Position numbers and translations under genes: made by a program
Source of the DNA: Phycisphaerales bacterium
GTDB taxonomy: Bacteria > Planctomycetota > Phycisphaerae > Phycisphaerales > UBA1924
Reading direction: 5' to 3'
Length of the DNA: 64,000 bases
Assembly (NCBI GenBank): GCA_028284805.1
Contig: JANQQZ010000151.1
Coordinates: forward strand, 1 to 64,000
The notes under the pieces: generated by a model
Database searches by the model: none
Seen by the model: the letters and a program-made list of their open reading frames with translations, nothing else
What the model was told of the DNA's origin: nothing
In this document: piece after piece, positions 1 through 64,000 of the stretch
Numbering within the stretch: the stretch's first letter is position 1
Layout of the letters: every line of letters starts with the position of its first letter

Positions 1-1
1 G

Positions 2-553
2 CCCGCGCCGTCGAAGCCCAAGGAAACGGCCCGCCTGCTGGTCTCCCCCCGCCGCGGGCTGCTCGGACTGATCTGGCGCGAGCAGGACAGCCTCCGGCGC
101 GTCTGGATCAACCTGGCGGTCGCGTCGACGCTGGCCGCCTCGGCGATCGTGTGGGCGTGGCTCATCGATCCGATCCGCGGGGCGCTCGCAGAGCCGCTGA
201 GCGCGGTGACCACGCTGTTCCACCTTGTCTTCGTGATCGCGCTGGTGCTCGGGCTGATCGGCACCGTGCTCGTGATGTTCGAGCACGCGGCGGTGTTGCT
301 GGTGGCTCGCCTCATGCACGTCACCCGTGCACGTCTGATCGCGTGGCGGATCTCGTCGATCTCGACGATCGGCCTCGCCCTGGGTGGCGCAACGACGCTC
401 GCGATCGTGGCGGCGGTGCGCCTCTTCGGGCTGGACGGGGTCGTCGCCGAGGCGCTGCCTGCGGGTGGCGCCGTCGCGGGGTTCGTGACCTGGGCGAGGT
501 CGATGACCGCGGGGCTCTGGGCCGCGGGCCTGCTCCGCGACGCCGGCTGGTAA
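2..553 (+). CDS. Membrane protein, 5' end outside window
   Basis: The frame is open from the first bases of the window, so the true start lies upstream; an internal GTG at 149 is not needed. The visible 183 residues hold three or four hydrophobic segments (around VASTLAASAIVWAWLI, LFHLVFVIALVLGLIGTVL and a C-terminal pair). The stretch LIWREQDSLRRVWINLAVAS resembles the middle of the next gene's product (FDTITIGRNDADWLLRVNLALAS), so the two are probably tandem paralogues. If so, the missing N-terminus may carry a zinc ribbon as in the neighbour. Function is unknown; an inner-membrane location is inferred. Confidence 0.6.
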   Translation, partial: PAPSKPKETARLLVSPRRGLLGLIWREQDSLRRVWINLAVASTLAASAIVWAWLIDPIRGALAEPLSAVTTLFHLVFVIALVLGLIGTVLVMFEHAAVLLVARLMHVTRARLIAWRISSISTIGLALGGATTLAIVAAVRLFGLDGVVAEALPAGGAVAGFVTWARSMTAGLWAAGLLRDAGW

Positions 554-585
554 ACACCCGGGCCGATCCGTGCGAATCATGGATC

Positions 586-1452
586 GTGGCCCGTGAACGC
601 CCCGATCCCGACGCGCTGCTCTGCGCCCGATGCGGGTACCCGCTCGACGACGTTCTCGACGAGCCTGCCTGCCCGGAGTGCGGCACGCCAGTCGCGGAGT
701 CTTTGCCTGAGACGCGCGTCGGATCACTCTGGCAGAAACGCCCCTCGCTCGGGTCCTGGCTTCGCACGCTGGCGGCCCAGGTGCGCTGGAGAGGGCTCTT
801 CGACACGATCACGATCGGGCGGAACGATGCGGACTGGCTGCTTCGTGTCAACCTCGCGTTGGCGTCGGTGCTGCTCGCGGGGGCGTTCACAGAGCCTCGG
901 GTCGATCAGGTGTTCCTGCATACACATGGGTCATTCGCGCGTTTGATCGGTGAGTTGCTGGTGCTGACACCCGGAGCCTATATCTTGCTGCGCGGGCTGA
1001 CCGCGATCGAGCGCGCCGGGCTCCGGTTCTTCGGAAACCGACGGGGCGGACGGATCACACCTGGGATCGCCCGGACGGTCACGGCCCACGCCAGCTACGG
1101 CTGGGTGCTCGCAGGCCTGCTCGCGACCATCGGTGCGTTCGTCGGGCACGCGGTCCTTCGCCCGTGGTACAACCGGGTGGGCGCAGGGTGGATCCTCACC
1201 AGGCCCGAGGTGCATGTCGCTTTCGCGCTCGGCGGGTTCTTTCTCGGGCTGCTGTGGTTCGAGATCCTGAGCTATCTGGGAGCGATGCGGTGCCGATTCG
1301 CGAATCCTCGCGGGATCGGCCGCGAAGGCGTGAACGAAGCCGGTCCGATCCCCGAACCTACTGTGGATGACCATGCCCACGCCCTCCGACGACACGCCGC
1401 CGCAGAGCCCGTTTCCTCGCCGCCCGACGCGCCAGATCGCGCTGGGGGATGA
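586..1452 (+). CDS. Zinc-ribbon membrane protein
   Basis: This 288-residue protein begins at GTG 586; the frame is open further upstream, but that part overlaps the previous gene and reads as shadow. Residues 12-35 form a double CxxC zinc ribbon (CARCGYPL then CPECGTPV), followed by a linker and about four hydrophobic segments. A short N-terminal ribbon before a multi-pass membrane domain is a common layout in planctomycete proteins of unknown function. The C-terminal tail overlaps ispG by about 85 bases, so the genes are probably co-transcribed. It looks like a paralogue of the preceding gene. No enzymatic motif is visible. Confidence 0.6.
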   Translation: MARERPDPDALLCARCGYPLDDVLDEPACPECGTPVAESLPETRVGSLWQKRPSLGSWLRTLAAQVRWRGLFDTITIGRNDADWLLRVNLALASVLLAGAFTEPRVDQVFLHTHGSFARLIGELLVLTPGAYILLRGLTAIERAGLRFFGNRRGGRITPGIARTVTAHASYGWVLAGLLATIGAFVGHAVLRPWYNRVGAGWILTRPEVHVAFALGGFFLGLLWFEILSYLGAMRCRFANPRGIGREGVNEAGPIPEPTVDDHAHALRRHAAAEPVSSPPDAPDRAGG

Positions 1453-2716
1453 GCACACGGGCGTGGTCCGCGTCGGGGGCGGGCTGGAGGGCACCGAGCC
1501 CGCGCCCGTCTCGGTCCAGACCATGACGGCGGGCTATACGCATGACGTCGATTCGTGCGTCGCAGAGATCAACAGGCTGGCGGCGGCGGGCGCGGATGTG
1601 GTACGCGTGGCGGTGCCCGAGAAGAAGGACACCTCAGCGCTGGCAGAGATCCTGCGCCAGACCCGCGTGCCGATCGTGGCCGACGTGCACTTCCACTTCA
1701 AACGTGCTCTCGAGGCGGTGGAAGCGGGCGTGCACAAGATCCGCCTCAACCCGGGCAACATCCAGGACCGCGAGCAGGTGAACGCGGTGATCGACGCGTG
1801 CAAGGACGCGGGCATCCCCATCCGTGTGGGCGTCAACGAGGGCTCGATCATCGAGCGCAAGGACAAGCAGAAGCGGATGGAGGAGCTGGGCAAGTTCTTC
1901 GAGAAGACGTCGGCCTCGGGCACGATGACCTCGAAGCACGCCCACCTGCTCGCGCTGATCATCGCCAAGCTCGAGGAGTACCTGGACATCTTCCACGAGC
2001 GCGACTTCCGAGACGTCGCGATCAGTTGCAAGTCGATGGACGCGGCGTTCACGATCGCCGCCTACCAGGAGGTCAGCAAGCGGTTCGAGTACCCGCTTCA
2101 TCTGGGCGTGACGCACGCGGGCCCCAAGGAGACCGGCGCCATCCGCTCGATCGCGGCGCTGTCGGGCCTGCTGACGCAGGGCATCGGCGACACCGTACGC
2201 ATCAGCTACGCGAACGACCCGGTCTACGAGGTCGAGGACGGGCTGGAGCTGCTGTACTCCCTCGGGCTCCGCGAGCGTGAGGGGGCGGAGCTGATCGCGT
2301 GCCCGACGTGCGGGCGGATCCAGGTCGATCTGTTCACGCTCGTGCAGGACGTCCGCGAGAAGCTGGCGAGCGAGATCACGGTGCCCATGAAGGTCGCGGT
2401 GATGGGGTGCGTCGTGAACGGGCCGGGCGAGGCGGAGGGCGCCGACGTCGCGGTCTTCGCGGGCAACAAGCGTGGGATCATCTACGTGCAGGGCGAGAAG
2501 GTCGCGAATATCCCCGAGGAGGAGATCCTCGACCGCCTGCTGGCAGAGTGCCAGGCGTTCCAGCGGGACGTGCTCGACGGCACGGTCAAGCTGGGCGAGA
2601 AGCGGGTCGAGATCGTGCCGCCCGACCCGATCGGTGAGTTGGGCTCGGGCTTCGACAAGATCGCAGCGGGCGAGGTCGATCGAACCACGCCACTCACTGT
2701 GCGCGGGTCCGACTAG
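1367..2716 (+). CDS. ispG: 4-hydroxy-3-methylbut-2-en-1-yl diphosphate synthase (IspG/GcpE)
   Basis: IspG converts MEcPP to HMBPP in the MEP isoprenoid pathway, using a [4Fe-4S] cluster. The protein (449 aa) shows the family start RRPTRQIALG, then PVSVQTMT, a TIM-barrel half with DVHFHFKRALEAVEAG and KIRLNPGNI, and the C-terminal cluster-binding half with CPTCGR and GCVVNGPGEAEGADVAV. These supply the cysteine ligands expected of the family. ATG 1367 or ATG 1373 could serve as the start; both precede about 15 poorly conserved residues. The gene overlaps the tail of the upstream membrane-protein gene. Its length suits the compact bacterial form without the plant-type insertion. Confidence 0.95.
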   Translation: MTMPTPSDDTPPQSPFPRRPTRQIALGDEHTGVVRVGGGLEGTEPAPVSVQTMTAGYTHDVDSCVAEINRLAAAGADVVRVAVPEKKDTSALAEILRQTRVPIVADVHFHFKRALEAVEAGVHKIRLNPGNIQDREQVNAVIDACKDAGIPIRVGVNEGSIIERKDKQKRMEELGKFFEKTSASGTMTSKHAHLLALIIAKLEEYLDIFHERDFRDVAISCKSMDAAFTIAAYQEVSKRFEYPLHLGVTHAGPKETGAIRSIAALSGLLTQGIGDTVRISYANDPVYEVEDGLELLYSLGLREREGAELIACPTCGRIQVDLFTLVQDVREKLASEITVPMKVAVMGCVVNGPGEAEGADVAVFAGNKRGIIYVQGEKVANIPEEEILDRLLAECQAFQRDVLDGTVKLGEKRVEIVPPDPIGELGSGFDKIAAGEVDRTTPLTVRGSD

Positions 2717-2719
2717 ACC

Positions 2720-3574
2720 ATGCCCGCCCGAGGTGCGGCCATCGCGTTCCTGCTGCTCGGCGTTGCATCGGTCTCCTGCAGCACGCGGAGCGACCCACGG
2801 GTTCGGAGCTTCGAGGTCGATCGCGACTTCGCGGAGCAGGATCTCAAGCGGATGCGCTCTGCCCCGGTGCCCCTCGAGCGTCCGGTCGTGGTGCTGAGCG
2901 GGTACCGCGCCTGGCCTCGTCCCGCGGAACGGTTGGCGGATCATCTGGCCCGGGCGACCTCGGGATCAGAGGCCGACGTGTTGGCGGTCTCGTACGCGCT
3001 GCAGGGTGACATCGAGTCGATCGCGCACGATGTGATCGACTTGATCGAGAAGCAGTGGCCGAGCCATGATCCCTCGGCGACGGTCGAAGTGGACGTCGTC
3101 GCTATCTCGATGGGCGGTCTCGTGGCGCGCACGGCCGCGCTGCCGCTCGGCGAGCTCTACAGATCGGAGGACGCCCGGACGAGAAGGCTCCGCATCGCCC
3201 GGCTGTTCACGCTCTCGACGCCGCACCGCGGGGCTGCGATCGCCGATCGGGTCGCTCCGGACCAGGCGGCGTTGGACATGCAGCCCGGCTCGGCGTTCCT
3301 GGTGCACCTCGACCGCTTTGCGACGGCGGCACGCTACGCGATCGTGCCTTATGTTCACGTGAACGACGGGTGGGTCGGTGCCGAGAACGCCGTCCCCCCC
3401 GGCACCGACCCGATCTGGACCGAGGGGCCGCTCGGGCGGGCGCACTTCACGGTCGACAGCAACGACCTGATCCTGGCAGACATCGCGCGTCGCCTCCGCG
3501 GGGAGCAGCCGATCGGGTTGCCGGCCCCGCTTCCGGCACCGGACGCCCTGGGTGGACGGGCCCGAAACCGATAG
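2720..3574 (+). CDS. Alpha/beta-hydrolase-like lipoprotein (lipase-like)
   Basis: ATG 2720 lies 3 bases after ispG. An N-terminal signal of about 20 residues ends in SVSC, a weak lipobox. The rest looks like a lipase/PGAP1-type alpha/beta hydrolase: RPVVVLSGYRAWP, a nucleophile elbow VVAISMGGLVART, STPHRGA, VNDGWVG and AHFTVDSND as plausible Asp and His positions. The elbow reads A-I-S-M-G rather than the usual G-x-S-x-G. The next gene is a clear paralogue with the canonical elbow. An esterase or lipase at the cell envelope is inferred; the substrate is unknown. Confidence 0.65.
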   Translation: MPARGAAIAFLLLGVASVSCSTRSDPRVRSFEVDRDFAEQDLKRMRSAPVPLERPVVVLSGYRAWPRPAERLADHLARATSGSEADVLAVSYALQGDIESIAHDVIDLIEKQWPSHDPSATVEVDVVAISMGGLVARTAALPLGELYRSEDARTRRLRIARLFTLSTPHRGAAIADRVAPDQAALDMQPGSAFLVHLDRFATAARYAIVPYVHVNDGWVGAENAVPPGTDPIWTEGPLGRAHFTVDSNDLILADIARRLRGEQPIGLPAPLPAPDALGGRARNR

Positions 3575-3610
3575 CTAGTCTTTCCTAATTACGGCCAGAA
3601 GGCCACCGGC

Positions 3611-4459
3611 GTGGAGGCCGATGTGAGGACACACACACGGAGATTGGTCATGCTGGCCTCGGCCCTGTACGTCTCCTGGAACCAGATCGGATGCTCGGTG
3701 AACCGGGACGTGGAGAACCCCGCGTTCCCGCTCACGATGCGCGAAGCGCAGGACGACCTGAAGCGGATGCGGGCGGAGCCCGTGCCTCTGGAGCGCCCCG
3801 TGATCATCCTGGCCGGGTACCGCTCGTGGCCCATGCTCGTGCAAGGGGTGCGGTACCGGCTCTTCCCGGTGACCAGCGGTGACTCGGCGGACTTCCTGCC
3901 GATCTCGTATACGCTCCGGGGCGACATCGAAGAGATCGCGGGCCTCGTGACTCGGCGCATCGACGAGCGGTGGCCCAGCGGGCCTTCGGGAGAGACTGTC
4001 GAGGTCGATGTCATCGGTGTGTCGATGGGCGGTCTGGTCGCACGCACGGCATCGCTGCCGCTGGGTGATCTGCCCGGAGGGAGCGAGACGCGCGAGAAAC
4101 GCCTGAAGATCGGGACGCTTTACACGATGGGCACACCGCACACCGGCGCAGTGCTGGCCGAGCGGATCGCTCCCGACCGCGCTGCGCGCTCGATGAAACC
4201 TGGTTCGGAGTTTCTGGAGTATCTGAACGCGCAGCTCGACGCGCACGAGTTCGAGATTGTGCCCTATGCGCATCTGAACGACACGTGGGTCGGTGCGACG
4301 AACGCGGCCCCGCCCGGGCAGGAACCGATCTGGACGGGCGGCACGCGCGTGATGAGCCACTTCTCGATCACGACCGACGATCGGATCATGGCGGATCTGG
4401 CGCGTCGTCTGCGTGGAGAAGCCCCGCTCGGCTCGCCCTCGCCTGCTCCGGAGGACTGA
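3611..4459 (+). CDS. Alpha/beta-hydrolase-like lipoprotein, paralogue of preceding gene
   Basis: This 282-residue product aligns along its whole length with the gene before it: shared DLKRMR.EPVPLERPVI, AGYRSWP, GVSMGGLVARTASLPLGDL, GTPHTGA, LNDTWVGA and SHFSITTDD. Here the nucleophile elbow is canonical (G-V-S-M-G). GTG 3611, GTG 3623 and ATG 3650 are all in frame. The longer starts give a hydrophobic leader ending QIGC, a possible lipobox. The tandem pair suggests a recent duplication. The stop abuts the convergent HEAT-protein gene with no gap. Confidence 0.65.
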   Translation: MEADVRTHTRRLVMLASALYVSWNQIGCSVNRDVENPAFPLTMREAQDDLKRMRAEPVPLERPVIILAGYRSWPMLVQGVRYRLFPVTSGDSADFLPISYTLRGDIEEIAGLVTRRIDERWPSGPSGETVEVDVIGVSMGGLVARTASLPLGDLPGGSETREKRLKIGTLYTMGTPHTGAVLAERIAPDRAARSMKPGSEFLEYLNAQLDAHEFEIVPYAHLNDTWVGATNAAPPGQEPIWTGGTRVMSHFSITTDDRIMADLARRLRGEAPLGSPSPAPED

Positions 4460-6358
4460 TCAGGCCTCGGTGGTGACCGCCAGCATCCGCCTTGCGCACC
4501 TGGTGGCGCGCTGGCGTTCGCGGGGGGAAGGCGCGTGTCGTGCTGCATCGGCCACACGTGCCGCGAGATCCGCCCAGCGATGCCCCGCGATGGGCTTGAG
4601 TTCCCGTGCCGAGCGTTCGGTCAGCCAGAGGCCCGCGGCGCGTCGATCGGGATCGTCGGAAGACAGCATCGCGTGGACCCGGTCGGCGGCACCTGCGGGT
4701 GTACGGCCCGCGAGGAGGTCCGCGCGGATGGATGTCGTCGCAGGGCGGTGGTGCGGGTCGTCCGGGTTTCCTGGATGCGGCTCACCTCCCCACCTCCGGG
4801 ACCGGGCGGCGGCAGACTCGATGGCGTTTGCGCGGACACGGGGGTCGGCGTGCTCCGCCGCGCTTGCGAGCAACGCCGCGGCGTCGGGCGACCGGGCTAA
4901 GCCCAGGGCACGTGCCGCCTGCGAGGCAGACCTCGGCTCTCCCCCTCCCAGCAACTCGCCCAGGCGTCCGAGCATGTGATCGGAAAGCCCCAGCCTGCAG
5001 ACCAGAGCGATCGCTCCGGGGTCTCCTTCGGAGACCGGCGGCCCGAGGTGCTCGACCACCTCGGCAGGGCGCCGGGCGAGCGCCTCGCGCCACGAGACCA
5101 GCGAGACCGGCGAGGCGTCGCCTCGCGTCGGCAGACGACGTGCAAGATGCCTCACGCTCGCGTGCGGCGAACGCCCGAGACTCTGTCTTGCCTCCGCGTC
5201 GAGGCAGCACACCCGCCCCTGTTCAGGAACCGAGAGCCTGAGCATCGCGGACCACGCGACACGCTCGCTCGGGTCGTGGGACTGATCGAGCCGCAACTCG
5301 CCGCTGCCCAGCAAGACGCTGGCGAGGCGTGCGACCCCATCGGGGTGCGCAAGCAGCGGCTCAAGGGCCGCGACCTGATCAGGCTCGCGTGCCCCGATCG
5401 TCTCCAGCCAGAGCGGCAGACCCCGGGCGGCTTGACGGCCGAGCCCGTGACCGTCGAGCGAGGCGAGCCTCGAGGAAGCCATCCTGTCGATCCTCGATCG
5501 GCAGGCGGTGCGCCGGATCGGTCGACGACCCAGGTGCGCACACCGGAGCAAGGCGTGGATCTCGTCGGGGTCATCGGCTTGGCTGATGCGTTCTGCCGCG
5601 GCACGCCGGAGTTCGGGGCGTGCGATGAGCTCGAACGCCCTGCACGCCCCGCGCGGCCCAGGGAGGGTGCGCATCGCACGCCGCAGCGCCAGCCGATGAG
5701 CCTCGGATGCATCCCCGAGCCAGTGCTCCCCAGACCTGCCGAACGCGCCCGCGCGTGCGCCGGGGGTGAGCAGCAGAAGCGCGGCGGTCAGGACACCGCT
5801 CCCCGGGCCCAGCCCTTGACTCGTCGCGGCGTCGAGCACCGCTGAGAGCGCCCGCTCGAAGGCCGGAGCCTGGATCACGCCGTCAGCGGCTCGCGATGCG
5901 GCACATTCGACCAACGCCTCTGCGGCACGCCCGGTTTGCTCGCGTGAGCCGCGGCCGACGACGCCCGCCAGCAGGGGCAGCAGCGACCAGTCCTTGGTCT
6001 CACGAGCAGCGAGGATCCCGGCATCGATGTCGGCCTCCGAGACGCTCTTGAGCATGCGTGCCGCGACATCTCTGAAACGTGGACCAAGGCGATCGGCAAC
6101 CGCGCCACGGTGCTGGGAGCCGAGCTTGGAGAAAACCCGGACCGCGGCGTCTTCAGCCGCAACGACTCGGGCCTCCGCACGACGATCGAACATGCTTCCG
6201 AGGAACCCAACGGGTAACCAGCTCGGCTTTGTGTCGATACGTCGATGATCCGCTTCTGCCGCGTCGAGCAATTCGAGGGCGAGGGCACCCGCATCAGCGT
6301 CGGATGCCCGAGCAAGCTGTTGGGTCAGCGTCGAGATTGGGGATCCGGCTCGTCGCAT
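4460..6358 (-). CDS. HEAT-like repeat protein of unknown function
   Basis: A 632-residue protein (ATG 6358; GTG 6391 is an alternative adding 11 residues). It is Ala/Arg/Leu-rich and built of helical repeats such as AADRVHAMLSSDDPDRRAAGLWL and AAALLASAAEHADPRVRANAIESAA, typical of HEAT/PBS repeats. No catalytic motif, signal peptide or membrane segment is obvious. Such proteins usually act as scaffolds. It converges on the lipase-like pair with stop codons directly adjacent (4457-4459 and 4460-4462) and diverges from the gene starting at 6657. The precise role is unknown. Confidence 0.55.
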   Translation of the reverse strand: MRRAGSPISTLTQQLARASDADAGALALELLDAAEADHRRIDTKPSWLPVGFLGSMFDRRAEARVVAAEDAAVRVFSKLGSQHRGAVADRLGPRFRDVAARMLKSVSEADIDAGILAARETKDWSLLPLLAGVVGRGSREQTGRAAEALVECAASRAADGVIQAPAFERALSAVLDAATSQGLGPGSGVLTAALLLLTPGARAGAFGRSGEHWLGDASEAHRLALRRAMRTLPGPRGACRAFELIARPELRRAAAERISQADDPDEIHALLRCAHLGRRPIRRTACRSRIDRMASSRLASLDGHGLGRQAARGLPLWLETIGAREPDQVAALEPLLAHPDGVARLASVLLGSGELRLDQSHDPSERVAWSAMLRLSVPEQGRVCCLDAEARQSLGRSPHASVRHLARRLPTRGDASPVSLVSWREALARRPAEVVEHLGPPVSEGDPGAIALVCRLGLSDHMLGRLGELLGGGEPRSASQAARALGLARSPDAAALLASAAEHADPRVRANAIESAAARSRRWGGEPHPGNPDDPHHRPATTSIRADLLAGRTPAGAADRVHAMLSSDDPDRRAAGLWLTERSARELKPIAGHRWADLAARVADAARHAPSPRERQRATRCARRMLAVTTEA

Positions 6359-6441
6359 GCTGCGGCTCTCGTGGGACGTCGGAATCTCCACCAGAGTGAG
6401 GAGATTATCGGTGAAAGTGTTGCATCGGGGGTTTCATTTTC

Positions 6442-6466
6442 TTGATCACACAATATGCTGTGTCAA
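6442..6466. promoter_or_regulatory. Inverted repeat in divergent intergenic region
   Basis: In the gap of about 300 bases between the divergent HEAT-protein gene and the gene at 6657, the arms TTGATCACA (6442-6450) and TGTGTCAA (6459-6466) form an imperfect dyad with a one-base bulge. The local sequence is AT-richer than its surroundings. It could be an operator or part of a promoter. The rest of the gap has no open frame with coding character. The call rests only on symmetry and location. Confidence 0.25.
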
Positions 6467-6656
6467 GGTATCGGACGTCAACGACTCGTGGGGACGCGTC
6501 GCTGACCGAATACGGATCGGCACACATGGCGCAGCTCGGACGCCGTTCGTTGGCAGCTTGAAGACATGCCCAGCACGGAGGCTTGGCGTTACGGTTCCAC
6601 GGATCGGGTTCCCAATGGATGGGACGGGCCGCGCGCGGTCCGGAAGGGGCGAAAGC

Positions 6657-7199
6657 ATGGACCTCTCGACGCAAACGGTGAGCACCCAGGCGTATCAGGC
6701 CATCCTGTACGACCGGGCGTTGCACCCGGAGCTGTTCAATCTGCGCTCCAGGCGGGTGCACGTCTCGCCGCGGGGCGAACTCGAGACTTGGCTCATGCCT
6801 GGCTCTCACATGCTGCGGTTCGATCGGGGCGACGCCTGCGCGAGCGAGCTGTTGATCGACCGCGAGAACGGCCTGCCCGAGGCGGGCGTGATCTCGGCGT
6901 TCCTCTGCGCCGGCGAGCACGAGTTCGAGCACACGTTCGAGCAGCAGAAGTTGACGTACATGCTCTCGGTGCAGACCGAGAGCCTGAGCGAGAACCTCTA
7001 TGCCGCCACCATGCGCGAGATGCGTGAGCACGCGGCAGAGAACGAGTCGGACGCGTTCGCGTGGACCACCGAGGCGGGAGAGAACCTCTCGCTGCTGGAC
7101 GTGCAGGTCTACCACGACCAGGTGCACGTGCAGGCGTACCACCTGATTGCCCGCGGGGGCTTCGTGCTGCGGTCGCAGTCGCTCTTCGAGCACAAATAA
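6657..7199 (+). CDS. Conserved hypothetical protein (DUF2617-like?)
   Basis: ATG 6657 is preceded by GGAAGGGG at a good distance; the frame extends upstream, but that part looks non-coding. The 180-residue product is acidic and soluble, with no signal or membrane segment. Its centre (AFLCAGEHEFEHTFEQQKL) and C-terminus (HVQAYHLIARGGFVLRSQSLFE) alternate as in a beta-rich fold. The layout reminds me of DUF2617, known from actinobacteria and planctomycetes, but I cannot confirm that. It lies alone between the HEAT-protein gene and ileS. Confidence 0.6.
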   Translation: MDLSTQTVSTQAYQAILYDRALHPELFNLRSRRVHVSPRGELETWLMPGSHMLRFDRGDACASELLIDRENGLPEAGVISAFLCAGEHEFEHTFEQQKLTYMLSVQTESLSENLYAATMREMREHAAENESDAFAWTTEAGENLSLLDVQVYHDQVHVQAYHLIARGGFVLRSQSLFEHK

Positions 7200-7457
7200 C
7201 CGGCTCGGGGCTTGGCACGGGCGTCCGGCGGGCCGATACTTCATACGTGACGCTGCGACCTGTGCACTTCGACGAGCGAATTCGCTGGCCCCGCTGAGGG
7301 CCGGCCCGGGCATCGCTGCACGCTGTGAGCGCCGAACGCCGACCTCTCCGGGGCTGAACCCGCGGATCGATCCGATCCGGGCGGGCGGCACATGTTTCCT
7401 ACGATCGCAGACGACCGACGACCCGCCGCGGTATCCGCGGCGAGGCGGAGCAGAGCC

Positions 7458-10355
7458 ATGAGCGGTGCAGCGGATCCAAAGCTCGGCGAGAAGCCGGCGG
7501 ACAAGAACCGGTTCAAGAAGACCCTGAACCTGCCCCGGACGGCGTTCCCGATGAAGGCCAACCTGGTGCAGAACGAGCCATCGAGCCACAAGCGATGGAA
7601 GTCGCTGGGTCTCTACGCCAAGACGCGTGAGCAAGGGCCGAGCAAGCCCCGGGGGCGGTTCGTGTTCCACGACGGGCCGCCCTACGCGAACGGTTCGATC
7701 CACCTCGGGCATGTGATGAACAAGTGCCTGAAGGACTTCGTGGTGCGCTCGAAAGGCGTCTTGGGATACGACGTGCCGTTCGTGCCGGGCTGGGACTGCC
7801 ACGGTCTTCCCATCGAGCACAAGGTGATGACGGACCTGGTCGAGTCCGGCAAGGTCAAGAAGCTGATGGACCTGGACGAGGGCACGCGCCGGGTGGCGAT
7901 CCGTCGCGAGTGCCAGAAGCACGCCCAGAAGTTCCACAAGCTGCACACCGGACAGATGGAGCGCCTGCTGACCCTGGCGGACTACGAGGATCCGTACCTG
8001 ACGATGCAGCCCCGGTACGAGACCGCGGTGATCGAGGTGCTGGCGGGGCTGTGCGAGCAGGGGCTCGTGTACCGGGCGCTCAAGCCCGTGCACTGGTCGG
8101 TGGACAACGAGACGGCGCTGGCCGACGCGGAGCTCGAGTACCAGGACCGCGAGGACCTCTCGGTGTACGTTGACTTCGAGTGCGCCGACGCGGCGGACGT
8201 CTACGCGCGGTTCGGGCTGGATGACGACAGCCGCCCCGAGGTCGCGCCGAGCCTGATGATCTGGACGACGACGCCCTGGACGCTCCCTGCGAACGTCGCG
8301 GTCGCGGTGAACGATGGCTTCGAGTACGCGCTCGTGCGCGTGGACGGGAACGTGACGCTGATGGCGTCGGCGCTCGTCGAGAAGGTCACGGGGCTCGCCG
8401 AAGCCCAGGACGTCGAGGTGCTTGCGACGACGACGGGCGATCGGCTCGTGGGCGTTCGGTACCGGAGCCCGCTTCGTGACGACGTGCCCGCGATGAACGG
8501 CCCCACGGACAAGGTGTGGACCGTGCTTGTGGCTGACTACGTGACCCTCGAGGACGGCACGGGGCTGGTGCACACCGCCACCGGGCACGGAACCGAGGAC
8601 TACCAGACCGGCCAGCGAGAGGGGATCGAGCCGTACTGCCCGGTGCGAGCGGATGGGACGTACGACGACACCGTGCCCGAGTGGCTTCGCGGCGTGGACA
8701 TCTGGACGGCGAACGAAGAGGTCGCCAAGCGGCTCCAGGAGAGCGGGCACCTGTTCTACTCGCACCGATTCATGCACAGCTACCCGCACGACTGGCGGAG
8801 CAAGGGGCCCGTGATCTTCCGGTGCACGGAGCAGTGGTTCGTGGGCGTGGACCGCCCCACCGCTCGCGACGGGAAGAGCCTGCGCGAGCTCGCGCTGTCG
8901 ACGACCGAGAGCGGCGTGGAGTTCGTGCCTGGCTGGGGCAAGAACCGGATGCGGGGCATGCTCGAGAGCCGCCCGGACTGGTGCATCAGCCGTCAGCGGT
9001 CGTGGGGACTGCCGATCCCGAGCTTCACGCTGCCAGACGGCACGAGCTTCATGACACCAGCCAGCGTGCGGGCGGTCACGGGCGTGATCGCGCAGAAGGG
9101 CTCGGACGCGTGGTACACGCTGGAACCCGCGGAACTGCTCGCGGCGTACGACCCGGCGAGCGATCCGGATGCGCCGGACAGTCTTGACATCGGCTCGCTC
9201 GCGAAGGGGCACGACATCCTGGACGTCTGGTTCGAGTCGGGCTCGTCGTGGAACGCGGTGATGCGCGAGCGTTCCGAGGGCGCTGACTTCCCGGTGGACC
9301 TGTACCTCGAGGGCTCGGACCAGCACCGAGGGTGGTTCCAGCTGTCGCTGCTGCCATCGCTCGGCGTGATGGGCGAGCCACCCTTCAAGGAGGTGCTGAC
9401 GCACGGGTTCATGGTCAACAAGGAGGGGCGCAAGCTGAGCAAGAGCTCGGGGGACTCCGTCGATGATCTGTTCGCCCGGTACGGGGCGGACGTGATCCGC
9501 TGGTGGGTCGCGAGCCTCGCCTACGAGAACGACGTGAAGGTGGACCGCCAGTTCTTCGACGAGGCGGGCGAGAGCTACCGCAAGGTGCGCAACACGCTGC
9601 GGTTCATGCTGAGCAACCTGGACGATTTCGACGCGAACGCGTTCGATGCGGGCGGGTTCGCGCCGGCCTCGATCGAGGCGTGGGTGCTGGGTGAGCTGGA
9701 TGCGCTGACGGAGAAGGTGTCGGCGGCGTACGAGTCCTACCAGTTCAAGGTCGCGCACGCGGCGCTGTACGACTTCTGCAACGACACGCTGAGCTCGGTC
9801 TATCTCGCGGCGGTCAAGGACCGGCTCTACTGCGACCGGGTCGATTCGCCCAGGCGTCGGGCGACGCAGGCGGCGCTGCACCGGCTGACGGACCAACTCT
9901 GCCGGCTGCTGGCCCCGCTGCTGCCGCACACCGCCGACGAGGCGTGGCGGGCGCTGCGAAAGGCGGAGCCCAAGAACGCTGAAGTGTGCGTGCACCTGGA
10001 GACGCTGCTGCCTTCGGGCGGGGTCTCACCCGACGCGGGCTGGGCCTCGGTTCTGGCAACGCGCGACGCCGGTCTGCTCGCGATTGAGAAGGCCAAGTCG
10101 AAGACGGATCTCGACAACCCGCTGGATATGGGCGTGGTGCTGCCCGGAGAGATCGGCGCGTTCGACACGGTCGATCTGGCGGACCTGCTGGGCGTGAGCG
10201 AGGTGACCTTCGACGCGTCGGCGGGCGAGCCCGCTGTGCTCGATCTCCGCGATCGCCCTCGGTGCGAGCGGAGTTGGAAGCGCGACGGCACGGTGCGTGA
10301 GCGATCGGACGGCGCGATGCTGTCGGATCGCGACGCGGAGGCGATCGGCGTCTGA
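7458..10355 (+). CDS. ileS: Isoleucyl-tRNA synthetase
   Basis: Charges tRNA-Ile. The start ATG 7458 follows GAGGCGGAG, giving 965 residues, near the usual 930-1050. Class I signatures are clear: PYANGSIHLGH (HIGH box), WDCHGLPIE, the editing-domain regions TTTPWTLPAN and GTGLVHTATGHGTEDY, DVWFESGSSW, and KLSKSSGD (KMSKS loop). The anticodon-binding helical domain follows. The extreme C-terminus has the outline of the bacterial zinc ribbon (RCERSW...MLSDRDAEAI), but only the first of the four usual cysteines remains. The enzyme is expected to be essential. Confidence 0.96.
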   Translation: MSGAADPKLGEKPADKNRFKKTLNLPRTAFPMKANLVQNEPSSHKRWKSLGLYAKTREQGPSKPRGRFVFHDGPPYANGSIHLGHVMNKCLKDFVVRSKGVLGYDVPFVPGWDCHGLPIEHKVMTDLVESGKVKKLMDLDEGTRRVAIRRECQKHAQKFHKLHTGQMERLLTLADYEDPYLTMQPRYETAVIEVLAGLCEQGLVYRALKPVHWSVDNETALADAELEYQDREDLSVYVDFECADAADVYARFGLDDDSRPEVAPSLMIWTTTPWTLPANVAVAVNDGFEYALVRVDGNVTLMASALVEKVTGLAEAQDVEVLATTTGDRLVGVRYRSPLRDDVPAMNGPTDKVWTVLVADYVTLEDGTGLVHTATGHGTEDYQTGQREGIEPYCPVRADGTYDDTVPEWLRGVDIWTANEEVAKRLQESGHLFYSHRFMHSYPHDWRSKGPVIFRCTEQWFVGVDRPTARDGKSLRELALSTTESGVEFVPGWGKNRMRGMLESRPDWCISRQRSWGLPIPSFTLPDGTSFMTPASVRAVTGVIAQKGSDAWYTLEPAELLAAYDPASDPDAPDSLDIGSLAKGHDILDVWFESGSSWNAVMRERSEGADFPVDLYLEGSDQHRGWFQLSLLPSLGVMGEPPFKEVLTHGFMVNKEGRKLSKSSGDSVDDLFARYGADVIRWWVASLAYENDVKVDRQFFDEAGESYRKVRNTLRFMLSNLDDFDANAFDAGGFAPASIEAWVLGELDALTEKVSAAYESYQFKVAHAALYDFCNDTLSSVYLAAVKDRLYCDRVDSPRRRATQAALHRLTDQLCRLLAPLLPHTADEAWRALRKAEPKNAEVCVHLETLLPSGGVSPDAGWASVLATRDAGLLAIEKAKSKTDLDNPLDMGVVLPGEIGAFDTVDLADLLGVSEVTFDASAGEPAVLDLRDRPRCERSWKRDGTVRERSDGAMLSDRDAEAIGV

Positions 10356-10481
10356 GTTTTCGGACGTCTGAGCCGCGTTCCGAACGCTGTGCGCCGTTTG
10401 TGCGGACAGGGGTTTCCACCCGGTTGACGGATCGGCTGGCTCGACCGTTGATTCGTGGCAACACCACCCGATGCTGTTGCC

Positions 10482-11906
10482 ATGAGCCAACACGCCTCCC
10501 CCGCCGCGACGCGCATCCTGCTGATCGACGACGACCCGATCGTGGTCGACGCCCTCGGAGCGGTGCTCCAGGCACAGGGGTTCGCGGTGACGACGGCGCT
10601 CGGGGGCACCGAGGGCTGGAGCAGGCTCGAAGCCGAGGCGGACGCGTTCGACGCGGTCGTATCGGACGTGGTCATGCCCGAGCTGGACGGGATGGAACTG
10701 CTGCGCCGGGTGCGCGAAGCCAAGCTCTCGGTCGCGATGGTCATGCTCACGGGCTATGGGTCGATCGAGTCGGCGGTCGACGCGCTCCGGCTCGGGGCGG
10801 CGGACTATCTGACGAAGCCCGTGGTCGAGAGCGAGCTGCGGCTGGCGATCGAGCGGGCGGTGGCGCAGCACGCGTTGCTGCGCGAGAACGCCTCGCTGCG
10901 TGAGCAGCTCGACGGGCGGTACGGGCTCGACGCGATCGTCGGACGCGACGCACGGATGCAGCGCGTGTACGAGCTGGTCGAGGCGGTCGCGCCGAGCAAG
11001 ACGACGGTGCTGATGTCGGGCGAGAGCGGCACGGGCAAGAGCCTGGTAGCGAGGGCGATCCACCAGCGGAGCGACCGGGCGGGCGGGGCGTTCGTCGAGC
11101 TCGCGTGCGGCTCGATCCCCGAGACCCTGCTCGAGAGCGAGCTGTTCGGGCACACCAAGGGAGCGTTCACAGGGGCGCACACCGACAAGATCGGCAAGTT
11201 CGAGGCCGCGGACGGGGGGACGCTGTTTCTCGACGAGATCAACTCGGCGAGCCCCGGGATGCAGCTGAAGCTGCTTCGGGCGTTGCAGGAGCGGCGGTTC
11301 GAGCCCGTGGGATCGAACGAGACGCGCGAGGTGGACGTGCGCGTGGTGCTGGCGAGCAACGAGCCTCTGGAGCAGTTGGTCGCCGAGAAGCGCTTCAGGC
11401 AAGACCTGTACTACCGGATCAACGTGGTGATGATCGAGCTCCCGTCTCTGCGCGACCGTCTGAGCGACGTGCCCCTGCTGGCGGAGCATTTCCTGCAGCA
11501 ATTCGGCGGTGAGCTGGGCAAGGAGCTGATCGGGTTCACGCCCGAGGCAGAGGCGGCGCTGCGCGGGTACGGGTACCCGGGCAACGTGCGCGAGCTTCAG
11601 AACATCATCGAGCGAGCGGCGGTGCTCTCGCGCAGCGCCACGATCGGGGTGGAGGCACTGCCGCGGCACGTGGTCGACACCGACGGGGCGGGACCGGTCG
11701 CACGGGTCTCCGAGGAAGCCGCGTGGGAGCCCATGCCGCTGGCCGAGGCGTTGCGCGAGCCGGAGCGGCGGATCCTCGTGCGGGCGCTCGAGGCCAACGG
11801 GTGGAACCGCCAGGCAACAGCCGACCAGCTCGAGATCAACCGGACCACGCTCTACAAAAAGATGAAGCAGCTGGGGATCGAGAACGAAGAGCGACGCGCC
11901 AGCTAG
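10482..11906 (+). CDS. Sigma-54-dependent response regulator (NtrC family)
   Basis: A 474-residue three-domain regulator. The receiver (about 10-125) has LLIDDDP, phospho-acceptor SDVVMPELDGM, MLTGYGS and LTKPV. The AAA+ domain has Walker A GESGTGKS, the sigma-54 contact loop KGAFTGA, Walker B GTLFLDEI, and arginine-finger region FRQDLYYRINV. The C-terminal Fis-type helix-turn-helix reads NRQATADQLEINRTTLYKKMK. ATG 10482 is chosen because the receiver starts about 10 residues later; GTG 10455 is possible. No histidine kinase adjoins it, so it is an orphan here. Its stop shares a CTAG with that of the convergent methyltransferase gene. Confidence 0.92.
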   Translation: MSQHASPAATRILLIDDDPIVVDALGAVLQAQGFAVTTALGGTEGWSRLEAEADAFDAVVSDVVMPELDGMELLRRVREAKLSVAMVMLTGYGSIESAVDALRLGAADYLTKPVVESELRLAIERAVAQHALLRENASLREQLDGRYGLDAIVGRDARMQRVYELVEAVAPSKTTVLMSGESGTGKSLVARAIHQRSDRAGGAFVELACGSIPETLLESELFGHTKGAFTGAHTDKIGKFEAADGGTLFLDEINSASPGMQLKLLRALQERRFEPVGSNETREVDVRVVLASNEPLEQLVAEKRFRQDLYYRINVVMIELPSLRDRLSDVPLLAEHFLQQFGGELGKELIGFTPEAEAALRGYGYPGNVRELQNIIERAAVLSRSATIGVEALPRHVVDTDGAGPVARVSEEAAWEPMPLAEALREPERRILVRALEANGWNRQATADQLEINRTTLYKKMKQLGIENEERRAS

Positions 11907-13006
11907 CGGCGTTCGGCGACCACGATGAGCGTTTCGGGTCGGATGTCGTACGACGACCTGCGGTAAATCCCCGGGGGCAGGTCGGTGTCGATCGGGTCGT
12001 TGCCTGGCAGCTGGCCCAGGCGTTCGATGACCCGGAACCCCGTCTCAAGCATGGTGTCCAGATCGTTCTGCGTCAGGCTGACCTCGTGGAAGTCGGTCGT
12101 GCCCCGGTCGTTGGGCGTCGAGAGCACGAGCGTGCCCCCCGGGGCGAGCACACGTGCGAACTCGGCGACGAGCGTCTCCGGGCGTTGCAGGTGCTCGATG
12201 GTCTCGAAGCTGGTGATGAGGCGAGCGGCCGCGTCCGGGAGTGGGACGTTGGTCGCATCGCCTGTGTGGAAGCTCACGCGGCCGTGGGCGTGGTAGCGGT
12301 TGGCGTAGGCGATGGTGCACTCGTCGATGTCGATGCCCGTGACATGGTCGGCGCCGGACGCGGCGAGGAGTTCCGCGCCGTAGCCCGTGCCGCAGGCCGC
12401 ATCGAGAGCGATGGCTCCCTGCGCGTAGCGCGCGGCAAGCAGATAGCGTCGCAGGTGCATCTCGGTGCGCCGGATGGGGAGCGAGTCGAACGAGGCATCG
12501 TGGCGTTCGGCGCGGTTCTCGGCGAGCCATGCCGCGTCTTCGCCCGAGACCCCAGCGGATCGCAGACGCTCGATGCTGGGCTCGAGGTCGGGCTCGTAGA
12601 GCGGCGGCGGGTCGCCGTAGATCCGGAGCACGGGGGCTCGCCCATCAATCGCGTCGAGTGCGCGCCGGTAGATCACGGGCTCATTGGTATCGGAGCTGAC
12701 GACCACGGCGTCGATGCCCGCCGGAAGGTCTTCTGGTCGGACGACGGGCACACCATCGATCGAGGCGACGGGGGGGCGGTCATCGAGGACCGCGGCGACG
12801 CGGATGCCTCGCCAGCGCCAGGGCTGGCAGAGGTAGCGCCGGGTGTGTGCGCCTGCCGCGTAGAGCGCGATCGTGGTCCAGCCTGCGTCGGCGCACCGCC
12901 GGGCAGCCTGGTCGACGAGAGCGGTGCGGAAGCGGTCGAGCTCCTGCATCAGTTCGCCCGGGTCGAGGGATGCGGGTGTTGCCTGCTGGGAGATCGAGCC
13001 TGCCAT
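11903..13006 (-). CDS. Class I SAM-dependent methyltransferase with N-terminal Rossmann-like domain
   Basis: A 367-residue protein from ATG 13006; the longer frame upstream runs into tRNA-Tyr. Residues about 40-130 resemble the NAD-like Rossmann segment found in some C- and sugar methyltransferases (IALYAAGAHTRRYL, VAAVLDDRPP, GVPVVRPEDL, AVVVSSDT). The catalytic half carries motif I ALDAACGTGYGAELLA, acidic GIDIDE, SFETIEHLQRPE and LAPGGTLVLSTPN. It probably modifies a small molecule or sugar; the substrate is unknown. It overlaps the upstream regulator's stop by three bases in convergent orientation. Confidence 0.8.
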   Translation of the reverse strand: MAGSISQQATPASLDPGELMQELDRFRTALVDQAARRCADAGWTTIALYAAGAHTRRYLCQPWRWRGIRVAAVLDDRPPVASIDGVPVVRPEDLPAGIDAVVVSSDTNEPVIYRRALDAIDGRAPVLRIYGDPPPLYEPDLEPSIERLRSAGVSGEDAAWLAENRAERHDASFDSLPIRRTEMHLRRYLLAARYAQGAIALDAACGTGYGAELLAASGADHVTGIDIDECTIAYANRYHAHGRVSFHTGDATNVPLPDAAARLITSFETIEHLQRPETLVAEFARVLAPGGTLVLSTPNDRGTTDFHEVSLTQNDLDTMLETGFRVIERLGQLPGNDPIDTDLPPGIYRRSSYDIRPETLIVVAERR

Positions 13007-13082
13007 GTTCCTTGATGTCGGCGAGGGATGCGACGTGACGGGAAAAACAACGCCCGGGCAATGGGCCCGGGCGTCATGGCAG

Positions 13083-13165
13083 TGTGGGGAGAGGGATTCG
13101 AACCCCCGAAGGCTTTCGCCGACAGATTTACAGTCTGTTCCGTTTGACCACTCCGGCATCCCCAC
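13083..13165 (-). tRNA. tRNA-Tyr (GTA)
   Basis: On the minus strand the 7-bp acceptor GTGGGGA/TCCCCAC, positions 8-9 TG, D-arm, anticodon loop CTGTAAA (anticodon GTA), a long class II variable arm and the T-arm GGTTCGAATCC fit tRNA-Tyr. The discriminator is A and CCA is not encoded. Confidence 0.95.
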
Positions 13166-13231
13166 AGGATCTCGAAGGTCGGATCAGGAAGGCAGGTTAG
13201 GACTCGGGTGGGCGGGCGGCAAGAGTCACGC

Positions 13232-13600
13232 TCAGGCCTCGGGTTCGCCCTCAGGCTCGGCGCCCGGCTTGGTCCAGTCCCAGTCGGGGTCCTTGTCGAG
13301 CTTGGTCGCCGACTGACGGATGCACCGGCGACAGATGACCCCCTCGGGGCGCTCGGGGCTCTGCCAGCACGGGTCGTCGCGGGTTTCGAGGCACATGGTG
13401 CAGGTGTACGAGCCCGGGTCCAGCGAGCTGGATCCCTCGATCACGACCGAGCGGTAGGCGAACTCGAGGCAGCGGCCCGAGATCAGGCTGCCCTGGTGGC
13501 CCTCGACCATGGGGAACGCGCCGTCCCAGGCGTCGCCCGAGAAGTCGCAGACGAAGTCGCTGACCTGCATGTTGTTGGGGTCGGCGCCCTCTCGCTGCAT
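13232..13600 (-). CDS. Small hypothetical protein with Cys clusters
   Basis: A 122-residue protein starting MQREGADPNN. The C-terminal half has CTMC, then DPCW and ICRRC, which looks like one zinc-binding knuckle. The N-terminal half is beta-like (SDFVCDFSGDAWDG, GSLISGRCLEFAYRSVVIEG). It ends in an acidic Glu/Pro tail. There is no signal peptide. It lies 9 bases upstream of the stop region of the esterase gene on the same strand and just downstream of tRNA-Tyr. The family is not recognised. Confidence 0.6.
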   Translation of the reverse strand: MQREGADPNNMQVSDFVCDFSGDAWDGAFPMVEGHQGSLISGRCLEFAYRSVVIEGSSSLDPGSYTCTMCLETRDDPCWQSPERPEGVICRRCIRQSATKLDKDPDWDWTKPGAEPEGEPEA

Positions 13601-13608
13601 GGAGAAGG

Positions 13609-15084
13609 CTAGCCGCCTCGCACGGCGGTCTCGACGATCTCTACGTCGGCCCGATCGATCACACCGTCGCAGTTCTCGTCGGACGGGTTCTGGTGCCAGT
13701 GGTAGACGTCTTCAACATCGACGATGCCGTCGAGGTTGGCGTCGCCCCGGGGGGTGGTGAGACGGCGGATGGCGTTGGCGAAACGCTCGCCGAGCAGCAG
13801 CGTGGACGGCTCATCGTAGTGGAAGAAATCAAGCTTGGTGAGGTCGTCGGTGTCGACCCAGCAGGCGAACGGGTCCGCGTCGGCGACGGCGACCTGCGCG
13901 TCGCGCACGATCTCGTCGAACCCAAGGTCGTTGTCGAAGATGCGGCCGATGACATAAGGCATCTCGGGGTTGCCCGCGTAGGCGCGGAGATCGGCGATGA
14001 AGGCGGTGAGCTCGGCCTGATGCGGGTTGGCTCGGCTCGCGCGGTCGGCGTCGGACTCGCCCTGCATCCATATGGCGCCGTCGATGGTGTACTGGTAGCC
14101 CTGGGCGTCGAGGATGCCGAGCGCCAGATCGAGCTCGTCGTAGAAATCGTTGTAGAGCGCACCGCCGTTCGGGAACGCGGGGTTGAGCCCGGGCGGGACC
14201 CAGTCGACGTGAAGGCTGGTGCCTCCATCGGTGAACTTGATCAGCACGAGGAGGTCGGAGGGCAGAAGGCGGAGGTAGGTGTCGGTGAAGCCGATCTCGG
14301 GGCCGAAGAAGAAGGGCCGGTTCGCGGGGTCCATGCCGCAGGTGGTGTCGGACGTTCCAAAGGTCAGGGGCTCGTAGGCATCGTTGAGCGGGTTCCAGAA
14401 GATGACATCGTGGCGCGGGGTGAAGTCCCACGGGGCGATGCGCGAGTCGGCACACCCGGACATGTTGGACTGCCCGGCGGCGATCACCACGCGTACCTTC
14501 GGCCGATCGATGCGGACCGTGCGCAGGCCGATCTGCTCGCTGCTCGACGATGCCGAGTCGGCGACGATGCGCAGGTCCACGAGGTCGGCCAGGACGTTCC
14601 GCATCTCCTCCGCGGTCGCGTCGCGCGCCTCGCCCAGCACCTCCCAGCCGACGCCTTCGCTCAGCGCGACACGATGCTGGGAATACTCCAGAAAGGTCAC
14701 GGGAGGCTGGAGATCCTTGCGGAGGATGAGCGGCGTGCCCATCGGGCCCAGGGACCCGCCCGTGAGCTCGACGGCCGGGCGGCTGGGCTGGAAGGGCCTG
14801 ACGGACGGAAGCAGTTCGAAGGACAACTCACCTCGGTACGCGAGCGTGAGATCGCCCAGGAACGCAGGCGGGGCGACGAAGGAGAGGTCCGCGGGGTCGG
14901 CGTCGAAGGTCGCGATGTGATCCGCGAGATGGAACACCGCCTGGGTACCGTTGTCGGCAACGGTCCATCCCTGGGTGCCCATCGTGAAATCGGACGCAAT
15001 CAGCTGCGCAGACACCGCACCTGGCAGTGAGGGCATCAGCAAAGCGCTCGCCCTGAGCAGGCCGGCGAGTGAACAACGATTCAT
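13609..15084 (-). CDS. Secreted SASA-type esterase with dockerin-like C-terminus
   Basis: A 491-residue exported protein. ATG 15084 follows GAGGAGGGA. A signal peptide (about 1-27) ends AVSA. Next is a beta-sandwich resembling laminin B (GWTVADNGTQAVFHLADH ... ATFDADPADLSFVAP). The SASA/DUF303 sialate-O-acetylesterase-like domain follows: nucleophile block VVIAAGQSNMSG, IKFTDGGTSL and GAIWMQGESDA. The C-terminus (GDANLDGIVDVEDV ... DENCDGVIDRADVEIV) is a pair of Ca-binding dockerin-type loops, as planctomycetes often append to secreted enzymes. It probably removes acetyl groups from a glycan; the substrate is unknown. Confidence 0.82.
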   Translation of the reverse strand: MNRCSLAGLLRASALLMPSLPGAVSAQLIASDFTMGTQGWTVADNGTQAVFHLADHIATFDADPADLSFVAPPAFLGDLTLAYRGELSFELLPSVRPFQPSRPAVELTGGSLGPMGTPLILRKDLQPPVTFLEYSQHRVALSEGVGWEVLGEARDATAEEMRNVLADLVDLRIVADSASSSSEQIGLRTVRIDRPKVRVVIAAGQSNMSGCADSRIAPWDFTPRHDVIFWNPLNDAYEPLTFGTSDTTCGMDPANRPFFFGPEIGFTDTYLRLLPSDLLVLIKFTDGGTSLHVDWVPPGLNPAFPNGGALYNDFYDELDLALGILDAQGYQYTIDGAIWMQGESDADRASRANPHQAELTAFIADLRAYAGNPEMPYVIGRIFDNDLGFDEIVRDAQVAVADADPFACWVDTDDLTKLDFFHYDEPSTLLLGERFANAIRRLTTPRGDANLDGIVDVEDVYHWHQNPSDENCDGVIDRADVEIVETAVRGG

Positions 15085-15247
15085 TCCGATCCCTCCTCGC
15101 GGCTCCGCCCGACAGGGTGTATGCACCTCTCCGTCTGTTAGTATTCGGCTATCCACCGTCAACTCAAGTCCGGAAGCCAAAGTGTTCACCCTGGAAGCGG
15201 GTGCTGCGCGTTGAGATGGGAGGGTGGCTCACCCGATCCGGGGTCGC

Positions 15248-15991
15248 CTACCCGCCCAGATACCTGCCGGCAAGGCCGTGCTCGCGGAGCACAGGCGAGT
15301 GCTCGGCGATGGGCATGCGTGTGGTGTCTTCGAGGTGCGGCGCGACCAGCTCACGGAGCTGGCGTTGCTGCTCGGCAATCGGGAGCGTGGCGTCGATGAC
15401 GTGAAGACCAAAGGTGTCGACCATCTGCTCGTACTGCTCGAAGATGCGCCCCTGGAAGAGGGCGAAGCTCTCGTAGGGGTCGGGCGAGAGGCCGAGATCC
15501 ATGCCGGCCTCGTAGTACTTCAACTCGGGACGCCCGGCCAGGATGCGGTTGAGGGCCTCTTCGAGAGGGACGCGGAAGTAGACCGCGACATCGGGCTTGG
15601 GCGCGAAGCGGTAGAGGCGTCGGACGAACTCCGGGTCCATGCCCCGGGCGGCGTCGCGCGCGAACGCGGTGTAGATGTACCGGTCGGCCAGGACGACGCC
15701 CCCACCCCGGAGGCTCGGCAGGATGTCGCCCTCGAACCGGTCGGCGAAGTCCGCGGCATGGATCAGGCTGAACGTCAGCGGGCTGAGCAGACGCATCGCC
15801 TTGCCCCGCTTGGTCGTGGCGCGGACAAGGTCCGAGGAGTTCCACTCGCTGAAGTACGAGCAGAACCGTTGGCTGGCGACCCACTTCTTGAGCAGGTCGA
15901 GCTGGGTGCTCTTGCCCGATCCGTCGATGCCCTCGACGATGATGAGCTTGCCCGGGAGTTTCTGTTGGAGGTACGGCTCGTACTCAGTCAT
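15248..15991 (-). CDS. Thymidylate-kinase-like P-loop kinase (copy 1, canonical Walker A)
   Basis: A 247-residue protein starting MTEYEPY. The P-loop EGIDGSGKSTQ (residues 20-30) and DRYIYTAFARD, the family DRY motif, place it with thymidylate kinases. The Arg/Pro motif usual after strand 2 of dTMP kinases (TREP) is missing; SEWNSSDLV stands there. The C-terminal tail (about 40 residues) exceeds the usual 205-215. It is the last gene of a four-gene minus-strand operon, overlapping the phosphatase gene by 8 bases. Nucleotide phosphorylation linked to polyphosphate metabolism is inferred from context; ordinary dTMP kinase is the alternative. Confidence 0.72.
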   Translation of the reverse strand: MTEYEPYLQQKLPGKLIIVEGIDGSGKSTQLDLLKKWVASQRFCSYFSEWNSSDLVRATTKRGKAMRLLSPLTFSLIHAADFADRFEGDILPSLRGGGVVLADRYIYTAFARDAARGMDPEFVRRLYRFAPKPDVAVYFRVPLEEALNRILAGRPELKYYEAGMDLGLSPDPYESFALFQGRIFEQYEQMVDTFGLHVIDATLPIAEQQRQLRELVAPHLEDTTRMPIAEHSPVLREHGLAGRYLGG

Positions 15992-17645
15992 CGTGGGCCT
16001 CACGGTGGTGGTGGTTGCCGGCTTGGTTCCCGGGGCTGGGGACCCAGTGGAACTCGGGCGGCAGGTCGAAGGTCTCCTCGAACAGGTCGGCTCGGCGCTG
16101 CGCACCCCAGAGGCAGACCGCTGGCTCCTTCGGCGCGATGCACTCGAAGCGCAGGCGGTCGGTCGCGGGGACGATGCGGATCTCGTGGACATCGCGCGCG
16201 TGGGTGCGGTTGAGCCCGTCGGCGAGTCGGAGGATCGCCGCGAGCCGGCGGACACGGTCGCGATCGTCCGGATCGAGCGCGGCGAACTCTTCGTGCGAGA
16301 GCGTGGGCTTCGCCTTGCGGTGGTAGCGAGCGACGGTCGCGATGACCCGACGCTCCTGGGCATCCATCCCGGTCAGGTCGGCGTGCAGGATCAGGTGGTA
16401 GCTGTGCTTGTGGTGCTTGGAGTAGTTCACGACGTAGCCCACGTCGCGCAGGATCGCTGCCTGCTCGAGCAGAAGCCGGTCCGCGGGGGTCGCCTGGAAC
16501 AGCATGAGCTTGCCGAGCTGATCGTAAATGGATGTTGCCAGGGCGGCGGTGTGGCGGGCGTCGTCCTCGTCGATGCCGCAGCGGGCGGCGAACTCGATCG
16601 CTGAGCCCGAGGCGTCGATGGTCTGGCCCGGACCCGTGTACTCCGCACCCTTGAGCCCGATCGCATCGATCATCTCGAGGATCACGCCATCGCGGATGCC
16701 GCGGTCGTGTACACGGAGGCGGTTGACGCCGAGCCGCTTCATGAGCCGGTCGATGACGACCAGCCCGGGAACGATGATGTCGGCGCGGTCGGAGCCGAGC
16801 CCGGGGATCATGGTCCGGCGCTCGACCGGCATCCTGCGGATGGCCTCGGTGAAGTGGCGGATCTCGTCTCGCTGGATCTCGTGCCCTCGCAGCGCGCCGG
16901 GCAGGAGATCAGCGCGGCCCGTGACAGCGGCCTCGTGCATGCTCATCGCGGCCAGCGTCGTGAACGTCCCGCCGGTCCCGATGAGGATCTGGGGGGCGTT
17001 GGCCGGGCGTTGGACGTGCTCGCGGACCACGCTGCGGACGTAGCGCCGGACGGCCTCGAGCTGGTCGCCTGCGGGATCGTCGCACGACCCGAACCGCTCG
17101 CGCAGGCGGACCGCGCCAAGCGGCAGGGTGTACACATGCTCGATCAGCCCCTGGATCGAGACCACGACTTCGGTGGAGCCGCCTCCGATATCGGCGACCG
17201 CGACATCGGTCGTCGTCACGTCGAACGCCGCGGCGACCGAGCGGTACGCGAGACGGGCCTCGGTCTCGGCCTGGATCACCTCCAGCGTCTCGCCCGTCCG
17301 CTGGGCAACGAGATCGACCACGCGCTGCCCGTTTCTGGCGTCGCGCACCGCGGCGGTCGCGATCAGGCGAAGCCCGTCGACCGCGTTGCTGCGCGCGATC
17401 AGCACGAGCTTGACGATCGCCTCGACTGACTCCTCGATTGCCTCGTCCTCGAGCACGCCCTGGAAGGCGGTGCCTCGCCCGAGCCGGGTGATGATCTTCT
17501 CGTCGTCGATGATCCGGTACGTGCCCGCGCCCGCAACGTCGACGATGATCAGGCGGATGCTGTTGGTCCCGACGTCGATCGCGGCGAGACGCGCGACCCG
17601 CTCAGCGGCCCGCCGGTCAAGCGTGGGGGCGGTCGTCTGGGTCAC
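15984..17645 (-). CDS. Ppx/GppA family phosphatase with HD-like C-terminal domain
   Basis: A 553-residue protein starting at GTG 17645, whose GTGA overlaps the stop of the CHAD gene. The ASKHA phosphatase core shows AAIDVGTNSIRLIIVD, ATAAVRDARNG, IQAETEARLAY, VADIGGGSTEVVV and IGTGGTFTTLA. The C-terminal HD-like domain follows (about 320-500), ending KHHKHSYHLI and VATVARYHRK. At the usual HD position the sequence reads ILRDVGY, so the histidine is replaced by Arg. The family hydrolyses polyphosphate or pppGpp. The CHAD gene next door favours polyphosphate. Confidence 0.88.
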   Translation of the reverse strand: MTQTTAPTLDRRAAERVARLAAIDVGTNSIRLIIVDVAGAGTYRIIDDEKIITRLGRGTAFQGVLEDEAIEESVEAIVKLVLIARSNAVDGLRLIATAAVRDARNGQRVVDLVAQRTGETLEVIQAETEARLAYRSVAAAFDVTTTDVAVADIGGGSTEVVVSIQGLIEHVYTLPLGAVRLRERFGSCDDPAGDQLEAVRRYVRSVVREHVQRPANAPQILIGTGGTFTTLAAMSMHEAAVTGRADLLPGALRGHEIQRDEIRHFTEAIRRMPVERRTMIPGLGSDRADIIVPGLVVIDRLMKRLGVNRLRVHDRGIRDGVILEMIDAIGLKGAEYTGPGQTIDASGSAIEFAARCGIDEDDARHTAALATSIYDQLGKLMLFQATPADRLLLEQAAILRDVGYVVNYSKHHKHSYHLILHADLTGMDAQERRVIATVARYHRKAKPTLSHEEFAALDPDDRDRVRRLAAILRLADGLNRTHARDVHEIRIVPATDRLRFECIAPKEPAVCLWGAQRRADLFEETFDLPPEFHWVPSPGNQAGNHHHREAHDD

Positions 17646-18631
17646 GCCGACTCACTCCGGAGAGGGTCCTCGGTCAGACGCAGCCCGGGCTTCGGGCTGA
17701 GCGACGCGAGCACGGAGGCGATCTCCCCGACTCGGTCGCGCCGGTGCCGTCCAAACGCGACCGCCCTGCGGTCGCGCTCGGACGATGCCGCAAGGAGCAG
17801 CCGGTCCACACCCAGCCGCAGGGCGTCGCCCCCGGGCAGATCGGCGACATCGGCGTGGAACGAGGCGAGCTCCCCCGCGAGTTCCGCGAGATCGTTGATG
17901 CTGCCCAGCTCGTCCTGCAGGGGCGTGACGGCGTGGATGAGCGCTGCCGCTTCCGATTCGCCAACCACCGGCGCCGTTGCTTCGGCGGCGTAGCGGAGAC
18001 GTTTGGCGCGGAGACGCAGATCATGCAGCGCCTCGAAGTCGAGCGTGGGCACCGACGCGATCGCGGTGAAGGCGGCCCCGGCTTCGCGGAGCAGAGTCAT
18101 CGCGAGCGTTTCGGACGTGACATGCTCGTCGCGGCGCAGCGTGAGGGCGTCGAGGGTCGTGCTGGAACGGTCGGAGGCGACGACCTCGACGAACCGGCGG
18201 AGGGCGGCCGCCCGCTGGGCGCCGAGCCTGCCTATGAGCGCGATCGAGGCGTGGGCGACGTCGTGCCCGTCGGCACCCTCGGCGACCGAGGCGGTCTCCT
18301 GGAGGCGCGCGATGAAGACATCGCCCCGTCGGACCTCCCCACCGCTGCGCCGGAGCCTCCGGAGTTCGCGGCGGACGCGTTTGACCGCCGGCGCGTCGGC
18401 GAGCGGGGCGACAAACCTGGCGGCGGTGTCGAGCCTCCGTGTCGCGACGCGGAGCTTGCGGATGCGTTTGCCGACCGGTTCGGCACGGGCCCGCTCGACA
18501 CATCGCGCCAGACGCTCACGGCGTTCGCCAAGCAGGTGGGAGGCAGCGTCGTGCCCGTCCGCCTCGTCGTAGGCCGCGAACCACTTGCGGCCCGGCACCT
18601 CGCCTTCGGTCGTTGGGATGCCCTCATTCAC
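17642..18631 (-). CDS. CHAD domain protein (polyphosphate-binding)
   Basis: A 329-residue helical protein, very rich in Arg and His. GTG 18631 overlaps the stop of the upstream kinase gene (GTGA), and its own stop overlaps the Ppx start. CHAD hallmarks are the two repeats: KRIRKLRVATRRLDTAARF with VKRVRRELRRLRRSGGEVRRGDVF, and FEALHDLRLRAKRLRYAAEAT with LQDELGSINDLAEL. CHAD domains bind polyphosphate on a basic groove. The position between a kinase and Ppx suggests it tethers or targets polyphosphate for the neighbouring enzymes. Confidence 0.88.
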   Translation of the reverse strand: MNEGIPTTEGEVPGRKWFAAYDEADGHDAASHLLGERRERLARCVERARAEPVGKRIRKLRVATRRLDTAARFVAPLADAPAVKRVRRELRRLRRSGGEVRRGDVFIARLQETASVAEGADGHDVAHASIALIGRLGAQRAAALRRFVEVVASDRSSTTLDALTLRRDEHVTSETLAMTLLREAGAAFTAIASVPTLDFEALHDLRLRAKRLRYAAEATAPVVGESEAAALIHAVTPLQDELGSINDLAELAGELASFHADVADLPGGDALRLGVDRLLLAASSERDRRAVAFGRHRRDRVGEIASVLASLSPKPGLRLTEDPLRSESA

Positions 18632-19383
18632 CGCGGGCTCACTCCGGATTCGGTGAGGATCCGCTTCACGGCATCGAGGATGTCCGGGAAGACCTCGCCT
18701 ATGTCGCGGTTCGCGTCGATGCGGATGAAGTCGTGCTGCTGCGCCAGATCGTCGAAGACGCCCAGCAGGCGGCGCTGGTAAGTCATGAAAGCCTGGTAGA
18801 CGTCGCGTTCCTCCTGGAAGTCGAGGCCCGACTCCCAGTAGTCGAACCCGCCTGCTGCGAGCACACGGGGGACCAGGCTCTCGACGTTGACGTCGAGGTA
18901 GATCACGGCGTCCGGCTCGGGGGCGAATCGGTAGGCGTCGGCGATCCATGCGGGATCCGAGCCCCGGACGATGGAGCGAGCCATGGTCGCGTAGACGTAG
19001 CGGTCGGTCAGCACGACAAAGCCGGCGCGGAGGGCAGGGAGGATGTGGGTCTCGAGCCGGTCGGCGAAGTCGACGGCGTAGAAGAGGTCCATGGTCCGCG
19101 GGCCGAGCGATCGCCCGCTCTTGGCCTTGGCGAGCCCCTCGGAGGCGAGCTGTGACTTGGTGAGCGCGGAGGTCGTGACGCCGAAGCCGGCGTTTTCCAG
19201 CCACTCGCGGAGCAGGGCGACGTGTGTGGACCGCCCGACGCTGTCGGTGCCCTCGAGCGCGATCAGCGCGCCGGGGTACTTGGAGATGTCGACGGCCTCG
19301 CTCCCCGCAAGCGGGTAGTCCTTCGTCTGACGTATACCACGGAACCCCGGCTCCTCGGCGGGAGTGGCCTGGACATGGGTCAT
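18628..19383 (-). CDS. Thymidylate-kinase-like P-loop protein (copy 2, Walker A Lys to Arg)
   Basis: A 251-residue paralogue of copy 1. ATG 19383 follows AGGAGG; ATG 19410 would add nine residues but lacks such a site. Shared blocks are YPGALIALEG, FYAVDFADRLETHILPALRAG, DRYVYATMARSIVRGSDPAWI, FAPEPDAVIYLDV and YWESGLDF. Its P-loop reads GTDSVGRST, so the Walker A lysine is Arg51 (codon CGG). It has about 38 extra N-terminal residues. It may be a regulatory or substrate-binding partner of copy 1, or use an altered phosphate donor. It is first gene of the operon. Confidence 0.72.
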   Translation of the reverse strand: MTHVQATPAEEPGFRGIRQTKDYPLAGSEAVDISKYPGALIALEGTDSVGRSTHVALLREWLENAGFGVTTSALTKSQLASEGLAKAKSGRSLGPRTMDLFYAVDFADRLETHILPALRAGFVVLTDRYVYATMARSIVRGSDPAWIADAYRFAPEPDAVIYLDVNVESLVPRVLAAGGFDYWESGLDFQEERDVYQAFMTYQRRLLGVFDDLAQQHDFIRIDANRDIGEVFPDILDAVKRILTESGVSPR

Positions 19384-19451
19384 GGGGGCGTCGCCTCCTT
19401 GCTCGTTCATTGTAGCGTCAAGCGATGTGTGGCCGGTGGCTAGGATCGGCG

Positions 19452-21401
19452 ATGCGTGTGATCGTATTGCTGCTGATGTTCGTGCTCTGGGCACCCGGGG
19501 TGCTCGGGCAGCCCGAGGCCGCGCTCACGGGCGAATCTGCGGCACCCGCTGAACCGCTTGTCGAGCCAACCGCTCCCGAGTATCTGCTGAGCCCCCGCGA
19601 CACGATGCGGTCGTTCATCGCGAGCATGGAGGCGGTGCTGGGCGCTGAGTCGCCGACGTATGTGCTCCGCCCCGGGCAGGATCCGGACTCGGTGCTGCGC
19701 GAGACGCTGGGCATCGAGCCCGGGCTGGATACCAAGAGCGTGCGTGAGGTGGGCATCCGGCTCTATGCGGTGCTGCACCGGATCGAGAGCTTCTCGGACG
19801 ATCTATCGGCCTTCGACTCGCTCGAGAGACTGCGTGACGAGGAGGTCCAGTTTGGCACGACCACGACCAGACGCCAGATCTGGCCCTGGCCCGAGCTCGG
19901 CGATCGCAACGAGGAACTGGTTCGTCGCATCACGCTGATCGAGCGCGCAACAACGCGAGCCGGGATCGAACCCGAGATCGTGCTGGTGGAATCTGCGCAG
20001 GACGGTCGGTGGATCTTCTCGGCGCAGACGATCGGCGGGATCGACGAGTTCTACGACGCCGTGCGCACACTGCCTCAGCCGTTCGGCGTGAAGACCGATG
20101 CTGCGACGATCTCGATCTGGATCGAGAACTTCATGCCCGAGTGGGCGCTGCGCCAGGACTTCACGCTGCGCAATTGGCAGTGGATCGGTCTCGGGGTCGT
20201 GATCTTCGCGGGTTTCGTGGTCGACCTGATCTCGCGGTCGGTGCTGCTGGTGTTCTGGAGACGGGTGCGGAAGCGGTCGGACCCCGCGCCCGATCTGAGC
20301 GTGGGCAAGCGCGGCGTCAGACCCTTCGGGTTGCTTCTGGGCGCGACGGTCTGGTACTGGGGTGTCGCGGCGCTCGGGCTGCCGATTGTGTGGGCGACGG
20401 TGCTCCAGGTCGCGGCGCGCGCGGTGCTCACGCTCGCGGGCGTGCTCGCGGCGTGGCGTCTGACCGACATGCTGGGGGTGCTGATCCTCAGCCAGACGAA
20501 AAAGACAAGCAGCCAGATCGACGACCTGCTCGTGCCTCTGGCGAGGAAGACGCTCAAGATCCTTGTCGTGATCTTCGGCGTGATGTGGATCGCCAAGAGC
20601 CTGAACCTGAACATCGCGCCGGTGCTCGCGGGCCTGGGCGTGGGCGGCCTGGCGTTCGCGTTCGCAGCAAAGGACACGATCGAGAACCTGTTCGGGTCGG
20701 TCGCGGTGATTCTGGATCGGCCCTTCCAGGTCGGTGATTGGGTCTATGTGGACGGCACGGAGGGCACCGTCGAGGAGCTCGGGCTGCGCTCGACGCGGAT
20801 CCGGACGTTCTACAACTCGCAGGTCACGGTGCCGAACGCGGCGCTCGTGCGCGCGGTGGTCGACAACTACGGGCGACGACGGTTCCGTCGGTACAAGACC
20901 ACCCTGAACGTGACGTACGACACGCCGCCAGACTCGATCGAGGCGTTCTGCGAGGGCATCCGCGAGCTGATCCGGGTGCACCCGTACACGCGGACGGACC
21001 AGTACCACGTCTGGATGAACGATTTCGGGGCGCACAGCCTGGACATCCTCGTGTACATGTTCTTTGAGTGTCCGGACTGGGCGACCGAGCTCCGTGAGCG
21101 GCACCGGTTCATCCTCGACATCGTGCGCCTGGCAAACAAGCTGGGCGTCGAGTTTGCGTTCCCGACGCAGACGCTTCACCTGATGCAGGCGGGCGAGGCA
21201 CCGGGATCCGATTTGATCGGCGATCTCGCGATCGACACCGAGCGTCGGGCCCGCAAGACCGGACTGAAGGCGGCGCAGGCGATGACCAAGGACGCGGTCT
21301 GGCGCGACGTGAAGCCGGCGCCCGTTGCCTTCCACGCCGATCCGAAGTCGAACACCGACGACCTGGCCGAGGACGGGGATGAGGGTGACGGCGGGCGCTG
21401 A
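19452..21401 (+). CDS. MscS-family mechanosensitive channel with large N-terminal domain
   Basis: A 649-residue protein from ATG 19452. A signal peptide (MRVIVLLLMFVLWAPGVLGQ) precedes about 200 residues of periplasmic domain. Five hydrophobic segments follow between about 245 and 400. The MscS pore helix and beta domain are clear: APVLAGLGVGGLAFAFAAKDTIENLFGS, then DRPFQVGDWVYVDGTEGTVEELGLRSTRIRT and VPNAALV. The cytoplasmic alpha/beta domain follows, ending with FPTQTLHL and a charged tail. It should act as an osmotic safety valve. It diverges from the kinase-CHAD-ppx operon across 68 bases. Confidence 0.9.
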   Translation: MRVIVLLLMFVLWAPGVLGQPEAALTGESAAPAEPLVEPTAPEYLLSPRDTMRSFIASMEAVLGAESPTYVLRPGQDPDSVLRETLGIEPGLDTKSVREVGIRLYAVLHRIESFSDDLSAFDSLERLRDEEVQFGTTTTRRQIWPWPELGDRNEELVRRITLIERATTRAGIEPEIVLVESAQDGRWIFSAQTIGGIDEFYDAVRTLPQPFGVKTDAATISIWIENFMPEWALRQDFTLRNWQWIGLGVVIFAGFVVDLISRSVLLVFWRRVRKRSDPAPDLSVGKRGVRPFGLLLGATVWYWGVAALGLPIVWATVLQVAARAVLTLAGVLAAWRLTDMLGVLILSQTKKTSSQIDDLLVPLARKTLKILVVIFGVMWIAKSLNLNIAPVLAGLGVGGLAFAFAAKDTIENLFGSVAVILDRPFQVGDWVYVDGTEGTVEELGLRSTRIRTFYNSQVTVPNAALVRAVVDNYGRRRFRRYKTTLNVTYDTPPDSIEAFCEGIRELIRVHPYTRTDQYHVWMNDFGAHSLDILVYMFFECPDWATELRERHRFILDIVRLANKLGVEFAFPTQTLHLMQAGEAPGSDLIGDLAIDTERRARKTGLKAAQAMTKDAVWRDVKPAPVAFHADPKSNTDDLAEDGDEGDGGR

Positions 21402-21407
21402 TCCGGC

Positions 21408-22337
21408 TCAGGCGTTTGCCGCGAACATCGCCTCGACAAAGGTCTCCGGGTCAAAGGGTTCGACGTCGTCGGGCGTCTCACCCAGGCCCACGAACTTCAC
21501 GGGGATGTCGGTCTGATCGCGGACGGCCACGGCCATGCCGCCGCGGGCGGTGCCGTCGAGCTTGGCGAGGAAGATGCCCGTGACTCCTGCGGCCTCGGCG
21601 AAGCCCTCGGCCTGGCGGAGCGCGTTCTGGCCCGCGGTCGCGTCGAGGACCAGGAGCACCTCGTGCGGCGCACCGGGGATCTGCTTCTCGGCGACGCGTC
21701 GGATCTTGCTGAGTTGGTCCATCAGGCCGGCCTGTGTCTGGAGGCGCCCCGCGGTGTCGAGGATGATGACGTCGGCGTTGCGGGCGATCCCGGCTGCGCA
21801 GGCGTCGAACGCGACGGCGGCGGGGTCGCCCCCCTGCTGCCCCTTGATCACGTCGACGCCCAGGCGGTCGCCCCAGATCTCGAGCTGACGGACGGCTCCG
21901 GCGCGGAAGGTGTCACACGCGCCGAGGAGGACGGACTTGCCGTCGTCGGTGAGCTTTTTGCAGAGCTTGGAGATGCTCGTGGTCTTGCCAGCGCCGTTGA
22001 CGCCCGTGACGAGGATGACGGTGGGCCCTGCCTCGGCGAGCTTGAGCTCGCGGTCTTCGGGGGGCCACATCGCCTTCAACTCACGCTTGAGGTAGGCGAG
22101 CACGTCCTCACCCTTCTCGAGCGTGCCGGCTTTGTAGTCAGCGCGGATGCCCTCGATCAGGCGCCGCGTTGCGGTGACACCGACATCAGCGCGGATCAGG
22201 CGCGCCTCGATCTCGTCGATGAGTTGCTCGTCGAGCTTCCGGCCCGTGAGCATCGAGACGAGCCCGCCGAAGACGGTCTCGCGTGTCTTGGCGAGGCCCT
22301 TGGAGAGCTTCTGGGCGATGGACTTGAAGAACGCCAT
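21408..22337 (-). CDS. ftsY: Signal recognition particle receptor FtsY
   Basis: A 309-residue GTPase of co-translational membrane targeting. The N domain (about 1-85) precedes the G domain: G1 VTGVNGAGKTTS, DTFRAGAVRQLEIW, G3 ILDTAGRLQTQ, DATAGQN, G4 LAKLDGTARGG and closing GLGETPDDVEPFDPETFVEA. It lacks the acidic A domain of the E. coli protein. It is last in the ribH-nusB-ftsY operon, 3 bases after nusB. The 3' end lies 6 bases from the convergent MscS gene. Confidence 0.96.
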   Translation of the reverse strand: MAFFKSIAQKLSKGLAKTRETVFGGLVSMLTGRKLDEQLIDEIEARLIRADVGVTATRRLIEGIRADYKAGTLEKGEDVLAYLKRELKAMWPPEDRELKLAEAGPTVILVTGVNGAGKTTSISKLCKKLTDDGKSVLLGACDTFRAGAVRQLEIWGDRLGVDVIKGQQGGDPAAVAFDACAAGIARNADVIILDTAGRLQTQAGLMDQLSKIRRVAEKQIPGAPHEVLLVLDATAGQNALRQAEGFAEAAGVTGIFLAKLDGTARGGMAVAVRDQTDIPVKFVGLGETPDDVEPFDPETFVEAMFAANA

Positions 22338-22340
22338 GGT

Positions 22341-22772
22341 CTAGTCGGTCTCGCTCGGTGCCGCGGGAGCCGGCAGCCTCTTGAGGAGCTTGTCGAGGAT
22401 CGCGTTCACGAACGCGGGCGATCGCTCGGTGCTGAATTCTCTCGCGAGCTTGACCGCCTCGGAGACGGCGACTTTGGGGGGTGTCAGACCCGTGGTCATC
22501 TCGTGATGGGCCAGACGGAGGATGTTGCGATCGACGGCGGGCTGGCGGTGCGCGGGCCACTCGGGCGCGAGCTCGGCGACCACCGCATCGGCGGCGGCTC
22601 GTGCGTGGTACGCGTCGGAGGCGAGTGCCGCGGCGCGTTCACGCTCGCCTGCCGAGAGCGACTTCTCGTCAGCGACCGGGCCCACGAGGGCGTTTGCGTC
22701 GGGCTCACCGGTCAGGTCCATTTGGAAGAGCACCTGGAAGGCGACACGTCGGATGGTGCGGGGCTCGGCCAT
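22341..22772 (-). CDS. nusB: Transcription antitermination factor NusB
   Basis: A 143-residue helical RNA-binding protein, the normal NusB length. Family features are RRVAFQVLFQMDL near the N-terminus, DRNILRLAHHEM, PPKVAVSEAVKLAREFSTERSPAFVNAILDKL at the C-terminus. NusB binds boxA RNA with S10 during rRNA antitermination. Its ATG overlaps the ribH stop by one base (TGATG), and ftsY follows 3 bases later. The ribH-nusB pairing is common in bacteria. Confidence 0.93.
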   Translation of the reverse strand: MAEPRTIRRVAFQVLFQMDLTGEPDANALVGPVADEKSLSAGERERAAALASDAYHARAAADAVVAELAPEWPAHRQPAVDRNILRLAHHEMTTGLTPPKVAVSEAVKLAREFSTERSPAFVNAILDKLLKRLPAPAAPSETD

Positions 22773-23311
22773 CAGGCGGTCTTGTCCGTGCTCGGAGCAC
22801 TGATGGTTGGGCGGATTTGGTTCAGCGTGCCCGCTTCGAGTGCGTCGTCGATGGCTTCGAACGCCGCGAGCGTATCGAGCAGGGCCGCCATTGCCTCGGC
22901 CCCCTTGTTGCCCTTGGCACCGCCCGCACGCTCGTGGGCCTGCCCGGCGTTCTCGGCGGTGATCACGCCGAACGCGGCGGGCACGCCCGACTGCACGCTG
23001 ATCTCGGCCAAGGCGTGCGCGACTGCCGCGTTGATGTACTCGTCGTGGCGTGTTTCGCCCCTGACGACGCAGCCCAGGCATACAACGCCCCTGTAGGCCC
23101 CGGTCTCGGCGAGGCGGGCGGCGATCGCGGCGAGTTCGAAGGTGCCCGGGGCATCCACGACCGCGGGTGTCGGCTCGTCGTGATGCTGTGCCTCGGCGAG
23201 CGCCCCCTCGAGCAGCGCATCGGTCACGCCCCGGTTGTACCGGCTGACAACGATCGCGATCGGTCTGGGGTCGCGGGGCTGGGTCACGCCGCGATCGTAG
23301 GATGCGTCCAT
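22772..23311 (-). CDS. ribH: 6,7-dimethyl-8-ribityllumazine synthase
   Basis: Penultimate step of riboflavin synthesis. Family motifs are IAIVVSRYNRGVTDALLEGA, VDAPGTFELAAIA, LGCVVRGETRHDEYI (with the conserved His), PAAFGVITAENAGQAHERAG and NKGAEAMAALLD. ATG 23311 gives 179 aa; GTG 23287 gives 171 aa, closer to typical. With ATG 23311 the start codon overlaps that of the divergent prenyltransferase gene inside one CATG. About 25 residues follow the usual C-terminus. Confidence 0.95.
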   Translation of the reverse strand: MDASYDRGVTQPRDPRPIAIVVSRYNRGVTDALLEGALAEAQHHDEPTPAVVDAPGTFELAAIAARLAETGAYRGVVCLGCVVRGETRHDEYINAAVAHALAEISVQSGVPAAFGVITAENAGQAHERAGGAKGNKGAEAMAALLDTLAAFEAIDDALEAGTLNQIRPTISAPSTDKTA

Positions 23312-24290
23312 GCGCGTGGTCGTCCAGCGTCTGTCGTCGGTGGTCAAGCTCACCCGGGTGACGGGCGCGTTCGCCGCAGTAGCGAACGTCTGGTTCGTGG
23401 TCGTGTGGACGCGGGCCTTCGCGGAGGAGGCGGGCACGCCCGAGATCGTCGACCGGCCTCTGTGGATCCCGCTCGCCGGAGCGGCGGTGACTGCCCTCGG
23501 GCTGTTCGCCTTCGGCGCGACGCTGAATGACGTGATCGACGCGAAACGCGACCGCACGCTCCGCCCCGACCGCCCTCTGGCATCGGAGCGGATCTCGATC
23601 GAGCTGGCGATGGGACTGGCGGTCGGCACGCTTCTGCTCGCGGTGCTCGGGTCGCTGGTGCTGGGCCAATACGCCACGATCCTGGCGGTGGTCGTCGCCG
23701 TCGCGATCACGGGGTACAACGTCGTTGGGCGGTTCGTGCCCGCGGTGGGTCTGCCTCTGCTGAGTGTTGTGTATGCCGGGCACATGCTGGTGCCGAATGT
23801 GCACCTGGTGTTCACGTGGCCCCTGCTGCTGGTGCTCGCGCACTCGCTGGTGATCGGGCTGGTGTCGCACGTGCTGGAACGGCGGGTGCCCAAGCTCAGC
23901 GTCCGTGCGGTCGCCTTCGCGGTCGCGGGGTGGGCGGCGTGCTCGGCGGTGCTCGTCTGGAGCGGGCCCGCCCGGGGCTCCGGGGGAGAGCTCTGGCCTG
24001 TGTGGGTGCCCATGTCGGCTGCAGTGGCGATCGCTGGGTCGATCGCGGTGCTGGTCTTCATGTGCGTGCGTCGCGTTGTTCGGCTTCGGGGCGGCCCCCG
24101 AGCGGCGGAGAAGGTGCGGCGCTACGGGACGCTCTGGCCTGCGATCTACGCGTGCGCGTGGATGATCGGCGCTGGCAAGGCGGCTGAGGCTTGGCCCCTG
24201 TTCGTGCTCGCTGTCGCGGGCGTGCTGGGGATGACGATCCTCCGCGAGGCGTACTCACTCGTGGAGGAGCCGATCGAGTTCAAGTGGTAG
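23310..24290 (+). CDS. UbiA-type prenyltransferase family membrane protein
   Basis: A 326-residue protein with eight or nine hydrophobic segments. After the second segment it carries LNDVIDAKRDRTLRPDRPLAS, the first Asp-rich motif of UbiA prenyltransferases. The second Asp-rich motif is not evident: the expected loop reads LVSHVLERRVPKLS. Loss of that motif could mean altered or lost activity, or divergence too great to align by eye. Possible roles are quinone, heme or lipid prenylation. The start codon overlaps that of divergent ribH. Confidence 0.75.
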   Translation: MRVVVQRLSSVVKLTRVTGAFAAVANVWFVVVWTRAFAEEAGTPEIVDRPLWIPLAGAAVTALGLFAFGATLNDVIDAKRDRTLRPDRPLASERISIELAMGLAVGTLLLAVLGSLVLGQYATILAVVVAVAITGYNVVGRFVPAVGLPLLSVVYAGHMLVPNVHLVFTWPLLLVLAHSLVIGLVSHVLERRVPKLSVRAVAFAVAGWAACSAVLVWSGPARGSGGELWPVWVPMSAAVAIAGSIAVLVFMCVRRVVRLRGGPRAAEKVRRYGTLWPAIYACAWMIGAGKAAEAWPLFVLAVAGVLGMTILREAYSLVEEPIEFKW

Positions 24291-24311
24291 CAACCGGCAA
24301 GAGGCCCCGGG

Positions 24312-25151
24312 CTAGTTCAGGTCGAAGATGTAGAAGATCGCGGTGAAGAGCGTGTCGGCGATGACGATGCTGACCACGCACTGGACCACGGTGGAGGTCG
24401 TGGCCTTGCCCACACCCGCGGCGCCGCCTCTGACCTTCATGCCGTTGGTGCAGGCGATGCCTCCGATGAGCAGGCCGAAGATGCCGGCCTTGATGATGCC
24501 GGTCCAGAAATCCCACCCCTTGACCTGAAAGAGCATGTTGTCCCAGTAGGTCTGGAAGGGGATCTCGAGGACGATCTGGCTGACGAGCATCGCGACGCCG
24601 ATCGCCATGATGTTGGAGATGACCCCGAGGACCAGCATGCTCAGGACGGTCGCGATGACGCGGGGGACGATGAGGAACCGCACCGGGTTGAGCGCGTGTA
24701 CCTCGAGGGCCTCGATCTCCTCGCCAACGACCATGGTGCCGATCTCGGCGGCGATGGCGGCACCCGCGAAGCCCGTGAGCACGATCGCGGCCATCAGCGG
24801 CCCGAGTTCGCGGAGCACGGCGACACCGATGATGTTGGCGACCAGGTCCTTCGACCCGAACTGCTCGAGGGGGGGCGCCATGTTGAGCGCAAGGATCAGA
24901 CCCACGGCTCCCGAGACGAGCGAGACGATGAAGACCGACCGGACGCCCACCCGCAGGATCTGGTTGATGATCGCCGAGCGTCCGATGCGAGCCCGCCCGG
25001 TGAGCGCGCCGAGCACGATGCCCGCCGCCTCCACCACCAGCAGCACCACGCTGCCGATGTGCGTGAGCAGGTCGATCACGGCCCCGCCGATGCGCTCGGC
25101 TGGTGCGAGCACGCTCACGAACCCGCGTCGGCTGGGCCCGGACTCGTTCAT
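24312..25151 (-). CDS. MlaE-like ABC transporter permease
   Basis: A 279-residue permease of the MlaE/YrbE (DUF140) family. Typical stretches are FIVSLVSGAVGLILALNMAPPLEQFG, LRELGPLMAAIVLTGFAGAAIAAEIGTM, EEIEALEVHALNPVRFLIVPRVIA and CTNGMKVRGGAAGVGKATTSTVVQ. In Mla systems it is the membrane core that moves phospholipids with an MlaF ATPase and an MlaD-type MCE protein; neither is visible here. The ATG overlaps the stop of the STAS gene (ATGA). Confidence 0.9.
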   Translation of the reverse strand: MNESGPSRRGFVSVLAPAERIGGAVIDLLTHIGSVVLLVVEAAGIVLGALTGRARIGRSAIINQILRVGVRSVFIVSLVSGAVGLILALNMAPPLEQFGSKDLVANIIGVAVLRELGPLMAAIVLTGFAGAAIAAEIGTMVVGEEIEALEVHALNPVRFLIVPRVIATVLSMLVLGVISNIMAIGVAMLVSQIVLEIPFQTYWDNMLFQVKGWDFWTGIIKAGIFGLLIGGIACTNGMKVRGGAAGVGKATTSTVVQCVVSIVIADTLFTAIFYIFDLN

Positions 25152-25495
25152 GTGTTCATGGCGCCGTCGAGATCCTCGGCGATGGTGAAGACCTGCTCGA
25201 GCCTGGCGATCTCGAAGATCGAGCGGACGCGATCGGTCAGGCTGCAGAGCACGAGGCCGACGCCGGCCTTGCGCGAGATCTGCATCGCCTCGACGAGTGT
25301 GGCAACGCCCGAGCTGTCCATGTAGCTGACACCCGAGAGCTCGATGACGAGTCGGCCCGGCTTGTCGTCGAGCGCGGTCTTCATTGACTCGCGGAGCACG
25401 GGCGAGCGGCTGAGGTCGATGTCGCCCACCGGGAAGAGCACGCAGGCGTCGCCGCGGCGCTCGGAGGTGATCGTGATGTCGGTTGGCTCATCCAT
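25148..25495 (-). CDS. STAS domain protein (anti-sigma antagonist or MlaB-like)
   Basis: A 115-residue single STAS domain: FPVGDIDLSRSPVLRESM, LVIELSGVSYMDSSGVATLVEAM and GLVLCSLTDRVRSIFEIARLE. The DSSG motif holds the serine phosphorylated by RsbW/SpoIIAB-type kinases. It lies between such a kinase gene and an MlaE-type permease. In E. coli the MlaB subunit of the Mla transporter is also a STAS protein, so both readings fit. Overlaps with both neighbours imply translational coupling. Confidence 0.88.
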   Translation of the reverse strand: MDEPTDITITSERRGDACVLFPVGDIDLSRSPVLRESMKTALDDKPGRLVIELSGVSYMDSSGVATLVEAMQISRKAGVGLVLCSLTDRVRSIFEIARLEQVFTIAEDLDGAMNT

Positions 25496-25964
25496 CTTGC
25501 TTGATTGCCTCGGTGTCCTGGAGGTGCTTGACCATCGTCAGCCGCATGCCGACGGGGTCCCGTTGCGAATAGTCCGCGACGTCCATGACCTGCTTGATGA
25601 TGTGCACGCCGAGCCCACCGGGCTTGACGTCTTCGAGATCCCGGCCGCAGATCTTTGCCGGGTCGACATGGCGGGCCTCGTCCTCGATCACGATGCTGAC
25701 CCCCGGGGCTCCGGGGCCCGCCTCGGGCCAGAGCTTGATCCAGATGGGCCGCCCGGGTTCACGCTGGTACCCGTGGTTGATGATGTTGGCGAGCGCCTCG
25801 TCCACGGCGAGCGCGATCTTGCCCGAGCCCACGTCGTCGAAACCGAGACGCCTCGCAATCCCGGATACGAGCTCGCGGGCCCCGGCGAGGTAGGTGGGGT
25901 GGCTCATCAGCCTCAGCTCGATGGCCGGATCGAGTCGTGGTTTGGATGTGCAGGCGTCGGTCAC
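25488..25964 (-). CDS. RsbW/SpoIIAB-like serine kinase (HATPase)
   Basis: A 158-residue HATPase domain protein. The N box is IALAVDEALANIINHGY, the G1 region SIVIEDEARHVDP and the G2 box PGGLGVHIIKQVMD. Proteins of this family phosphorylate a STAS antagonist and bind sigma factors. The STAS partner is encoded directly downstream with an 8-base overlap. No sigma factor gene is next to it, so the target could be distant or could be the transporter. It overlaps the upstream lipoprotein gene by ATGA. Confidence 0.87.
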   Translation of the reverse strand: MTDACTSKPRLDPAIELRLMSHPTYLAGARELVSGIARRLGFDDVGSGKIALAVDEALANIINHGYQREPGRPIWIKLWPEAGPGAPGVSIVIEDEARHVDPAKICGRDLEDVKPGGLGVHIIKQVMDVADYSQRDPVGMRLTMVKHLQDTEAIKQDG

Positions 25965-26317
25965 CGGGCAGCCTCCTCATCGTCCGCCCCCGTCTGGGCG
26001 GACTCGAGCCACTGCGTCCATCGGTCGATCGCCTCGCGTCGCTCGATCTCTCGGGCGTGCGGGTCGTAGCCGCGCGTCTCGCCCGTGATCGACTCCAGGG
26101 CGTCGATCGCGGACAGGCGGACGAGCGTGTCGTCGGAGCTCAGCTGGCGGACCAGATCGGGGAGTGCTGCCTCGTCGCCCGTGGATGCGGCCTGGCGGAT
26201 CGCGAGGTAGCGGTCCTGGGGGACCGCTGAGTCGAAGTCGGGCTTGGCGTTGATCGCGCAGCCGACCATGACTGCACAGCCGAGGACCATCATTGCACCG
26301 CGAGCCGACACGCTCAT
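25961..26317 (-). CDS. Small HEAT-like repeat lipoprotein
   Basis: A 118-residue protein with a short hydrophobic leader ending in the lipobox MVGC, suggesting lipid modification and envelope attachment. The rest forms about one and a half HEAT-like helical pairs (AALPDLVRQLSSDDTLVRLSAIDALESITG) with an acidic C-terminus. It is the first gene of the operon with the RsbW-like kinase, STAS protein and MlaE-like permease. It diverges from guaA over 67 bases. It may be a periplasmic accessory of the transporter; the role is otherwise unknown. Confidence 0.65.
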   Translation of the reverse strand: MSVSARGAMMVLGCAVMVGCAINAKPDFDSAVPQDRYLAIRQAASTGDEAALPDLVRQLSSDDTLVRLSAIDALESITGETRGYDPHAREIERREAIDRWTQWLESAQTGADDEEAAR

Positions 26318-26384
26318 GGGGGCATCCTAAACTCTCCATTCCCTCGGAGGCGGATGCCGCTCCGAAGGAGGCAGGAGCCCGCCG

Positions 26385-27959
26385 ATGACCACCCCGGCCG
26401 CCGACCCGCACACCGAGATCGTGCCCGTGCTGGACTTCGGGTCGCAGACGACCCAGCTGATCGCGCGTCGGCTGCGTGAGGCGGGGGTCTTTAGCCTGAT
26501 CCTGCGCCCGGACACACCGGCCGAAGAGCTGCGCGCGATGAACCCGAGGGGGATTGTGCTCTCGGGCGGGCCGGCGAGCGTGTTCGCGGAGGGAGCCCCG
26601 ACGTGCGACCCGGGCATCCTCGAGCTGGGCGTGCCCGTGCTCGGGATCTGCTACGGCATGCAGTTGGTCAGCAGGCTGCTCGGGGCCTCGATCGACCCGG
26701 CGGATCACCGCGAGTTCGGGCCCGCCGGTCTGGAGATCGCCGACTCGGGCGACCTGCTCGACGCCCTGCCCGAGAGGACGACAGTCTGGATGAGCCACGG
26801 CGATCAGGTCGTCGACCTCGCGGCGGCCAACCTGGAGACCATCGGCTCGACTCTCACTTGCCCGCACGCGGCGGTGCGGACGACCACCGGAAGCGACGTG
26901 CGGTTCTATGGGGTGCAGTTCCACCCCGAGGTGACGCACACGCCGCACGGGGCCGACCTGATCCGCAACTTCGTCTACGAGATCTGTGGGTGCGTGGGCA
27001 CCTGGAAGATGGCCGACTTCGCGGAGAACGAGATCCAGCGGGTGCGCGAGGCGGTCGGCACCAAGCGGGTGATCTGCGGCTTGTCCGGCGGCGTCGATTC
27101 TTCGGTGGTCGCGGCGCTCCTGCACAAGGCAATCGGCGATCAGCTGACCTGCGTGTTCGTGGACAACGGGCTGCTGCGCAAAAACGAGCGAAGGCTCGTC
27201 GAGACCACCTTCCGCGATCACTTTCACATCGATCTGCGTGTGGCCGACGCGGAGGCGGACTTTCTCAGCGACCTCGACGGCATCCACGACCCGCAGGAGA
27301 AGCGTCGACGGATCGGCCACCGGTTCATCGAGGTCTTCAAGCAAGCGGCGGCCGACATCCCAGACGCGACCTTCCTCGCGCAGGGGACGCTTTACCCGGA
27401 CGTGATCGAATCGGGGCACGGGCACGCGGGGCAGAGCGCGAACATCAAGCTGCACCACAACGTGGGCGGGCTGCCCGAAGAACTCGGCTTCGATCTGATC
27501 GAGCCCCTCCGGGAGCTGTTCAAGGATGAGGTCCGCAAGCTGGGCGAGGTCCTGGGCTTGCCCGATCAGCTCATCTGGCGGCATCCGTTCCCGGGCCCCG
27601 GTCTGGCGGTGCGTGTGCTCGGGGAGATCACCAAGCCCAAGCTCGATCTGCTCCGCGAGGCCGACGAGATCCTGCTGGAGGAGATCATCGCGGCGGATCT
27701 CTACCGTCATACGAGCCAGGTGTTCGCGGTGCTGCTGCCCGTGCAGAGCGTGGGCGTGATGGGCGACGGCCGGACGTACGAGAGCGTGGTCGCGGTGCGA
27801 GCGGTTGAGACGCGGGACTTCATGACAGCCGACTGGGCACGGATCCCCTTCGAGGTGCTCGCGAAGATCTCGAGCCGGATCATCAACGAGGTCCGCGGCG
27901 TGAACCGCGTGGTCTACGACATCTCGAGCAAGCCGCCGGCCACGATCGAGTGGGAGTGA
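26385..27959 (+). CDS. guaA: GMP synthase (glutamine-hydrolysing)
   Basis: Converts XMP to GMP in purine synthesis. The class I amidotransferase domain has [17 protein letters not shown], nucleophile elbow GICYGMQL, and [10 protein letters not shown]. The ATP pyrophosphatase domain has the P-loop [26 protein letters not shown] and [12 protein letters not shown]. The dimerisation domain contains [16 protein letters not shown], and the protein ends PPATIEWE, the standard GuaA terminus. Length (524 aa) matches the family. Start ATG 26385 follows AAGGAGGCAGGAG upstream. Confidence 0.97.
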
Positions 27960-28059
27960 TCACAGTGCTGGCTCATATCTGAGTTAGTTTTGCTTTTTTC
28001 GTACATCTATTACTTTAACTCGGTAGTCTCTGTAGGCACTGTTCCACAAGGAGACGCCC

Positions 28060-28812
28060 ATGTTCCGAATTTGCATTGCGATCACTCTCGCGATTGGTCT
28101 CGGCGGCTGTGTTTCCCAAGCGGAGTACGAAGCAGCAAAGAAACAACGAAACGATGCCCGGGCGGAACTCGCAGAACTTGAGAAGGCCATCCCAGAACTG
28201 GAGCGGAATGCTGCAGATCTTGCTACCGTCCGCGCACAACTCACATCGGATCGAGAGAAGCTCAACGACTTCATTCAGATGGCATCGATAGAGTTGACAA
28301 AGTCCCACAGCTTTGTACTACGCTTTTTCGGCGAGGTTCTGAATGTAGCAAGTGCGTACGCCGTGGCTGTCGACGATGCACTCGCTGAAGCTAATACAAC
28401 GAAGGCACAAATTGAGGCAACACTTGAGCGCGCGAGGGAATCTGTCCAAACATCGAAGGACCAGATCCAGCAGGCAAATGACGCGATTGCTCGCATCGAA
28501 GCACAGCGCACCTCATTGTTCAACTCACTCCTGAACATCGCAGCACCCATCGCATCAACGGTCCCTGGCGGGGGAGCTGTCATCGGGCTGCTGGGCACTA
28601 TCGCGGGCGCTGGTGGGCTTGGAATGTTTGGCATCAAGGCGAGAGAATCCAACCACCGCAAGAAAATCATCCAAGCGACGGAGGAGTACAACCTGATCAG
28701 TGATGACCCATCGCTTGAACCGCAGAAAGAGAAGGCACGGCTCAGTCTCGGTGGACCCGCCTACGCCGAACTTAAGAAGATCACACGCGGGATCGGCAAG
28801 AAAAAGGCGTAG
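28060..28812 (+). CDS. Coiled-coil lipoprotein with glycine-rich hydrophobic segment
   Basis: A 250-residue protein with AAGGAG before ATG 28060 and a signal ending LGGC, a good lipobox. Residues about 20-160 are coiled coil with two blocks (RAELAELEKAIPELER and KAQIEATLERARESVQTSKDQI). A Gly-rich hydrophobic stretch (AAPIASTVPGGGAVIGLLGTIAG) follows near 165-190, then a basic C-terminus ending GIGKKKA. Base composition is visibly AT-richer than the flanking genes, and the upstream gap is AT-rich too, so recent acquisition is possible. No family is recognised. Confidence 0.6.
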   Translation: MFRICIAITLAIGLGGCVSQAEYEAAKKQRNDARAELAELEKAIPELERNAADLATVRAQLTSDREKLNDFIQMASIELTKSHSFVLRFFGEVLNVASAYAVAVDDALAEANTTKAQIEATLERARESVQTSKDQIQQANDAIARIEAQRTSLFNSLLNIAAPIASTVPGGGAVIGLLGTIAGAGGLGMFGIKARESNHRKKIIQATEEYNLISDDPSLEPQKEKARLSLGGPAYAELKKITRGIGKKKA

Positions 28813-28870
28813 CACAGCTTGGTGTGTTGCACCGGCGACAGAGATCAGCGACCGCGGTGAAAGCTCACGC

Positions 28871-30022
28871 TTACCCGAGCAACACGAAGTCACTGGGCAA
28901 ATGACAGCCGATGTAGAGGTCGAGCGTGCCGTCGTGATTGAGGTCGAGCAGTTCGACGTCGATGCCGATGCCCTGGATGTCGCTCGGGATGAACGATTCC
29001 GAGGCCTCGGTGAAGTTGCCTTCGCCGTCGTTGATCAGGACACTCGCGGGGCGGCTGAGCCCACCGGCGATGCGTGCGGTGATGAGGTCAAGGTCGCCGT
29101 CGCCGTCGATGTCGGCGAAGTCGGCATCGAGCGAGAACTCGTTGACGAACGGGATGCGCGAGACGGACTCGTCGGCGAAGACGCCGGTGCCGTCGTTTAC
29201 AAGGATCTTGTCGCCCGGGGGGAAGTTCGACCAGCCGACATTGGCGAAGACGAGATCGAGGTCGCCGTCGCCATCAATATCTCCCAGGTCCGCCTCCCGG
29301 GTTTCTTCTGCAACGCGCATGCCTATGGCGGCCTCGGTGTTGTCGGTGAAGACGCCCTCGCCGTTGTTGACCAGGACGCGGTTGTTCTTCTCGTTGGCGA
29401 TGATGAGGTCGGGATCGCCGTCACCGTCGATGTCCCCCACTTCGATGTCCTGGGTCGTGCCGTTGAGCTGGGGCAGGGCATCGGGGTCGTAGGTGAAGTT
29501 CGCACTGCCGTCGTTGCGGCAGAGCAGGTTGACGCCGTTGTTCCCGAAGATCAGGTCTGCATCACCATCGGCGTCGGCGTCGAAGGCGACGACGGCGTTC
29601 GACGTGCCCGTCACGGGCAGACGGTCGGTGGCGTCGGTGAAGCGGCCCTTACCGTCGTTGAGGTAGAGCTCGTTGGTCATGTCGTCCTCAGAGGCGAAGA
29701 CGAGATCGAGGTCGCCGTCGCTGTCGAGGTCGGCGATGGCGATGTCCTCGGAATCGCGGGTGAATCGCTGCGGCAGCGCGTCGGGGTCGTAGACGTAGCG
29801 ATCGTCTCGCCAGAACAGGACGGCGTTCTGCCCGAACTCGACCGCGAGGACGAGGTCCGCGAAGCCGTCGCCGTCGAGGTCGGCGGCTTCCATATCCATG
29901 GTCTTGCCGTTTGTGACCGCGAGCGGGAGGAGCTGCGCGGAGGCATCGGTCAGGGTTTCTTCGATCGGTGCACCGGTGGCGCGACCTGCCGCGAGAGCGG
30001 CGAGAAGAGCGAGCGTTGTCAT
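28871..30022 (-). CDS. Secreted FG-GAP/VCBS repeat protein
   Basis: A 383-residue exported protein. ATG 30022 follows GAGGGGAACC, and the leader MTTLALLAALAAGRATGA is a signal peptide. The mature part is a run of six or seven FG-GAP/VCBS repeats, each with a calcium loop such as ADLDGDGFADLVLA, ADLDSDGDLDLVFA, GDIDGDGDPDLIIA, GDIDGDGDLDLVFA, ADIDGDGDLDLITA and LDLNHDGTLDLYIG. The whole probably forms one beta-propeller. Such proteins bind ligands or act in adhesion. The ORF continues upstream but overlaps yjbQ antisense and is not credible there. Confidence 0.85.
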   Translation of the reverse strand: MTTLALLAALAAGRATGAPIEETLTDASAQLLPLAVTNGKTMDMEAADLDGDGFADLVLAVEFGQNAVLFWRDDRYVYDPDALPQRFTRDSEDIAIADLDSDGDLDLVFASEDDMTNELYLNDGKGRFTDATDRLPVTGTSNAVVAFDADADGDADLIFGNNGVNLLCRNDGSANFTYDPDALPQLNGTTQDIEVGDIDGDGDPDLIIANEKNNRVLVNNGEGVFTDNTEAAIGMRVAEETREADLGDIDGDGDLDLVFANVGWSNFPPGDKILVNDGTGVFADESVSRIPFVNEFSLDADFADIDGDGDLDLITARIAGGLSRPASVLINDGEGNFTEASESFIPSDIQGIGIDVELLDLNHDGTLDLYIGCHLPSDFVLLG

Positions 30023-30109
30023 GGTGGTTCCCCTCGCCCGCGGCGGCGTGCCGCGAGTCCGGGCGGGTGTATCCCGGTTGCACCGGCGCGGTTGCGGTAT
30101 GGTGCGGGC

Positions 30110-30520
30110 ATGACCGAAGAGATTGTCGTCGAGACACCTGGACGTGGGCTGCATGAGATCACCGATCGCGTCGGTGACGTCGTGCAGGCCTCGGGTGTGA
30201 GCGGAGGGCTGTGCACCGTGTTCGTCAGGCACACCTCCGCGAGCCTGCTGATCCAGGAGAACGCCGACCCGTCGGCCCGATCGGACCTGGAGCGTTGGCT
30301 GGACCGGTTCGTGCCCGACGGCACCGGATGGGATCACACGCACGAGGGGCCCGATGACATGCCCAGCCATATCCGCGCGGCGGTCACCGCGACCAGCCTT
30401 TCGATCCCCGTGACCGACGGGCGGCTCGGGCTGGGCACCTGGCAGGGCGTGTATCTGTGGGAGCATCGGCACAGGGCACACGCTCGGCGGGTGCTTGTGC
30501 ATTTGATGGGCGACGCGTGA
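30110..30520 (+). CDS. yjbQ: YjbQ family protein (UPF0047)
   Basis: A 136-residue protein. Family signatures are FVRHTSASLLIQENADP, HTHEGPDDMPSHIRAAVTATSLSIPVTDGRLGLGTWQGVYLWEHR in pieces across residues 78-122, and the closing HARRVLVHLMG. Conserved His and Glu residues form a metal-like pocket; weak thiamine-phosphate synthase activity has been reported in the family. Start ATG 30110 is in a divergent arrangement with the FG-GAP gene. The stop overlaps the next gene's GTG start (GTGA). Confidence 0.9.
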   Translation: MTEEIVVETPGRGLHEITDRVGDVVQASGVSGGLCTVFVRHTSASLLIQENADPSARSDLERWLDRFVPDGTGWDHTHEGPDDMPSHIRAAVTATSLSIPVTDGRLGLGTWQGVYLWEHRHRAHARRVLVHLMGDA

Positions 30521-31119
30521 GCGGTGTCCGGGCCAGAGTCCGCTCGGTGGACGCTGCGCTCGAACGCGGCCGGCGGGTGTACCTGCGTCTGGCGTCACGC
30601 GGCGATCGGCGCGACTGGTGCGATCTGCGCGATTCGAGCTTGGAGCACACGCGGCCTTGGGAGCCCGCGCTGAGCACGGACGCGACATCGTCCGAGCGGT
30701 TTGATCGGTTGCTCGCGACGCAGGACACAGGCGACAGTCTGAGGATGCTGCTGTGCCGACGCTCCGACGAGGCGATCGTGGGCATGATCAATCTGGGCCA
30801 GATCGTGATGGACCCGCTGTGCAGTGCATATCTCGGGTACTGGACCGGGGTTGACTACCTGCGTCGTGGGTACGCGACCGACGGCGTGCGTCTCGCGCTC
30901 CGGCACGCGTTCGGGAACGTCGGGCTGCATCGCGTCGAAGCGAACATCCGCCCCGAGAACGATCCCTCCCTGGCGCTCGCCCGGCGTGTCGGCTTTCGCG
31001 AGGAGGGCTACAGCCCTCGGTACCTCCAGATCGCTGGCAAGTGGGCGGACCACGTCCGGTTTGCGATGACCGTTGAAGACTGGAAGGCGAGACGATCAGG
31101 GACAGGGCCTCGCCAATGA
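30517..31119 (+). CDS. GNAT acetyltransferase, RimJ-like
   Basis: A 200-residue GNAT protein from GTG 30517, whose GTGA overlaps the yjbQ stop. It shows the RimJ/RimL pattern: RRVYLRLASRGDRRDW, SLEHTRPWEP, AYLGYWTGVDYLRRGYATDGVRLALRHAF (acetyl-CoA loop RRGYAT), LHRVEANIRPENDPSLALARRVGFREEGYSPRYLQI and WADHVRFAMTVEDW. The family acetylates protein N-termini, notably of ribosomal proteins, but substrates vary. It is co-transcribed with yjbQ. Confidence 0.88.
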   Translation: MSGVRARVRSVDAALERGRRVYLRLASRGDRRDWCDLRDSSLEHTRPWEPALSTDATSSERFDRLLATQDTGDSLRMLLCRRSDEAIVGMINLGQIVMDPLCSAYLGYWTGVDYLRRGYATDGVRLALRHAFGNVGLHRVEANIRPENDPSLALARRVGFREEGYSPRYLQIAGKWADHVRFAMTVEDWKARRSGTGPRQ

Positions 31120-31170
31120 ATGTGGGGGCAGAAACCGGCCGATACAGTGTCGACGGAAGGGACTGCGACG

Positions 31171-32421
31171 ATGCCGGAATCGAATGAAGCTCATCTGCTG
31201 CTCCGCAAGGGCCTTGTGGGGCTGATGCTCGCCGGTGCCCTCGCCCTGCTCTTGGCGACATCCATCTTTGGTGTCGGACGGAGCGGTTCACTCGGCAGCC
31301 ACGACTTCATGTACTTCACGAGTTCGGGCGAGGCGTGGATGCAGGGCGACTCGCCGTACGTGGTCGAGGAGTTGAACATCGCGGCGGTCCGGTACTACGA
31401 AGGCACGCCGCTCGAGGAGACGGTGGGCTTCGAGTTCCCGCTCTTCTATCCCCCCCAGTTCTTCCCGATCGCAGGGCTTGCCGGGGCGCTGCCGTACGAT
31501 GCATCGCGGTACGGCGTCGCGGGGCTGACGATCGTGGCGATCCTGGGGCTGGGCCTCGTGTGTCGGTGGTGCTACCGGACCGGGGGCGGCGCGACCGGAA
31601 CGCTTGTGGGTGCCGCGGCGTTGGGTTTCGCGGTCGCGCAAGCGATCGGGAACCCGTTCGGATCGCACAACATCTGGATGGGCCAGACCTCGGCGTTGGC
31701 AGCGTCGCTCATGCTGCTCGGCTGGGTTCTGTGCTGCCGCGGGTGGGCGTGGTTCGGCGCCGCGGTGATCGCGCTTGGGTGCTTCAAGCCCACGATCGGG
31801 GTCGTGCTTGTGCCGCTGGCGGTGCTGCGTTGGCCCAAGCAGACGCTGATCGTGATGCCCATCGTGGGCCTCGCGACCGCGGCGTATCCGCTTCTGACGC
31901 AGGGGCCCATCGAGCACACCCGCGAGTGGCTCGGCGCACTCGGGATGCACTCAGAGCACCCCGCCAACAACGCGGACTTCCGGCACTTCTTCGGTGTGCA
32001 GAGCCTGGTGCGGTCGCTCGGGATCGCTGCGCCGAGCCTGTGGCCCCTGGCGGCGATCGCGGGTGTGGCGTTGCTGATTCTGCGCAACCGTCTCAGCGAT
32101 GCGGAACAGGCCGCGTTCGCGGTCGCGATCCCACTGATGTTGTACAAGGCGCACGACTACGACCTGATCGTGCTCGCACCTGTCATCGCGCTGCTGGCGG
32201 CGCGGTCGAGCCGGTGGCTGCCCGGGCTCGTGCTGCTGGGACTGGGCACGGTGATTCTGTTCGTGCCGCTGCGCCTGGTGCAATCGGTCGAGGGGCCCGC
32301 GGTGGTCGAGCGCTACCGCGAGATCGTGGCCGTGCTAGTGGTGCTGGTCGCGATCGTTACAACGCTGTGTCGCCCGGCTCGGGAGCAGGCTTCTTCGTCG
32401 CGCCCGGATGACGCTTCTTGA
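31171..32421 (+). CDS. Polytopic GT87/DUF2029-like membrane protein
   Basis: A 416-residue protein from ATG 31171, with GGAAGGGA upstream. About ten hydrophobic segments are visible. The first extracytoplasmic loop has SHDFMYFTSSGEAWMQGDSPY, where the Asp is in the place used by GT-C glycosyltransferases. FEFPLFYPPQFF and GQTSALAASLMLLGWVL are typical of the GT87 (DUF2029) family, which transfers mannose or arabinose from polyprenyl phosphate. Its 3' end overlaps the convergent GT2-GtrA gene by 65 bases; that neighbour could make the polyprenyl-linked donor. Confidence 0.72.
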   Translation: MPESNEAHLLLRKGLVGLMLAGALALLLATSIFGVGRSGSLGSHDFMYFTSSGEAWMQGDSPYVVEELNIAAVRYYEGTPLEETVGFEFPLFYPPQFFPIAGLAGALPYDASRYGVAGLTIVAILGLGLVCRWCYRTGGGATGTLVGAAALGFAVAQAIGNPFGSHNIWMGQTSALAASLMLLGWVLCCRGWAWFGAAVIALGCFKPTIGVVLVPLAVLRWPKQTLIVMPIVGLATAAYPLLTQGPIEHTREWLGALGMHSEHPANNADFRHFFGVQSLVRSLGIAAPSLWPLAAIAGVALLILRNRLSDAEQAAFAVAIPLMLYKAHDYDLIVLAPVIALLAARSSRWLPGLVLLGLGTVILFVPLRLVQSVEGPAVVERYREIVAVLVVLVAIVTTLCRPAREQASSSRPDDAS

Positions 32422-33553
32422 AGACGATGAAGCGGTTTCCGAGGAAGTTGAACAGCATGCCGCAGGCGATGCCGGCGATCGCGGCGAACTGAAGGCCGTA
32501 GGGCACGTCCTCCAGGAGCGTGCTGCGGAGCGTCAGCGCGACCGCGTAGTTGACGACCATACCGACAGCCGAGGCCCCGATGAAGCCCACGAGTTGCTTC
32601 CACGGGTTGCCGGCGCGGGCGTAGCTGAACGTGAATCGTCGATTAAGCAGGAAGTTCGAGATGACGCTGACGCCGACACCCGCGGCGAGCGCGAGGGCCT
32701 CCAGAGAGCCGAGCCACTGCAGCAGGCTGAGCACACCAAGGTTTACGATCGTGCCGGACGCGCCCACGACGAGGAACTGGAGCAGGTCCATCGCGGTGCC
32801 GAACTTGTGGATGTAGAGCCTGCGGAGGTGCTGGATGTACTTGAGCTGCTCTTTGAGTGAGAGCTTGCTCTCCCCGTGCAGGCGATCGGAGAAGTGGATG
32901 GGCACCTCGCCGACGTTCTCGATGCCGCACTTGACGATCAGCTCTAGAGCGATCTTGTAGCCGATCGGGTTGAGATGCCGCGCGGCGTCAAAGTCGGCCT
33001 TGCGCATCGCGAAGTAGCCCGACATCGGGTCCTTCGCGCTGGTGAGAGGACGCGCCAGGAGCGTGGCGACGTAGCTGTTGAGCCAGCGGAAGAGGCCCCA
33101 GTCGTCGTCGGTGGTGCCGCCCGGGACATAGCGAGAGCCCAGCACGAACTGCTGGCCCGACTCGAGGGCGAGCACGAGGTCGGGGATCTTCTCGGGGGGG
33201 TGGCTCAGGTCGCAGTCCATACAGACGACGACGGGGTGCGAGGCCTCGCGCAGGCCGTCGACGACCGCGGGGCTCAGTCCGCGGTTCTGCTTGCGGACCA
33301 CGATGCGGGCCCATTCACGCCCTGCCTGCTCGACCGCCTCGACGCTGCCGTCGTTGCTGTCGTCGTCCATGAAGAGCAGCTCGATCTCGATGGCGTGCTC
33401 GTCGCGGATGGCGGCGATGCGTTCGATCACCAGCGGGATGTTGAGGACTTCCTTGTAGGTGGGAACGACCACCGAGATCGGCGTGAGGATCTCGATGCGT
33501 GCGAGTCGGTCGGCGCCATCGAGGTCAGCGGTCGCTGCGGGTGTGCTCATCAA
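32357..33553 (-). CDS. GT2 glycosyltransferase fused to GtrA-like domain
   Basis: A 398-residue protein. Residues about 25-245 are a polyprenyl-phosphate glycosyltransferase of DPM1 type: ISVVVPTYKEVLNIPLVIERI, LLFMDDDSNDGS, VVVCMDCDLSHPPEKIPDLV, LGSRYVPGGTTDDDW and DPMSGYFAMRK. The C-terminal GtrA domain has four membrane helices (FLVVGASGTIVNLGVLSLL, SNFLLNRRFTFSYA, FIGASAVGMVVNYAVAL, GMLFNFLGNRFIVF). It probably makes and flips a polyprenyl-phosphate sugar. The convergent GT87-like gene is a natural user of that donor. Confidence 0.9.
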   Translation of the reverse strand: MMSTPAATADLDGADRLARIEILTPISVVVPTYKEVLNIPLVIERIAAIRDEHAIEIELLFMDDDSNDGSVEAVEQAGREWARIVVRKQNRGLSPAVVDGLREASHPVVVCMDCDLSHPPEKIPDLVLALESGQQFVLGSRYVPGGTTDDDWGLFRWLNSYVATLLARPLTSAKDPMSGYFAMRKADFDAARHLNPIGYKIALELIVKCGIENVGEVPIHFSDRLHGESKLSLKEQLKYIQHLRRLYIHKFGTAMDLLQFLVVGASGTIVNLGVLSLLQWLGSLEALALAAGVGVSVISNFLLNRRFTFSYARAGNPWKQLVGFIGASAVGMVVNYAVALTLRSTLLEDVPYGLQFAAIAGIACGMLFNFLGNRFIVFKKRHPGATKKPAPEPGDTAL

Positions 33554-33703
33554 CTCGGTCCTCGGGCGCGGCTGATCCGACTGTGCCGCCCTCCACCGTG
33601 TTCAGGGGGGGCGTGGTGTGCACTCTATCGGAGAGTGGATCGGCGTGGCTGATCGACTCGGTGAGGCGGAGCGGTGAGATCCGCCATATTCCGAGGCGCC
33701 GAC

Positions 33704-34297
33704 CTAGGCGAAGTAGTCGGGCTCATTTCCCGGCGTCCACTTGATGTTGCACCCGATGCTCGGCTTCTGCGTGCCGGGTGAGGGCTTGCCCGCGAGCAGC
33801 CCGGCGATGGCGGCACGCATGTCGGCACCCGTGATGGGCTCGTCGCTGCCGGGCCTCGAGTCGTCGAGCTGGCCTCGGTAGAAGACCTTGCGATCGGCGT
33901 CGAGGAGGTAGAAGTCGGGCGTGCAGGCTGCGTGGTAGGCCTTGGCGACGGACTGGTCGGGGTCGTGGAGGTACGGGAACGTGTAGCCCCGGTTCTGAGC
34001 CTCAAGCGTCATTCGATCTGGCGCGTCGTCGGGGTAGTCGTCGACATCGTTTGGCTGGATAGCTGCGACACCGATGCCGTGCGACTGGCAGTAGTGCCCG
34101 AGCTTGGCGATCTCGTCGGCGATGTGCTTGACGAATGGGCAGTGGTTGCAGATGAACATGACCAGCGTGCCATGCTCGCCCGCGATGTCGTCGAACGAGA
34201 CGCTGGTGCCGCCCACAGCCGCGTTGTAATTCGGGAGCGCGAAGCCTGGTGCTTCGTCGCCTGGGTTCAGCCGCATCGTGGATGGGGTTCGGGCCAT
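33704..34297 (-). CDS. Thioredoxin-fold / peroxiredoxin-like protein
   Basis: A 197-residue protein from ATG 34297. It follows the AhpC/TSA-like layout of short redoxins: APGFALPNYNAAVGG, LVMFICNHCPFVKHIADEIAKLG with CNHC as the redox motif, GVAAIQPNDVDDYPDD, FPYLHDPDQSVAKAYHAACTPDFYLLDADRKVFYRGQLDD and a C-terminal PSIGCNIKW. This type (CNHCPFVK, then TPDFYL) is widespread and probably reduces disulfides or peroxides in the cytoplasm. No signal peptide is seen. It is encoded next to tRNA-Ser(GCT). Confidence 0.88.
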   Translation of the reverse strand: MARTPSTMRLNPGDEAPGFALPNYNAAVGGTSVSFDDIAGEHGTLVMFICNHCPFVKHIADEIAKLGHYCQSHGIGVAAIQPNDVDDYPDDAPDRMTLEAQNRGYTFPYLHDPDQSVAKAYHAACTPDFYLLDADRKVFYRGQLDDSRPGSDEPITGADMRAAIAGLLAGKPSPGTQKPSIGCNIKWTPGNEPDYFA

Positions 34298-34387
34298 GAT
34301 GTCCTCCGGCGGGTGTGCCGCAGTGTACGGCACTAGTAAAAACAGATACGCCCCGCCAGCTGGCGGGGCGCAAGATCGTTCGGAAAG

Positions 34388-34477
34388 CGGAGCGGGCGGG
34401 ATTCGAACCCGCGGTACGGGGAAATCCCGCACACCGGATTAGCAATCCGGCCCCTTCAGCCTCTCGGGCACCGCTCC
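34388..34477 (-). tRNA. tRNA-Ser (GCT)
   Basis: Minus-strand class II tRNA of 90 bases. The acceptor GGAGCGG pairs with CCGCTCC, discriminator G. The anticodon stem CCGGA/TCCGG frames the loop TTGCTAA with anticodon GCT. A long variable arm and T-arm GGGTTCGAATCCC follow. CCA is not encoded. Confidence 0.95.
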
Positions 34478-34635
34478 AACGGGAGACCAGTGTAGGAAGG
34501 CCGGCGCGACGTGACGAGCCAGCCCGAGCGGAGGACGCCAATGCGGCAAGCCGACTCGCCCTGGGGGGAACAGGGGGTCGGCTCGCCGATGGGGGATGGA
34601 TTCGGTGTGTCTGTCGCGAAGGCGGGACGGGGCAA

Positions 34636-34902
34636 TCAGCCCTGGCCACCCTCGCCGCCCAACATGCCGCGGAGCTGCTTGTTCTCGCGGCGGGTGGCTT
34701 CCAGGTCGAAGACGAGGTACTTGACGGAGACACGGAGGTAGTCGAGCGACTCCTGGAGATCGCTGATGGTCTTCTTCATGCGCTGATGGCGGTCCTTGGT
34801 CTCGCTGGCGAGGTTCTCGAGGTTGCCGCGCTGGTCGGCGGGCAGCTCTTGGATCTTCTCGAGGAGCTTCTGGAACTGGGTCTGGAAATCGTCCTGCTGC
34901 AT
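34636..34902 (-). CDS. Small coiled-coil protein
   Basis: An 88-residue protein from ATG 34902, preceded by AGGGAGAG; ATG 34920 would add six residues. Nearly all of it is predicted coiled coil with heptads in FQTQFQKLLEKIQELPADQ, RHQRMKKTISDLQESLDYLRVSVKYL and ATRRENKQLRGML. The C-terminus is Gly-rich. There is no signal peptide. Layout suggests a homo-oligomer or a partner-binding adaptor, but I recognise no family. It stands alone between tRNA-Ser and the DUF3553-like gene; about 230 bases upstream hold no visible gene. Confidence 0.6.
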   Translation of the reverse strand: MQQDDFQTQFQKLLEKIQELPADQRGNLENLASETKDRHQRMKKTISDLQESLDYLRVSVKYLVFDLEATRRENKQLRGMLGGEGGQG

Positions 34903-35128
34903 CGTGTCTCTCCCTGGCATGCTCGTCTTGTCGATGTCGCGCCGGGCCCCTGCCCGTGCCGCGGGAAAGAGCAGTTCAACTCGTGGTCCAAGCGTGCCAG
35001 GGTGGTTCTTGGATGGAGAGCCGTCCGAAAACGTCCTCGATCACGGCGCGCGAGGCGTGACGGGGTAGCGGCCTTTCGGGCTGGTGGGGTTGGCTGGTCG
35101 TGCGGCGCGTGCGGGGTGTTGCCCTTGC

Positions 35129-35749
35129 TCAACGCCGTCCGGCGACCCGACGCATCGCGGCCTTGGCCGGCTCGGGTGCCGCAGCAACGATCTTCGACGC
35201 GGACGCAGGATCAGACCGGGCAAGCTCAAGGCCAATCTCGGCGGCGTGGGCGTCCAGAGCTCGCTGAAACCGCTCGAAGTGTCGCTCGAGGTCGTGCCGG
35301 CTAAAGCGGGAGAGCGGGTCGGCGAGGCCGGTCTGCATCGCGGCCCAATCGAGCAGGCTCGAGCCCTGTCCCGTGAAGCGGTACAGATCGAGCGTGGCCT
35401 TGAACCGGTCGGCGAGGCCCCGGAAGGGATCGCATGCGGCCTCGGGAACCTCGGACAGTACCTCGGCGATGCGCGACTCGTCGACTTGCCCCAGGGCAGC
35501 CTTGGCCGCGGCGTGTTCCTCGGCGTCGCGCATGCGGGTGGCTTCTTCAGCGGGACGCAGATCGGCGACCGCAGCCGATAGCTTTCGGACCCCCGCTCGC
35601 TCGAAACGGATGGTCAGCCGCTGCGTGGGCTTGCCCTCAACGGTGGCCGGCTCGACGGCGGTGATCAGACCGATCCCCCACTCCGGCTTGGCCCCGTGCA
35701 TGACTCGGTCACCGAACGACCAGCCGTCGGATGGGTTCTGGGCAGTCAT
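35129..35749 (-). CDS. DUF3553-domain protein
   Basis: A 206-residue protein from ATG 35749. Residues 10-60 (WSFGDRVMHGAKPEWGIGLITAVE ... RLTIRFERAGVRKL) match the DUF3553 pattern, a small SH3-like barrel also found at the end of some UvrD-type helicases and CarD-like proteins. Residues 60-206 are helical and charged, rich in Ala and Arg. Nucleic-acid or RNA polymerase binding is possible but inferred only from the SH3-like barrel. It diverges from rpoZ. Confidence 0.7.
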   Translation of the reverse strand: MTAQNPSDGWSFGDRVMHGAKPEWGIGLITAVEPATVEGKPTQRLTIRFERAGVRKLSAAVADLRPAEEATRMRDAEEHAAAKAALGQVDESRIAEVLSEVPEAACDPFRGLADRFKATLDLYRFTGQGSSLLDWAAMQTGLADPLSRFSRHDLERHFERFQRALDAHAAEIGLELARSDPASASKIVAAAPEPAKAAMRRVAGRR

Positions 35750-35994
35750 GCGTGGTCGTCCTGAGGCGGCCCCGCGATGCTGGGCACCGCTCAGCGGGCC
35801 GGTCTCGCTTCTGGGACGCATCGGATTGGGATCGAACCGGCGGCCTCGGCCTTCGGGGGCCTTGCACCAACCGCTGGCCTACAATCGTGGCCTGCTCGGG
35901 ATCCCGGGTCAAGCCCGATCTGCCGTGATGGGAGCGGCAGGCAGCCTCCCGATTTTGGAACTGTCCCAGCACCAACCAAAGGCGAAGCGCCCGC

Positions 35995-36237
35995 ATGATC
36001 GACGCACTGAAGAGCGAAGAGATCGTTGAGAAGTTCGGCGGCCGGTTCAAGCTGACCGCGGTCATCCAGCGTCGGCTGGTCCAGCTGCTCGAGGGCGCGA
36101 GGCCGATGGTGGAGCGCGACGGTCGTACGGACCTCGAAGTCGTGATTCAGGAGATCCTCGAGGACAAGCTCGAGATCGACGACTCACCCGTCGAGGAGGC
36201 CGAGGCTCTCCCTGCAGCAGACGAGCCCCTGCTCTAG
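35995..36237 (+). CDS. rpoZ: RNA polymerase omega subunit
   Basis: An 80-residue protein with the omega core FGGRFKLTAVIQRRLVQLLEGARPMV and EVVIQEILEDKLEI, followed by an acidic tail. Omega folds and holds the beta-prime subunit. It lies 12 bases before coaC, a pairing found in many bacteria (rpoZ-coaBC), which supports both calls. The 245 bases upstream contain no gene that I can support. Confidence 0.9.
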   Translation: MIDALKSEEIVEKFGGRFKLTAVIQRRLVQLLEGARPMVERDGRTDLEVVIQEILEDKLEIDDSPVEEAEALPAADEPLL

Positions 36238-36249
36238 CACGGTGCCGGT

Positions 36250-36810
36250 ATGGTTGCGGACCCGACCGGCAAACGGATCATCCTCGGCGTATGCGGCGGG
36301 ATCGCCGCGTACAAGTCTGCGGCACTCACGAGCCGCCTCGCACAGTCTGGCGCCGAGGTCACGGTGCTGATGACCGAGGCGGCGACGCGGTTTGTCACGC
36401 CGCTGACGTTCCAGGCGCTCTCCGCACGTCCGGTGTACAGCTCCGCGTGGCAGCACACAGAGAGCCACGATCCGCAGCACATCGCGCTCGCACGTTCTGC
36501 GGATCTGGCCGTGGTCGCGCCCTGCACCATGGACTGCCTCGCGAAACTTGCCACTGGTCGGTGCGACGACGTGGTGACGCTCGCGCTCTCCGCGGTCGAC
36601 CGCGCCACGACGCCGGTACTGCTTGCGCCGAGCATGAACGCGGTCATGTGGAACCAGCCCTCGACCCAGCGGAACCTGACGCAGCTGCGCGAGGACGGCT
36701 TCGAGATTCTCGAGCCGGGCGAGGGCTGGCAGGCGTGCCGGACATCGGGCCCGGGACGGATGCCCGAGCCGGAAGCCATCGCGGAGGTCGTGGCCGCGAG
36801 GCTGGCATGA
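36250..36810 (+). CDS. coaC: Phosphopantothenoylcysteine decarboxylase (CoaC-type flavoprotein)
   Basis: A 186-residue HFCD-family flavoprotein that decarboxylates 4'-phosphopantothenoylcysteine in coenzyme A synthesis. Motifs: LGVCGGIAAYKSAALTSRL (FMN binding), VVAPCTMDCLAKLATG, LAPSMNAVMWNQPSTQRNL (the PxMN motif) and ACRTSGPGRMPEPEAI (substrate clamp). Only the CoaC half is here; the CoaB synthetase is not fused as in E. coli Dfp. It is co-transcribed with rpoZ. Confidence 0.93.
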   Translation: MVADPTGKRIILGVCGGIAAYKSAALTSRLAQSGAEVTVLMTEAATRFVTPLTFQALSARPVYSSAWQHTESHDPQHIALARSADLAVVAPCTMDCLAKLATGRCDDVVTLALSAVDRATTPVLLAPSMNAVMWNQPSTQRNLTQLREDGFEILEPGEGWQACRTSGPGRMPEPEAIAEVVAARLA

Positions 36811-36863
36811 CACACGGCTGGCCGAGGTAGCGGCGGCTCCCTACACTGGGTCCGACACGTGCC

Positions 36864-36950
36864 GGAGAGGTGGCAGAGCGGTTGAATGCGCCGGATTCGA
36901 AATCCGGTATGGCCTTCGGGTCATCGGGGGTTCGAATCCCCCCCTCTCCG
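36864..36950 (+). tRNA. tRNA-Ser (CGA), integration site of the island
   Basis: Class II tRNA of 87 bases. Acceptor GGAGAGG pairs with CCTCTCC, discriminator G. The anticodon stem CCGGA/TCCGG frames loop TTCGAAA with anticodon CGA. A long variable arm and T-arm GGGTTCGAATCCC follow. Its last 14 bases are part of a 17-bp sequence repeated at 51905-51921, so the gene served as the attachment site and was left intact. Confidence 0.95.
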
Positions 36951-36953
36951 CTT
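36937..36953 (+). repeat. attL-like repeat (tRNA-Ser 3' end)
   Basis: TCCCCCCCTCTCCGCTT, covering the last 14 bases of tRNA-Ser(CGA) plus three more. An identical copy lies at 51905-51921. This is the expected footprint of tyrosine-recombinase integration at a tRNA gene. Confidence 0.8.
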
Positions 36954-36957
36954 CGAT

Positions 36958-37013
36958 AAGACCCCGTTGCTCGGAGCACTGTGTTTGCAGTGCCTTACGA
37001 GCAATGGGGTCTT
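36958..37013 (+). repeat. Long stable hairpin between tRNA-Ser and the reverse transcriptase
   Basis: Arms 36958-36973 and 36998-37013 pair over 16 bp with a single G-U, and an inner stem GCACTG/CAGTGC (36976-36981 with 36988-36993) extends it, capped by a 6-base loop. There is no T tract after it, so a simple intrinsic terminator is unlikely. It sits 210 bases upstream of the reverse transcriptase start and is the only strong structure in the 270-base gap. It may be part of a non-coding RNA used by the RT. The rest of the gap (37014-37222) shows no open frame worth calling. Confidence 0.6.
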
Positions 37014-37222
37014 GTCATTGACCCTGCTGCCCTATTTCTGCCTAGTTCGCGAGATCGCAGTGCCCAAGGACGCGCTCCACGAATGCCCTCCCGGAGACCG
37101 ATTAGCACTCTCTTCTCGCGGTGGTTCATGGGTCGGGATCCGACGTTGAAATGGAAGGACAAAGTGGGCATTTCGTCGAGTCATAGAGGCTACTTCCTGA
37201 CCCGTTTCCTAACGTCAACCCA

Positions 37223-38722
37223 ATGGATGAGAAAGCCGCTGCACAGTCCAAGTCGATCCTGACAATGTCCGCCGACGAGGCCCGGCGCTTTCTGCTGAAG
37301 CCGGTGAGCTACTGCAGCATCGATTTCCCGGACTACATCGACTTCACCCAGGTGCTCACTGAGACCGCGACGCTACTAGATACTGCGAGTCTATCGAGCA
37401 TGCAGGATCACACCCCTCGCGATGAGTCTGGTGTCAACTACACCCTCTTGGCGAACAAAGACGGCCGGCACGCGTGGCGACCATTTCAGATCATTCATCC
37501 TGCCCTCTACGTGTCGCTCGTCCAGACGCTGACAGCCGAAGACGCCTGGAAAGCGATTACAGATCGTTTCGCAACGTTCTCCAGCCTGCCACGGATCGAC
37601 TGCCTGAGTATCCCGGTTGAATCACAAACCAAGCGGAGCGACCAGGCAGAGCAGGTGACGCAATGGTGGCAAGGGATCGAGCAAAGATCTATCGAGTTGT
37701 CGATCGAGTACCAGTACGTGCTGCACGCCGACATCTCGGACTGCTACGGATCGATCTACACGCACTCGATCCCGTGGGCGCTGCACACGCGGCCCGTTGC
37801 GAAGGCGAAACGCAAACGCGGCGAGCTGTTGGGCAATGAGATCGACGGCACGATTCAGGACATGCGTGAAGGACAAACGAACGGTATCCCCCAAGGTTCA
37901 GTCGTCATGGACTTCATCGCCGAGATGGTCCTCGGCTACGCCGACGAGCTTCTCGCCGAACGGCTGGACGCTGCAGGAGTCACTGAGTACTACATCCTTC
38001 GATACCGCGACGACTACCGGGTGTTCGTCAATAACCCGGAGCTCGGCGAGTTGATCCTGCGCACGCTGACCGAGGTGCTGATCGATCTTGGCCTGAAGCT
38101 CAATGGCTCCAAGACATCCCAGGCCCAGCCTGTTGTGCGAGCGTCGCTAAAGCCAGACAAGTGGGCATGGCTGCTCCACAAGCAACGCGATTTCAACCTG
38201 CAGAAGCAGCTGCTGGGGATCCATGCGCACGGGACCGAGTTCCCAAATGCTGGCAGCCTAATGATCGCCATGTCCGCGTTCCACAAGCGGCTGATGCGTG
38301 CGAAGAAGGTACGAGCACCACTGCCCATGATCGGTGTCGCGCTCGACATCGCGATCCACAGCCCGAGGGTGTTCCCCGCGTGCGCCGCCGTGATCAGTCG
38401 TCTGCTTCAGGAACTCGGCTCGAATCAAGAACGGCGCGATGTTCTCCAGAAAGTTCTCACTCGAATCAGGACCCTCCCGAATGTTGGGACCTTGGAGGTT
38501 TGGCTGCAACGTATCAGTCATCCGATCCAAGCCCAACTGGGCTACGAGGAACAGATCTGTGAGATCGTTCGCAGCCCGGGCGACAGCCTCTGGAACAATG
38601 ACTGGATATCGTCGAAGCCGCTCCTCAAGGCTCTGGGCCAAGACATCGTCGATCGGAAGGCGTTGGGCATCCTGAGCGTGGTCGTCCAACCAGACGAAAT
38701 CGATCTATTTTCCTACGAGTAA
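37223..38722 (+). CDS. Reverse transcriptase, unknown-group / DRT-Abi-like
   Basis: A 499-residue RT. Motif A is LHADISDCYGSIYTHSIPWAL (catalytic Asp170), motif B NGIPQGSVVMDFIAEMVLGYAD, motif C ILRYRDDYRVF (YRDD at 261-264), then LGLKLNGSKT. The SIYTHSIPWAL block is characteristic of the Abi/DRT and unknown-group RTs, not group II introns or retrons. The 200-residue C-terminal extension is helical and has no recognised domain. It is the first gene of the island, and a strong hairpin lies upstream. A defence role is inferred from family; the exact class is not assigned. Confidence 0.82.
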   Translation: MDEKAAAQSKSILTMSADEARRFLLKPVSYCSIDFPDYIDFTQVLTETATLLDTASLSSMQDHTPRDESGVNYTLLANKDGRHAWRPFQIIHPALYVSLVQTLTAEDAWKAITDRFATFSSLPRIDCLSIPVESQTKRSDQAEQVTQWWQGIEQRSIELSIEYQYVLHADISDCYGSIYTHSIPWALHTRPVAKAKRKRGELLGNEIDGTIQDMREGQTNGIPQGSVVMDFIAEMVLGYADELLAERLDAAGVTEYYILRYRDDYRVFVNNPELGELILRTLTEVLIDLGLKLNGSKTSQAQPVVRASLKPDKWAWLLHKQRDFNLQKQLLGIHAHGTEFPNAGSLMIAMSAFHKRLMRAKKVRAPLPMIGVALDIAIHSPRVFPACAAVISRLLQELGSNQERRDVLQKVLTRIRTLPNVGTLEVWLQRISHPIQAQLGYEEQICEIVRSPGDSLWNNDWISSKPLLKALGQDIVDRKALGILSVVVQPDEIDLFSYE

Positions 38723-38814
38723 TGGCGGTCACACAGGCTCAGATACAACTGCCGGTCCTGTATCACCGATGCTGACCGCAGAGCACTTGAGCCCGAGGGC
38801 GTTCCCGGCCAAAT

Positions 38815-39384
38815 TCAAGCCGGCGTCTCACCTGCCTTGGTCTTCTTCTCCCACGCTTTCCAGGCCTTCATCGCGAGGTGCGGCAGGTTCTTGCTCGTGT
38901 CGTACGTAAAACGTGCCCGAGCGTGCCCGAGGACGCCGGCGTGGACGAGGAACCGGGTCGCGACGCGCACCTGGTAGTCCGGGATCTCCGCGTGCATGAG
39001 CCGCTCCACCTCCTGGTGGATCCAGTTGAACTTCACGGCCCCGGAGCCGCCGTCGATCGCCTCCGCCACAACGCCGTAGGTCTTCTCTGGGCACCGGAAC
39101 GGCGGGGCGCCCCCTGAGCGGTGCTCGGCGAGCGCCACATCGTGGCGGCCGTGATCAATGCTGTAGCCGACCACCGCCTTGGCCTGCTTGGGCTTGGCTC
39201 GGGGCTCGCGGCTGCGGCGCTCTGCGAGGTGAATTTCGTAGTCGATGTCAGCGTCCAAGTGCTGGCCCAGCCGTCGGATAGCTCGTAGGGCCGCTCTTGC
39301 CTTGGAGGGGTCGGACAGACCCCTGTCAGCCTGCTCCCGGATCTCTTCCGCGGTCGTGTATGGGCTCTTGGGGCGGCGGCTCAT
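38815..39384 (-). CDS. Island protein, paralogue of the 41481-42038 gene
   Basis: A 189-residue protein from ATG 39384. The N-terminal half is helical and charged (SDPSKARAALRAIRRLGQHLDADIDYEIHLAERRSREPR). The C-terminal half has PFRCPEKTYGVVAEAIDG, HQEVERLMHAEIPDYQVRVATRFLVHAGVLGHARARFTYD. The same blocks recur in the gene at 41481-42038 (PFKCPHEVYRAVTGAIAG, KESIADYGVRTPLRFWAVLGLVRHDQARFT). Both lie on the minus strand around the recombinase module. The C-terminal part looks like a winged helix, so a DNA-binding role is plausible; no family is recognised. Confidence 0.55.
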   Translation of the reverse strand: MSRRPKSPYTTAEEIREQADRGLSDPSKARAALRAIRRLGQHLDADIDYEIHLAERRSREPRAKPKQAKAVVGYSIDHGRHDVALAEHRSGGAPPFRCPEKTYGVVAEAIDGGSGAVKFNWIHQEVERLMHAEIPDYQVRVATRFLVHAGVLGHARARFTYDTSKNLPHLAMKAWKAWEKKTKAGETPA

Positions 39385-39485
39385 CCTTTCAGAATATCGG
39401 GAATCGGTGACTTGGGACTTGACCCAGCCGCGAGGCTTGTCGTACATTTCCTGGGACCGGTTATCCGTAATCTGGAAGAAGTGCC

Positions 39486-39935
39486 ATGAGCGACAGCAGC
39501 GTGATCCAGCTTCAGCGACTGTGGGATGAGAGCCCGACGCGGGAGACCTTCGACCGGCACAAGGAGATGCGTAAGCACCTCGCGTTCTTCTTGGGGATGC
39601 TCCTGCTGGAGGCGAATCGGAAGGGGGGCGGCTGGGATGCCAAAGACGTCGCGGACGTTCTGGGCTACATGGATGCCGACATCACCGATGCTCGCGAAGC
39701 CGACCTCGGGATGGCGATCGCGCTCGACCTTGAGCTGCTGACGCCCGCGCCGCACCCGACGGAGCCGGAGCGGTCTGTGTGGATCCCGACCGCCGAAGCC
39801 TGGCAGATCCGAGACGAGTCTGATCGGAAGTGCCGGGAAGCGGTCGAGCGGAACGGCGGGACCTACGTCGAGGATGATGAGTACCTTGGGCCGCCCTCGC
39901 CGACCCCGGAGGAGTTCCGGGAGGTGTCGTCGTGA
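39486..39935 (+). CDS. Island hypothetical protein, first gene of recombinase module
   Basis: A 149-residue acidic protein from ATG 39486. The N-terminal half is helical (RETFDRHKEMRKHLAFFLGMLLLEANRK) and the C-terminal half is Pro- and Glu-rich (PHPTEPERSVWIPTAEAWQIRDESDRKCREAV). It diverges from the 39384 gene over about 100 bases, which likely hold both promoters. Its stop overlaps the GTG start of the HTH gene (GTGA), so it is co-expressed with the excisionase-like protein and integrase. Function unknown. Confidence 0.55.
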   Translation: MSDSSVIQLQRLWDESPTRETFDRHKEMRKHLAFFLGMLLLEANRKGGGWDAKDVADVLGYMDADITDAREADLGMAIALDLELLTPAPHPTEPERSVWIPTAEAWQIRDESDRKCREAVERNGGTYVEDDEYLGPPSPTPEEFREVSS

Positions 39936-40333
39936 GCGCCCGGCCCTTGCCGCGGCAGCTGCGTCTGCTTCCCCGGCTTGATCTCCTGGTTGCGCGATGG
40001 ACATGGGCTGTCCTGGAGCGCGTGCAGCAGCGAGGGGATCGCCTGCCTCGACAGTCGTGGACCGGCGCACCGCGCTCCCGAGTCGAGGGGGCGTCCCGCA
40101 CGATTGGGCTCGCGATGGTCAGCCCGGAGATGGTCGCCGAGGCGGCGCTCACGGCGGGCTGGCCGCCGGTGATGACGCTGGAGGAAGCGGCCGAAGCTAT
40201 GCGAATCAGCCCGCAGACGCTGCGCCGCTATGTCAGCGAGGGCAAGTTCAAGAAATGCGTGAAGCGCGGCTGGCCGACGCTGTTCTGGCGTGACTCGCTG
40301 ATCAGCGAGTTCATGAAAGGGCCGTGCCGGTGA
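39932..40333 (+). CDS. Excisionase-like helix-turn-helix protein
   Basis: A 133-residue protein from GTG 39932. The C-terminal 60 residues form a MerR/excisionase-type winged helix: MTLEEAAEAMRISPQTLRRYVSEGKFKKCVKRGWPTLFWRDSLISEFM. The N-terminal part is basic and Pro/Arg-rich. It overlaps the gene before (GTGA) and the integrase after (10 bases), the usual place for an Xis. A role in excision or in controlling the integrase is inferred. ATG starts further in (116, 119 codons downstream) would remove the basic N-terminus and cannot be excluded. Confidence 0.65.
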   Translation: MSARPLPRQLRLLPRLDLLVARWTWAVLERVQQRGDRLPRQSWTGAPRSRVEGASRTIGLAMVSPEMVAEAALTAGWPPVMTLEEAAEAMRISPQTLRRYVSEGKFKKCVKRGWPTLFWRDSLISEFMKGPCR

Positions 40334-41484
40334 AGCTCGTCGATCGCCAACCGGTCGAGGGGACGGAACGCCCGACGATCTACATCGGGCACCGTCAGTA
40401 CCGTGACCAGAGGTCGGGCAAGCGGAAGACCTCGCGTCGCTGGAGCGCCGAGTGGTTCCTCAACGGTAAGCCAGACGGTCAATCACTCGACACCAACAAC
40501 AAAGTCGCAGCGATCCGAGCAGCTCACGAGGTGCACCGCAGGATTCGACAGGGGGAGCCGACCGCGGCGCCGCGAGAGGTCCGGATCAAGGAGCTGGTCG
40601 ACGGCTACATGACGCTTCAGCGCGGGCAGCCGCGATCGCCGAAGACGCTGGAGAAGTACCAGAAGGTGCTCGATGACTTCGCCGCCCACAGCGAGGCGTG
40701 CGGCGTCGTTTATGGGTCCAGGCTCACCGAGGAGGAGTTCTGGTCCTTCGAGATGGAGCGGAAGCTCTCCGACAAAACCAGGTACGATCGACGCGTAATC
40801 ATTTTGCAGCTCGCAAAGTGGGCAACCGAACGCGCGGAGCTCCTGCCCAAGAACCCTCTTCGGCACGTGAAGATGAACAAGCCCGAGTGGGCGCCGCAGC
40901 CGTGCTTCATCCCGGAGCAGGTCGAGACCATGCTCGAACACGTCGAGCCTGGCATGCGGGAGATGATCATGGTGCTGGCCTATACCGGGATCCGATTCGG
41001 CGAGCTGCGAGAGCTCTGTTGGGACGACATCGACCTCAAGCAGGGCACCCACGGCTTCGTGACAATCCGGCGCGGCGGCGCGGAGGGGCGGACCAAGGGC
41101 AAGCGGAGCCGGCGGATCCCGCTGCACCCAGAACTGGCCGCGATGCTCCGGACTCGTCCGCGCACCGGTGAACGCGTGTTCGCCGCCCGCGAACTCGGCG
41201 GCCGCGGCGACGGTCTGATCGTCGACACCGTCTTCCTGCGGAAGCTCAAGCGGCTGTGCGCGGCGTGCAAGTTCACCAAGCCTGACCAGTACAAAATCCA
41301 CACCTTCAGGCACTTCTTCGCGAGCATGCTCGCACGCGAAAACGTGAGCTACTAGTACGCTCTGGAGTTCATGGGACACCGCAGCAGCGACATCCTTGAC
41401 CTCTACTACAAGATGTACGACAAGGACGCCGAGCGAGCGATCCTGGCGATCCAACTCCGCAAGGGCCGCAAGCCCGCGGCCTAA
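40324..41484 (+). pseudogene. Tyrosine recombinase/integrase interrupted by an amber codon
   Basis: The frame from GTG 40324 encodes a phage-type integrase: N-terminal arm-type region, SAM-like core-binding domain (RIKELVDGYMTLQRG), and catalytic domain with LAYTGIRFGELREL (first Arg), KGKRSRRIPL, HTFRHFFASMLA (HxxR). TAG at 41353-41355 stops it at residue 343. The same frame then continues for 42 codons with YALEFMGHRSSDILDLYYKMY, which supplies the second His and the catalytic Tyr. Without readthrough the protein cannot cut DNA. A single-base change would restore a 386-residue integrase. Sequencing error is possible. Confidence 0.8.
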
Positions 41485-42038
41485 CCCGGTTCGATCTCAA
41501 TCCGCTCGTGCCGGGCACGCTCCCACGCGCCACGCGTCGCCCGCGTGAACGCCACCTTGGAGCCGACGCGGGTGAATCGGGCCTGGTCGTGCCGCACGAG
41601 CCCGAGGACGGCCCAGAACCTCAGCGGCGTTCGCACGCCGTAGTCGGCGATGGACTCCTTCAGGCTTAGCTCCGCTGCGTGTTTAATCTGCTGGAACGAC
41701 TGAGGGCCCGCTGAGCCGGCGATGGCTCCAGTGACGGCCCTGTAAACCTCGTGCGGGCACTTGAAGGGCCGGGCCTCGCTGTCGCGGCGTTCCGTTAGCG
41801 CGAAGCCGCGGGGGGATTCCTCGACCGTGTAGATCGCGGCACGAACACGGCTGCGGGGACCAACGACCCGCCGGCGCCGGGCGTCCTCGATCGCCTCGAT
41901 CTCAGAGGCAACGGCGCGCTCCAGCTCATCGAGCTTGCGAATGAGGCGGGTGCGTCGTGTACCCGATGCCACGGAGGCTTTGCGTACCTCTTCAAGGACG
42001 TCTCGCCAGCTTTTGATAGGTGTACCTGATGGAGTCAT
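41481..42038 (-). CDS. Island protein, paralogue of the 38815-39384 gene
   Basis: A 185-residue protein from ATG 42038. The N-terminal third is helical with an Arg-rich heptad pattern (TRLIRKLDELERAVASEIEAIEDARRRR). A middle region (AAIYTVEESPRGFALTERRDSEARPFKCPHEVY) and C-terminal half share blocks with the 38815-39384 protein. It converges on the integrase, overlapping the restored integrase end by 4 bases. Its promoter region (42039-42257) is shared with the divergent 42258 gene and contains repeated TACGCCG. Function unknown. Confidence 0.55.
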   Translation of the reverse strand: MTPSGTPIKSWRDVLEEVRKASVASGTRRTRLIRKLDELERAVASEIEAIEDARRRRVVGPRSRVRAAIYTVEESPRGFALTERRDSEARPFKCPHEVYRAVTGAIAGSAGPQSFQQIKHAAELSLKESIADYGVRTPLRFWAVLGLVRHDQARFTRVGSKVAFTRATRGAWERARHERIEIEPG

Positions 42039-42218
42039 TGCTGCAACATGGTACGCCGTGATGCCGTGCTGGCGTTGTTGTTCGCGTACCTCACCACACC
42101 TCTTCTGCTCAGGATCCGCAGCAGTTCGCAGGCATTTCCTTGCTCATGCGAAAGTTGGCTGAAGATTCTCAACATTTCGTCGCTCGCGCGCTTGCCTTCG
42201 CCGCCGGACGGGGTGTAC

Positions 42219-42243
42219 TACGCCGGTTCCCCACTACGGCGTA
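42219..42243. promoter_or_regulatory. TACGCCG inverted repeat before 42258 gene
   Basis: TACGCCG (42219-42225) and CGGCGTA (42237-42243) form a 7-bp dyad with an 11-base spacer, just before the AAGGAGG ribosome site of the 42258 gene. A further TACGCCG is at 42052-42058, near the start of the divergent gene. This arrangement suits an operator shared by both. There is no T tract, so it is not a terminator. Confidence 0.35.
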
Positions 42244-42257
42244 CAAGGAGGCACGCG

Positions 42258-42614
42258 ATGAGTGAGAGCACGAAGAAGGCGAGTGCGATGAATGCGGCGG
42301 GCGAGCGGCTGCTCGCGTGGGCGAAGCAGACCGGCGGCGTGCTCACCATCGCTGCGACGTTCGGTCACGACGAGGAGTCCGGAGGGATGGCGTCGCGGCC
42401 GGAGGCGCTGTTCGCCGCGTCGATGGGTGGGCTTACGGAGACCGAGGTCGCAGTGCTGCTCGCTCAGCTCGATGTGGCAGTCCTCATCCTGCTGTCGCGG
42501 ATCGCACCGCAGACGGACCTCGGTGAGGACGCGTTTCGGCGGGTCGTCAACGACACGCGCCGGCAGATGCTCGACGACGAAGGGCTTGACCTTTGCACCG
42601 AATGCGGCGGATGA
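42258..42614 (+). CDS. Small island protein ending in CTECGG
   Basis: A 118-residue protein. ATG 42258 has a perfect AAGGAGG 8 bases upstream, while the longer frame has none. The body is helical and hydrophobic in places (TETEVAVLLAQLDVAVLILLSRIA); the end LCTECGG has one CxxC. It is the first of a run of genes leading to the large serine recombinase. No family is recognised. Confidence 0.6.
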   Translation: MSESTKKASAMNAAGERLLAWAKQTGGVLTIAATFGHDEESGGMASRPEALFAASMGGLTETEVAVLLAQLDVAVLILLSRIAPQTDLGEDAFRRVVNDTRRQMLDDEGLDLCTECGG

Positions 42615-42692
42615 GGAGAGAGGGGCTCGCCGCGGCGCTGACGCGTCGCGGCGGGTTTGGTGATCGGCTTGGTCTTGATTAAGGAGATGCAC

Positions 42693-43121
42693 ATGGCGGC
42701 AAAGCACGAGTTCCGTGGGCCTGATGGGATGGCACGCAAGATCCGGCTGTTGGCGAGCAACTGCGAGGCGGCGACAGAGGGGATGTCGAGAACGCTGCTG
42801 ATCGCGGTGTCGGCGCCGGATCCGGTGAGCACACCGGATTGCCAGCACGCGTCTCCGCGTGGGTTCCAGATCCAGACGCTCGACGACGGCATGGGTCCGA
42901 ATGAGATCGCGACGCTCATGGGCACGATCTACGGGTTCCTCGACACCATCGAAGACGAGTACTCCCGCGAGTTTGGCAGCACGTTCCGCGAAGCAGTTGA
43001 TGAGGCGCGTGGCACCCACGGGCACGCGAGCGGCATGGCGGTGGTGCCGGTGGAGCCGGCGCGGTCGCGCCCGTGGGCGCGTGGAACCGTGGGCGCCGCC
43101 AACACCACCAAGAAAAGCTGA
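42693..43121 (+). CDS. Island hypothetical protein
   Basis: A 142-residue protein from ATG 42693, 6 bases after AAGGAG. It starts MAAKHEFRGPDGMARKI. A beta-like middle (TLLIAVSAPDP, GFQIQTLDDGMGPNEIATLM) leads into a helix (GFLDTIEDEYSREFGSTFREAVDEARG) and a basic, disordered tail ending TTKKS. No signal peptide or membrane segment is seen. It lies between the 42258 gene and the 76-residue gene at 43144. No family is recognised. Confidence 0.55.
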   Translation: MAAKHEFRGPDGMARKIRLLASNCEAATEGMSRTLLIAVSAPDPVSTPDCQHASPRGFQIQTLDDGMGPNEIATLMGTIYGFLDTIEDEYSREFGSTFREAVDEARGTHGHASGMAVVPVEPARSRPWARGTVGAANTTKKS

Positions 43122-43143
43122 AGGTCGAGGGAGGAGTCTTCGC

Positions 43144-43374
43144 ATGGCTCGTGGAAGCAGGAAGGGCGAACCACACTTGCCGCAACAAGGCGGCGGTCTC
43201 GATGACGGGGGCGTTCCCCGCCGTCGCGGCCGGCGTCCGCGTCAGGTTCCGGTTGCGGTCTCGTATAGACCGCAGATGCCGGAGGAGGAACAGCAATGCA
43301 AAGACGCCCTTCGACTTCTACTCGCCTCCATGGTCCGCAGTCGGTTAGGCGGACATGAGGAGGATGGGACATGA
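43144..43374 (+). CDS. 76-residue basic protein coupled to the serine recombinase
   Basis: ATG 43144 follows AGGGAGGAG by 7 bases. The N-terminus is Gly/Arg-rich and disordered (PRRRGRRPRQVPVAVSYRP), and the C-terminus is helical (EEEQQCKDALRLLLASMVRSRLGG). Its stop overlaps the ATG of the large serine recombinase (ATGA), so the two are translationally coupled. Position and size suit an accessory factor such as a recombination directionality factor, though that is inference only. It resembles no family I know. Confidence 0.55.
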   Translation: MARGSRKGEPHLPQQGGGLDDGGVPRRRGRRPRQVPVAVSYRPQMPEEEQQCKDALRLLLASMVRSRLGGHEEDGT

Positions 43375-45308
43375 AAAGGAAGTCTCGACTCAACGGAACG
43401 CGGGGAGTCCCGCTGCTGCGATGCTCGACGATGGAGCAGGCAGATACCTCGATCGATGATCAGCTCAACTCGATCAAGGTCTTCTCGGAGGAATACGGCA
43501 TGGAGCTCGGCGAGCCGGTCAGGCTCGTCGGCAAGTCGGGCAGCGTCAAGAGCAATCTTGAGGCCGGCATCGACGAGATCATCGCTCGCAAGAAGAACGG
43601 CGAGCGGATCGACTACGTCGTCTTCTACGACCAAAGCCGGTTTGCCAGGTCGGGCCCGATGCATTTCGGGCTCCTCGCCGAGCGGCTCGAAGCGGCCGAC
43701 ATCGACCTCGCTGAAACAGACGGGTTCCTTGAGGACCCGGCGATGCTCCCCATCGTCCGGACCGTCAAGGCCGTCATGAGCCAACAGCAGGCTCAGAGCA
43801 TCGCGGATGCGTCGGCCCGCGGTTCGCAGAGCTCGCTCCGCAGCGGGCGCCGCGTTCATTCGACGCGGCCGGCGTACGGCATCGACAAGCTCCGCATGAG
43901 CCCATCGGGCGAGCCGGAGTACATCATCAGGCGACTGGCCGACGGGACGCGGTTGTTCCTCGATCCGCAGACCAAGGAGATCAAGCAGACGTATCCCGAT
44001 GGCGTTCGGCTCCCGAAGAAGTCCCCGCTGGGCAAAGATACGTTGGTCCCTGGTGACCCCGCGCTCCGCGAGATCGTCGTCCGGATCTTCCGGATGCGAC
44101 ATGAAGATGGATGGGGCGGGAGCCGCATCGCCCGCGCGCTCAACGATGAGGGTATCCCATCGCCGAAGGGCGGCCGATGGTCAACAGCGGTTATCCGCGA
44201 CCTGCTTCGCGACGAGGTCTATACCGGCGTCGGGTACGCCAACCGCTATAGCTCTGCGATCTATGTCAATCAGGCGCGCGGTCGCCCGCAACCGCTTGGG
44301 AAACAAAAGGGCAAGGTCGTCCGCGGGACCCGGCCGTCGAACGACTGGTTCATCGTCCAGTATCCGGCGCTCTCTGATTACCTCCCGCCTGAACTCAAGC
44401 GCGCTGCGAAGAAGGAGCAGAAGGACTACCGCGATCGGATCAAGACCGGCAAGATCCAGGAGCCCAAGTCCGACAATGGACGACAGCATCATCTGCTGTC
44501 CGGAATCATGACCGAGCAGACGACCGGCAAGCCCATGATCGCGAAGGCAAGCGGAAAGCCGTCGCGCGTCTACTACTGGCTCAGCGATGCGAGGGACTCC
44601 GCGCCCGCCGACTCGCCGCTCCGTCGATGGCTGCCATCGGCGCCGCTGCATCGGGCCGCGTTGGAGGAAATCGAATCCCTGGTCTGCTCGCTTCCTGATT
44701 TACGAGATCGAATCATCGCGGAGATCGCTGAGCAGGATCAAGAGCGGCTCGGCGGCGCAGGCGAGAGCAAAGCCCTCCTCATCGAGCTTGAGAAGCTTCG
44801 CAAGCGGTACCGGTCGCAGCTCTCGCGGCTCGGCGGGCCGGACGATGCCGCGGTCAACGACGCGATCGACGAGACGAGCAGCCGCATCCGCGTCATCGAG
44901 GATCGGCTCGCGAGCATGAACGCCGGGCCCGCGCTGACCGACGCCGAGGTCACAAAGGTCGCCGACGGCATCATTCGCGATCTCTCGGAGATGCTTTCGG
45001 AGTTCGCCAACAAGGGCGAGCCGGCGCTCCGTGAACTCGCGGCGACGCTCATCTCGTCTGCAGTCGCAGATCTCGAGAAGGAAGAGGTTGCGTTCGAGTT
45101 CGCGATCCCCGCTGACCTGATCGACCGTCGAGTTCTAAGCCTGCCTGAGCCATGCGGACCCACAACATGCAGGCAGGCGTACAAATGGCGGCCCATCGTC
45201 CTTGATGTCGTAACCGTTGACGTCGCAACGCCTTGCCGAGGTGAATGCTGGGAGCCCTACATCCCCAAGGGCTGCGATGACTGCGGATGCCAACAGCAAG
45301 CCGCTTGA
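43371..45308 (+). CDS. Large serine recombinase
   Basis: A 645-residue protein. The N-terminal resolvase domain has LLRCSTMEQADTSIDDQLNS (catalytic Ser19), YVVFYDQSRFARSG and AVMSQQQAQSIADASARG. The recombinase domain follows (WGGSRIARALNDEGIPSPKGGRWSTAVIRDLLRDEVYTG), then a coiled coil (KALLIELEKLRKRYRSQL). The usual zinc-ribbon cysteines after the LxG motif are absent: HHLLSGIMTEQTTG. Instead the last 60 residues hold CGPTTC, CRGEC and CDDCGC. It probably mobilised part of the island. GAGGAGG precedes the ATG. Confidence 0.88.
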   Translation: MKRKSRLNGTRGVPLLRCSTMEQADTSIDDQLNSIKVFSEEYGMELGEPVRLVGKSGSVKSNLEAGIDEIIARKKNGERIDYVVFYDQSRFARSGPMHFGLLAERLEAADIDLAETDGFLEDPAMLPIVRTVKAVMSQQQAQSIADASARGSQSSLRSGRRVHSTRPAYGIDKLRMSPSGEPEYIIRRLADGTRLFLDPQTKEIKQTYPDGVRLPKKSPLGKDTLVPGDPALREIVVRIFRMRHEDGWGGSRIARALNDEGIPSPKGGRWSTAVIRDLLRDEVYTGVGYANRYSSAIYVNQARGRPQPLGKQKGKVVRGTRPSNDWFIVQYPALSDYLPPELKRAAKKEQKDYRDRIKTGKIQEPKSDNGRQHHLLSGIMTEQTTGKPMIAKASGKPSRVYYWLSDARDSAPADSPLRRWLPSAPLHRAALEEIESLVCSLPDLRDRIIAEIAEQDQERLGGAGESKALLIELEKLRKRYRSQLSRLGGPDDAAVNDAIDETSSRIRVIEDRLASMNAGPALTDAEVTKVADGIIRDLSEMLSEFANKGEPALRELAATLISSAVADLEKEEVAFEFAIPADLIDRRVLSLPEPCGPTTCRQAYKWRPIVLDVVTVDVATPCRGECWEPYIPKGCDDCGCQQQAA

Positions 45309-45393
45309 GGATCTCGGCCAGCCGGGCTGGATCCCGCAATGACCTCGCCGCCCTCGGCTCAACGGCCGGGGGCGGCCTTCAGAAAAAATTCCG

Positions 45394-45412
45394 TCGACGG
45401 CGGAGCCGTCGA
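45394..45412. repeat. 8-bp hairpin after the serine recombinase gene
   Basis: TCGACGGC (45394-45401), loop GGA, GCCGTCGA (45405-45412) make a perfect stem. It lies between the recombinase stop and the 45430 start, overlapping the leader of the latter. There is no T tract after it, so a terminator is weakly supported; it might affect translation of the 45430 gene. Confidence 0.4.
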
Positions 45413-45429
45413 ACACACCGGAGGAATCC

Positions 45430-46278
45430 ATGACGGGCGACGGACTCACCGACATCGAGAAGGCATGGCTCGTGGGCATCGACGCCCTGTTGATGCATGG
45501 GGCGCCCCAGGGGCATGCGGTGACCGCCGGGCGGATCGTCGATCTCTGGGGTGCCGGTGGCGTCGAGTTTCAGAAGGAGCTTGAACGCCGATCGGATGTG
45601 TGGCGGAAGCGGCACGGGCAATTGGTGATGATGGTGGGTGACATCTCGGGGCCGTGCCAGCGGCTGATGCAGCTCATGGGCAATCCGGCGTCGGTGGATC
45701 TGAAGCTTGCAAAGCCGCCCGCCCCGCGGCGCCCGCGGCCGAAGCGTGGGCCGGTGGTGAAGCCGAGCCGGGCGGCTAATTACCCCGCCATGAACATGAC
45801 GGACAAGGAGGTGCAGCGGTTCCTCGACCTGATCGAGAACGAGGGGATCAGCTCGGTGTTCGACCCCGGGGTGAGCGTCATGCCGGACGATGTGCTGTTC
45901 CGCCCACCGTTGATCACGATCGACGGCACCGGCGTGTTCTACGACCAGATCGCCCCCGTATACGACCGTGGCGACATCGACCGGCCGTGGAGTCCGCACG
46001 ACATGGAGCCGTGGATCGCTTTGGCGTTCGACTATGCACTGCTGATCGTCGCCCGGGAACGGAAGTGGACTTGGGTGATCAGCGACCGCTACCTTCGGCG
46101 CCTGCCGTGGGGGCATCCGTGCAAGATGACGCCGAACGGTCGCCCGGGGTGGCGGTTGCTTACAGACATGCTGGACGAAGCGGGACTGACTGAACGAAAG
46201 CGGAAGCACACCTGGTGCATGACAGATCGCGGACGCAGCGTCTCGCAGCAGGTATCAAACTCTTGGGCCACGCAGTAG
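45430..46278 (+). CDS. Island hypothetical protein with winged-helix-like ends
   Basis: A 282-residue protein from ATG 45430 with GGAGGAAT upstream. The first 90 residues are helical. A basic Pro-rich linker (KPPAPRRPRPKRGPVVKPSR) follows, then a beta-containing region (DVLFRPPLITIDGTGVFYDQIAPVYDRG). The end WRLLTDMLDEAGLTERKRKHTWCMTDRGRSVSQ has the shape of a winged helix whose wing reads MTDRGR. It is separated from the recombinase by 121 bases. No family is recognised. Confidence 0.55.
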   Translation: MTGDGLTDIEKAWLVGIDALLMHGAPQGHAVTAGRIVDLWGAGGVEFQKELERRSDVWRKRHGQLVMMVGDISGPCQRLMQLMGNPASVDLKLAKPPAPRRPRPKRGPVVKPSRAANYPAMNMTDKEVQRFLDLIENEGISSVFDPGVSVMPDDVLFRPPLITIDGTGVFYDQIAPVYDRGDIDRPWSPHDMEPWIALAFDYALLIVARERKWTWVISDRYLRRLPWGHPCKMTPNGRPGWRLLTDMLDEAGLTERKRKHTWCMTDRGRSVSQQVSNSWATQ

Positions 46279-46354
46279 CCAAAGCGTGAACTTCACCCTC
46301 TTACTTTTCCTTCGTTTACAGTGATTCGTTGCTTCTGTGTATAGAGGCAGAGAT

Positions 46355-46558
46355 TCACCGCCGAGACGCGCCCGCCTTGGTACTGCGGTTGTAGCTATTG
46401 AGCTTGCCAAGAACCTGACCCAGTGATAAGTGCAACCGCATAGCGTCCTCGAAGCTGATGACGACATTGAGCGCTTTGGGCGCATCCTCAGCAAGTGCTG
46501 GGCGAATGTGGTCTACGTTGCAGCCACCGAATGTCTTCTTGATCGCAGGCTCGTTCAT
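46355..46558 (-). CDS. Small hypothetical protein
   Basis: A 67-residue protein from ATG 46558, with AGGAG 8 bases upstream. It starts MNEPAIKKTFGGCNVDHIRP and continues with FEDAMRLHLSLGQVLGKLNSYNRSTK. No signal or membrane segment. The clear ribosome site favours a real gene, but the shortness leaves doubt. It is convergent with the 45430 gene and divergent from the 46751 operon. Confidence 0.45.
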   Translation of the reverse strand: MNEPAIKKTFGGCNVDHIRPALAEDAPKALNVVISFEDAMRLHLSLGQVLGKLNSYNRSTKAGASRR

Positions 46559-46716
46559 GGACAAGTCTCCTGGTTGAGCTAGACAGACATCGCGATCTGT
46601 TAGAGGGCCGGTCTTGTGGTGGTCCTAGATCGTGAGGCCATGCCAAGGCTACGTGCAGCCAGCCGGGCCGCCTCACCCAATCAGACTCCTATCGTATCAG
46701 ATTATAGAGACGGGGC

Positions 46717-46744
46717 TTGACGTACACGTCGGTACATGTACAAT
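46717..46744 (+). promoter_or_regulatory. Promoter with overlapping palindrome, upstream of GHKL module
   Basis: TTGACG (46717-46722) and TACAAT (46739-46744) are spaced by 16 bases and resemble a sigma-70 promoter. The palindrome GTACATGTAC (46732-46741) lies over the -10 box, and a second GTAC lies at 46723-46724 region, suggesting an operator. The expected start of transcription is near 46751, the A of an ATG, so translation from that codon might be leaderless. Confidence 0.5.
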
Positions 46745-46750
46745 ACGTCT

Positions 46751-47377
46751 ATGAACGGCTCGTTTCTGAACTCACTGCAGGCCTTCCAGGGTGTCGTCGA
46801 TGGGGCGATTGCCGACGCGGTCGCAACCTCGGATTACGACCAGGTCCAAATTTTGGCAGAGCTCGCCGCAACCTTGCGGGCGACACCCAAGCGACTGACC
46901 GCAGCTGCATCCGCAGACGTGCCGCGCAGTCAGCCAGTCAGCCCGAAGAACGACCGCGGTGAGAATCCGACCAGATCGCCTTCGCAGTACCCGTACTACC
47001 TGCGGGACCGCGATGACGTACTCAAAGTCGGATGGGCAAGCAAGTCGAACTCTACCTATGAGCACCGCGCGCCCTTTGCAGACGTACTCCTTTTCGCCAA
47101 TGCCTTGAAGGAAGTGTCGAAGTCAGGCGCGCTGTTCTCGACCAAAGAACTCCGCACATGTCTCGCGCTTGCATGGAGGCGTCAAGAGCGCGATCCGCTA
47201 CCCGACTCCCAGTTCTACGTGTGCCTTGGATGGCTCAAGTCGATCGGTGCCGTCGTGCAACATGGCCGGCGCGGATACTCCGTAACTGATAGTCGAATGC
47301 TCGGCGATGGCCTTGAGACGGCATTTGCTGTACTGCCCGTTTCGCATCCCAACAGCCCAACTGATGGAGACCAATGA
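46751..47377 (+). CDS. Winged-helix-like protein, first gene of GHKL module
   Basis: A 208-residue protein from ATG 46751 (ATG 46736 lies within the promoter). Residues 1-70 are helical, followed by a Ser/Pro-rich linker. Residues 95-200 look like a winged helix: FADVLLFANALKEVSKSGALFSTKELRTCLALAW, FYVCLGWLKSIGAVVQHGRRGYSVTDSRML. It overlaps the ATPase gene by ATGA and so should be made with it. It could recognise DNA for the system. No family is recognised. Confidence 0.55.
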   Translation: MNGSFLNSLQAFQGVVDGAIADAVATSDYDQVQILAELAATLRATPKRLTAAASADVPRSQPVSPKNDRGENPTRSPSQYPYYLRDRDDVLKVGWASKSNSTYEHRAPFADVLLFANALKEVSKSGALFSTKELRTCLALAWRRQERDPLPDSQFYVCLGWLKSIGAVVQHGRRGYSVTDSRMLGDGLETAFAVLPVSHPNSPTDGDQ

Positions 47378-49782
47378 TGCCACGGCGCTTTAGTCACCGT
47401 TCCGATCTCGAAATCAACATCTCGCGCACACTCGAGCAGTTGCTCCGTAGATTTCAGGCAGTCGAGCATGGCTTGCCGGAGCTCGTCAAGAACTCCAAAG
47501 ACCAGTATGCGCGGCTGGACATTGTCGGTGCCGAGACTCGTCCGATTGTCGTGCTTGCTAACATGGCCAATCGGACGATTGGTGTTCTGGACTTCGCTGG
47601 TGCGGCACTCGATGACTTTATGAAGTGGAGAGTTTGGTCTGATCCCTCGCTGGATGAGGACTCCGGCTCTCGTCAACACGATATCGAAGCCGGCAATGGC
47701 AACGGCGGTAAGGCGTTCATGACTTTTGGCTCATTGAGCCAGAGTATGTTCGAATCGCTGCGAGACGGCCGCTACACGGCCATGGGCTTTGACACGTCGC
47801 AGAACTCGGAAGATCGCTTCCGTCCGGACTTCGCGCTGGATGACCAAGGGTCACTACTCAAAGATCGTGCCGGGCTGGATCCCGAGGCGCTGCTGGTGAG
47901 TTCCCTGTCTGATTTTGGGATTGGGATCGAGCAGCTGCCTGACAACGCGCTCTCGGTATGGACCGAGCGCAAGGCCTTCACAATGGTGAAGATCGAGGGC
48001 GTTAAGGAGTGGGGATCTCGAAGGGCTGTAGAGCATGTTCGGAGGAGCGTGTACTCGATTCCAAGCATCCTCGCCGAACACCCCCAGGCCTCGCTTTCTA
48101 TCGAGTCGTGCAATGTGTGGATAGTTATCGATGGCACGCTGGTTGGGGATAGGCCAGTCAAGGCCGCATCTCTTGAGCCACGTGAAGGATTCGAGAGTAT
48201 CGAGCCGATTCCGATTCCCACAGAGCTGGAAGACCCAGAAACAGGCGAATCGGTCTCAACTGGACCAGGTGACGAAGAGAGCCGGTTCCTTCAGCTTCAC
48301 ACCTCCGCGGTACATCTGCGGATGTCCTCGAACTCGGCGCTTAACGTCATACGCGTTTGGAATGGCCGGAACATTGCTGCCAACTGGAGTGTTGCAGATC
48401 TGCATCCAAGCAGCGAGTCAGCGTACATCTACGGTCGGATAGCCGCCCCCGCTCTTCAGGATCCGGAGCATCTTGCGGGCGCTGACCGAGCGAGCTTGGC
48501 CAGCACGCCATTGGTTCGAGCCCTCCGCCACTGGACCTCTCAGCAGGTACAGGAGCTCGTTGAGAGGCTGCGCGAGGAAACATCACGCGATCACGCCGAA
48601 GAGGATCGGCAGAGCGCAAACTCAACGCTCGAAGACCTGCGTGAAGCGATGCGTGAGTTCTTGGAGGACGAGCAGGAAGGGCGCCGAGGAGCTGAGCAAG
48701 GTGGAGAAGGCGAAGGCGGCCCCGGCGATGACTCGCCCCCGCCGCCTGAGTTTGGCGAACGAGTTGACATTCTTGTGCTTGAGAATGATGCTGCGTCACT
48801 CGCTCTACCTGTGGGAACCTCGTCGCCACTCAAGGTTCGTGCTCTTGAAAACCGAGAAGACGGCAATCCTCTGCCCGTTCGGGTGTCTTGGGCGGACCTA
48901 GACGTCAAGACTGAGAACGGCGAGGCAGTCACACTCGATGAGTCGGGTGTTTGCAAGGCCATTGCGGCGGGCACATCTCCGATCTCTGTCATCCACAAAG
49001 AAACGGGCGTCGAGTCGAACGCCCTGCTTATCGAATCGATCGCATGCAGTAACGCCATAATCCGGAATCGACCTGAACGAGTTCTTCGCCAGGGTGAGCG
49101 ACTACCGCTGCAAGTCCTGTACGAAACCGATAGTGGCAACCGTGCCGACCTATTGGTAGAGGCTTCTGTAGACGAGGAGAACATGGGTCGCGTGACCCGG
49201 GTTGGGACGTACACGGCACCAGGACGGCAAGGCTCCGCCACGATTCGTGTGCGTTACGGACCTCGCCCTGAAGACACCCGAACACTCAACGTAACGATTG
49301 GTGAGGAGCGAGTGCCGCCGCCCGAACGAAAAGGACGCGGCGGATCAGCAGGTGGAGATATCCCAACAATTTTGCTCTGCGGAGAACCAGTACCCGGCAG
49401 CCAGTACGAAGATCTCCCGATCGATGAGCGCACATTCCATCCTTCGACCGATGAGCCGACGATTATCGACTACGATCCGCAGTTCGAGAACGTGATCTTC
49501 ATCAACCCTGATAGCCATGAAGCAACCCAAGTGCGTGCCCGAAGAGGCGGACGCCGCGGCGCTGCAGGAATTGGCACAAAGACGTTCGGCGAGTTTCTCG
49601 CAACCAAGTGCTTTGAGATTCTGAAGCGCCTCTGGGTCTTTCAGCAGGCTGACGAAGCGCCATTGACCCCAAACGACTATCGTCTTCGATTCGCCGAGGC
49701 AGAACAGGTATGCGCGCGGTTCGTACCCGTCGCTTACGAGATTGGTCGTCGGATTGCGGAACGCCACGAAGAAGGGAACTGA
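47374..49782 (+). CDS. GHKL/MORC-like ATPase with Ig-like domains
   Basis: An 802-residue protein. The Bergerat ATP site is visible: GLPELVKNSKDQY (Glu36, Asn40), VLDFAGA (Asp73, degenerate DxGxG) and EAGNGNGGKAFM (lid, Lys113). Residues about 390-450 form a charged coiled coil (QELVERLREETSRDHAEEDR). Residues about 465-660 hold two Ig-like (Big-type) strands sets, ending TYTAPGRQGSATIRVRYG. A C-terminal domain has ENVIFINPDSHEATQVRA. MORC-like GHKL ATPases are known from restriction-modification loci. It probably works with the winged-helix neighbours and the methyltransferase. ATG 47374 or 47377 may start it. Confidence 0.7.
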   Translation: MMPRRFSHRSDLEINISRTLEQLLRRFQAVEHGLPELVKNSKDQYARLDIVGAETRPIVVLANMANRTIGVLDFAGAALDDFMKWRVWSDPSLDEDSGSRQHDIEAGNGNGGKAFMTFGSLSQSMFESLRDGRYTAMGFDTSQNSEDRFRPDFALDDQGSLLKDRAGLDPEALLVSSLSDFGIGIEQLPDNALSVWTERKAFTMVKIEGVKEWGSRRAVEHVRRSVYSIPSILAEHPQASLSIESCNVWIVIDGTLVGDRPVKAASLEPREGFESIEPIPIPTELEDPETGESVSTGPGDEESRFLQLHTSAVHLRMSSNSALNVIRVWNGRNIAANWSVADLHPSSESAYIYGRIAAPALQDPEHLAGADRASLASTPLVRALRHWTSQQVQELVERLREETSRDHAEEDRQSANSTLEDLREAMREFLEDEQEGRRGAEQGGEGEGGPGDDSPPPPEFGERVDILVLENDAASLALPVGTSSPLKVRALENREDGNPLPVRVSWADLDVKTENGEAVTLDESGVCKAIAAGTSPISVIHKETGVESNALLIESIACSNAIIRNRPERVLRQGERLPLQVLYETDSGNRADLLVEASVDEENMGRVTRVGTYTAPGRQGSATIRVRYGPRPEDTRTLNVTIGEERVPPPERKGRGGSAGGDIPTILLCGEPVPGSQYEDLPIDERTFHPSTDEPTIIDYDPQFENVIFINPDSHEATQVRARRGGRRGAAGIGTKTFGEFLATKCFEILKRLWVFQQADEAPLTPNDYRLRFAEAEQVCARFVPVAYEIGRRIAERHEEGN

Positions 49783-49784
49783 AG

Positions 49785-50471
49785 TTGGCAGCACGTGGTA
49801 AAGGACTCACCGCAGCGCAGGTAATCCTGTTGGCTGCCGACGACCTCCAGAAGTCTGGATCTGCTGAGTTTTCAGAGTGGCAGCTGACTATCGCCGCTTG
49901 GAAACGCGACGGAAACAGGTTCGGGCTCCGTGGGTTCGAGGAAGATCATCCCGACCATAAGCGGGTCATGATGGAGATTATGGGGCAGACAAAGAAAGAT
50001 AATCCGATTCGCAAACAGTTCATGAGGAAGACAAGACCGAACCATTACACCATGACCGACCTCGGTCGATCCGAAGCAGAACTACTGCGCAGGTCAGCAA
50101 GCGATGAAGAGGTATCGCGTTCGGCTGCGCCAGTCTACGACACGGTGGAGCCACTCCTGGCGCACTCTGGATTCCGCCAGTGGCGTGACGATCCCGATCA
50201 GCCCAAGAGTTGGCTTTCTGCATCCTCGTTTCTTGGGCTTCGAGCCCAGTCGGCGGCGGAACTCAATGACCGAATCAGAGCCATCCTGCGGGCAATCGAG
50301 CAGGCTGAGTCATGGTGCGAGGATCATGGCCTCAGCCAACTCACTCGAGGACCCAGCGGAGGTGGTTCTGGTCCGAAGTCGCTTGACGAAATCCGCCTCC
50401 TACGCGATTTCCTGCAGATGCTCGAGGAGCGATTCTCGAGGCAACTCAACGCTATCAGGACTCGAGGCTAG
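49785..50471 (+). CDS. Winged-helix-like protein, third gene of GHKL module
   Basis: A 228-residue protein. TTG 49785 is 2 bases after the ATPase stop, with GAAGGGAACTGAAG upstream; no ATG is better placed (ATG 49968 would lose most of the first domain). Residues 8-100 look like a winged helix (LTAAQVILLAADDLQKSGSAEFSEWQLTIAAW; KTRPNHYTMTDLGRSEAELL). The C-terminal half is helical (AAELNDRIRAILRAIEQAESWCEDHGL; EIRLLRDFLQMLEERFSRQL). It ends 17 bases inside the convergent methyltransferase gene. Nuclease motifs are not visible. Confidence 0.55.
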   Translation: MAARGKGLTAAQVILLAADDLQKSGSAEFSEWQLTIAAWKRDGNRFGLRGFEEDHPDHKRVMMEIMGQTKKDNPIRKQFMRKTRPNHYTMTDLGRSEAELLRRSASDEEVSRSAAPVYDTVEPLLAHSGFRQWRDDPDQPKSWLSASSFLGLRAQSAAELNDRIRAILRAIEQAESWCEDHGLSQLTRGPSGGGSGPKSLDEIRLLRDFLQMLEERFSRQLNAIRTRG

Positions 50472-51459
50472 GAGTTGGCGAAAAGCGAAAACGTGATGCC
50501 TCAGCATAGTCGGAGCTCTTCTCAATCGCGATCCAACGGCGCCCGGCGTTCTCCGCGACCCAGCCGGTTGTGTTGCTCCCGCCAAATGGGTCCACAACGA
50601 GATCCCCCTGTTCTGTAAGAAGATCGATGAAGAACTGAACGAGCTTGTGCTGCATGCGAGCTGGATGAACATCAATCCCATGCTCCCGACAGTACTTTTG
50701 ATACGGGTCACTGTTTCCTGTGTTTGGGATCGCGAGCACCTCCTCAGCCATCTGGGTTGCGAAGGCGTCGAGCAACTCGTCAGCGCTCGGGAACAGAACG
50801 TTCGGTGGAATTGAGCCACCATTGTTCGATAGAAATGAAGTCTCGCCGATCGCATGCTCCGATGGGCGTGTTCCTGCGTTGTAGGTCCCTCGGTCGAGCA
50901 GCTTCTTCATGCTGTCGCTGTATGGCGTCAGCACGTTCCGGTTGTTCGCCTTCGGCTTCGGATTCCTTGACAACCACCAGACCCGTGTAAACGCGTCCTT
51001 GACGCGGCTACGTTCAACATTGACCCATTGGGCGGGCGTTGGAAGTCGTGCGGGGTTGTAGCAGATGAACTCCTGGCACAGGTGGAGTTCGCCCGCCTCC
51101 TGGAAAGCGAGCAAAGCCTTAATCGCGAGCGTAGACATCGTGGGTTGACCGGGTTCCCACGCGTTGCCCAACTCAATGACAATCGAGCCGTCTTCGCTCA
51201 GAGTGTCGGCAAACAGAGAACCAAGTGATCCGATCCAGTCAACGTATTCTGAACCTTCGAGATTTCCGTAGCGCTTCTTTCGGTTGAGCACGAAAGGCGG
51301 AGATGTCAGCAGTAGATTGACTTTTCCTCGTTGCCGCGTGAAGGCGCTGCTCGCGAGTACGTCTTCACATGCACCAACAAAAAGGCGCCCGCGTTTGGTC
51401 TTGTAGAGCGGAAGCGATCTCGACGTGGCTCTGCGCAAACCTGTTTTGGTAGAAGTCAT
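50455..51459 (-). CDS. Beta-class DNA amino-methyltransferase
   Basis: A 334-residue protein from ATG 51459, preceded by GAGGAGCAGGA. Catalytic motif IV LLTSPPFVLNR (residues 50-60) comes before the SAM motif I at the C-terminus (DPFGGSNTTGWVAENAGRRWIAIE, about 290-313), the beta-class order. The TSPPF form favours N4-cytosine, though N6-adenine is possible. The middle (TPAQWVNVERSRVKDAFTRVWWLSRN) probably reads the target sequence. It is translationally coupled to the RHH gene (ATGA). Its convergent neighbours form a candidate restriction side. Confidence 0.88.
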   Translation of the reverse strand: MTSTKTGLRRATSRSLPLYKTKRGRLFVGACEDVLASSAFTRQRGKVNLLLTSPPFVLNRKKRYGNLEGSEYVDWIGSLGSLFADTLSEDGSIVIELGNAWEPGQPTMSTLAIKALLAFQEAGELHLCQEFICYNPARLPTPAQWVNVERSRVKDAFTRVWWLSRNPKPKANNRNVLTPYSDSMKKLLDRGTYNAGTRPSEHAIGETSFLSNNGGSIPPNVLFPSADELLDAFATQMAEEVLAIPNTGNSDPYQKYCREHGIDVHPARMQHKLVQFFIDLLTEQGDLVVDPFGGSNTTGWVAENAGRRWIAIEKSSDYAEASRFRFSPTPSLES

Positions 51460-51665
51460 TCCTGCTCCTCTCGCGAGCTTGAAAAGCTCAAGCGGAGCTG
51501 GCCGGACTCGTGCTCCTCGATGAACCTCGCCAAGGCCATTCGAACAACGAGCGAAAGGGGCACACCGTTCCTCTCTGCCAGTGCTTCCAGCACTTCGCGC
51601 TGTCCTCTCGCCAGAGTGACGGTGAGTCGATCCGAGGATGCAGGGGGCTGACTTCGCTTTGCCAT
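51456..51665 (-). CDS. Ribbon-helix-helix protein upstream of methyltransferase
   Basis: A 69-residue protein from ATG 51665. It has the RHH pattern: SDRLTVTLARGQREVLEALAERNGVPLSLVVRMALARFIEEHE, with a beta strand DRLTVTL then two helices. The C-terminal tail is charged (SSSREEQE). Its stop overlaps the methyltransferase ATG. Repeats in front of the gene could be its operator, so it may act as a controller that balances methyltransferase and ATPase expression. Confidence 0.7.
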   Translation of the reverse strand: MAKRSQPPASSDRLTVTLARGQREVLEALAERNGVPLSLVVRMALARFIEEHESGQLRLSFSSSREEQE

Positions 51666-51682
51666 ATCCAACAGTATGCACG

Positions 51683-51721
51683 GTGATGCGGCGTGATGCA
51701 AGTCGATGCATCGTGCATCAC
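51683..51721. promoter_or_regulatory. GTGATGC repeat operator upstream of RHH-methyltransferase genes
   Basis: GTGATGC occurs at 51683-51689 and 51693-51699, exactly 10 bases apart, and inverted as GCATCAC at 51715-51721. The palindrome GATGCATC (51705-51712) lies between. A partial further copy, CCCCATCAC, is near 51731. One-helical-turn spacing is typical of cooperative RHH repressor binding, so autoregulation is likely. Confidence 0.55.
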
Positions 51722-51904
51722 GATGATTCACCCCATCACTCACCGCTCTGCCAGCTGCCCCAGTACTGCCCTAGTCCCAAGGTTCAAAGCCGGCAAAACG
51801 CGTGATCGAGTCGGAAGAATGACAGGCAGCTAACGCGTTACAGCACCACGCTTTGCGACGATCCTTCGTGATTCGAGCCCCCCTGCGGCACCGCCGCCTA
51901 TCAG

Positions 51905-51921
51905 TCCCCCCCTCTCCGCTT
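51905..51921 (+). repeat. attR-like repeat of the tRNA-Ser 3' end
   Basis: TCCCCCCCTCTCCGCTT, identical over 17 bases to 36937-36953. Just before it are weaker likenesses to the T-arm (ATTCGAGCCCCCC at 51871). It marks the right edge of the island. Confidence 0.78.
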
Positions 51922-52821
51922 TCTGATTTCGTATGAGCCGACGGTGTCCCGTGGTGCTAGCCAGAAATGGCGAAAGTCGCGGGAGGTTCGGCCATACCCG
52001 CAGCATCCGGAGACGATCGCTGGGACCCAGCGACGGGCCAGTAGATTGTTGTGCAGCGATGGGCGAACAGCTTGTTGTGCTCCACCGGAGGCTTTCGCAC
52101 CACCGAACGACGCCCCGGACACGCCGCGATCACCGGGTATAGCAAGTACGGGTCGTTGCCTGTGCGTTGCCTATTGGATCCGCACGATCGGCTTAAGTTC
52201 GCCTCCTTCCGTACATCGCATAGGTTCGGGAACGCTGATTCCTCAAGCTGCTTCGCTTGGCGTCAGTCTGCCGAGCGTCTGAGCAATGCATCCTCGCCTC
52301 AGCTCTTGATACACAGATTTGTGTCTCGCAGCCCTATCGTCAGCAGAACGCCTTCGACTGGGATGCAGCAAGGGCAGAACACTCCGCGTTGGGATCACAC
52401 GAACCCCGCTGGCCACCAACGGTACGCAAGACTGTTTGCCGCATTTTGGACCACGCTTCGTGATTACACAGACGTGTGGCATACCGCTGGCTTTTTCTCA
52501 AATCTATGGTGGTATGGTCTGTTCAATGATCGACTCTTGCATTTCTCCTACTTATGTGAATGGGCCATCGCGGTTGCCATCCGGCGCGTCGAAGAGCCGA
52601 TGCACGAGAATTTCGATTCATTGTTCTTGTAGTCATGCAATCGAGTTTGGTAGGATCGCACCGCATCGAGCAAAGATGGACATCGCGGGACCTGGGTCAA
52701 ACGGCCTAGGTCGCGTGTATGTGAGGATGTACGCGGCGGGAATTGTGGAGGGCAGGCGGAGCAGCGCGTATGTGTGTCGGGCCTTGTCGTGGGGGCTCGG
52801 TGACGTTGCCTGCGATGATCT
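51922..52821. other. 900-base region without a convincing gene
   Basis: Frames of up to 193 codons are open here (for example 52051-52632), but their products are Ser/Arg/Cys-rich with no domain, codon use is atypical and no good ribosome site is present. The region is AT-richer than the eCIS genes that follow. It may contain debris of earlier insertions at this att site and the promoter of the eCIS regulator at its end. Nothing specific is recognised. Confidence 0.5.
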
Positions 52822-53511
52822 ATGCAGGTCGGAGATCACACGCAACGGGGAGGACACGTCGGGCCGCTGAGAGTTGCGATGTTCTCACGGCACCGGCTGT
52901 TTCTTGATTCCATTGGAGCATTTCTCGCGGGGCAGGCCGCGTTGCGGATCGTTCTCTCAAGTTCCGAGATTGAGCGTCTGCCCAAGGATCTGGTGCGAAC
53001 GTCAGCGGAGGCGCTGCTTTACGACTGCGGCAATACGTCGGACATGCGCGAAGCATCGGCGTTGGTGGAGGCGTGCGCTGACGTGCCCCTCGTCGCCCTG
53101 GGCATTGCGGAAACACCCGAGAACGTGATCGCGTGTGCGGACGCGGGCATCGCGGGCTATCTCGCGATGCACGCTCCGATCAGCGAGCTCGAGCCGGCAG
53201 TGCGCCGGGCCGTGAACGGTGAGTGTGCCTGCAATCCCCGCGTGACGGCCTTACTCTTCCGTGAGCTCCGCCGCCGGCGCACGCCGGAGGGCGCCGGGGA
53301 GCGAGCCGAGCGGCTTACGCCGCGCGAGGCGGATGTGCTCGCCCTGCTCGCGCGCGGTCTCAGCAACAAGCAGATCGCCTCAGAGCTGAGCCTGAGCGTC
53401 GCCACGATCAAGAACCATCTTCACCATGTGTTCTCGAAGCTCGACGTGGACGGGCGAGCCACCGCACTCGTGCGTGTGCGCAATGAGCCCTGGCTGGTCC
53501 GCTCTGGATGA
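52822..53511 (+). CDS. LuxR-type response regulator preceding eCIS genes
   Basis: Up to 229 residues from ATG 52822; the receiver core begins at LRVAMFSRHRLFLDSIG, and ATG 52879 would cut into it. The receiver is degenerate: LLYDCGN may hold the acceptor Asp, but the usual acidic pair and Lys are not evident. The C-terminal LuxR helix-turn-helix is clear: ERLTPREADVLALLARGLSNKQIASELSLSVATIKNHLHHVFSKLDVDGRATAL. It lies directly before the eCIS ATPase gene on the same strand and probably controls the cluster. Confidence 0.82.
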   Translation: MQVGDHTQRGGHVGPLRVAMFSRHRLFLDSIGAFLAGQAALRIVLSSSEIERLPKDLVRTSAEALLYDCGNTSDMREASALVEACADVPLVALGIAETPENVIACADAGIAGYLAMHAPISELEPAVRRAVNGECACNPRVTALLFRELRRRRTPEGAGERAERLTPREADVLALLARGLSNKQIASELSLSVATIKNHLHHVFSKLDVDGRATALVRVRNEPWLVRSG

Positions 53512-53558
53512 TCGGTTGAACACGAGGAGGAGTGTGAGTGGTCTAGTCCCCGTACCCG

Positions 53559-56270
53559 ATGGGTCTAGTACCACTTCGCGCCCAAATCAGGACTCCCGAT
53601 TCATTGCGACGGGCCGTGTGTTTCAGCAAGATGCGAGCCATGGCGCTTGGTGCATGGCTATTCAGGTTGCTGGCTCTGCGTAGAGGCGGCGGCACGACCC
53701 TCTCGACGGTGCACATCGTCACTGTGGTGGGTGAGAATCGTGTGTTCTGGTCCGCCCTGCACCACGCGCTGGCAGCCGAGCGTGACTTCCGCATCCGCTC
53801 GGTAGAGAGCCGCCCCGAGGCGGACCAGCTCGTGGGTGCCGGTCGGCCATGCGTGCTGATCGTCGAGTCATCTGTGGTGCGCGGTGATGCAGTTGGACAG
53901 TCCGTCTGGTACGCGGACCTGATGGAGCGGCACCCCGAACTCGTGATCCTCGAGATCGATTCCACGAGCGCCGATCTGGTCGTGCGAATGCGGGATGCGG
54001 GGCTGGCGACTCTGGTGTCGCTGGTGCGGGAGGCGGCGAATCGCGACACGGGTCACGGCGGCAGCGCCAAGGCTGACCGCTTGGTCGGTCCGACCGAAGT
54101 CCAGCGACGGTTGCTGACAGGAGACGCCGACACGATGCCAGTCATCGCGGCGTCCGAGTCGAGTTCCGAACCGGTATCGCCTTTCTCGCGCGCTTCGGAG
54201 ACGAGCGATGGGTGGGCTGTTGCGGCCACTCGCTGGCTGGACGTGTGCTTTGCGCTGCGGGCGGCCCGCGAGCCGAAGCCCACCGATGCGACGGCAGCAC
54301 GGGTATGGGGCGTGTCATTCGGACGAGTATTCGAGTTGCTCGGAGTCGAATCGGGCGGTCGGAGCATCTCGGTCCTGGAACGTGAGCTGGCACGGCTGGG
54401 GCCGAGCGTATTCGGCGACAAGGCCGAGCCTTCGCGTCTCGCGCGGCTGTTCACGGCATTCGGACTCTCGGCGTCCGAGCGTCGTGCTTTCCTGATCGTC
54501 TTGTCACCTGAGCTAAACGCGCGGTACGGGCGTGTCCTCGGAATACTCAATGACGACGCGTCGCGTCAGCGGGCGACCGCAAGTGTGCTCGGCGATCTGT
54601 TGGGAGATGACTCCGACGCCTGGTCGGTGAGAAAGATGCTGGCCTCGGACCAGAAGCTCGGCGCGTTCGGGATCGTGGTCGAGGATGACTCGGAGACCGC
54701 GCCCGCCGCCGATCGGGCGTTGCGGGTACCGAGTGAACTCGTCGAGTTCTTGCGGCGTGGTTCGGAGCGCGACGGCGGTTACGGCATCGGGCTCCGTGTG
54801 TCGGGGCCGGCCGGCGCCGCGACAGAGCCACCGAAGGACGAGGCGGAGATCCTGGCACGTTTGCGTTTGGCCTGGCAAGAAGCCGGGACAAGGCCGATCG
54901 TCAAGGCCCCGGTGGCACAACTGATCGGCCCGCGTGATGACTGCCTTTGGCTCCAAGATCGCTTGCGCACGCTTGGTACCGGGGTGTGCGTGCTCGATTT
55001 GGGAACCGGGGAAACCACCGGGTCTGAAGGGCTGCGCGAACGCTGCATGGCTGCGGTGCGCATCGCGCGCCTCTACGGGGTGCCGCTGATCGCTGGCGGG
55101 GCCGACGATCTTGCGATACCCAAAGCGAGCGCGATCGCCGCGGAAACTTTGGGGGCGCGGGCTCATCATCTTGTCCTCCACGGTTTCGGTTCTGGGCTGC
55201 TCAGCACGTCCCGTCCAGTGCTCGTGATCGAGCGGCCAACCGGGTCGAGGACCGACCGGGCGGCCGACTGGCTTCGTGCCGCGGAAGCGCGCGGCGTGCA
55301 GCTTGAACGGGCAATGGCGGAACGCCTCGCCTCCACGGTTCGACTCGACAAGGCGCAGATCGATGCCGCCCTGCGGAGTTGCGGGACTGACACCCCACGC
55401 GAGGACGAACTGCTCGCGGCGACGCGTCAGGTGGTACGGACCGACGTGCCGCGGGCGGTGCGTCTGGCCAGTTCCGGCTTTACGTGGCAAGACATCGTGC
55501 TCCAGGAGGAGTTGAGGGACGAGCTGCGCCGCATCCCCGACCATGTTCGTCTCTCTGGCAAGGTGCTGGACGACTGGGGAATGCGTCGACGCCTCCCGTA
55601 CGGCGACGGTGTGGCGGCGCTGTTCTCCGGCGCCAGCGGAACCGGCAAGACGATGGCGGCCCAAGTCATCGCGAACGACCTCGGGGCCGAGCTCTTCCAG
55701 GTCGATCTCGCGAAGACCATCTCGAAGTACATCGGTGAGACGGAGCAGCGGTTGGACGAGGTGTTCGATGCCGCGGAGCGTGTCGGCGCCGTGCTCCTGT
55801 TCGACGAGGCCGACGCGCTCTTTGGCAAGCGGAGCGAGGTGAAGGATGCTCACGACCGCTATGCGAACATCGAGGTCGCGTACCTGCTCCAGCGCATGGA
55901 GCAGTACTCAGGCCTGACGGTTCTGACGACCAACATGCGTCAGAACATGGACCGCGCGTTCTTGCGCCGTCTCAGGTTCATCTTGGAGTTTCCATTTCCC
56001 GGGGCCAAGGAGCGGCGCCGGATCTGGGACCGAGTGTTTGCTGGGGGAGCTCCGCGCGCGGACGACATCGACTTTGACTTCCTTGCCCGCCGCTTGAATC
56101 TAACTGGTGGGCATATCCAACAGATCGCGGTGAACGCGGCATTCATGGCAGCCGGCGATCCAGAGGCAGACGCGATCGCCATGGCGCATGTTGCCCGTGC
56201 CGCGTGTGTGGAGCTCCGCAAGCTCGGCATGCGGAGCGACGAAGCGACGCTTGCGGCGATCGCGGCATGA
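53559..56270 (+). CDS. eCIS AAA+ ATPase with N-terminal pseudo-receiver (Afp15-like)
   Basis: Up to 903 residues; ATG 53559 is the first possible start, but inner ATGs near 53631 or a GTG before VHIVTVVG would also serve. About 48-165 resembles a receiver domain (VHIVTVVGENRVFWSALHHALAA ... CVLIVESSVVR ... LVILEIDST). A winged-helix middle follows. The AAA+ core has Walker A FSGASGTGKTMAAQ, Walker B VLLFDEADALFGKR and sensor VLTTNMRQNMDRAFLRRL, as in Afp15/Pvc15 ATPases needed for eCIS assembly. It is followed by the tail terminator gene. Confidence 0.85.
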   Translation: MGLVPLRAQIRTPDSLRRAVCFSKMRAMALGAWLFRLLALRRGGGTTLSTVHIVTVVGENRVFWSALHHALAAERDFRIRSVESRPEADQLVGAGRPCVLIVESSVVRGDAVGQSVWYADLMERHPELVILEIDSTSADLVVRMRDAGLATLVSLVREAANRDTGHGGSAKADRLVGPTEVQRRLLTGDADTMPVIAASESSSEPVSPFSRASETSDGWAVAATRWLDVCFALRAAREPKPTDATAARVWGVSFGRVFELLGVESGGRSISVLERELARLGPSVFGDKAEPSRLARLFTAFGLSASERRAFLIVLSPELNARYGRVLGILNDDASRQRATASVLGDLLGDDSDAWSVRKMLASDQKLGAFGIVVEDDSETAPAADRALRVPSELVEFLRRGSERDGGYGIGLRVSGPAGAATEPPKDEAEILARLRLAWQEAGTRPIVKAPVAQLIGPRDDCLWLQDRLRTLGTGVCVLDLGTGETTGSEGLRERCMAAVRIARLYGVPLIAGGADDLAIPKASAIAAETLGARAHHLVLHGFGSGLLSTSRPVLVIERPTGSRTDRAADWLRAAEARGVQLERAMAERLASTVRLDKAQIDAALRSCGTDTPREDELLAATRQVVRTDVPRAVRLASSGFTWQDIVLQEELRDELRRIPDHVRLSGKVLDDWGMRRRLPYGDGVAALFSGASGTGKTMAAQVIANDLGAELFQVDLAKTISKYIGETEQRLDEVFDAAERVGAVLLFDEADALFGKRSEVKDAHDRYANIEVAYLLQRMEQYSGLTVLTTNMRQNMDRAFLRRLRFILEFPFPGAKERRRIWDRVFAGGAPRADDIDFDFLARRLNLTGGHIQQIAVNAAFMAAGDPEADAIAMAHVARAACVELRKLGMRSDEATLAAIAA

Positions 56271-56282
56271 GGGATTCACGGC

Positions 56283-56879
56283 ATGAGCCAAACCGCCATA
56301 ATCGATACCACGCAGGCGCTGCGGGTCCGAATCGGGCAGGCGGTCGGCGGCACGGTACGTGTGCATGTGGGCGCCCCGATCGCAGCCGAGCTCGGTCAGG
56401 CCCGAGTCAGCTTGCTGGCATTCCACATCGAGGTCAACGCGAATCTCCGGAACGGCGAGTGGCACGCGTCACCGCCCGCGCTCGGGCCGGCGGGCGCACC
56501 GGGCGCGGTGACGAATGCGCTGCCCCTGGACGTGCAGTACCTAATCACGGTGTTCCGCGACCCGCCCGACGCGGGAGAGCCGAACGAACTGGAGACGCTC
56601 GGGCGCGTTATGCGCGAACTGCACGAACGGCCGAACCTATCGGGCGAGTTCATGAACGGGCAGACGGTGCGCGTGACGCCGCTCCCCTACTCGATGGAAG
56701 AAGTGAGCCGTGTATGGGGGCTGTTCCCGCAGGACGCCTACCGGACTTCGGTGGTGTACCTGGCGAGCCCGGTCGTCGTCGAGGTGGGCCCGTTGCAGAA
56801 TGGCCCGCCGGTTCGGGAGCACACGCAGCGGTCCGGCGTCGACCGCGGCGCACCGAGTATTGCGGGGACGGCACTATGA
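56283..56879 (+). CDS. eCIS tail terminator (DUF4255/Pvc16-like)
   Basis: A 198-residue protein from ATG 56283. It has the DUF4255 layout: an N-terminal helix, VRVHVGAP, LLAFHIEVNANLRN, LPLDVQYLITVFRDPP, LGRVMRELHERPNLSG, and VRVTPLPYSMEEVSRVWGLFPQDAYRTSVVYLASPVVVE. In Afp and PVC particles such a protein (Afp16/Pvc16) caps tube and sheath and sets particle length together with the ATPase encoded before it. The stop overlaps the next gene's ATG (ATGA). Confidence 0.85.
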   Translation: MSQTAIIDTTQALRVRIGQAVGGTVRVHVGAPIAAELGQARVSLLAFHIEVNANLRNGEWHASPPALGPAGAPGAVTNALPLDVQYLITVFRDPPDAGEPNELETLGRVMRELHERPNLSGEFMNGQTVRVTPLPYSMEEVSRVWGLFPQDAYRTSVVYLASPVVVEVGPLQNGPPVREHTQRSGVDRGAPSIAGTAL

Positions 56880-57616
56880 GGCGCACGTTTGAAGCCTACG
56901 TCGTAGGGGAGATCGAGAGACCAACGCGGCGCGTTCTGGCCGCCGTTGTCCCCCTAGACGCATTCACCGGTCGCATCGTGACGGCGGGCGTGCGCGCCAC
57001 AATCTCACGCGTGCATCGTGTCGGCGCCCGCGATCGCATCGAGCCGCTCGGTCGCGAACCAATCCGGAATCTTTCGGGCATGCTTGTATTCCTGAGCGAG
57101 ACAGACGAGCTCGATCCCAGCCTGACATTCGAGATCCGCGTCGATCCGAGCGAAGCTGGATACCTGCTCCCGGATGTCATGCGTTACTCGCCGCCCGCAG
57201 CGAATGATCCTGCCTGGGCCGACCGGCTCCGGGTCGTCGTTCCACTGTCCCGACGTGCCGATGCGCCAGAGCCAGACGGAGCCACCATGGTGCGGGGGAC
57301 CGTGATCTCGCGCTCGCCCGGGAATCGCACGATCCCGGTATCTGGGGCGCGCATCGATGTCTCGGCGAGCGCGGGCCAGGCGTTCGCGACGTTCACCGAT
57401 GGGCGTGGCGAGTTCGCTGTCCCTGTTCGGGTTCCGGGCTCCGTGGACGACGACGCGATTCCCGTCGGAACGACCGTGCAGATCCGTGAACGTGTTGGGC
57501 CGAATCTGGTGCTTCGGCGTGAGCTGGTGCGCGATGTGCGTTCGGGCGTGAAGCACCGATTCGCCGAACCACTCGAGATCAGGGGCAACAACGAGCCGGC
57601 GCTTCTGCCGTATTGA
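56876..57616 (+). CDS. eCIS-linked protein with carboxypeptidase-regulatory-like domain
   Basis: A 246-residue protein from ATG 56876. The first half is beta-rich and unknown (FEAYVVGEIERPTRRVLAAVVPLD; EIRVDPSEAGYLLPDVMRYSPP). The second half is a beta-sandwich of the carboxypeptidase-regulatory type: MVRGTVISRSPGNRTIPVSGARIDVSASAGQAFATFTDGRGEFAVPVRVP. Such folds occur in appendage proteins and adhesins. ATGA coupling to the terminator gene implies a role in the particle, perhaps at its end or surface. Confidence 0.6.
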   Translation: MRRTFEAYVVGEIERPTRRVLAAVVPLDAFTGRIVTAGVRATISRVHRVGARDRIEPLGREPIRNLSGMLVFLSETDELDPSLTFEIRVDPSEAGYLLPDVMRYSPPAANDPAWADRLRVVVPLSRRADAPEPDGATMVRGTVISRSPGNRTIPVSGARIDVSASAGQAFATFTDGRGEFAVPVRVPGSVDDDAIPVGTTVQIRERVGPNLVLRRELVRDVRSGVKHRFAEPLEIRGNNEPALLPY

Positions 57617-57661
57617 CCGGGCTGGAACTCGGGGCATCCGACCAAGCTGGGAGACTCTCGC

Positions 57662-58588
57662 ATGACTCAATCCGAATCCGCAAAGAAGAAGAAATGCCTG
57701 GACGACATCGGGGGAGACGCCTGCCTTGAGGAGAAGCGCGGCGAGTTCATGAAGGAGGCCAACGCTCGGCGCAAGAAGCTCAAGGAGGGCTTCGGAGACG
57801 CGCGGGCGAAGTATGTAGAGGCGCGCGAAGCACTGGTCGGTGAGTGGCAAAGCCACGAGGACAAGATCTGCGGGATCCGCCACCACCTGGAAAGGTGTCA
57901 TGAGAACTGGAAGTCCATCCTCAGAGAAACCGTCTGTGACAAGGTCATCAGTCCGGGCTGGGAAGCCTGCGAGCAATACCGCGACACGCTCGGGACCCTC
58001 GAGCGTTGCCACGCGTGCCGAGACCGGGTCCGGGCGGACCTGGAGAATGCCGACGGACGTCTGGCAGGCTGGGAGACCCTCGCCGAATCGATCCGGTCTG
58101 CGCTGGACGCCAACAAGCTCCTGATCGACGAGATCTGCAAGCTCGATACGTGCGAGGATCGCCTGTTCGCGCTGTACATCCTCCACTTCGAACTGCTCCC
58201 CGGGCATGTCCCGCTGGGTCCGGACGGCCCGAGCGATCTGGATCCAGCGATCACCGACCCCGCCCGTGTGTACTGCGGCTCGGAGTGTCACGACGCGCCC
58301 GAGAAGAGTGGTGTCAGCTTGCCGGACTCACCCTGGCTCGTTGACGTTGATGACTACGAATGCGCTCTCGCCGGCGCATGGGAGCGTTGGCGAGACGTGG
58401 GTCGGCACCTGGCCGAGCGGGAGTGCGAGTGCGAGCGCCTGGAAGAAGATATCGCCGACGACAAGCAGAAATGCGAAGACGGCTCGGACCCGGAGAAGGC
58501 TCGAGAGGCCGCCCGCATCGCGCTGCAGGAGTATGACAAGAACTGCCGCTGCAAGCCAGTCGAGCAAACCCAGACACAAGGAGCCTGA
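57662..58588 (+). CDS. Cys-rich coiled-coil protein within eCIS cluster
   Basis: A 308-residue, highly charged helical protein with about 18 cysteines spread over its length (KKKKC, GDAC, KIC, ERC, VC, EAC, ERCHACR, EIC, DTC, VYCGSEC, YEC, RECECER, KC, NCRC). Heptad-like runs include REALVGEWQSHED and RVRADLENADGRL. No signal peptide. It lies between the terminator/accessory pair and the sheath gene, 4 bases before the sheath ATG. Cysteines may bind metal or form cross-links. It could be a cargo or structural accessory; no family is recognised. Confidence 0.6.
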   Translation: MTQSESAKKKKCLDDIGGDACLEEKRGEFMKEANARRKKLKEGFGDARAKYVEAREALVGEWQSHEDKICGIRHHLERCHENWKSILRETVCDKVISPGWEACEQYRDTLGTLERCHACRDRVRADLENADGRLAGWETLAESIRSALDANKLLIDEICKLDTCEDRLFALYILHFELLPGHVPLGPDGPSDLDPAITDPARVYCGSECHDAPEKSGVSLPDSPWLVDVDDYECALAGAWERWRDVGRHLAERECECERLEEDIADDKQKCEDGSDPEKAREAARIALQEYDKNCRCKPVEQTQTQGA

Positions 58589-58591
58589 GCC

Positions 58592-60115
58592 ATGCCCGAA
58601 TACCTCGCACCGGGCGTTTACGTTGAAGAGATCGAGCGCGGTCCCAAGCCTATCCAGGGCGTAGCGACGAGCACGGCCGCCTTCCTCGGCGAGACCGAGC
58701 GCGGGCCGGTCAGGCCCAAGTTCATCACGAGCTACGCCGAGTACCTCCGCGTATTCGGCAGCGTTTTCGCCGACGGCAAGTACATGCCGCACGCCGTGAA
58801 CGCGTTCTTCGAGAACGGAGGACGCCGCTGCTACATCGCACGCATCGCGGGCGCAGGCGCTGCAACGGCAACCCTCACAAACAGCGGCATGACGGTCAGG
58901 GCTCTCGGGCCTGGTACCGCGGGCAATCGGATCTATGTCCGCATCGAGCCCGGGACGACCAAGTCGGCTGGCGCATCGGTGGGCTTCCGCATTCGCGTGT
59001 TCTACTGGGATTCGCCGGACCAGGCGCCGATTGACGCCGAGGCGGACCTGACGAGTCCGCGCCCGACCATGACCGAGGACTTCGACGACCTGTCGCTTGA
59101 TCCGGCGCACCCGAACTACTTTGAGAAGATCGTTGGTAACGGAAACTCGTCACTCATCGAGCTAGAAGAGGTCGCGGACGGCACTGCGCTGCCAACGGGC
59201 GTTGCCGGTGGGGCGCTCACGGGCGGGCAGGACGGAGCGGTCCCGACGACCGCCGATTATGAGGGTAAGGATGCGGAGGCGGACAAACGGACAGGTCTCC
59301 ACGCGCTCGAGCTGGACCCGTACCGCGACATCGCGGTGATGTATGCACCAAACGCGCCGGTCGCCGTCGTCGAGGCCCTGATCACGCACTGCGAGAAGGA
59401 CAAGTACCGCTTTGCAGTGGTCGATGCGCCGGCGAACATCGCCAACGCCAAAGCCCCGCAGCTCGACCCCCGTACATCGGTGAAGGACACCAAGTACGCC
59501 GCGTTCTACTACCCATGGCTCTTCACCAACGACCCGAAGACGGGCAAGCGGACGAAGGTTCCTCCGGGCGGCGCCATGTGCGGCATCTACGCCCGCAGCG
59601 ATAACACCCGTGGTGTATGGAAAGCCCCGGCAAACGAGACCGTGAGCGGGGCGCTCGATCTCGAGTATGACATCGACAAGGGGACGCAGGACGATCTGAA
59701 CCCCAAGGGTGTCAATGTGATCCGTCGGTTCCCGGGTCGTGGCATCCGCGTCTGGGGCGCCCGGACAATGAGCAGCGACCCGCTCTGGAAGTACGTGAGT
59801 GTGCGTCGCCTGTTCATCTTTATCGAGGCTTCGATTGATGAGAGCACACAGTGGGTGGTCTTCGAGCCCAACGACCAGCGACTGTGGGGGCGCGTCAAGC
59901 AGAGCCTGACCATGTTCCTCCGCAGCCAATGGCGCCAGGGCGCGTTGTTCGGCGCCAAGGAGGAGGAGGCGTTCTTCGTCAACGTCGGCAAGGAGACGAT
60001 GACCGACGACGACATCCTCAACGGACGGCTCATCGTCGAAATCGGGATCGCGCCGGTGCGGCCGGCGGAGTTCGTCATCTTCCGCATTTTCCAGAAGACG
60101 CGCACCGGCGCGTGA
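58592..60115 (+). CDS. eCIS contractile tail sheath protein
   Basis: A 507-residue sheath protein. ATG 58592 follows AAGGAG. The N-terminus LAPGVYVEEIERGPKPIQGVATSTAAFLGETERGP is the phage/eCIS sheath hallmark. Also characteristic are GGRRCYIARI, FAVVDAPANI, KYAAFYYPWL, VPPGGAMCGIYARSDNTRGVWKAPAN, GVNVIRRFPGRGIRVWGARTMSSDPLWKYVSVRRLFIFIEASI and RPAEFVIFRIFQK. It polymerises around the tube and contracts to drive it. Only one sheath gene is seen in this window, versus three in Afp. Confidence 0.95.
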   Translation: MPEYLAPGVYVEEIERGPKPIQGVATSTAAFLGETERGPVRPKFITSYAEYLRVFGSVFADGKYMPHAVNAFFENGGRRCYIARIAGAGAATATLTNSGMTVRALGPGTAGNRIYVRIEPGTTKSAGASVGFRIRVFYWDSPDQAPIDAEADLTSPRPTMTEDFDDLSLDPAHPNYFEKIVGNGNSSLIELEEVADGTALPTGVAGGALTGGQDGAVPTTADYEGKDAEADKRTGLHALELDPYRDIAVMYAPNAPVAVVEALITHCEKDKYRFAVVDAPANIANAKAPQLDPRTSVKDTKYAAFYYPWLFTNDPKTGKRTKVPPGGAMCGIYARSDNTRGVWKAPANETVSGALDLEYDIDKGTQDDLNPKGVNVIRRFPGRGIRVWGARTMSSDPLWKYVSVRRLFIFIEASIDESTQWVVFEPNDQRLWGRVKQSLTMFLRSQWRQGALFGAKEEEAFFVNVGKETMTDDDILNGRLIVEIGIAPVRPAEFVIFRIFQKTRTGA

Positions 60116-60134
60116 GTAGAAGGAGGCCGCGGCC

Positions 60135-60581
60135 ATGCCAGAGCGCCAGGACCCACTGCGCAACTTCAGGTACCGACTCGAGATCGACGGGATCGAGCAG
60201 GCGGGGTTCTCGGAGGTCACGATCGGTGACCTCTCTACGGACCCGATCGAGTACCGCGAGGGCGACGAGATTACAACCGTCCGCAAGCTCAACGGTCTCA
60301 ACAAGTACGCCAATGTCACATTGAAGTGGGGTATCACGGACTCGATGGAGCTCGCCGACTGGCATCAGCTCATCGTCGATGATGCCACGCCTCTCGCTGA
60401 TGCACGCCGGACAGTCACCGTGCGCGTACAGGACGAGGCGGGCAACGAGCGTGCCGCCTACCAGATCACCAAGGCGTGGCCATGCAAGTACGACCCGAGC
60501 GACTTCAATGCGACGGGCAACGAGGTCGCGATCGAAACACTCGAGTTGTGCAACGAGGGCGTGAAACGTATCGCGCCATAA
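60135..60581 (+). CDS. eCIS inner tube protein (gp19-like, copy 1)
   Basis: A 148-residue tube protein: PLRNFRYRLEIDGIEQAGFSEVTIGDLSTDPIEYREGDEITTVRKLNGLNKYANVTLKWGITDSMELADWH, then ERAAYQITKAWPCKYDPSDFNATGNEVAIETLELCNEGV in segments, the standard T4 gp19-like pattern. It should form the stacked hexameric rings inside the sheath. GGAGG precedes ATG 60135, 20 bases after the sheath stop. A second tube gene lies at 61143. Confidence 0.93.
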   Translation: MPERQDPLRNFRYRLEIDGIEQAGFSEVTIGDLSTDPIEYREGDEITTVRKLNGLNKYANVTLKWGITDSMELADWHQLIVDDATPLADARRTVTVRVQDEAGNERAAYQITKAWPCKYDPSDFNATGNEVAIETLELCNEGVKRIAP

Positions 60582-60596
60582 CAGCCGGAGGTCATC

Positions 60597-60956
60597 ATGG
60601 CATTCCAGACCGAGATCGAGTTCACTCTCCCGAAGGGATACGTGGACGCTGAGGGCACGCTGCACCGGGAGGGCGTCATGCGTCTCGCGACGGCGGCTGA
60701 CGAGATCCTGCCGCTCAAGGACCCTCGCGTCCAGCAGAACCCCGCGTACCTGACGGTGATCGTGCTGTCACGAGTGGTCGCGCGGCTCGGGTCGCTCCCC
60801 GACATCAACACCAAGGTCATCGAGGGCCTGTTCGCTTCGGACCTCAACCACTTGCAGGATGTCTACGAGACGTTCAACGGACTCGAGTCCGATGATGCCC
60901 TGCCTAACCGCAATGGCGCGCTCCCGGGGGTGGGCGCTGCGGGGGGGGGGGGCTGA
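60597..60956 (+). CDS. eCIS tail-assembly chaperone-like protein ending in poly-G
   Basis: A 119-residue protein in the zero frame. It matches the phage Mu gp41-like tail-assembly type: EIEFTLPKGYVDAEGTLHREGVMRLATAADEILPLKD, YLTVIVLSRVVARLGSLPDINTKVIEGLFASDLNHLQDVYETFNGL. It ends A-A-G-G-G-G-stop within a 12-G tract. A -1 shift there would continue into the frame 60953-61138 and give about 180 residues. In many phages tail-assembly chaperones use exactly such -1 shifts. GGAGG precedes ATG 60597. Confidence 0.85.
   Translation: MAFQTEIEFTLPKGYVDAEGTLHREGVMRLATAADEILPLKDPRVQQNPAYLTVIVLSRVVARLGSLPDINTKVIEGLFASDLNHLQDVYETFNGLESDDALPNRNGALPGVGAAGGGG
60941..60952 (+). repeat. 12-G homopolymer at chaperone 3' end (slip site)
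   Basis: Twelve Gs run from 60941 to 60952, just before the zero-frame stop TGA at 60954. A -1 shift reads CTG AAG GCC TAT and on. It could be a programmed ribosomal or transcriptional slippage site, a phase-variable tract, or a miscounted homopolymer. Confidence 0.7.
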
Positions 60957-61138
60957 AGGCCTATCCCCTCGACCAACTGTACGAGGAGATGGCCTTCATC
61001 GCGTATCACTTCCACTGGCCGCGCGCCGAGGTGATGAACCTCGAGCACGCCGAGCGCAGGCGCTGGTGCCGCCAGATCTCGGAAATCAACCGCATGCTCG
61101 ACGACAAGGCGACGAAACCGATCGAGACCCTGCTCTGA
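60953..61138 (+). CDS. DUF6760-like eCIS small protein, reachable by -1 shift
   Basis: This frame encodes about 61 residues: LKAYPLDQLYEEMAFIAYHF, then HWPRAEVMNLEHAERRRWCRQISEINRML. This resembles the small conserved protein (DUF6760) that follows the chaperone in many eCIS clusters, starting near YPLDQLYEE. No ATG or GTG precedes the conserved part in frame; a TAA at 60905 closes it upstream. CTG 60953 or ATG 60989 (which loses conserved residues) are the only independent starts. Expression as a fusion after slippage at the G tract is therefore likely. Confidence 0.6.
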   Translation: MKAYPLDQLYEEMAFIAYHFHWPRAEVMNLEHAERRRWCRQISEINRMLDDKATKPIETLL

Positions 61139-61142
61139 ATCC

Positions 61143-61568
61143 ATGTCCGACCGACCCGACCCATACCGTGCCTTCCGATTCCGGCTTGAGATCCAAGGCG
61201 TCCTCGCCGCGGGTTTTCAATCCGTCAGCGGGCTTGAGCGTGCCTGTCAGATCGAGGCGTACCGAGAAGGCGGCGCGAACGACTTCGAGCACCAACTTGT
61301 CACCTTGACGAGCTACCCACCCATCGTGCTTCGGCGCGGGCTGGTGGACCCGGAACTCTGGGACTGGCACAGCGAGGTCGTGGAGGGACGAGTCGAGCGA
61401 CGCACCATCTCGGTCGTGCTTCTGAACGACGCGGGAAATGAAGTCTGGCGGCTCGTCTGCGCGGACGCGTTCCCGTCCAAGTGGGTCGCGAGCGAGCTCG
61501 AGGCGACGTCTAACTCCGTTGCGACGGAGCAGATTGAGTTCGTGCATCAGGGGTTGACAAAGGTATGA
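61143..61568 (+). CDS. eCIS inner tube protein (gp19-like, copy 2)
   Basis: A 141-residue paralogue of the 60135 product: DPYRAFRFRLEIQGVLAAGFQSVSGLERACQIEAYREGGANDFEHQLVTL in segments, IVLRRGLVDPELWDWH, VVLLNDAGNEVWRLVCADAFPSKWVASELEATSNSVATEQIEFVHQGL. In Afp the second tube protein (Afp5) starts the tube at the baseplate, and its place here before the LysM and spike genes agrees. It begins 4 bases after the small DUF6760-like frame and overlaps the next gene by 4 bases. Confidence 0.92.
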   Translation: MSDRPDPYRAFRFRLEIQGVLAAGFQSVSGLERACQIEAYREGGANDFEHQLVTLTSYPPIVLRRGLVDPELWDWHSEVVEGRVERRTISVVLLNDAGNEVWRLVCADAFPSKWVASELEATSNSVATEQIEFVHQGLTKV

Positions 61569-62878
61569 GAACCGTGGTTCGCCCCATTCGTATGCGTCCT
61601 CGAAAGGGTCTGAGGATCCTGGCCAGCCGACGCCCTGCTCGCTGCGCCGCGCCACCGAGGCGGCGCGTACCACCTATCGCCTTGCTCTACCGGATAGCCC
61701 GGCGGGTCGGCATTCGGGCTCGCGCCGCGCGTTCGCCGCGTGGGATGACCCAGACAGTCACCCTCATCCGGTCCGCGCTTACTGTAGCGGTCCAGCTTCA
61801 CGTCGATCTCGTACGCGATGGTCGCCGCGGGGCGGCGGGACCGGCAGGGGCGCCCGGTGCAGCGGCGAATCGGACGGCTGGGCCTACGCACTCTCTGCAC
61901 GAGCGCGCGCTCAAGACGCTCAACGATGTCGGGCATGCGCTGCTTCACGTTTCTTCGATCATTCGCCCAGGGTCAATCGGCCGGCCACGAGGCAGGGCAG
62001 CGGCCGCGCCGGTGGCGCCGTTCGCCGACAGAGTATGGCGATGGAGCCGACCCGAGCGATCCCGACGCGGCGGAGTGGCTCGTCCGGCGCCCGCAACGCG
62101 GCGGGCGTTAGCCGCGCTGCGTGGCTTCGGCAGTGCGCCCCAATCCGGCTCGCTCATAGTCCGCGACGAGTCGCGGGCGGTCCGCGACGAGACGCCCGCG
62201 CGACCCAGGCAGAGTCGCGCCACGCAGAACGGCCGCATTGTCTTCCTCGCTCTGCCACGCGCGACAACGAACCGGTTGGACCTCGGACGCGCTGCCTCTC
62301 TGCGACGCTCACCGCCCGTGGCTACGGCCGCGCGGATCCCACTGGATTCCCCTCCCATCCCGCACCACTTGAGAGCGGGAACCGCCTGGCGTGAGCCTTC
62401 TCTCGTGGAGGGTCCGATGGGCAGACGGCTGCTGCTCGACACCTATAAGACGAGCCCGAATGGGCACAGTCACGGGGGCGGCACAGACGCGGGGCTACGC
62501 GTTGCGGCGGTGAGGCAGGCTCACGGTGCTCGCGACCGAACTTCTCGGCTCATGCCGGGTCTAGCCGCCCGGACCGAGGCACTTGGAAGTACCCTGCTGT
62601 TTCCCTGCCGGAAGGGCATCGAACCGAAGCCGGTTGTGTCTGGCGCCGGTTACGCCGCGCGGGGCCCGAACTCCCGCGCCGGCGTCAGCCCAATTGGCAT
62701 GCTGTACCGAGCACGCGAGACAGGTCACGCGCCAGTCTCTCACGACGTTGTTCGCTCACCCGATGGCGCACAGCCGACCCCGCCGCCAGCTACTGATCTT
62801 GAGCGCCTGAAGCGTGATGTCATCCGCGAGATCGAGCGGAGTGTCCGCATTGAGCGCCAGCGTCAGGGGAGGCTGTAA
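61565..62878 (+). CDS. Arg-rich eCIS protein with conserved C-terminal helix (Afp6-like position)
   Basis: A frame of 437 residues overlapping the second tube gene by ATGA. Most of it is Arg/Ala/Pro-rich and looks disordered, with codon use close to that of shadow frames, so its middle is uncertain. The last 30 residues (DLERLKRDVIREIERSVRIERQRQGRL) are a basic amphipathic helix of a kind seen at the end of the small protein between tube and LysM genes in other eCIS loci. An internal start or a frameshift is possible. Function unknown. Confidence 0.55.
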   Translation: MRTVVRPIRMRPRKGLRILASRRPARCAAPPRRRVPPIALLYRIARRVGIRARAARSPRGMTQTVTLIRSALTVAVQLHVDLVRDGRRGAAGPAGAPGAAANRTAGPTHSLHERALKTLNDVGHALLHVSSIIRPGSIGRPRGRAAAAPVAPFADRVWRWSRPERSRRGGVARPAPATRRALAALRGFGSAPQSGSLIVRDESRAVRDETPARPRQSRATQNGRIVFLALPRATTNRLDLGRAASLRRSPPVATAARIPLDSPPIPHHLRAGTAWREPSLVEGPMGRRLLLDTYKTSPNGHSHGGGTDAGLRVAAVRQAHGARDRTSRLMPGLAARTEALGSTLLFPCRKGIEPKPVVSGAGYAARGPNSRAGVSPIGMLYRARETGHAPVSHDVVRSPDGAQPTPPPATDLERLKRDVIREIERSVRIERQRQGRL

Positions 62879-62882
62879 CGTC

Positions 62883-63533
62883 GTGTTGCGCAAACCGACT
62901 AAGGCCAAGGTCACGATTCTCGAAGGCTCGCGCCGCGACGAGTCTTTCGACGTGCTCTTCAATCCGACCGAGTACGCGCACGAGATCGGAAACAAGTTTC
63001 AGGAAACCGCGCTCCCGGGTCTCGAGACGCCCGTCCTCCAGTTCGTCAACGGAGAGGCCCAGACCCTCTCGATGGATCTGTTCTTCGACACTTGGACGAA
63101 TCGTGGCGGCACCGATGTAACCGCGGAAACCGAGAAGATCTCGTGCTTGCTCGCGATCGACGCTGATCTGCACGCGCCGCCACCGGTCCGGGTCACTTGG
63201 GGCGCGCTCGCGTTCACTGGCGTGGTGCAGTCAGTGTCGCAGCGGTTCACCATGTTCAACGCCGCGGGCCAGCCGGTCCGTGCGACACTCAGCGTTACCT
63301 TCAAGCAGTACAAGACGCTTTCGGAGCAGCTCAACACGCCCCGACGCATGTCATCAGACAAGACGAAACTCCGAGAGCCCGACGGCGGGCTCTGGCTGCT
63401 TGCACACCGCGAGTACGGCGACGCGCGTGAGTGGCGACGCATCGCCTCGCACAACGGTGTTCGCCATCCGCGACTGGTCGACCCAGGCGAGACCGTCGTT
63501 CTCCCTCCGTTGAGGCAGGATCATGAGCCTTGA
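62883..63533 (+). CDS. eCIS LysM-type baseplate protein (Afp7-like)
   Basis: A 216-residue protein from GTG 62883, with GGGGAGG 8 bases upstream. The N-terminal domain is the CIS tail type: AKVTILEGSRRDESFDVLFNPTEYAHEIGNKF, LQFVNGEAQTLSMDLFFDTW, PPVRVTWGALAFTGVVQSVSQRFTMFNAAGQPVRATLSVTFKQY. The C-terminal 50 residues are a LysM-like module (LWLLAHREYGDAREWRRIASHNGVRHPRLVDPGETVVLPPL). It joins the tube to the spike in the baseplate. It overlaps the next gene by 11 bases. Confidence 0.9.
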   Translation: MLRKPTKAKVTILEGSRRDESFDVLFNPTEYAHEIGNKFQETALPGLETPVLQFVNGEAQTLSMDLFFDTWTNRGGTDVTAETEKISCLLAIDADLHAPPPVRVTWGALAFTGVVQSVSQRFTMFNAAGQPVRATLSVTFKQYKTLSEQLNTPRRMSSDKTKLREPDGGLWLLAHREYGDAREWRRIASHNGVRHPRLVDPGETVVLPPLRQDHEP

Positions 63534-64000
63534 AGCGCTTGAGGCACGGCACGGCGCGTTCTATGCGCCAACGTTCACCGTTAAGGTCGCCGGGCTCGAC
63601 CTGATGCGAGATCTGTATCTGACCGTGAGCGGTGTTGACGTGGACCTAAAGCAACGAGCCGCCGGTCGATTCTCGTTCCGCGTCCCGAATGCCTACGACT
63701 GGGAGCAGCGGGCTTTCCTCGCCAAGGAGAACGAACGCCGGACCGACCTGCTCGAACTGTTTTCTTTCGGTAGTTCCGTCGAGATCGCGATGGGCTATGG
63801 CGAGCCGTCCAGGCTCACGACCCTGCTGACCGGTATCGTGACCGAAGTCTCAACGTCCTTCGCCGAGTCGGCGACGCCGGAGCTAACGGTGTCCGGATTC
63901 GATCGCCTGTACGCGCTCTCGCACGGGCAGCGGTCGCGGAACTGGGAGAACACACGCGACAGCGATGTCGCGGCAGAAGTCATCCGCCCGACAGGGCTGC
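63523..64000 (+). CDS. eCIS spike/hub protein (Afp8/gpD-like), 3' end outside window
   Basis: The 159 visible residues start at ATG 63523. They match the N-terminal hub of phage late control protein D and VgrG-like proteins: YAPTFTVKVAGLDLMRDLYLTVSGVDVDLKQRAAGRFSFRVPNAYDWEQRAF, LLELFSFGSSVEIAMGYG, LTTLLTGIVTEVSTSFAESATPELTVSGFDRLYALSHGQRSRNWENTRDSDVAAEVI in segments. Such proteins form the trimeric spike base on which the tube sits. Further baseplate genes are expected to the right. Confidence 0.85.
   Translation, partial: MSLEALEARHGAFYAPTFTVKVAGLDLMRDLYLTVSGVDVDLKQRAAGRFSFRVPNAYDWEQRAFLAKENERRTDLLELFSFGSSVEIAMGYGEPSRLTTLLTGIVTEVSTSFAESATPELTVSGFDRLYALSHGQRSRNWENTRDSDVAAEVIRPTGL

Follow-up and report, generated by a model that had tools for sequence, protein, structure and literature searches.

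Background

Animals and plants keep transposons and viruses silent with MORC ATPases, which act through DNA clamping and compaction. That these ATPases arose in bacterial restriction systems has been proposed solely on gene context, that of mobile, patchily distributed MORC/paraMORC restriction-modification (R-M) operons that combine GHKL+S5-type ATPases with DNA methylases, and for which cleavage of DNA was proposed (Iyer, Abhiman and Aravind 2008, PMC2292703). Helicases are absent from a minority of these published operons (PMC2292703). The paraMORC1-5 families are distinguished by traits such as a RecB-like or TIR domain at the C-terminus, ExxxH in S5 and HxH. Here we describe a locus in a 64,000-nucleotide stretch of a Phycisphaerales bacterium genome (hereafter the window), which has the appearance of a restriction system of a type not described before and encodes no nuclease that could be recognised. 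It shares the above features with the 2008 operons, but has no helicase, shows no recognisable nuclease in 10 of its 12 methyltransferase-bearing versions, and encodes an ATPase with two Ig-like domains and a dedicated winged-helix partner, protein C. Furthermore, the MORC signature of the S5 domain (GhXhhpXXRhl) is absent from all 13 ATPases of the present set and Pfam HATPase_c_3 is not matched. We read the locus as a variant of the 2008 idea (PMC2292703), of which this combination is new.

Other described systems share single aspects with the locus. The type II PvuII system of Proteus vulgaris pPvu1 has a methyltransferase of the same family and a small adjoining regulator; however, no R.PvuII homologue is present here, the ATPase module standing in the place of the endonuclease, and the regulator is a ribbon-helix-helix (RHH) protein instead of the HTH controller, no homologue of which was found at the locus. 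Eukaryotic MORC2/MORC3 and SMCHD1 likewise have a GHKL+S5 ATPase followed by a coiled coil, as predicted for our protein, which differs in being prokaryotic, methyltransferase-linked, fused to Big_2 domains and devoid of the MORC signature. BREX resembles the locus in its proposed logic, a methyltransferase-protected block with no obvious dedicated restriction endonuclease, but no PglZ, BrxC or PglX homologue occurs here and the ATPase is unrelated; a PADLOC search of the module proteins matched only the methyltransferase and found neither PglZ nor BrxC. VcSduA, a Shedu protein with an N-terminal GHKL domain, acts in phage defence but carries its nuclease domain in the same protein (PMC12137116). 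The PbeABCD/CxC-DndE systems can recruit cytosine methylases replacing another mark, and that of Aurantiacibacter has a methyltransferase related to ours, whereas their core comprises an ABC ATPase, an SF2 helicase/HKD nuclease and DndE, with no GHKL protein (PMC10853773).

Organization and recurrence of the locus

The initial annotation had placed a five-gene candidate defence or restriction module at 46717-51721. All five genes were recovered among the open reading frames of the window, including the ATGA overlap and the two-base gap within the first three, although the outer limits proved too generous by some tens of bases (corrected to about 46751-51665). The genes for protein A, the ATPase and protein C converge on the RHH-methyltransferase pair (Table 1). 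Gene A was assigned its start at 46751 rather than at the first ATG because the homologue in locus L007 starts at the matching codon, and a 418-aa methyltransferase reading frame is overlong, as its ATG at 51459 shares the sequence ATGA with the stop codon of the RHH gene. As had been noted, the module is AT-richer than its surroundings (GC 0.57-0.59 across 46-53 kb versus 0.63-0.70 on both flanks).

Table 1. Features of the locus and its surroundings in the window
Feature	Position	Strand	Remarks
tRNA-Ser	36864-36951		directly followed by AbiP2 reverse transcriptase
AbiP2 reverse transcriptase	37223..38722	+	PADLOC AbiP2 E 7.3e-192; 7r08 E 1.8e-77; not core
Tyrosine integrase	40324-41355		in the window's island
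Large serine recombinase	43371..45308	+	Pfam Recombinase and Resolvase; PHROG integrase E 7e-40; not core
Gene A	46751..47377	+	about 208 aa; possible earlier ATG at 46736
GHKL ATPase gene	47374..49782	+	802 aa; ATGA overlap with gene A
Coiled-coil helix pair of ATPase	48508..48696	+	residues 379-441; AlphaFold model
Two tandem bacterial Ig-like (Big_2) domains of ATPase	48769..49311	+	residues about 466-646; model
C-terminal, mostly helical ATPase domain	49363..49776	+	residues 664-801; no recognised nuclease
Protein C gene	49785..50471	+	228 aa; TTG start; 2-base gap after ATPase gene
PvuII-type beta-class DNA methyltransferase gene	50455..51459	-	334 aa; 3' end shares 17 bp with protein C gene
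RHH gene	51456..51665	-	69 aa; ATGA overlap with methyltransferase start
Putative RHH operator over sigma-70-like promoter	51673..51720	-	upstream of RHH gene
-10 element of promoter	51678-51673	-	CATACT
-35 element of promoter	51701-51696	-	TTGCAT; 17-bp spacer

We recovered 12 further complete loci from alphaproteobacteria, Planctomycetota, Armatimonadota, a 'Pacearchaeota' bin and prophages, giving 13 with the window (an identical contig from G1005 and G1101 was counted once); most of the extra profile matches in the Planctomycetota and Armatimonadota samples were confined to the Ig-like domains. In all 13 loci the ATPase gene adjoins that of protein C. A DNA methyltransferase gene lies next to that of protein C in ten loci and within a few kb in two, so that homologues of the operon are not usually found without one; it is absent from the contig of the remaining locus (L034, Planctomycetota), where a neighbouring fragment matches PDC-M33A in PADLOC and the ATPase and protein C match no PADLOC model. 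The layout is convergent in nine loci, and in L055, from a distant group with 25-29% identity, protein C and the methyltransferase are encoded in one operon. As this core gene order is repeated in 12 other loci, it lies far beyond chance, and the ATPase, protein C and the methyltransferase constitute the conserved core. The proposed module of five holds for these three genes and not for the other two: the RHH protein is a separate gene only in the window and L007, and gene A varies in type. Its only homologue is in L007, with 33% aligned identity; elsewhere the slot is taken by a helical protein of 75-111 aa or, in L006, by a Zn-ribbon-like protein of 325 aa.

The position at the edge of an island was likewise borne out by the nearby recombinase, integrase, reverse transcriptase and tRNA genes. 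The large serine recombinase is probably the mobility gene of this island, in which the AbiP2 reverse transcriptase is a second defence gene. L008 and L009 likewise have recombinase-like genes upstream of the module, and other versions are carried by prophages (L012, L013), a phage-like contig (L055), tRNA-adjacent integrase islands (L003, L004) and a conjugative plasmid (L002). Our search for attachment sites yielded as sole candidate a 13-bp direct repeat, GGATCGCACCGCA, at 42499 and 52653, which is close to chance. A search for empty sites by flanking genes was uninformative because relatives contain no more than distant AAA paralogues of the adjacent ATPase gene. The product of the gene at 45430-46278 (P0007) was rejected as a module member, as it has no homologue at the other loci and only a weak Mrr_N-like score.

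The GHKL ATPase and its winged-helix partner

The ATPase displays the N-box of the GHKL superfamily (E-x-x-x-N-x-x-D, here GLPELVKNSKDQY), a G1 box beginning with D73-F-A-G and the lid GNGNGGKAF. In all 13 proteins, with identity falling to 25%, E36, N40, D43, D73, G76, G107, G109, N110, G111 and K113 are invariant, as is the lid pattern G-x-G-N-G-G-K; the G1 box reads D-F-A-G-A (D-F-M/S-G-M in distant members) as against the canonical DxGxG. The AlphaFold model (pLDDT 79) has a GHKL+S5 fold followed by the coiled coil, two Ig-like domains and a helical tail. Matches to the Ig-like domains aside, its best structural neighbours in Foldseek are MORC2/SMCHD1-type ATPases, including DNA-bound MORC2 (9cdj, E 6.7e-8) and SMCHD1 (6mw7), along with Hsp90 and TRAP1, over roughly 400-480 alignment columns (E 1e-5 to 7e-8). 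Because the arrangement of the domains is uncertain (pTM 0.50), TM-scores to MORC for the whole chain reach only about 0.2-0.35. The model and the invariant motifs agree with the GHKL identity first given to the protein and define it as a GHKL+S5 ATPase with a predicted MORC/SMCHD1/Hsp90-type fold. It gave no usable Pfam or PADLOC match, only weak Ig-like ones, although Big_2 reached 27.2 bits in the distant L034 homologue (Pfam cut-off 22.8 bits). We rejected a nuclease in its C-terminus, where there is no PD-(D/E)XK-like motif and few polar residues are invariant.

Protein C is modelled by AlphaFold (pLDDT 85) as an N-terminal winged helix, as anticipated, joined to a C-terminal helical bundle, with the conserved stretch EFSEW..LT...WKRD.NRFG.RG.E...PDHKRVMMEIMG. 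An unrecognised nuclease suggested for this product is not supported by its modelled winged-helix and all-helical fold, and there is no conserved nuclease motif. No family in the libraries used was matched, and PADLOC was negative. The gene A product shows a winged-helix-like C-terminal half by sequence pattern only, family searches giving no match.

The methyltransferase and the RHH protein

The initial assignment to the beta class stood: the methyltransferase matches 1BOO (E 6.4e-72; motif IV TSPPF) and PADLOC MTase_II PDLC03323 (E 2.7e-85) and is 43% identical to M.PvuII, from which a PvuII-type enzyme of N4-cytosine specificity is predicted. Relatives in the M.PvuII family elsewhere adjoin R.PvuII, HNH nucleases, PbeABCD or a pair of AAA and PD-(D/E)XK-like proteins; no homologue of R.PvuII, the HNH nucleases or PbeA (queries from the methyltransferase-linked systems L023-L026) was found among the open reading frames of the window or the loci. 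The same slot is occupied by at least three methyltransferase lineages, namely group I, the PvuII group (L005, L055) and a circularly permuted form (L006). Between the Ensifer and Methylobacterium versions the methyltransferases share only 42% identity, against 86% for the ATPase and 91% for protein C. We saw no clear depletion of CAGCTG in host or elements (17 in the window versus 20.6 expected), a count that is uninformative since methylated hosts need not avoid this sequence.

The RHH protein, recognised by a sub-threshold RHH_3 match, is likely an autorepressor of the RHH-methyltransferase operon. TGATGC/GCATCA repeats at 51684, 51694 and 51714 overlap the sigma-70-like promoter, and repeats of the same kind lie upstream of the RHH gene in L007; three copies in 100 bp arise in about 1e-5 of mononucleotide shuffles at each of these two loci. 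In Ensifer (L002) and L056 the methyltransferase carries a fused RHH-like segment. The RHH protein is probably a local regulator and is not part of the core.

Functional interpretation

Based on these observations we consider the locus to be, on balance, a restriction-modification-type defence whose effector would be a complex of the MORC-like ATPase and protein C. This reading is supported by the constant adjacency of the two and their linkage to a methyltransferase, despite only 2-18 matches to this methyltransferase Pfam family in each genome tested, by the different methyltransferase lineages in one slot and the restriction effectors adjoining the same family elsewhere, and by the mobile and defence contexts, including AbiP2. 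The methyltransferase would mark host sites, predicted to be m4C and possibly CAGCTG, at a level set by RHH repression of its own promoter, a proposal to which the operator-like repeats in two loci lend support. Protein C, perhaps with protein A and the Ig-like domains, would direct the ATPase dimer to sites on incoming DNA that lack methylation, whereupon ATP binding would close the GHKL clamp; entrapped or compacted in this way, the DNA of the phage or plasmid would be neither transcribed nor replicated. No built-in nuclease figures in this scheme. A clamp step without cleavage is a tentative suggestion, somewhat short of an even chance, and the full scheme of winged-helix-guided entrapment of DNA lacking the m4C mark is, if anything, more doubtful. 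The interpretation as a whole also draws support from the MORC2-DNA and SMCHD1 neighbours and from the compaction of DNA by MORC proteins through clamping (PMC12216690); it is weakened by the G1 box, the low TM-scores, the L034 pair and the ties of the Ensifer and L056 methyltransferases to another gene pair.

This pair also figures in the main rival to clamping, in which the ATPase and protein C act as an ATP-driven sensor or DNA-looping motor and recruit a nuclease in trans, the DNA being cut by a host enzyme or, in some loci, by a neighbouring McrBC-like AAA and PD-(D/E)XK-like pair. GHKL relatives such as MutL do work with separate nucleases (PMC2292703), and the separate ATPase branches of Ensifer and viral L056 adjoin homologous AAA and nuclease-like genes together with a PvuII-like methyltransferase, which belongs to, or is shared with, a pair also found without GHKL proteins. 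However, the ten loci with a methyltransferase beside protein C carry no such pair, the PD-(D/E)XK assignment is weak, and a search of seven host genomes, including that of the window, found no homologue of the Ensifer nuclease-like protein (with no positive control and incomplete MAGs); we regard recruitment as rather unlikely. It is improbable that the mobile element carries the methyltransferase as an orphan or for self-protection, with the A-ATPase-C genes forming a separate travelling module, for instance for nucleoid control, superinfection exclusion or the maintenance of a plasmid or phage. The L034 pair, the fit of the Ensifer methyltransferase to its neighbouring R-M system and the only partly congruent methyltransferase and ATPase trees would suit such a module, but tight linkage with overlapping or abutting ends recurs across phyla and unrelated methyltransferases were acquired in the same slot. 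Least probable is a modification-dependent action, type IV-like or as an epigenetic silencing switch, in which the ATPase and protein C would recognise methylated instead of unmethylated sites and the methyltransferase would supply the trigger or mark. Plant MORCs act on methylated, silent elements (PMC4865129, PMC8277788), and the DNA-binding-type fold modelled for protein C could read m4C; yet relatives of the methyltransferase otherwise protect in R-M systems, and a mark made constitutively in the host would put its own chromosome at risk.

Conclusions

The description of the module as an undescribed defence system stands in that it is mobile, methyltransferase-linked and in no library used, and must be qualified in that MORC-like GHKL ATPases in R-M operons were published in 2008 (PMC2292703). 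Annotation pipelines based on these libraries would miss it, as the ATPase and protein C match no family, the weak Ig-like matches aside. In this compact locus of three to five genes, next to a methyltransferase that is well understood, the MORC-like ATPase alone stands as candidate effector, which would open the idea of a restriction origin of MORC to direct test. Should the system act without cleavage, it would join the short list of non-nucleolytic, methylation-protected defences, and if the clamp proposal is true it would be a prokaryotic counterpart of the MORC silencing of foreign DNA.

Gene-order conservation of the GHKL-C pair

The gene for protein C directly follows the GHKL ATPase gene in all 13 loci with readable flanks (the window included) on which our gene-order counts are based, and the next gene encodes a DNA methyltransferase in 10 of them, convergently in nine and within the same operon, with an ATGA-type overlap, in the viral contig L055. 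Since matches to the window-type methyltransferase family number 2-18 per genome tested, this linkage is not due to chance. The Ensifer plasmid (L002) and the distant viral contig L056 carry a PvuII-like methyltransferase at a distance of a few kb, where its neighbours are an AAA ATPase and a PD-(D/E)XK-like protein; the contig of L034, a distant planctomycete pair (genome G1005, 7106-11272), lacks a methyltransferase, and the pair is flanked upstream by a PDC-M33A-matching fragment and downstream by an MNT-HEPN pair. The remaining loci come from Methylobacterium (L003), Sphingomonadales (L004), an Armatimonadetes MAG (L005), a 'Pacearchaeota' bin (L006), Phycisphaerales (L007), Rhodobacteraceae (L008 and L032, one locus split by a contig break) and two closely related prophages (L012, L013); L055 is likewise distant.

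A non-exhaustive short-pattern scan of 84,980 species genomes recovered six relatives; one more came from plasmids, five from viral contigs (one of these cut inside the ATPase) and a distant pair from profile searches on a sample of genomes. The family is rare, being found in 1/294 genomes (the window's own) in one search and 1/385 (the query's own) in another. A caspase-like (Peptidase_C14) gene occurs near the module in L056 (3-1421), and topoisomerase genes resembling gyrB/gyrA adjoin it in L006 (VGKS01000020.1).

Within the window, the five-gene order, junctions and AT-richness described in the initial annotation were all recovered, with GC of 0.57-0.59 at 46-53 kb versus 0.63-0.70 around it. 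The window's host is probably a planctomycete, since an identical contig turned up in the genome sample for its phylum and in that for the phylum of L007 (Phycisphaerales). The 418-aa methyltransferase ORF exceeds the gene, whose likely start is residue 85 because an ATGA overlap with the RHH stop occurs there; the layout in L007 is similar.

Features of the module, its island and a separate 250-aa protein in the window
Feature	Position	Strand	Remark
tRNA-Ser	36864-36951		directly before AbiP2
AbiP2 reverse transcriptase	37223-38722	+	PADLOC E 7e-192; PDB 7r08 E 2e-77
Tyrosine integrase	40324-41355		within island
Large serine recombinase	43371-45308		within island
A	46751-47377	+	first gene of module
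GHKL	47374-49782	+	ATGA overlap with A
C	49785-50471	+	TTG start; 2-base gap after GHKL
Methyltransferase	50455-51459	-	convergent with A-GHKL-C
RHH protein	51456-51665	-	beside methyltransferase
250-aa protein	28060-28812	+	Lamassu LmuB and Wadjet JetC matched weakly; local GC dip (0.55)

The module belongs to an island situated between the tRNA-Ser, directly after which AbiP2 lies in a GC-poor dip, and ~52.8 kb, and therefore shares it with a known abortive-infection gene; AbiP2, the integrase and the serine recombinase suggest a composite defence island. A 13-bp direct repeat, GGATCGCACCGCA, at 42499 and 52653 on either side of the recombinase and module is possibly an attachment remnant, or chance. 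The 250-aa protein is probably just a coiled coil.

Protein domains

Searched singly or as a family, the ATPase stayed below the cut-off for every Pfam, NCBIfam, PHROG and PADLOC family; its GHKL N-box and lid lysine are invariant across 13 aligned proteins, down to 25% identity. In its AlphaFold model (pLDDT 79), where a pTM of 0.50 leaves domain placement uncertain, the GHKL+S5 ATPase is followed by a coiled coil at residues 379-441, by two Ig-like domains at 466-646 and by a tail of helices. Foldseek matched the first part to MORC2 with DNA (E 6.7e-8), SMCHD1, MORC3 and Hsp90/TRAP1, and the second to Big_2 domains. Protein C (pLDDT 85) is modelled as a winged helix and helical bundle, weakly matching wHTH proteins; a nuclease sought in this structure was not found, nor was a nuclease fold or motif recognised in the models or sequences of C and the ATPase. 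The gene A product appears winged-helix-like by sequence pattern.

Exchange of methyltransferases and regulation

Three kinds of methyltransferase occupy the slot: the window, L007, L003, L004, L032 and L012/13 have enzymes of a group I clade, L005 and L055 have PvuII-group enzymes, and L006 has one of the circularly permuted N6_N4 type. The window enzyme is PvuII-type (1BOO, E 6.4e-72; 43% identity to M.PvuII) with motif IV TSPPF, and is therefore predicted to make N4-cytosine marks; because it has the segment RPSxHxIG...NGGxIPPN in common with M.PvuII, CAGCTG is a reasonable guess for its target.

A PbeABCD locus on an Aurantiacibacter atlanticus plasmid (NZ_CP015441.1; L023:5941-12900) includes a PvuII-like methyltransferase directly upstream of a PbeA-like helicase, a small protein and a PbeC-like ATPase; this enzyme shares 55% identity with that of the window and attaches to group I by a long branch. 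Elsewhere PvuII-group relatives adjoin R.PvuII, HNH nucleases or, in Novacetimonas, an AAA+nuclease-like pair, no GHKL gene being detected there. One combination recurs in L002 (2710-6891), the Novacetimonas plasmid (L028) and L056 (12510-16304): a McrB-like AAA ATPase and a PD-(D/E)XK-like protein with DLVVVD...VVEVK, converging on a PvuII-like methyltransferase gene. It is a candidate restriction system in its own right.

A separate RHH gene beside the methyltransferase is confined to the window and L007, two loci with clearly divergent module proteins (33-59% identity to each other). In both, the 100 bp upstream of RHH hold three TGATGC/GCATCA repeats, a clustering seen at ~1e-5 in mononucleotide shuffles for each; those of the window overlap a promoter-like pair, TTGCAT/CATACT, spaced by 17 bp. 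The RHH protein is thus probably an autorepressor, analogous to the C-protein regulator of PvuII. In Ensifer and L056 an RHH-like N-terminus is fused to the methyltransferase.

Proposed function

We propose that GHKL and C would form an effector held off host DNA by the methyltransferase. Clamping of unmethylated DNA is the favoured step, because MORC2 uses ATP to clamp and compact DNA (PMC12216690) and looping by MORC-like ATPases has been proposed for restriction-modification systems (PMC2292703). The main rival, that GHKL and C recruit a nuclease, draws on the McrBC-like pair present in two loci.

The concept of GHKL/MORC-like ATPases in restriction-modification operons dates from 2008 (PMC2292703). 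The present family differs: the MORC motif was not found in it, none of the libraries compared gave a match, and it has its own domain architecture, a wHTH partner and no helicase partner. The system is therefore best regarded, as far as the open-access literature shows, as a previously undescribed variant on a known concept; a non-nucleolytic mode of action is less likely than this, and much more interesting. Between the Ensifer and Methylobacterium loci identity is 86% for the ATPases and 91% for the C proteins, but just 42% for the methyltransferases, which belong to different groups; if the restriction-modification logic holds, these two methyltransferases must guard the same site, which is a clean prediction.
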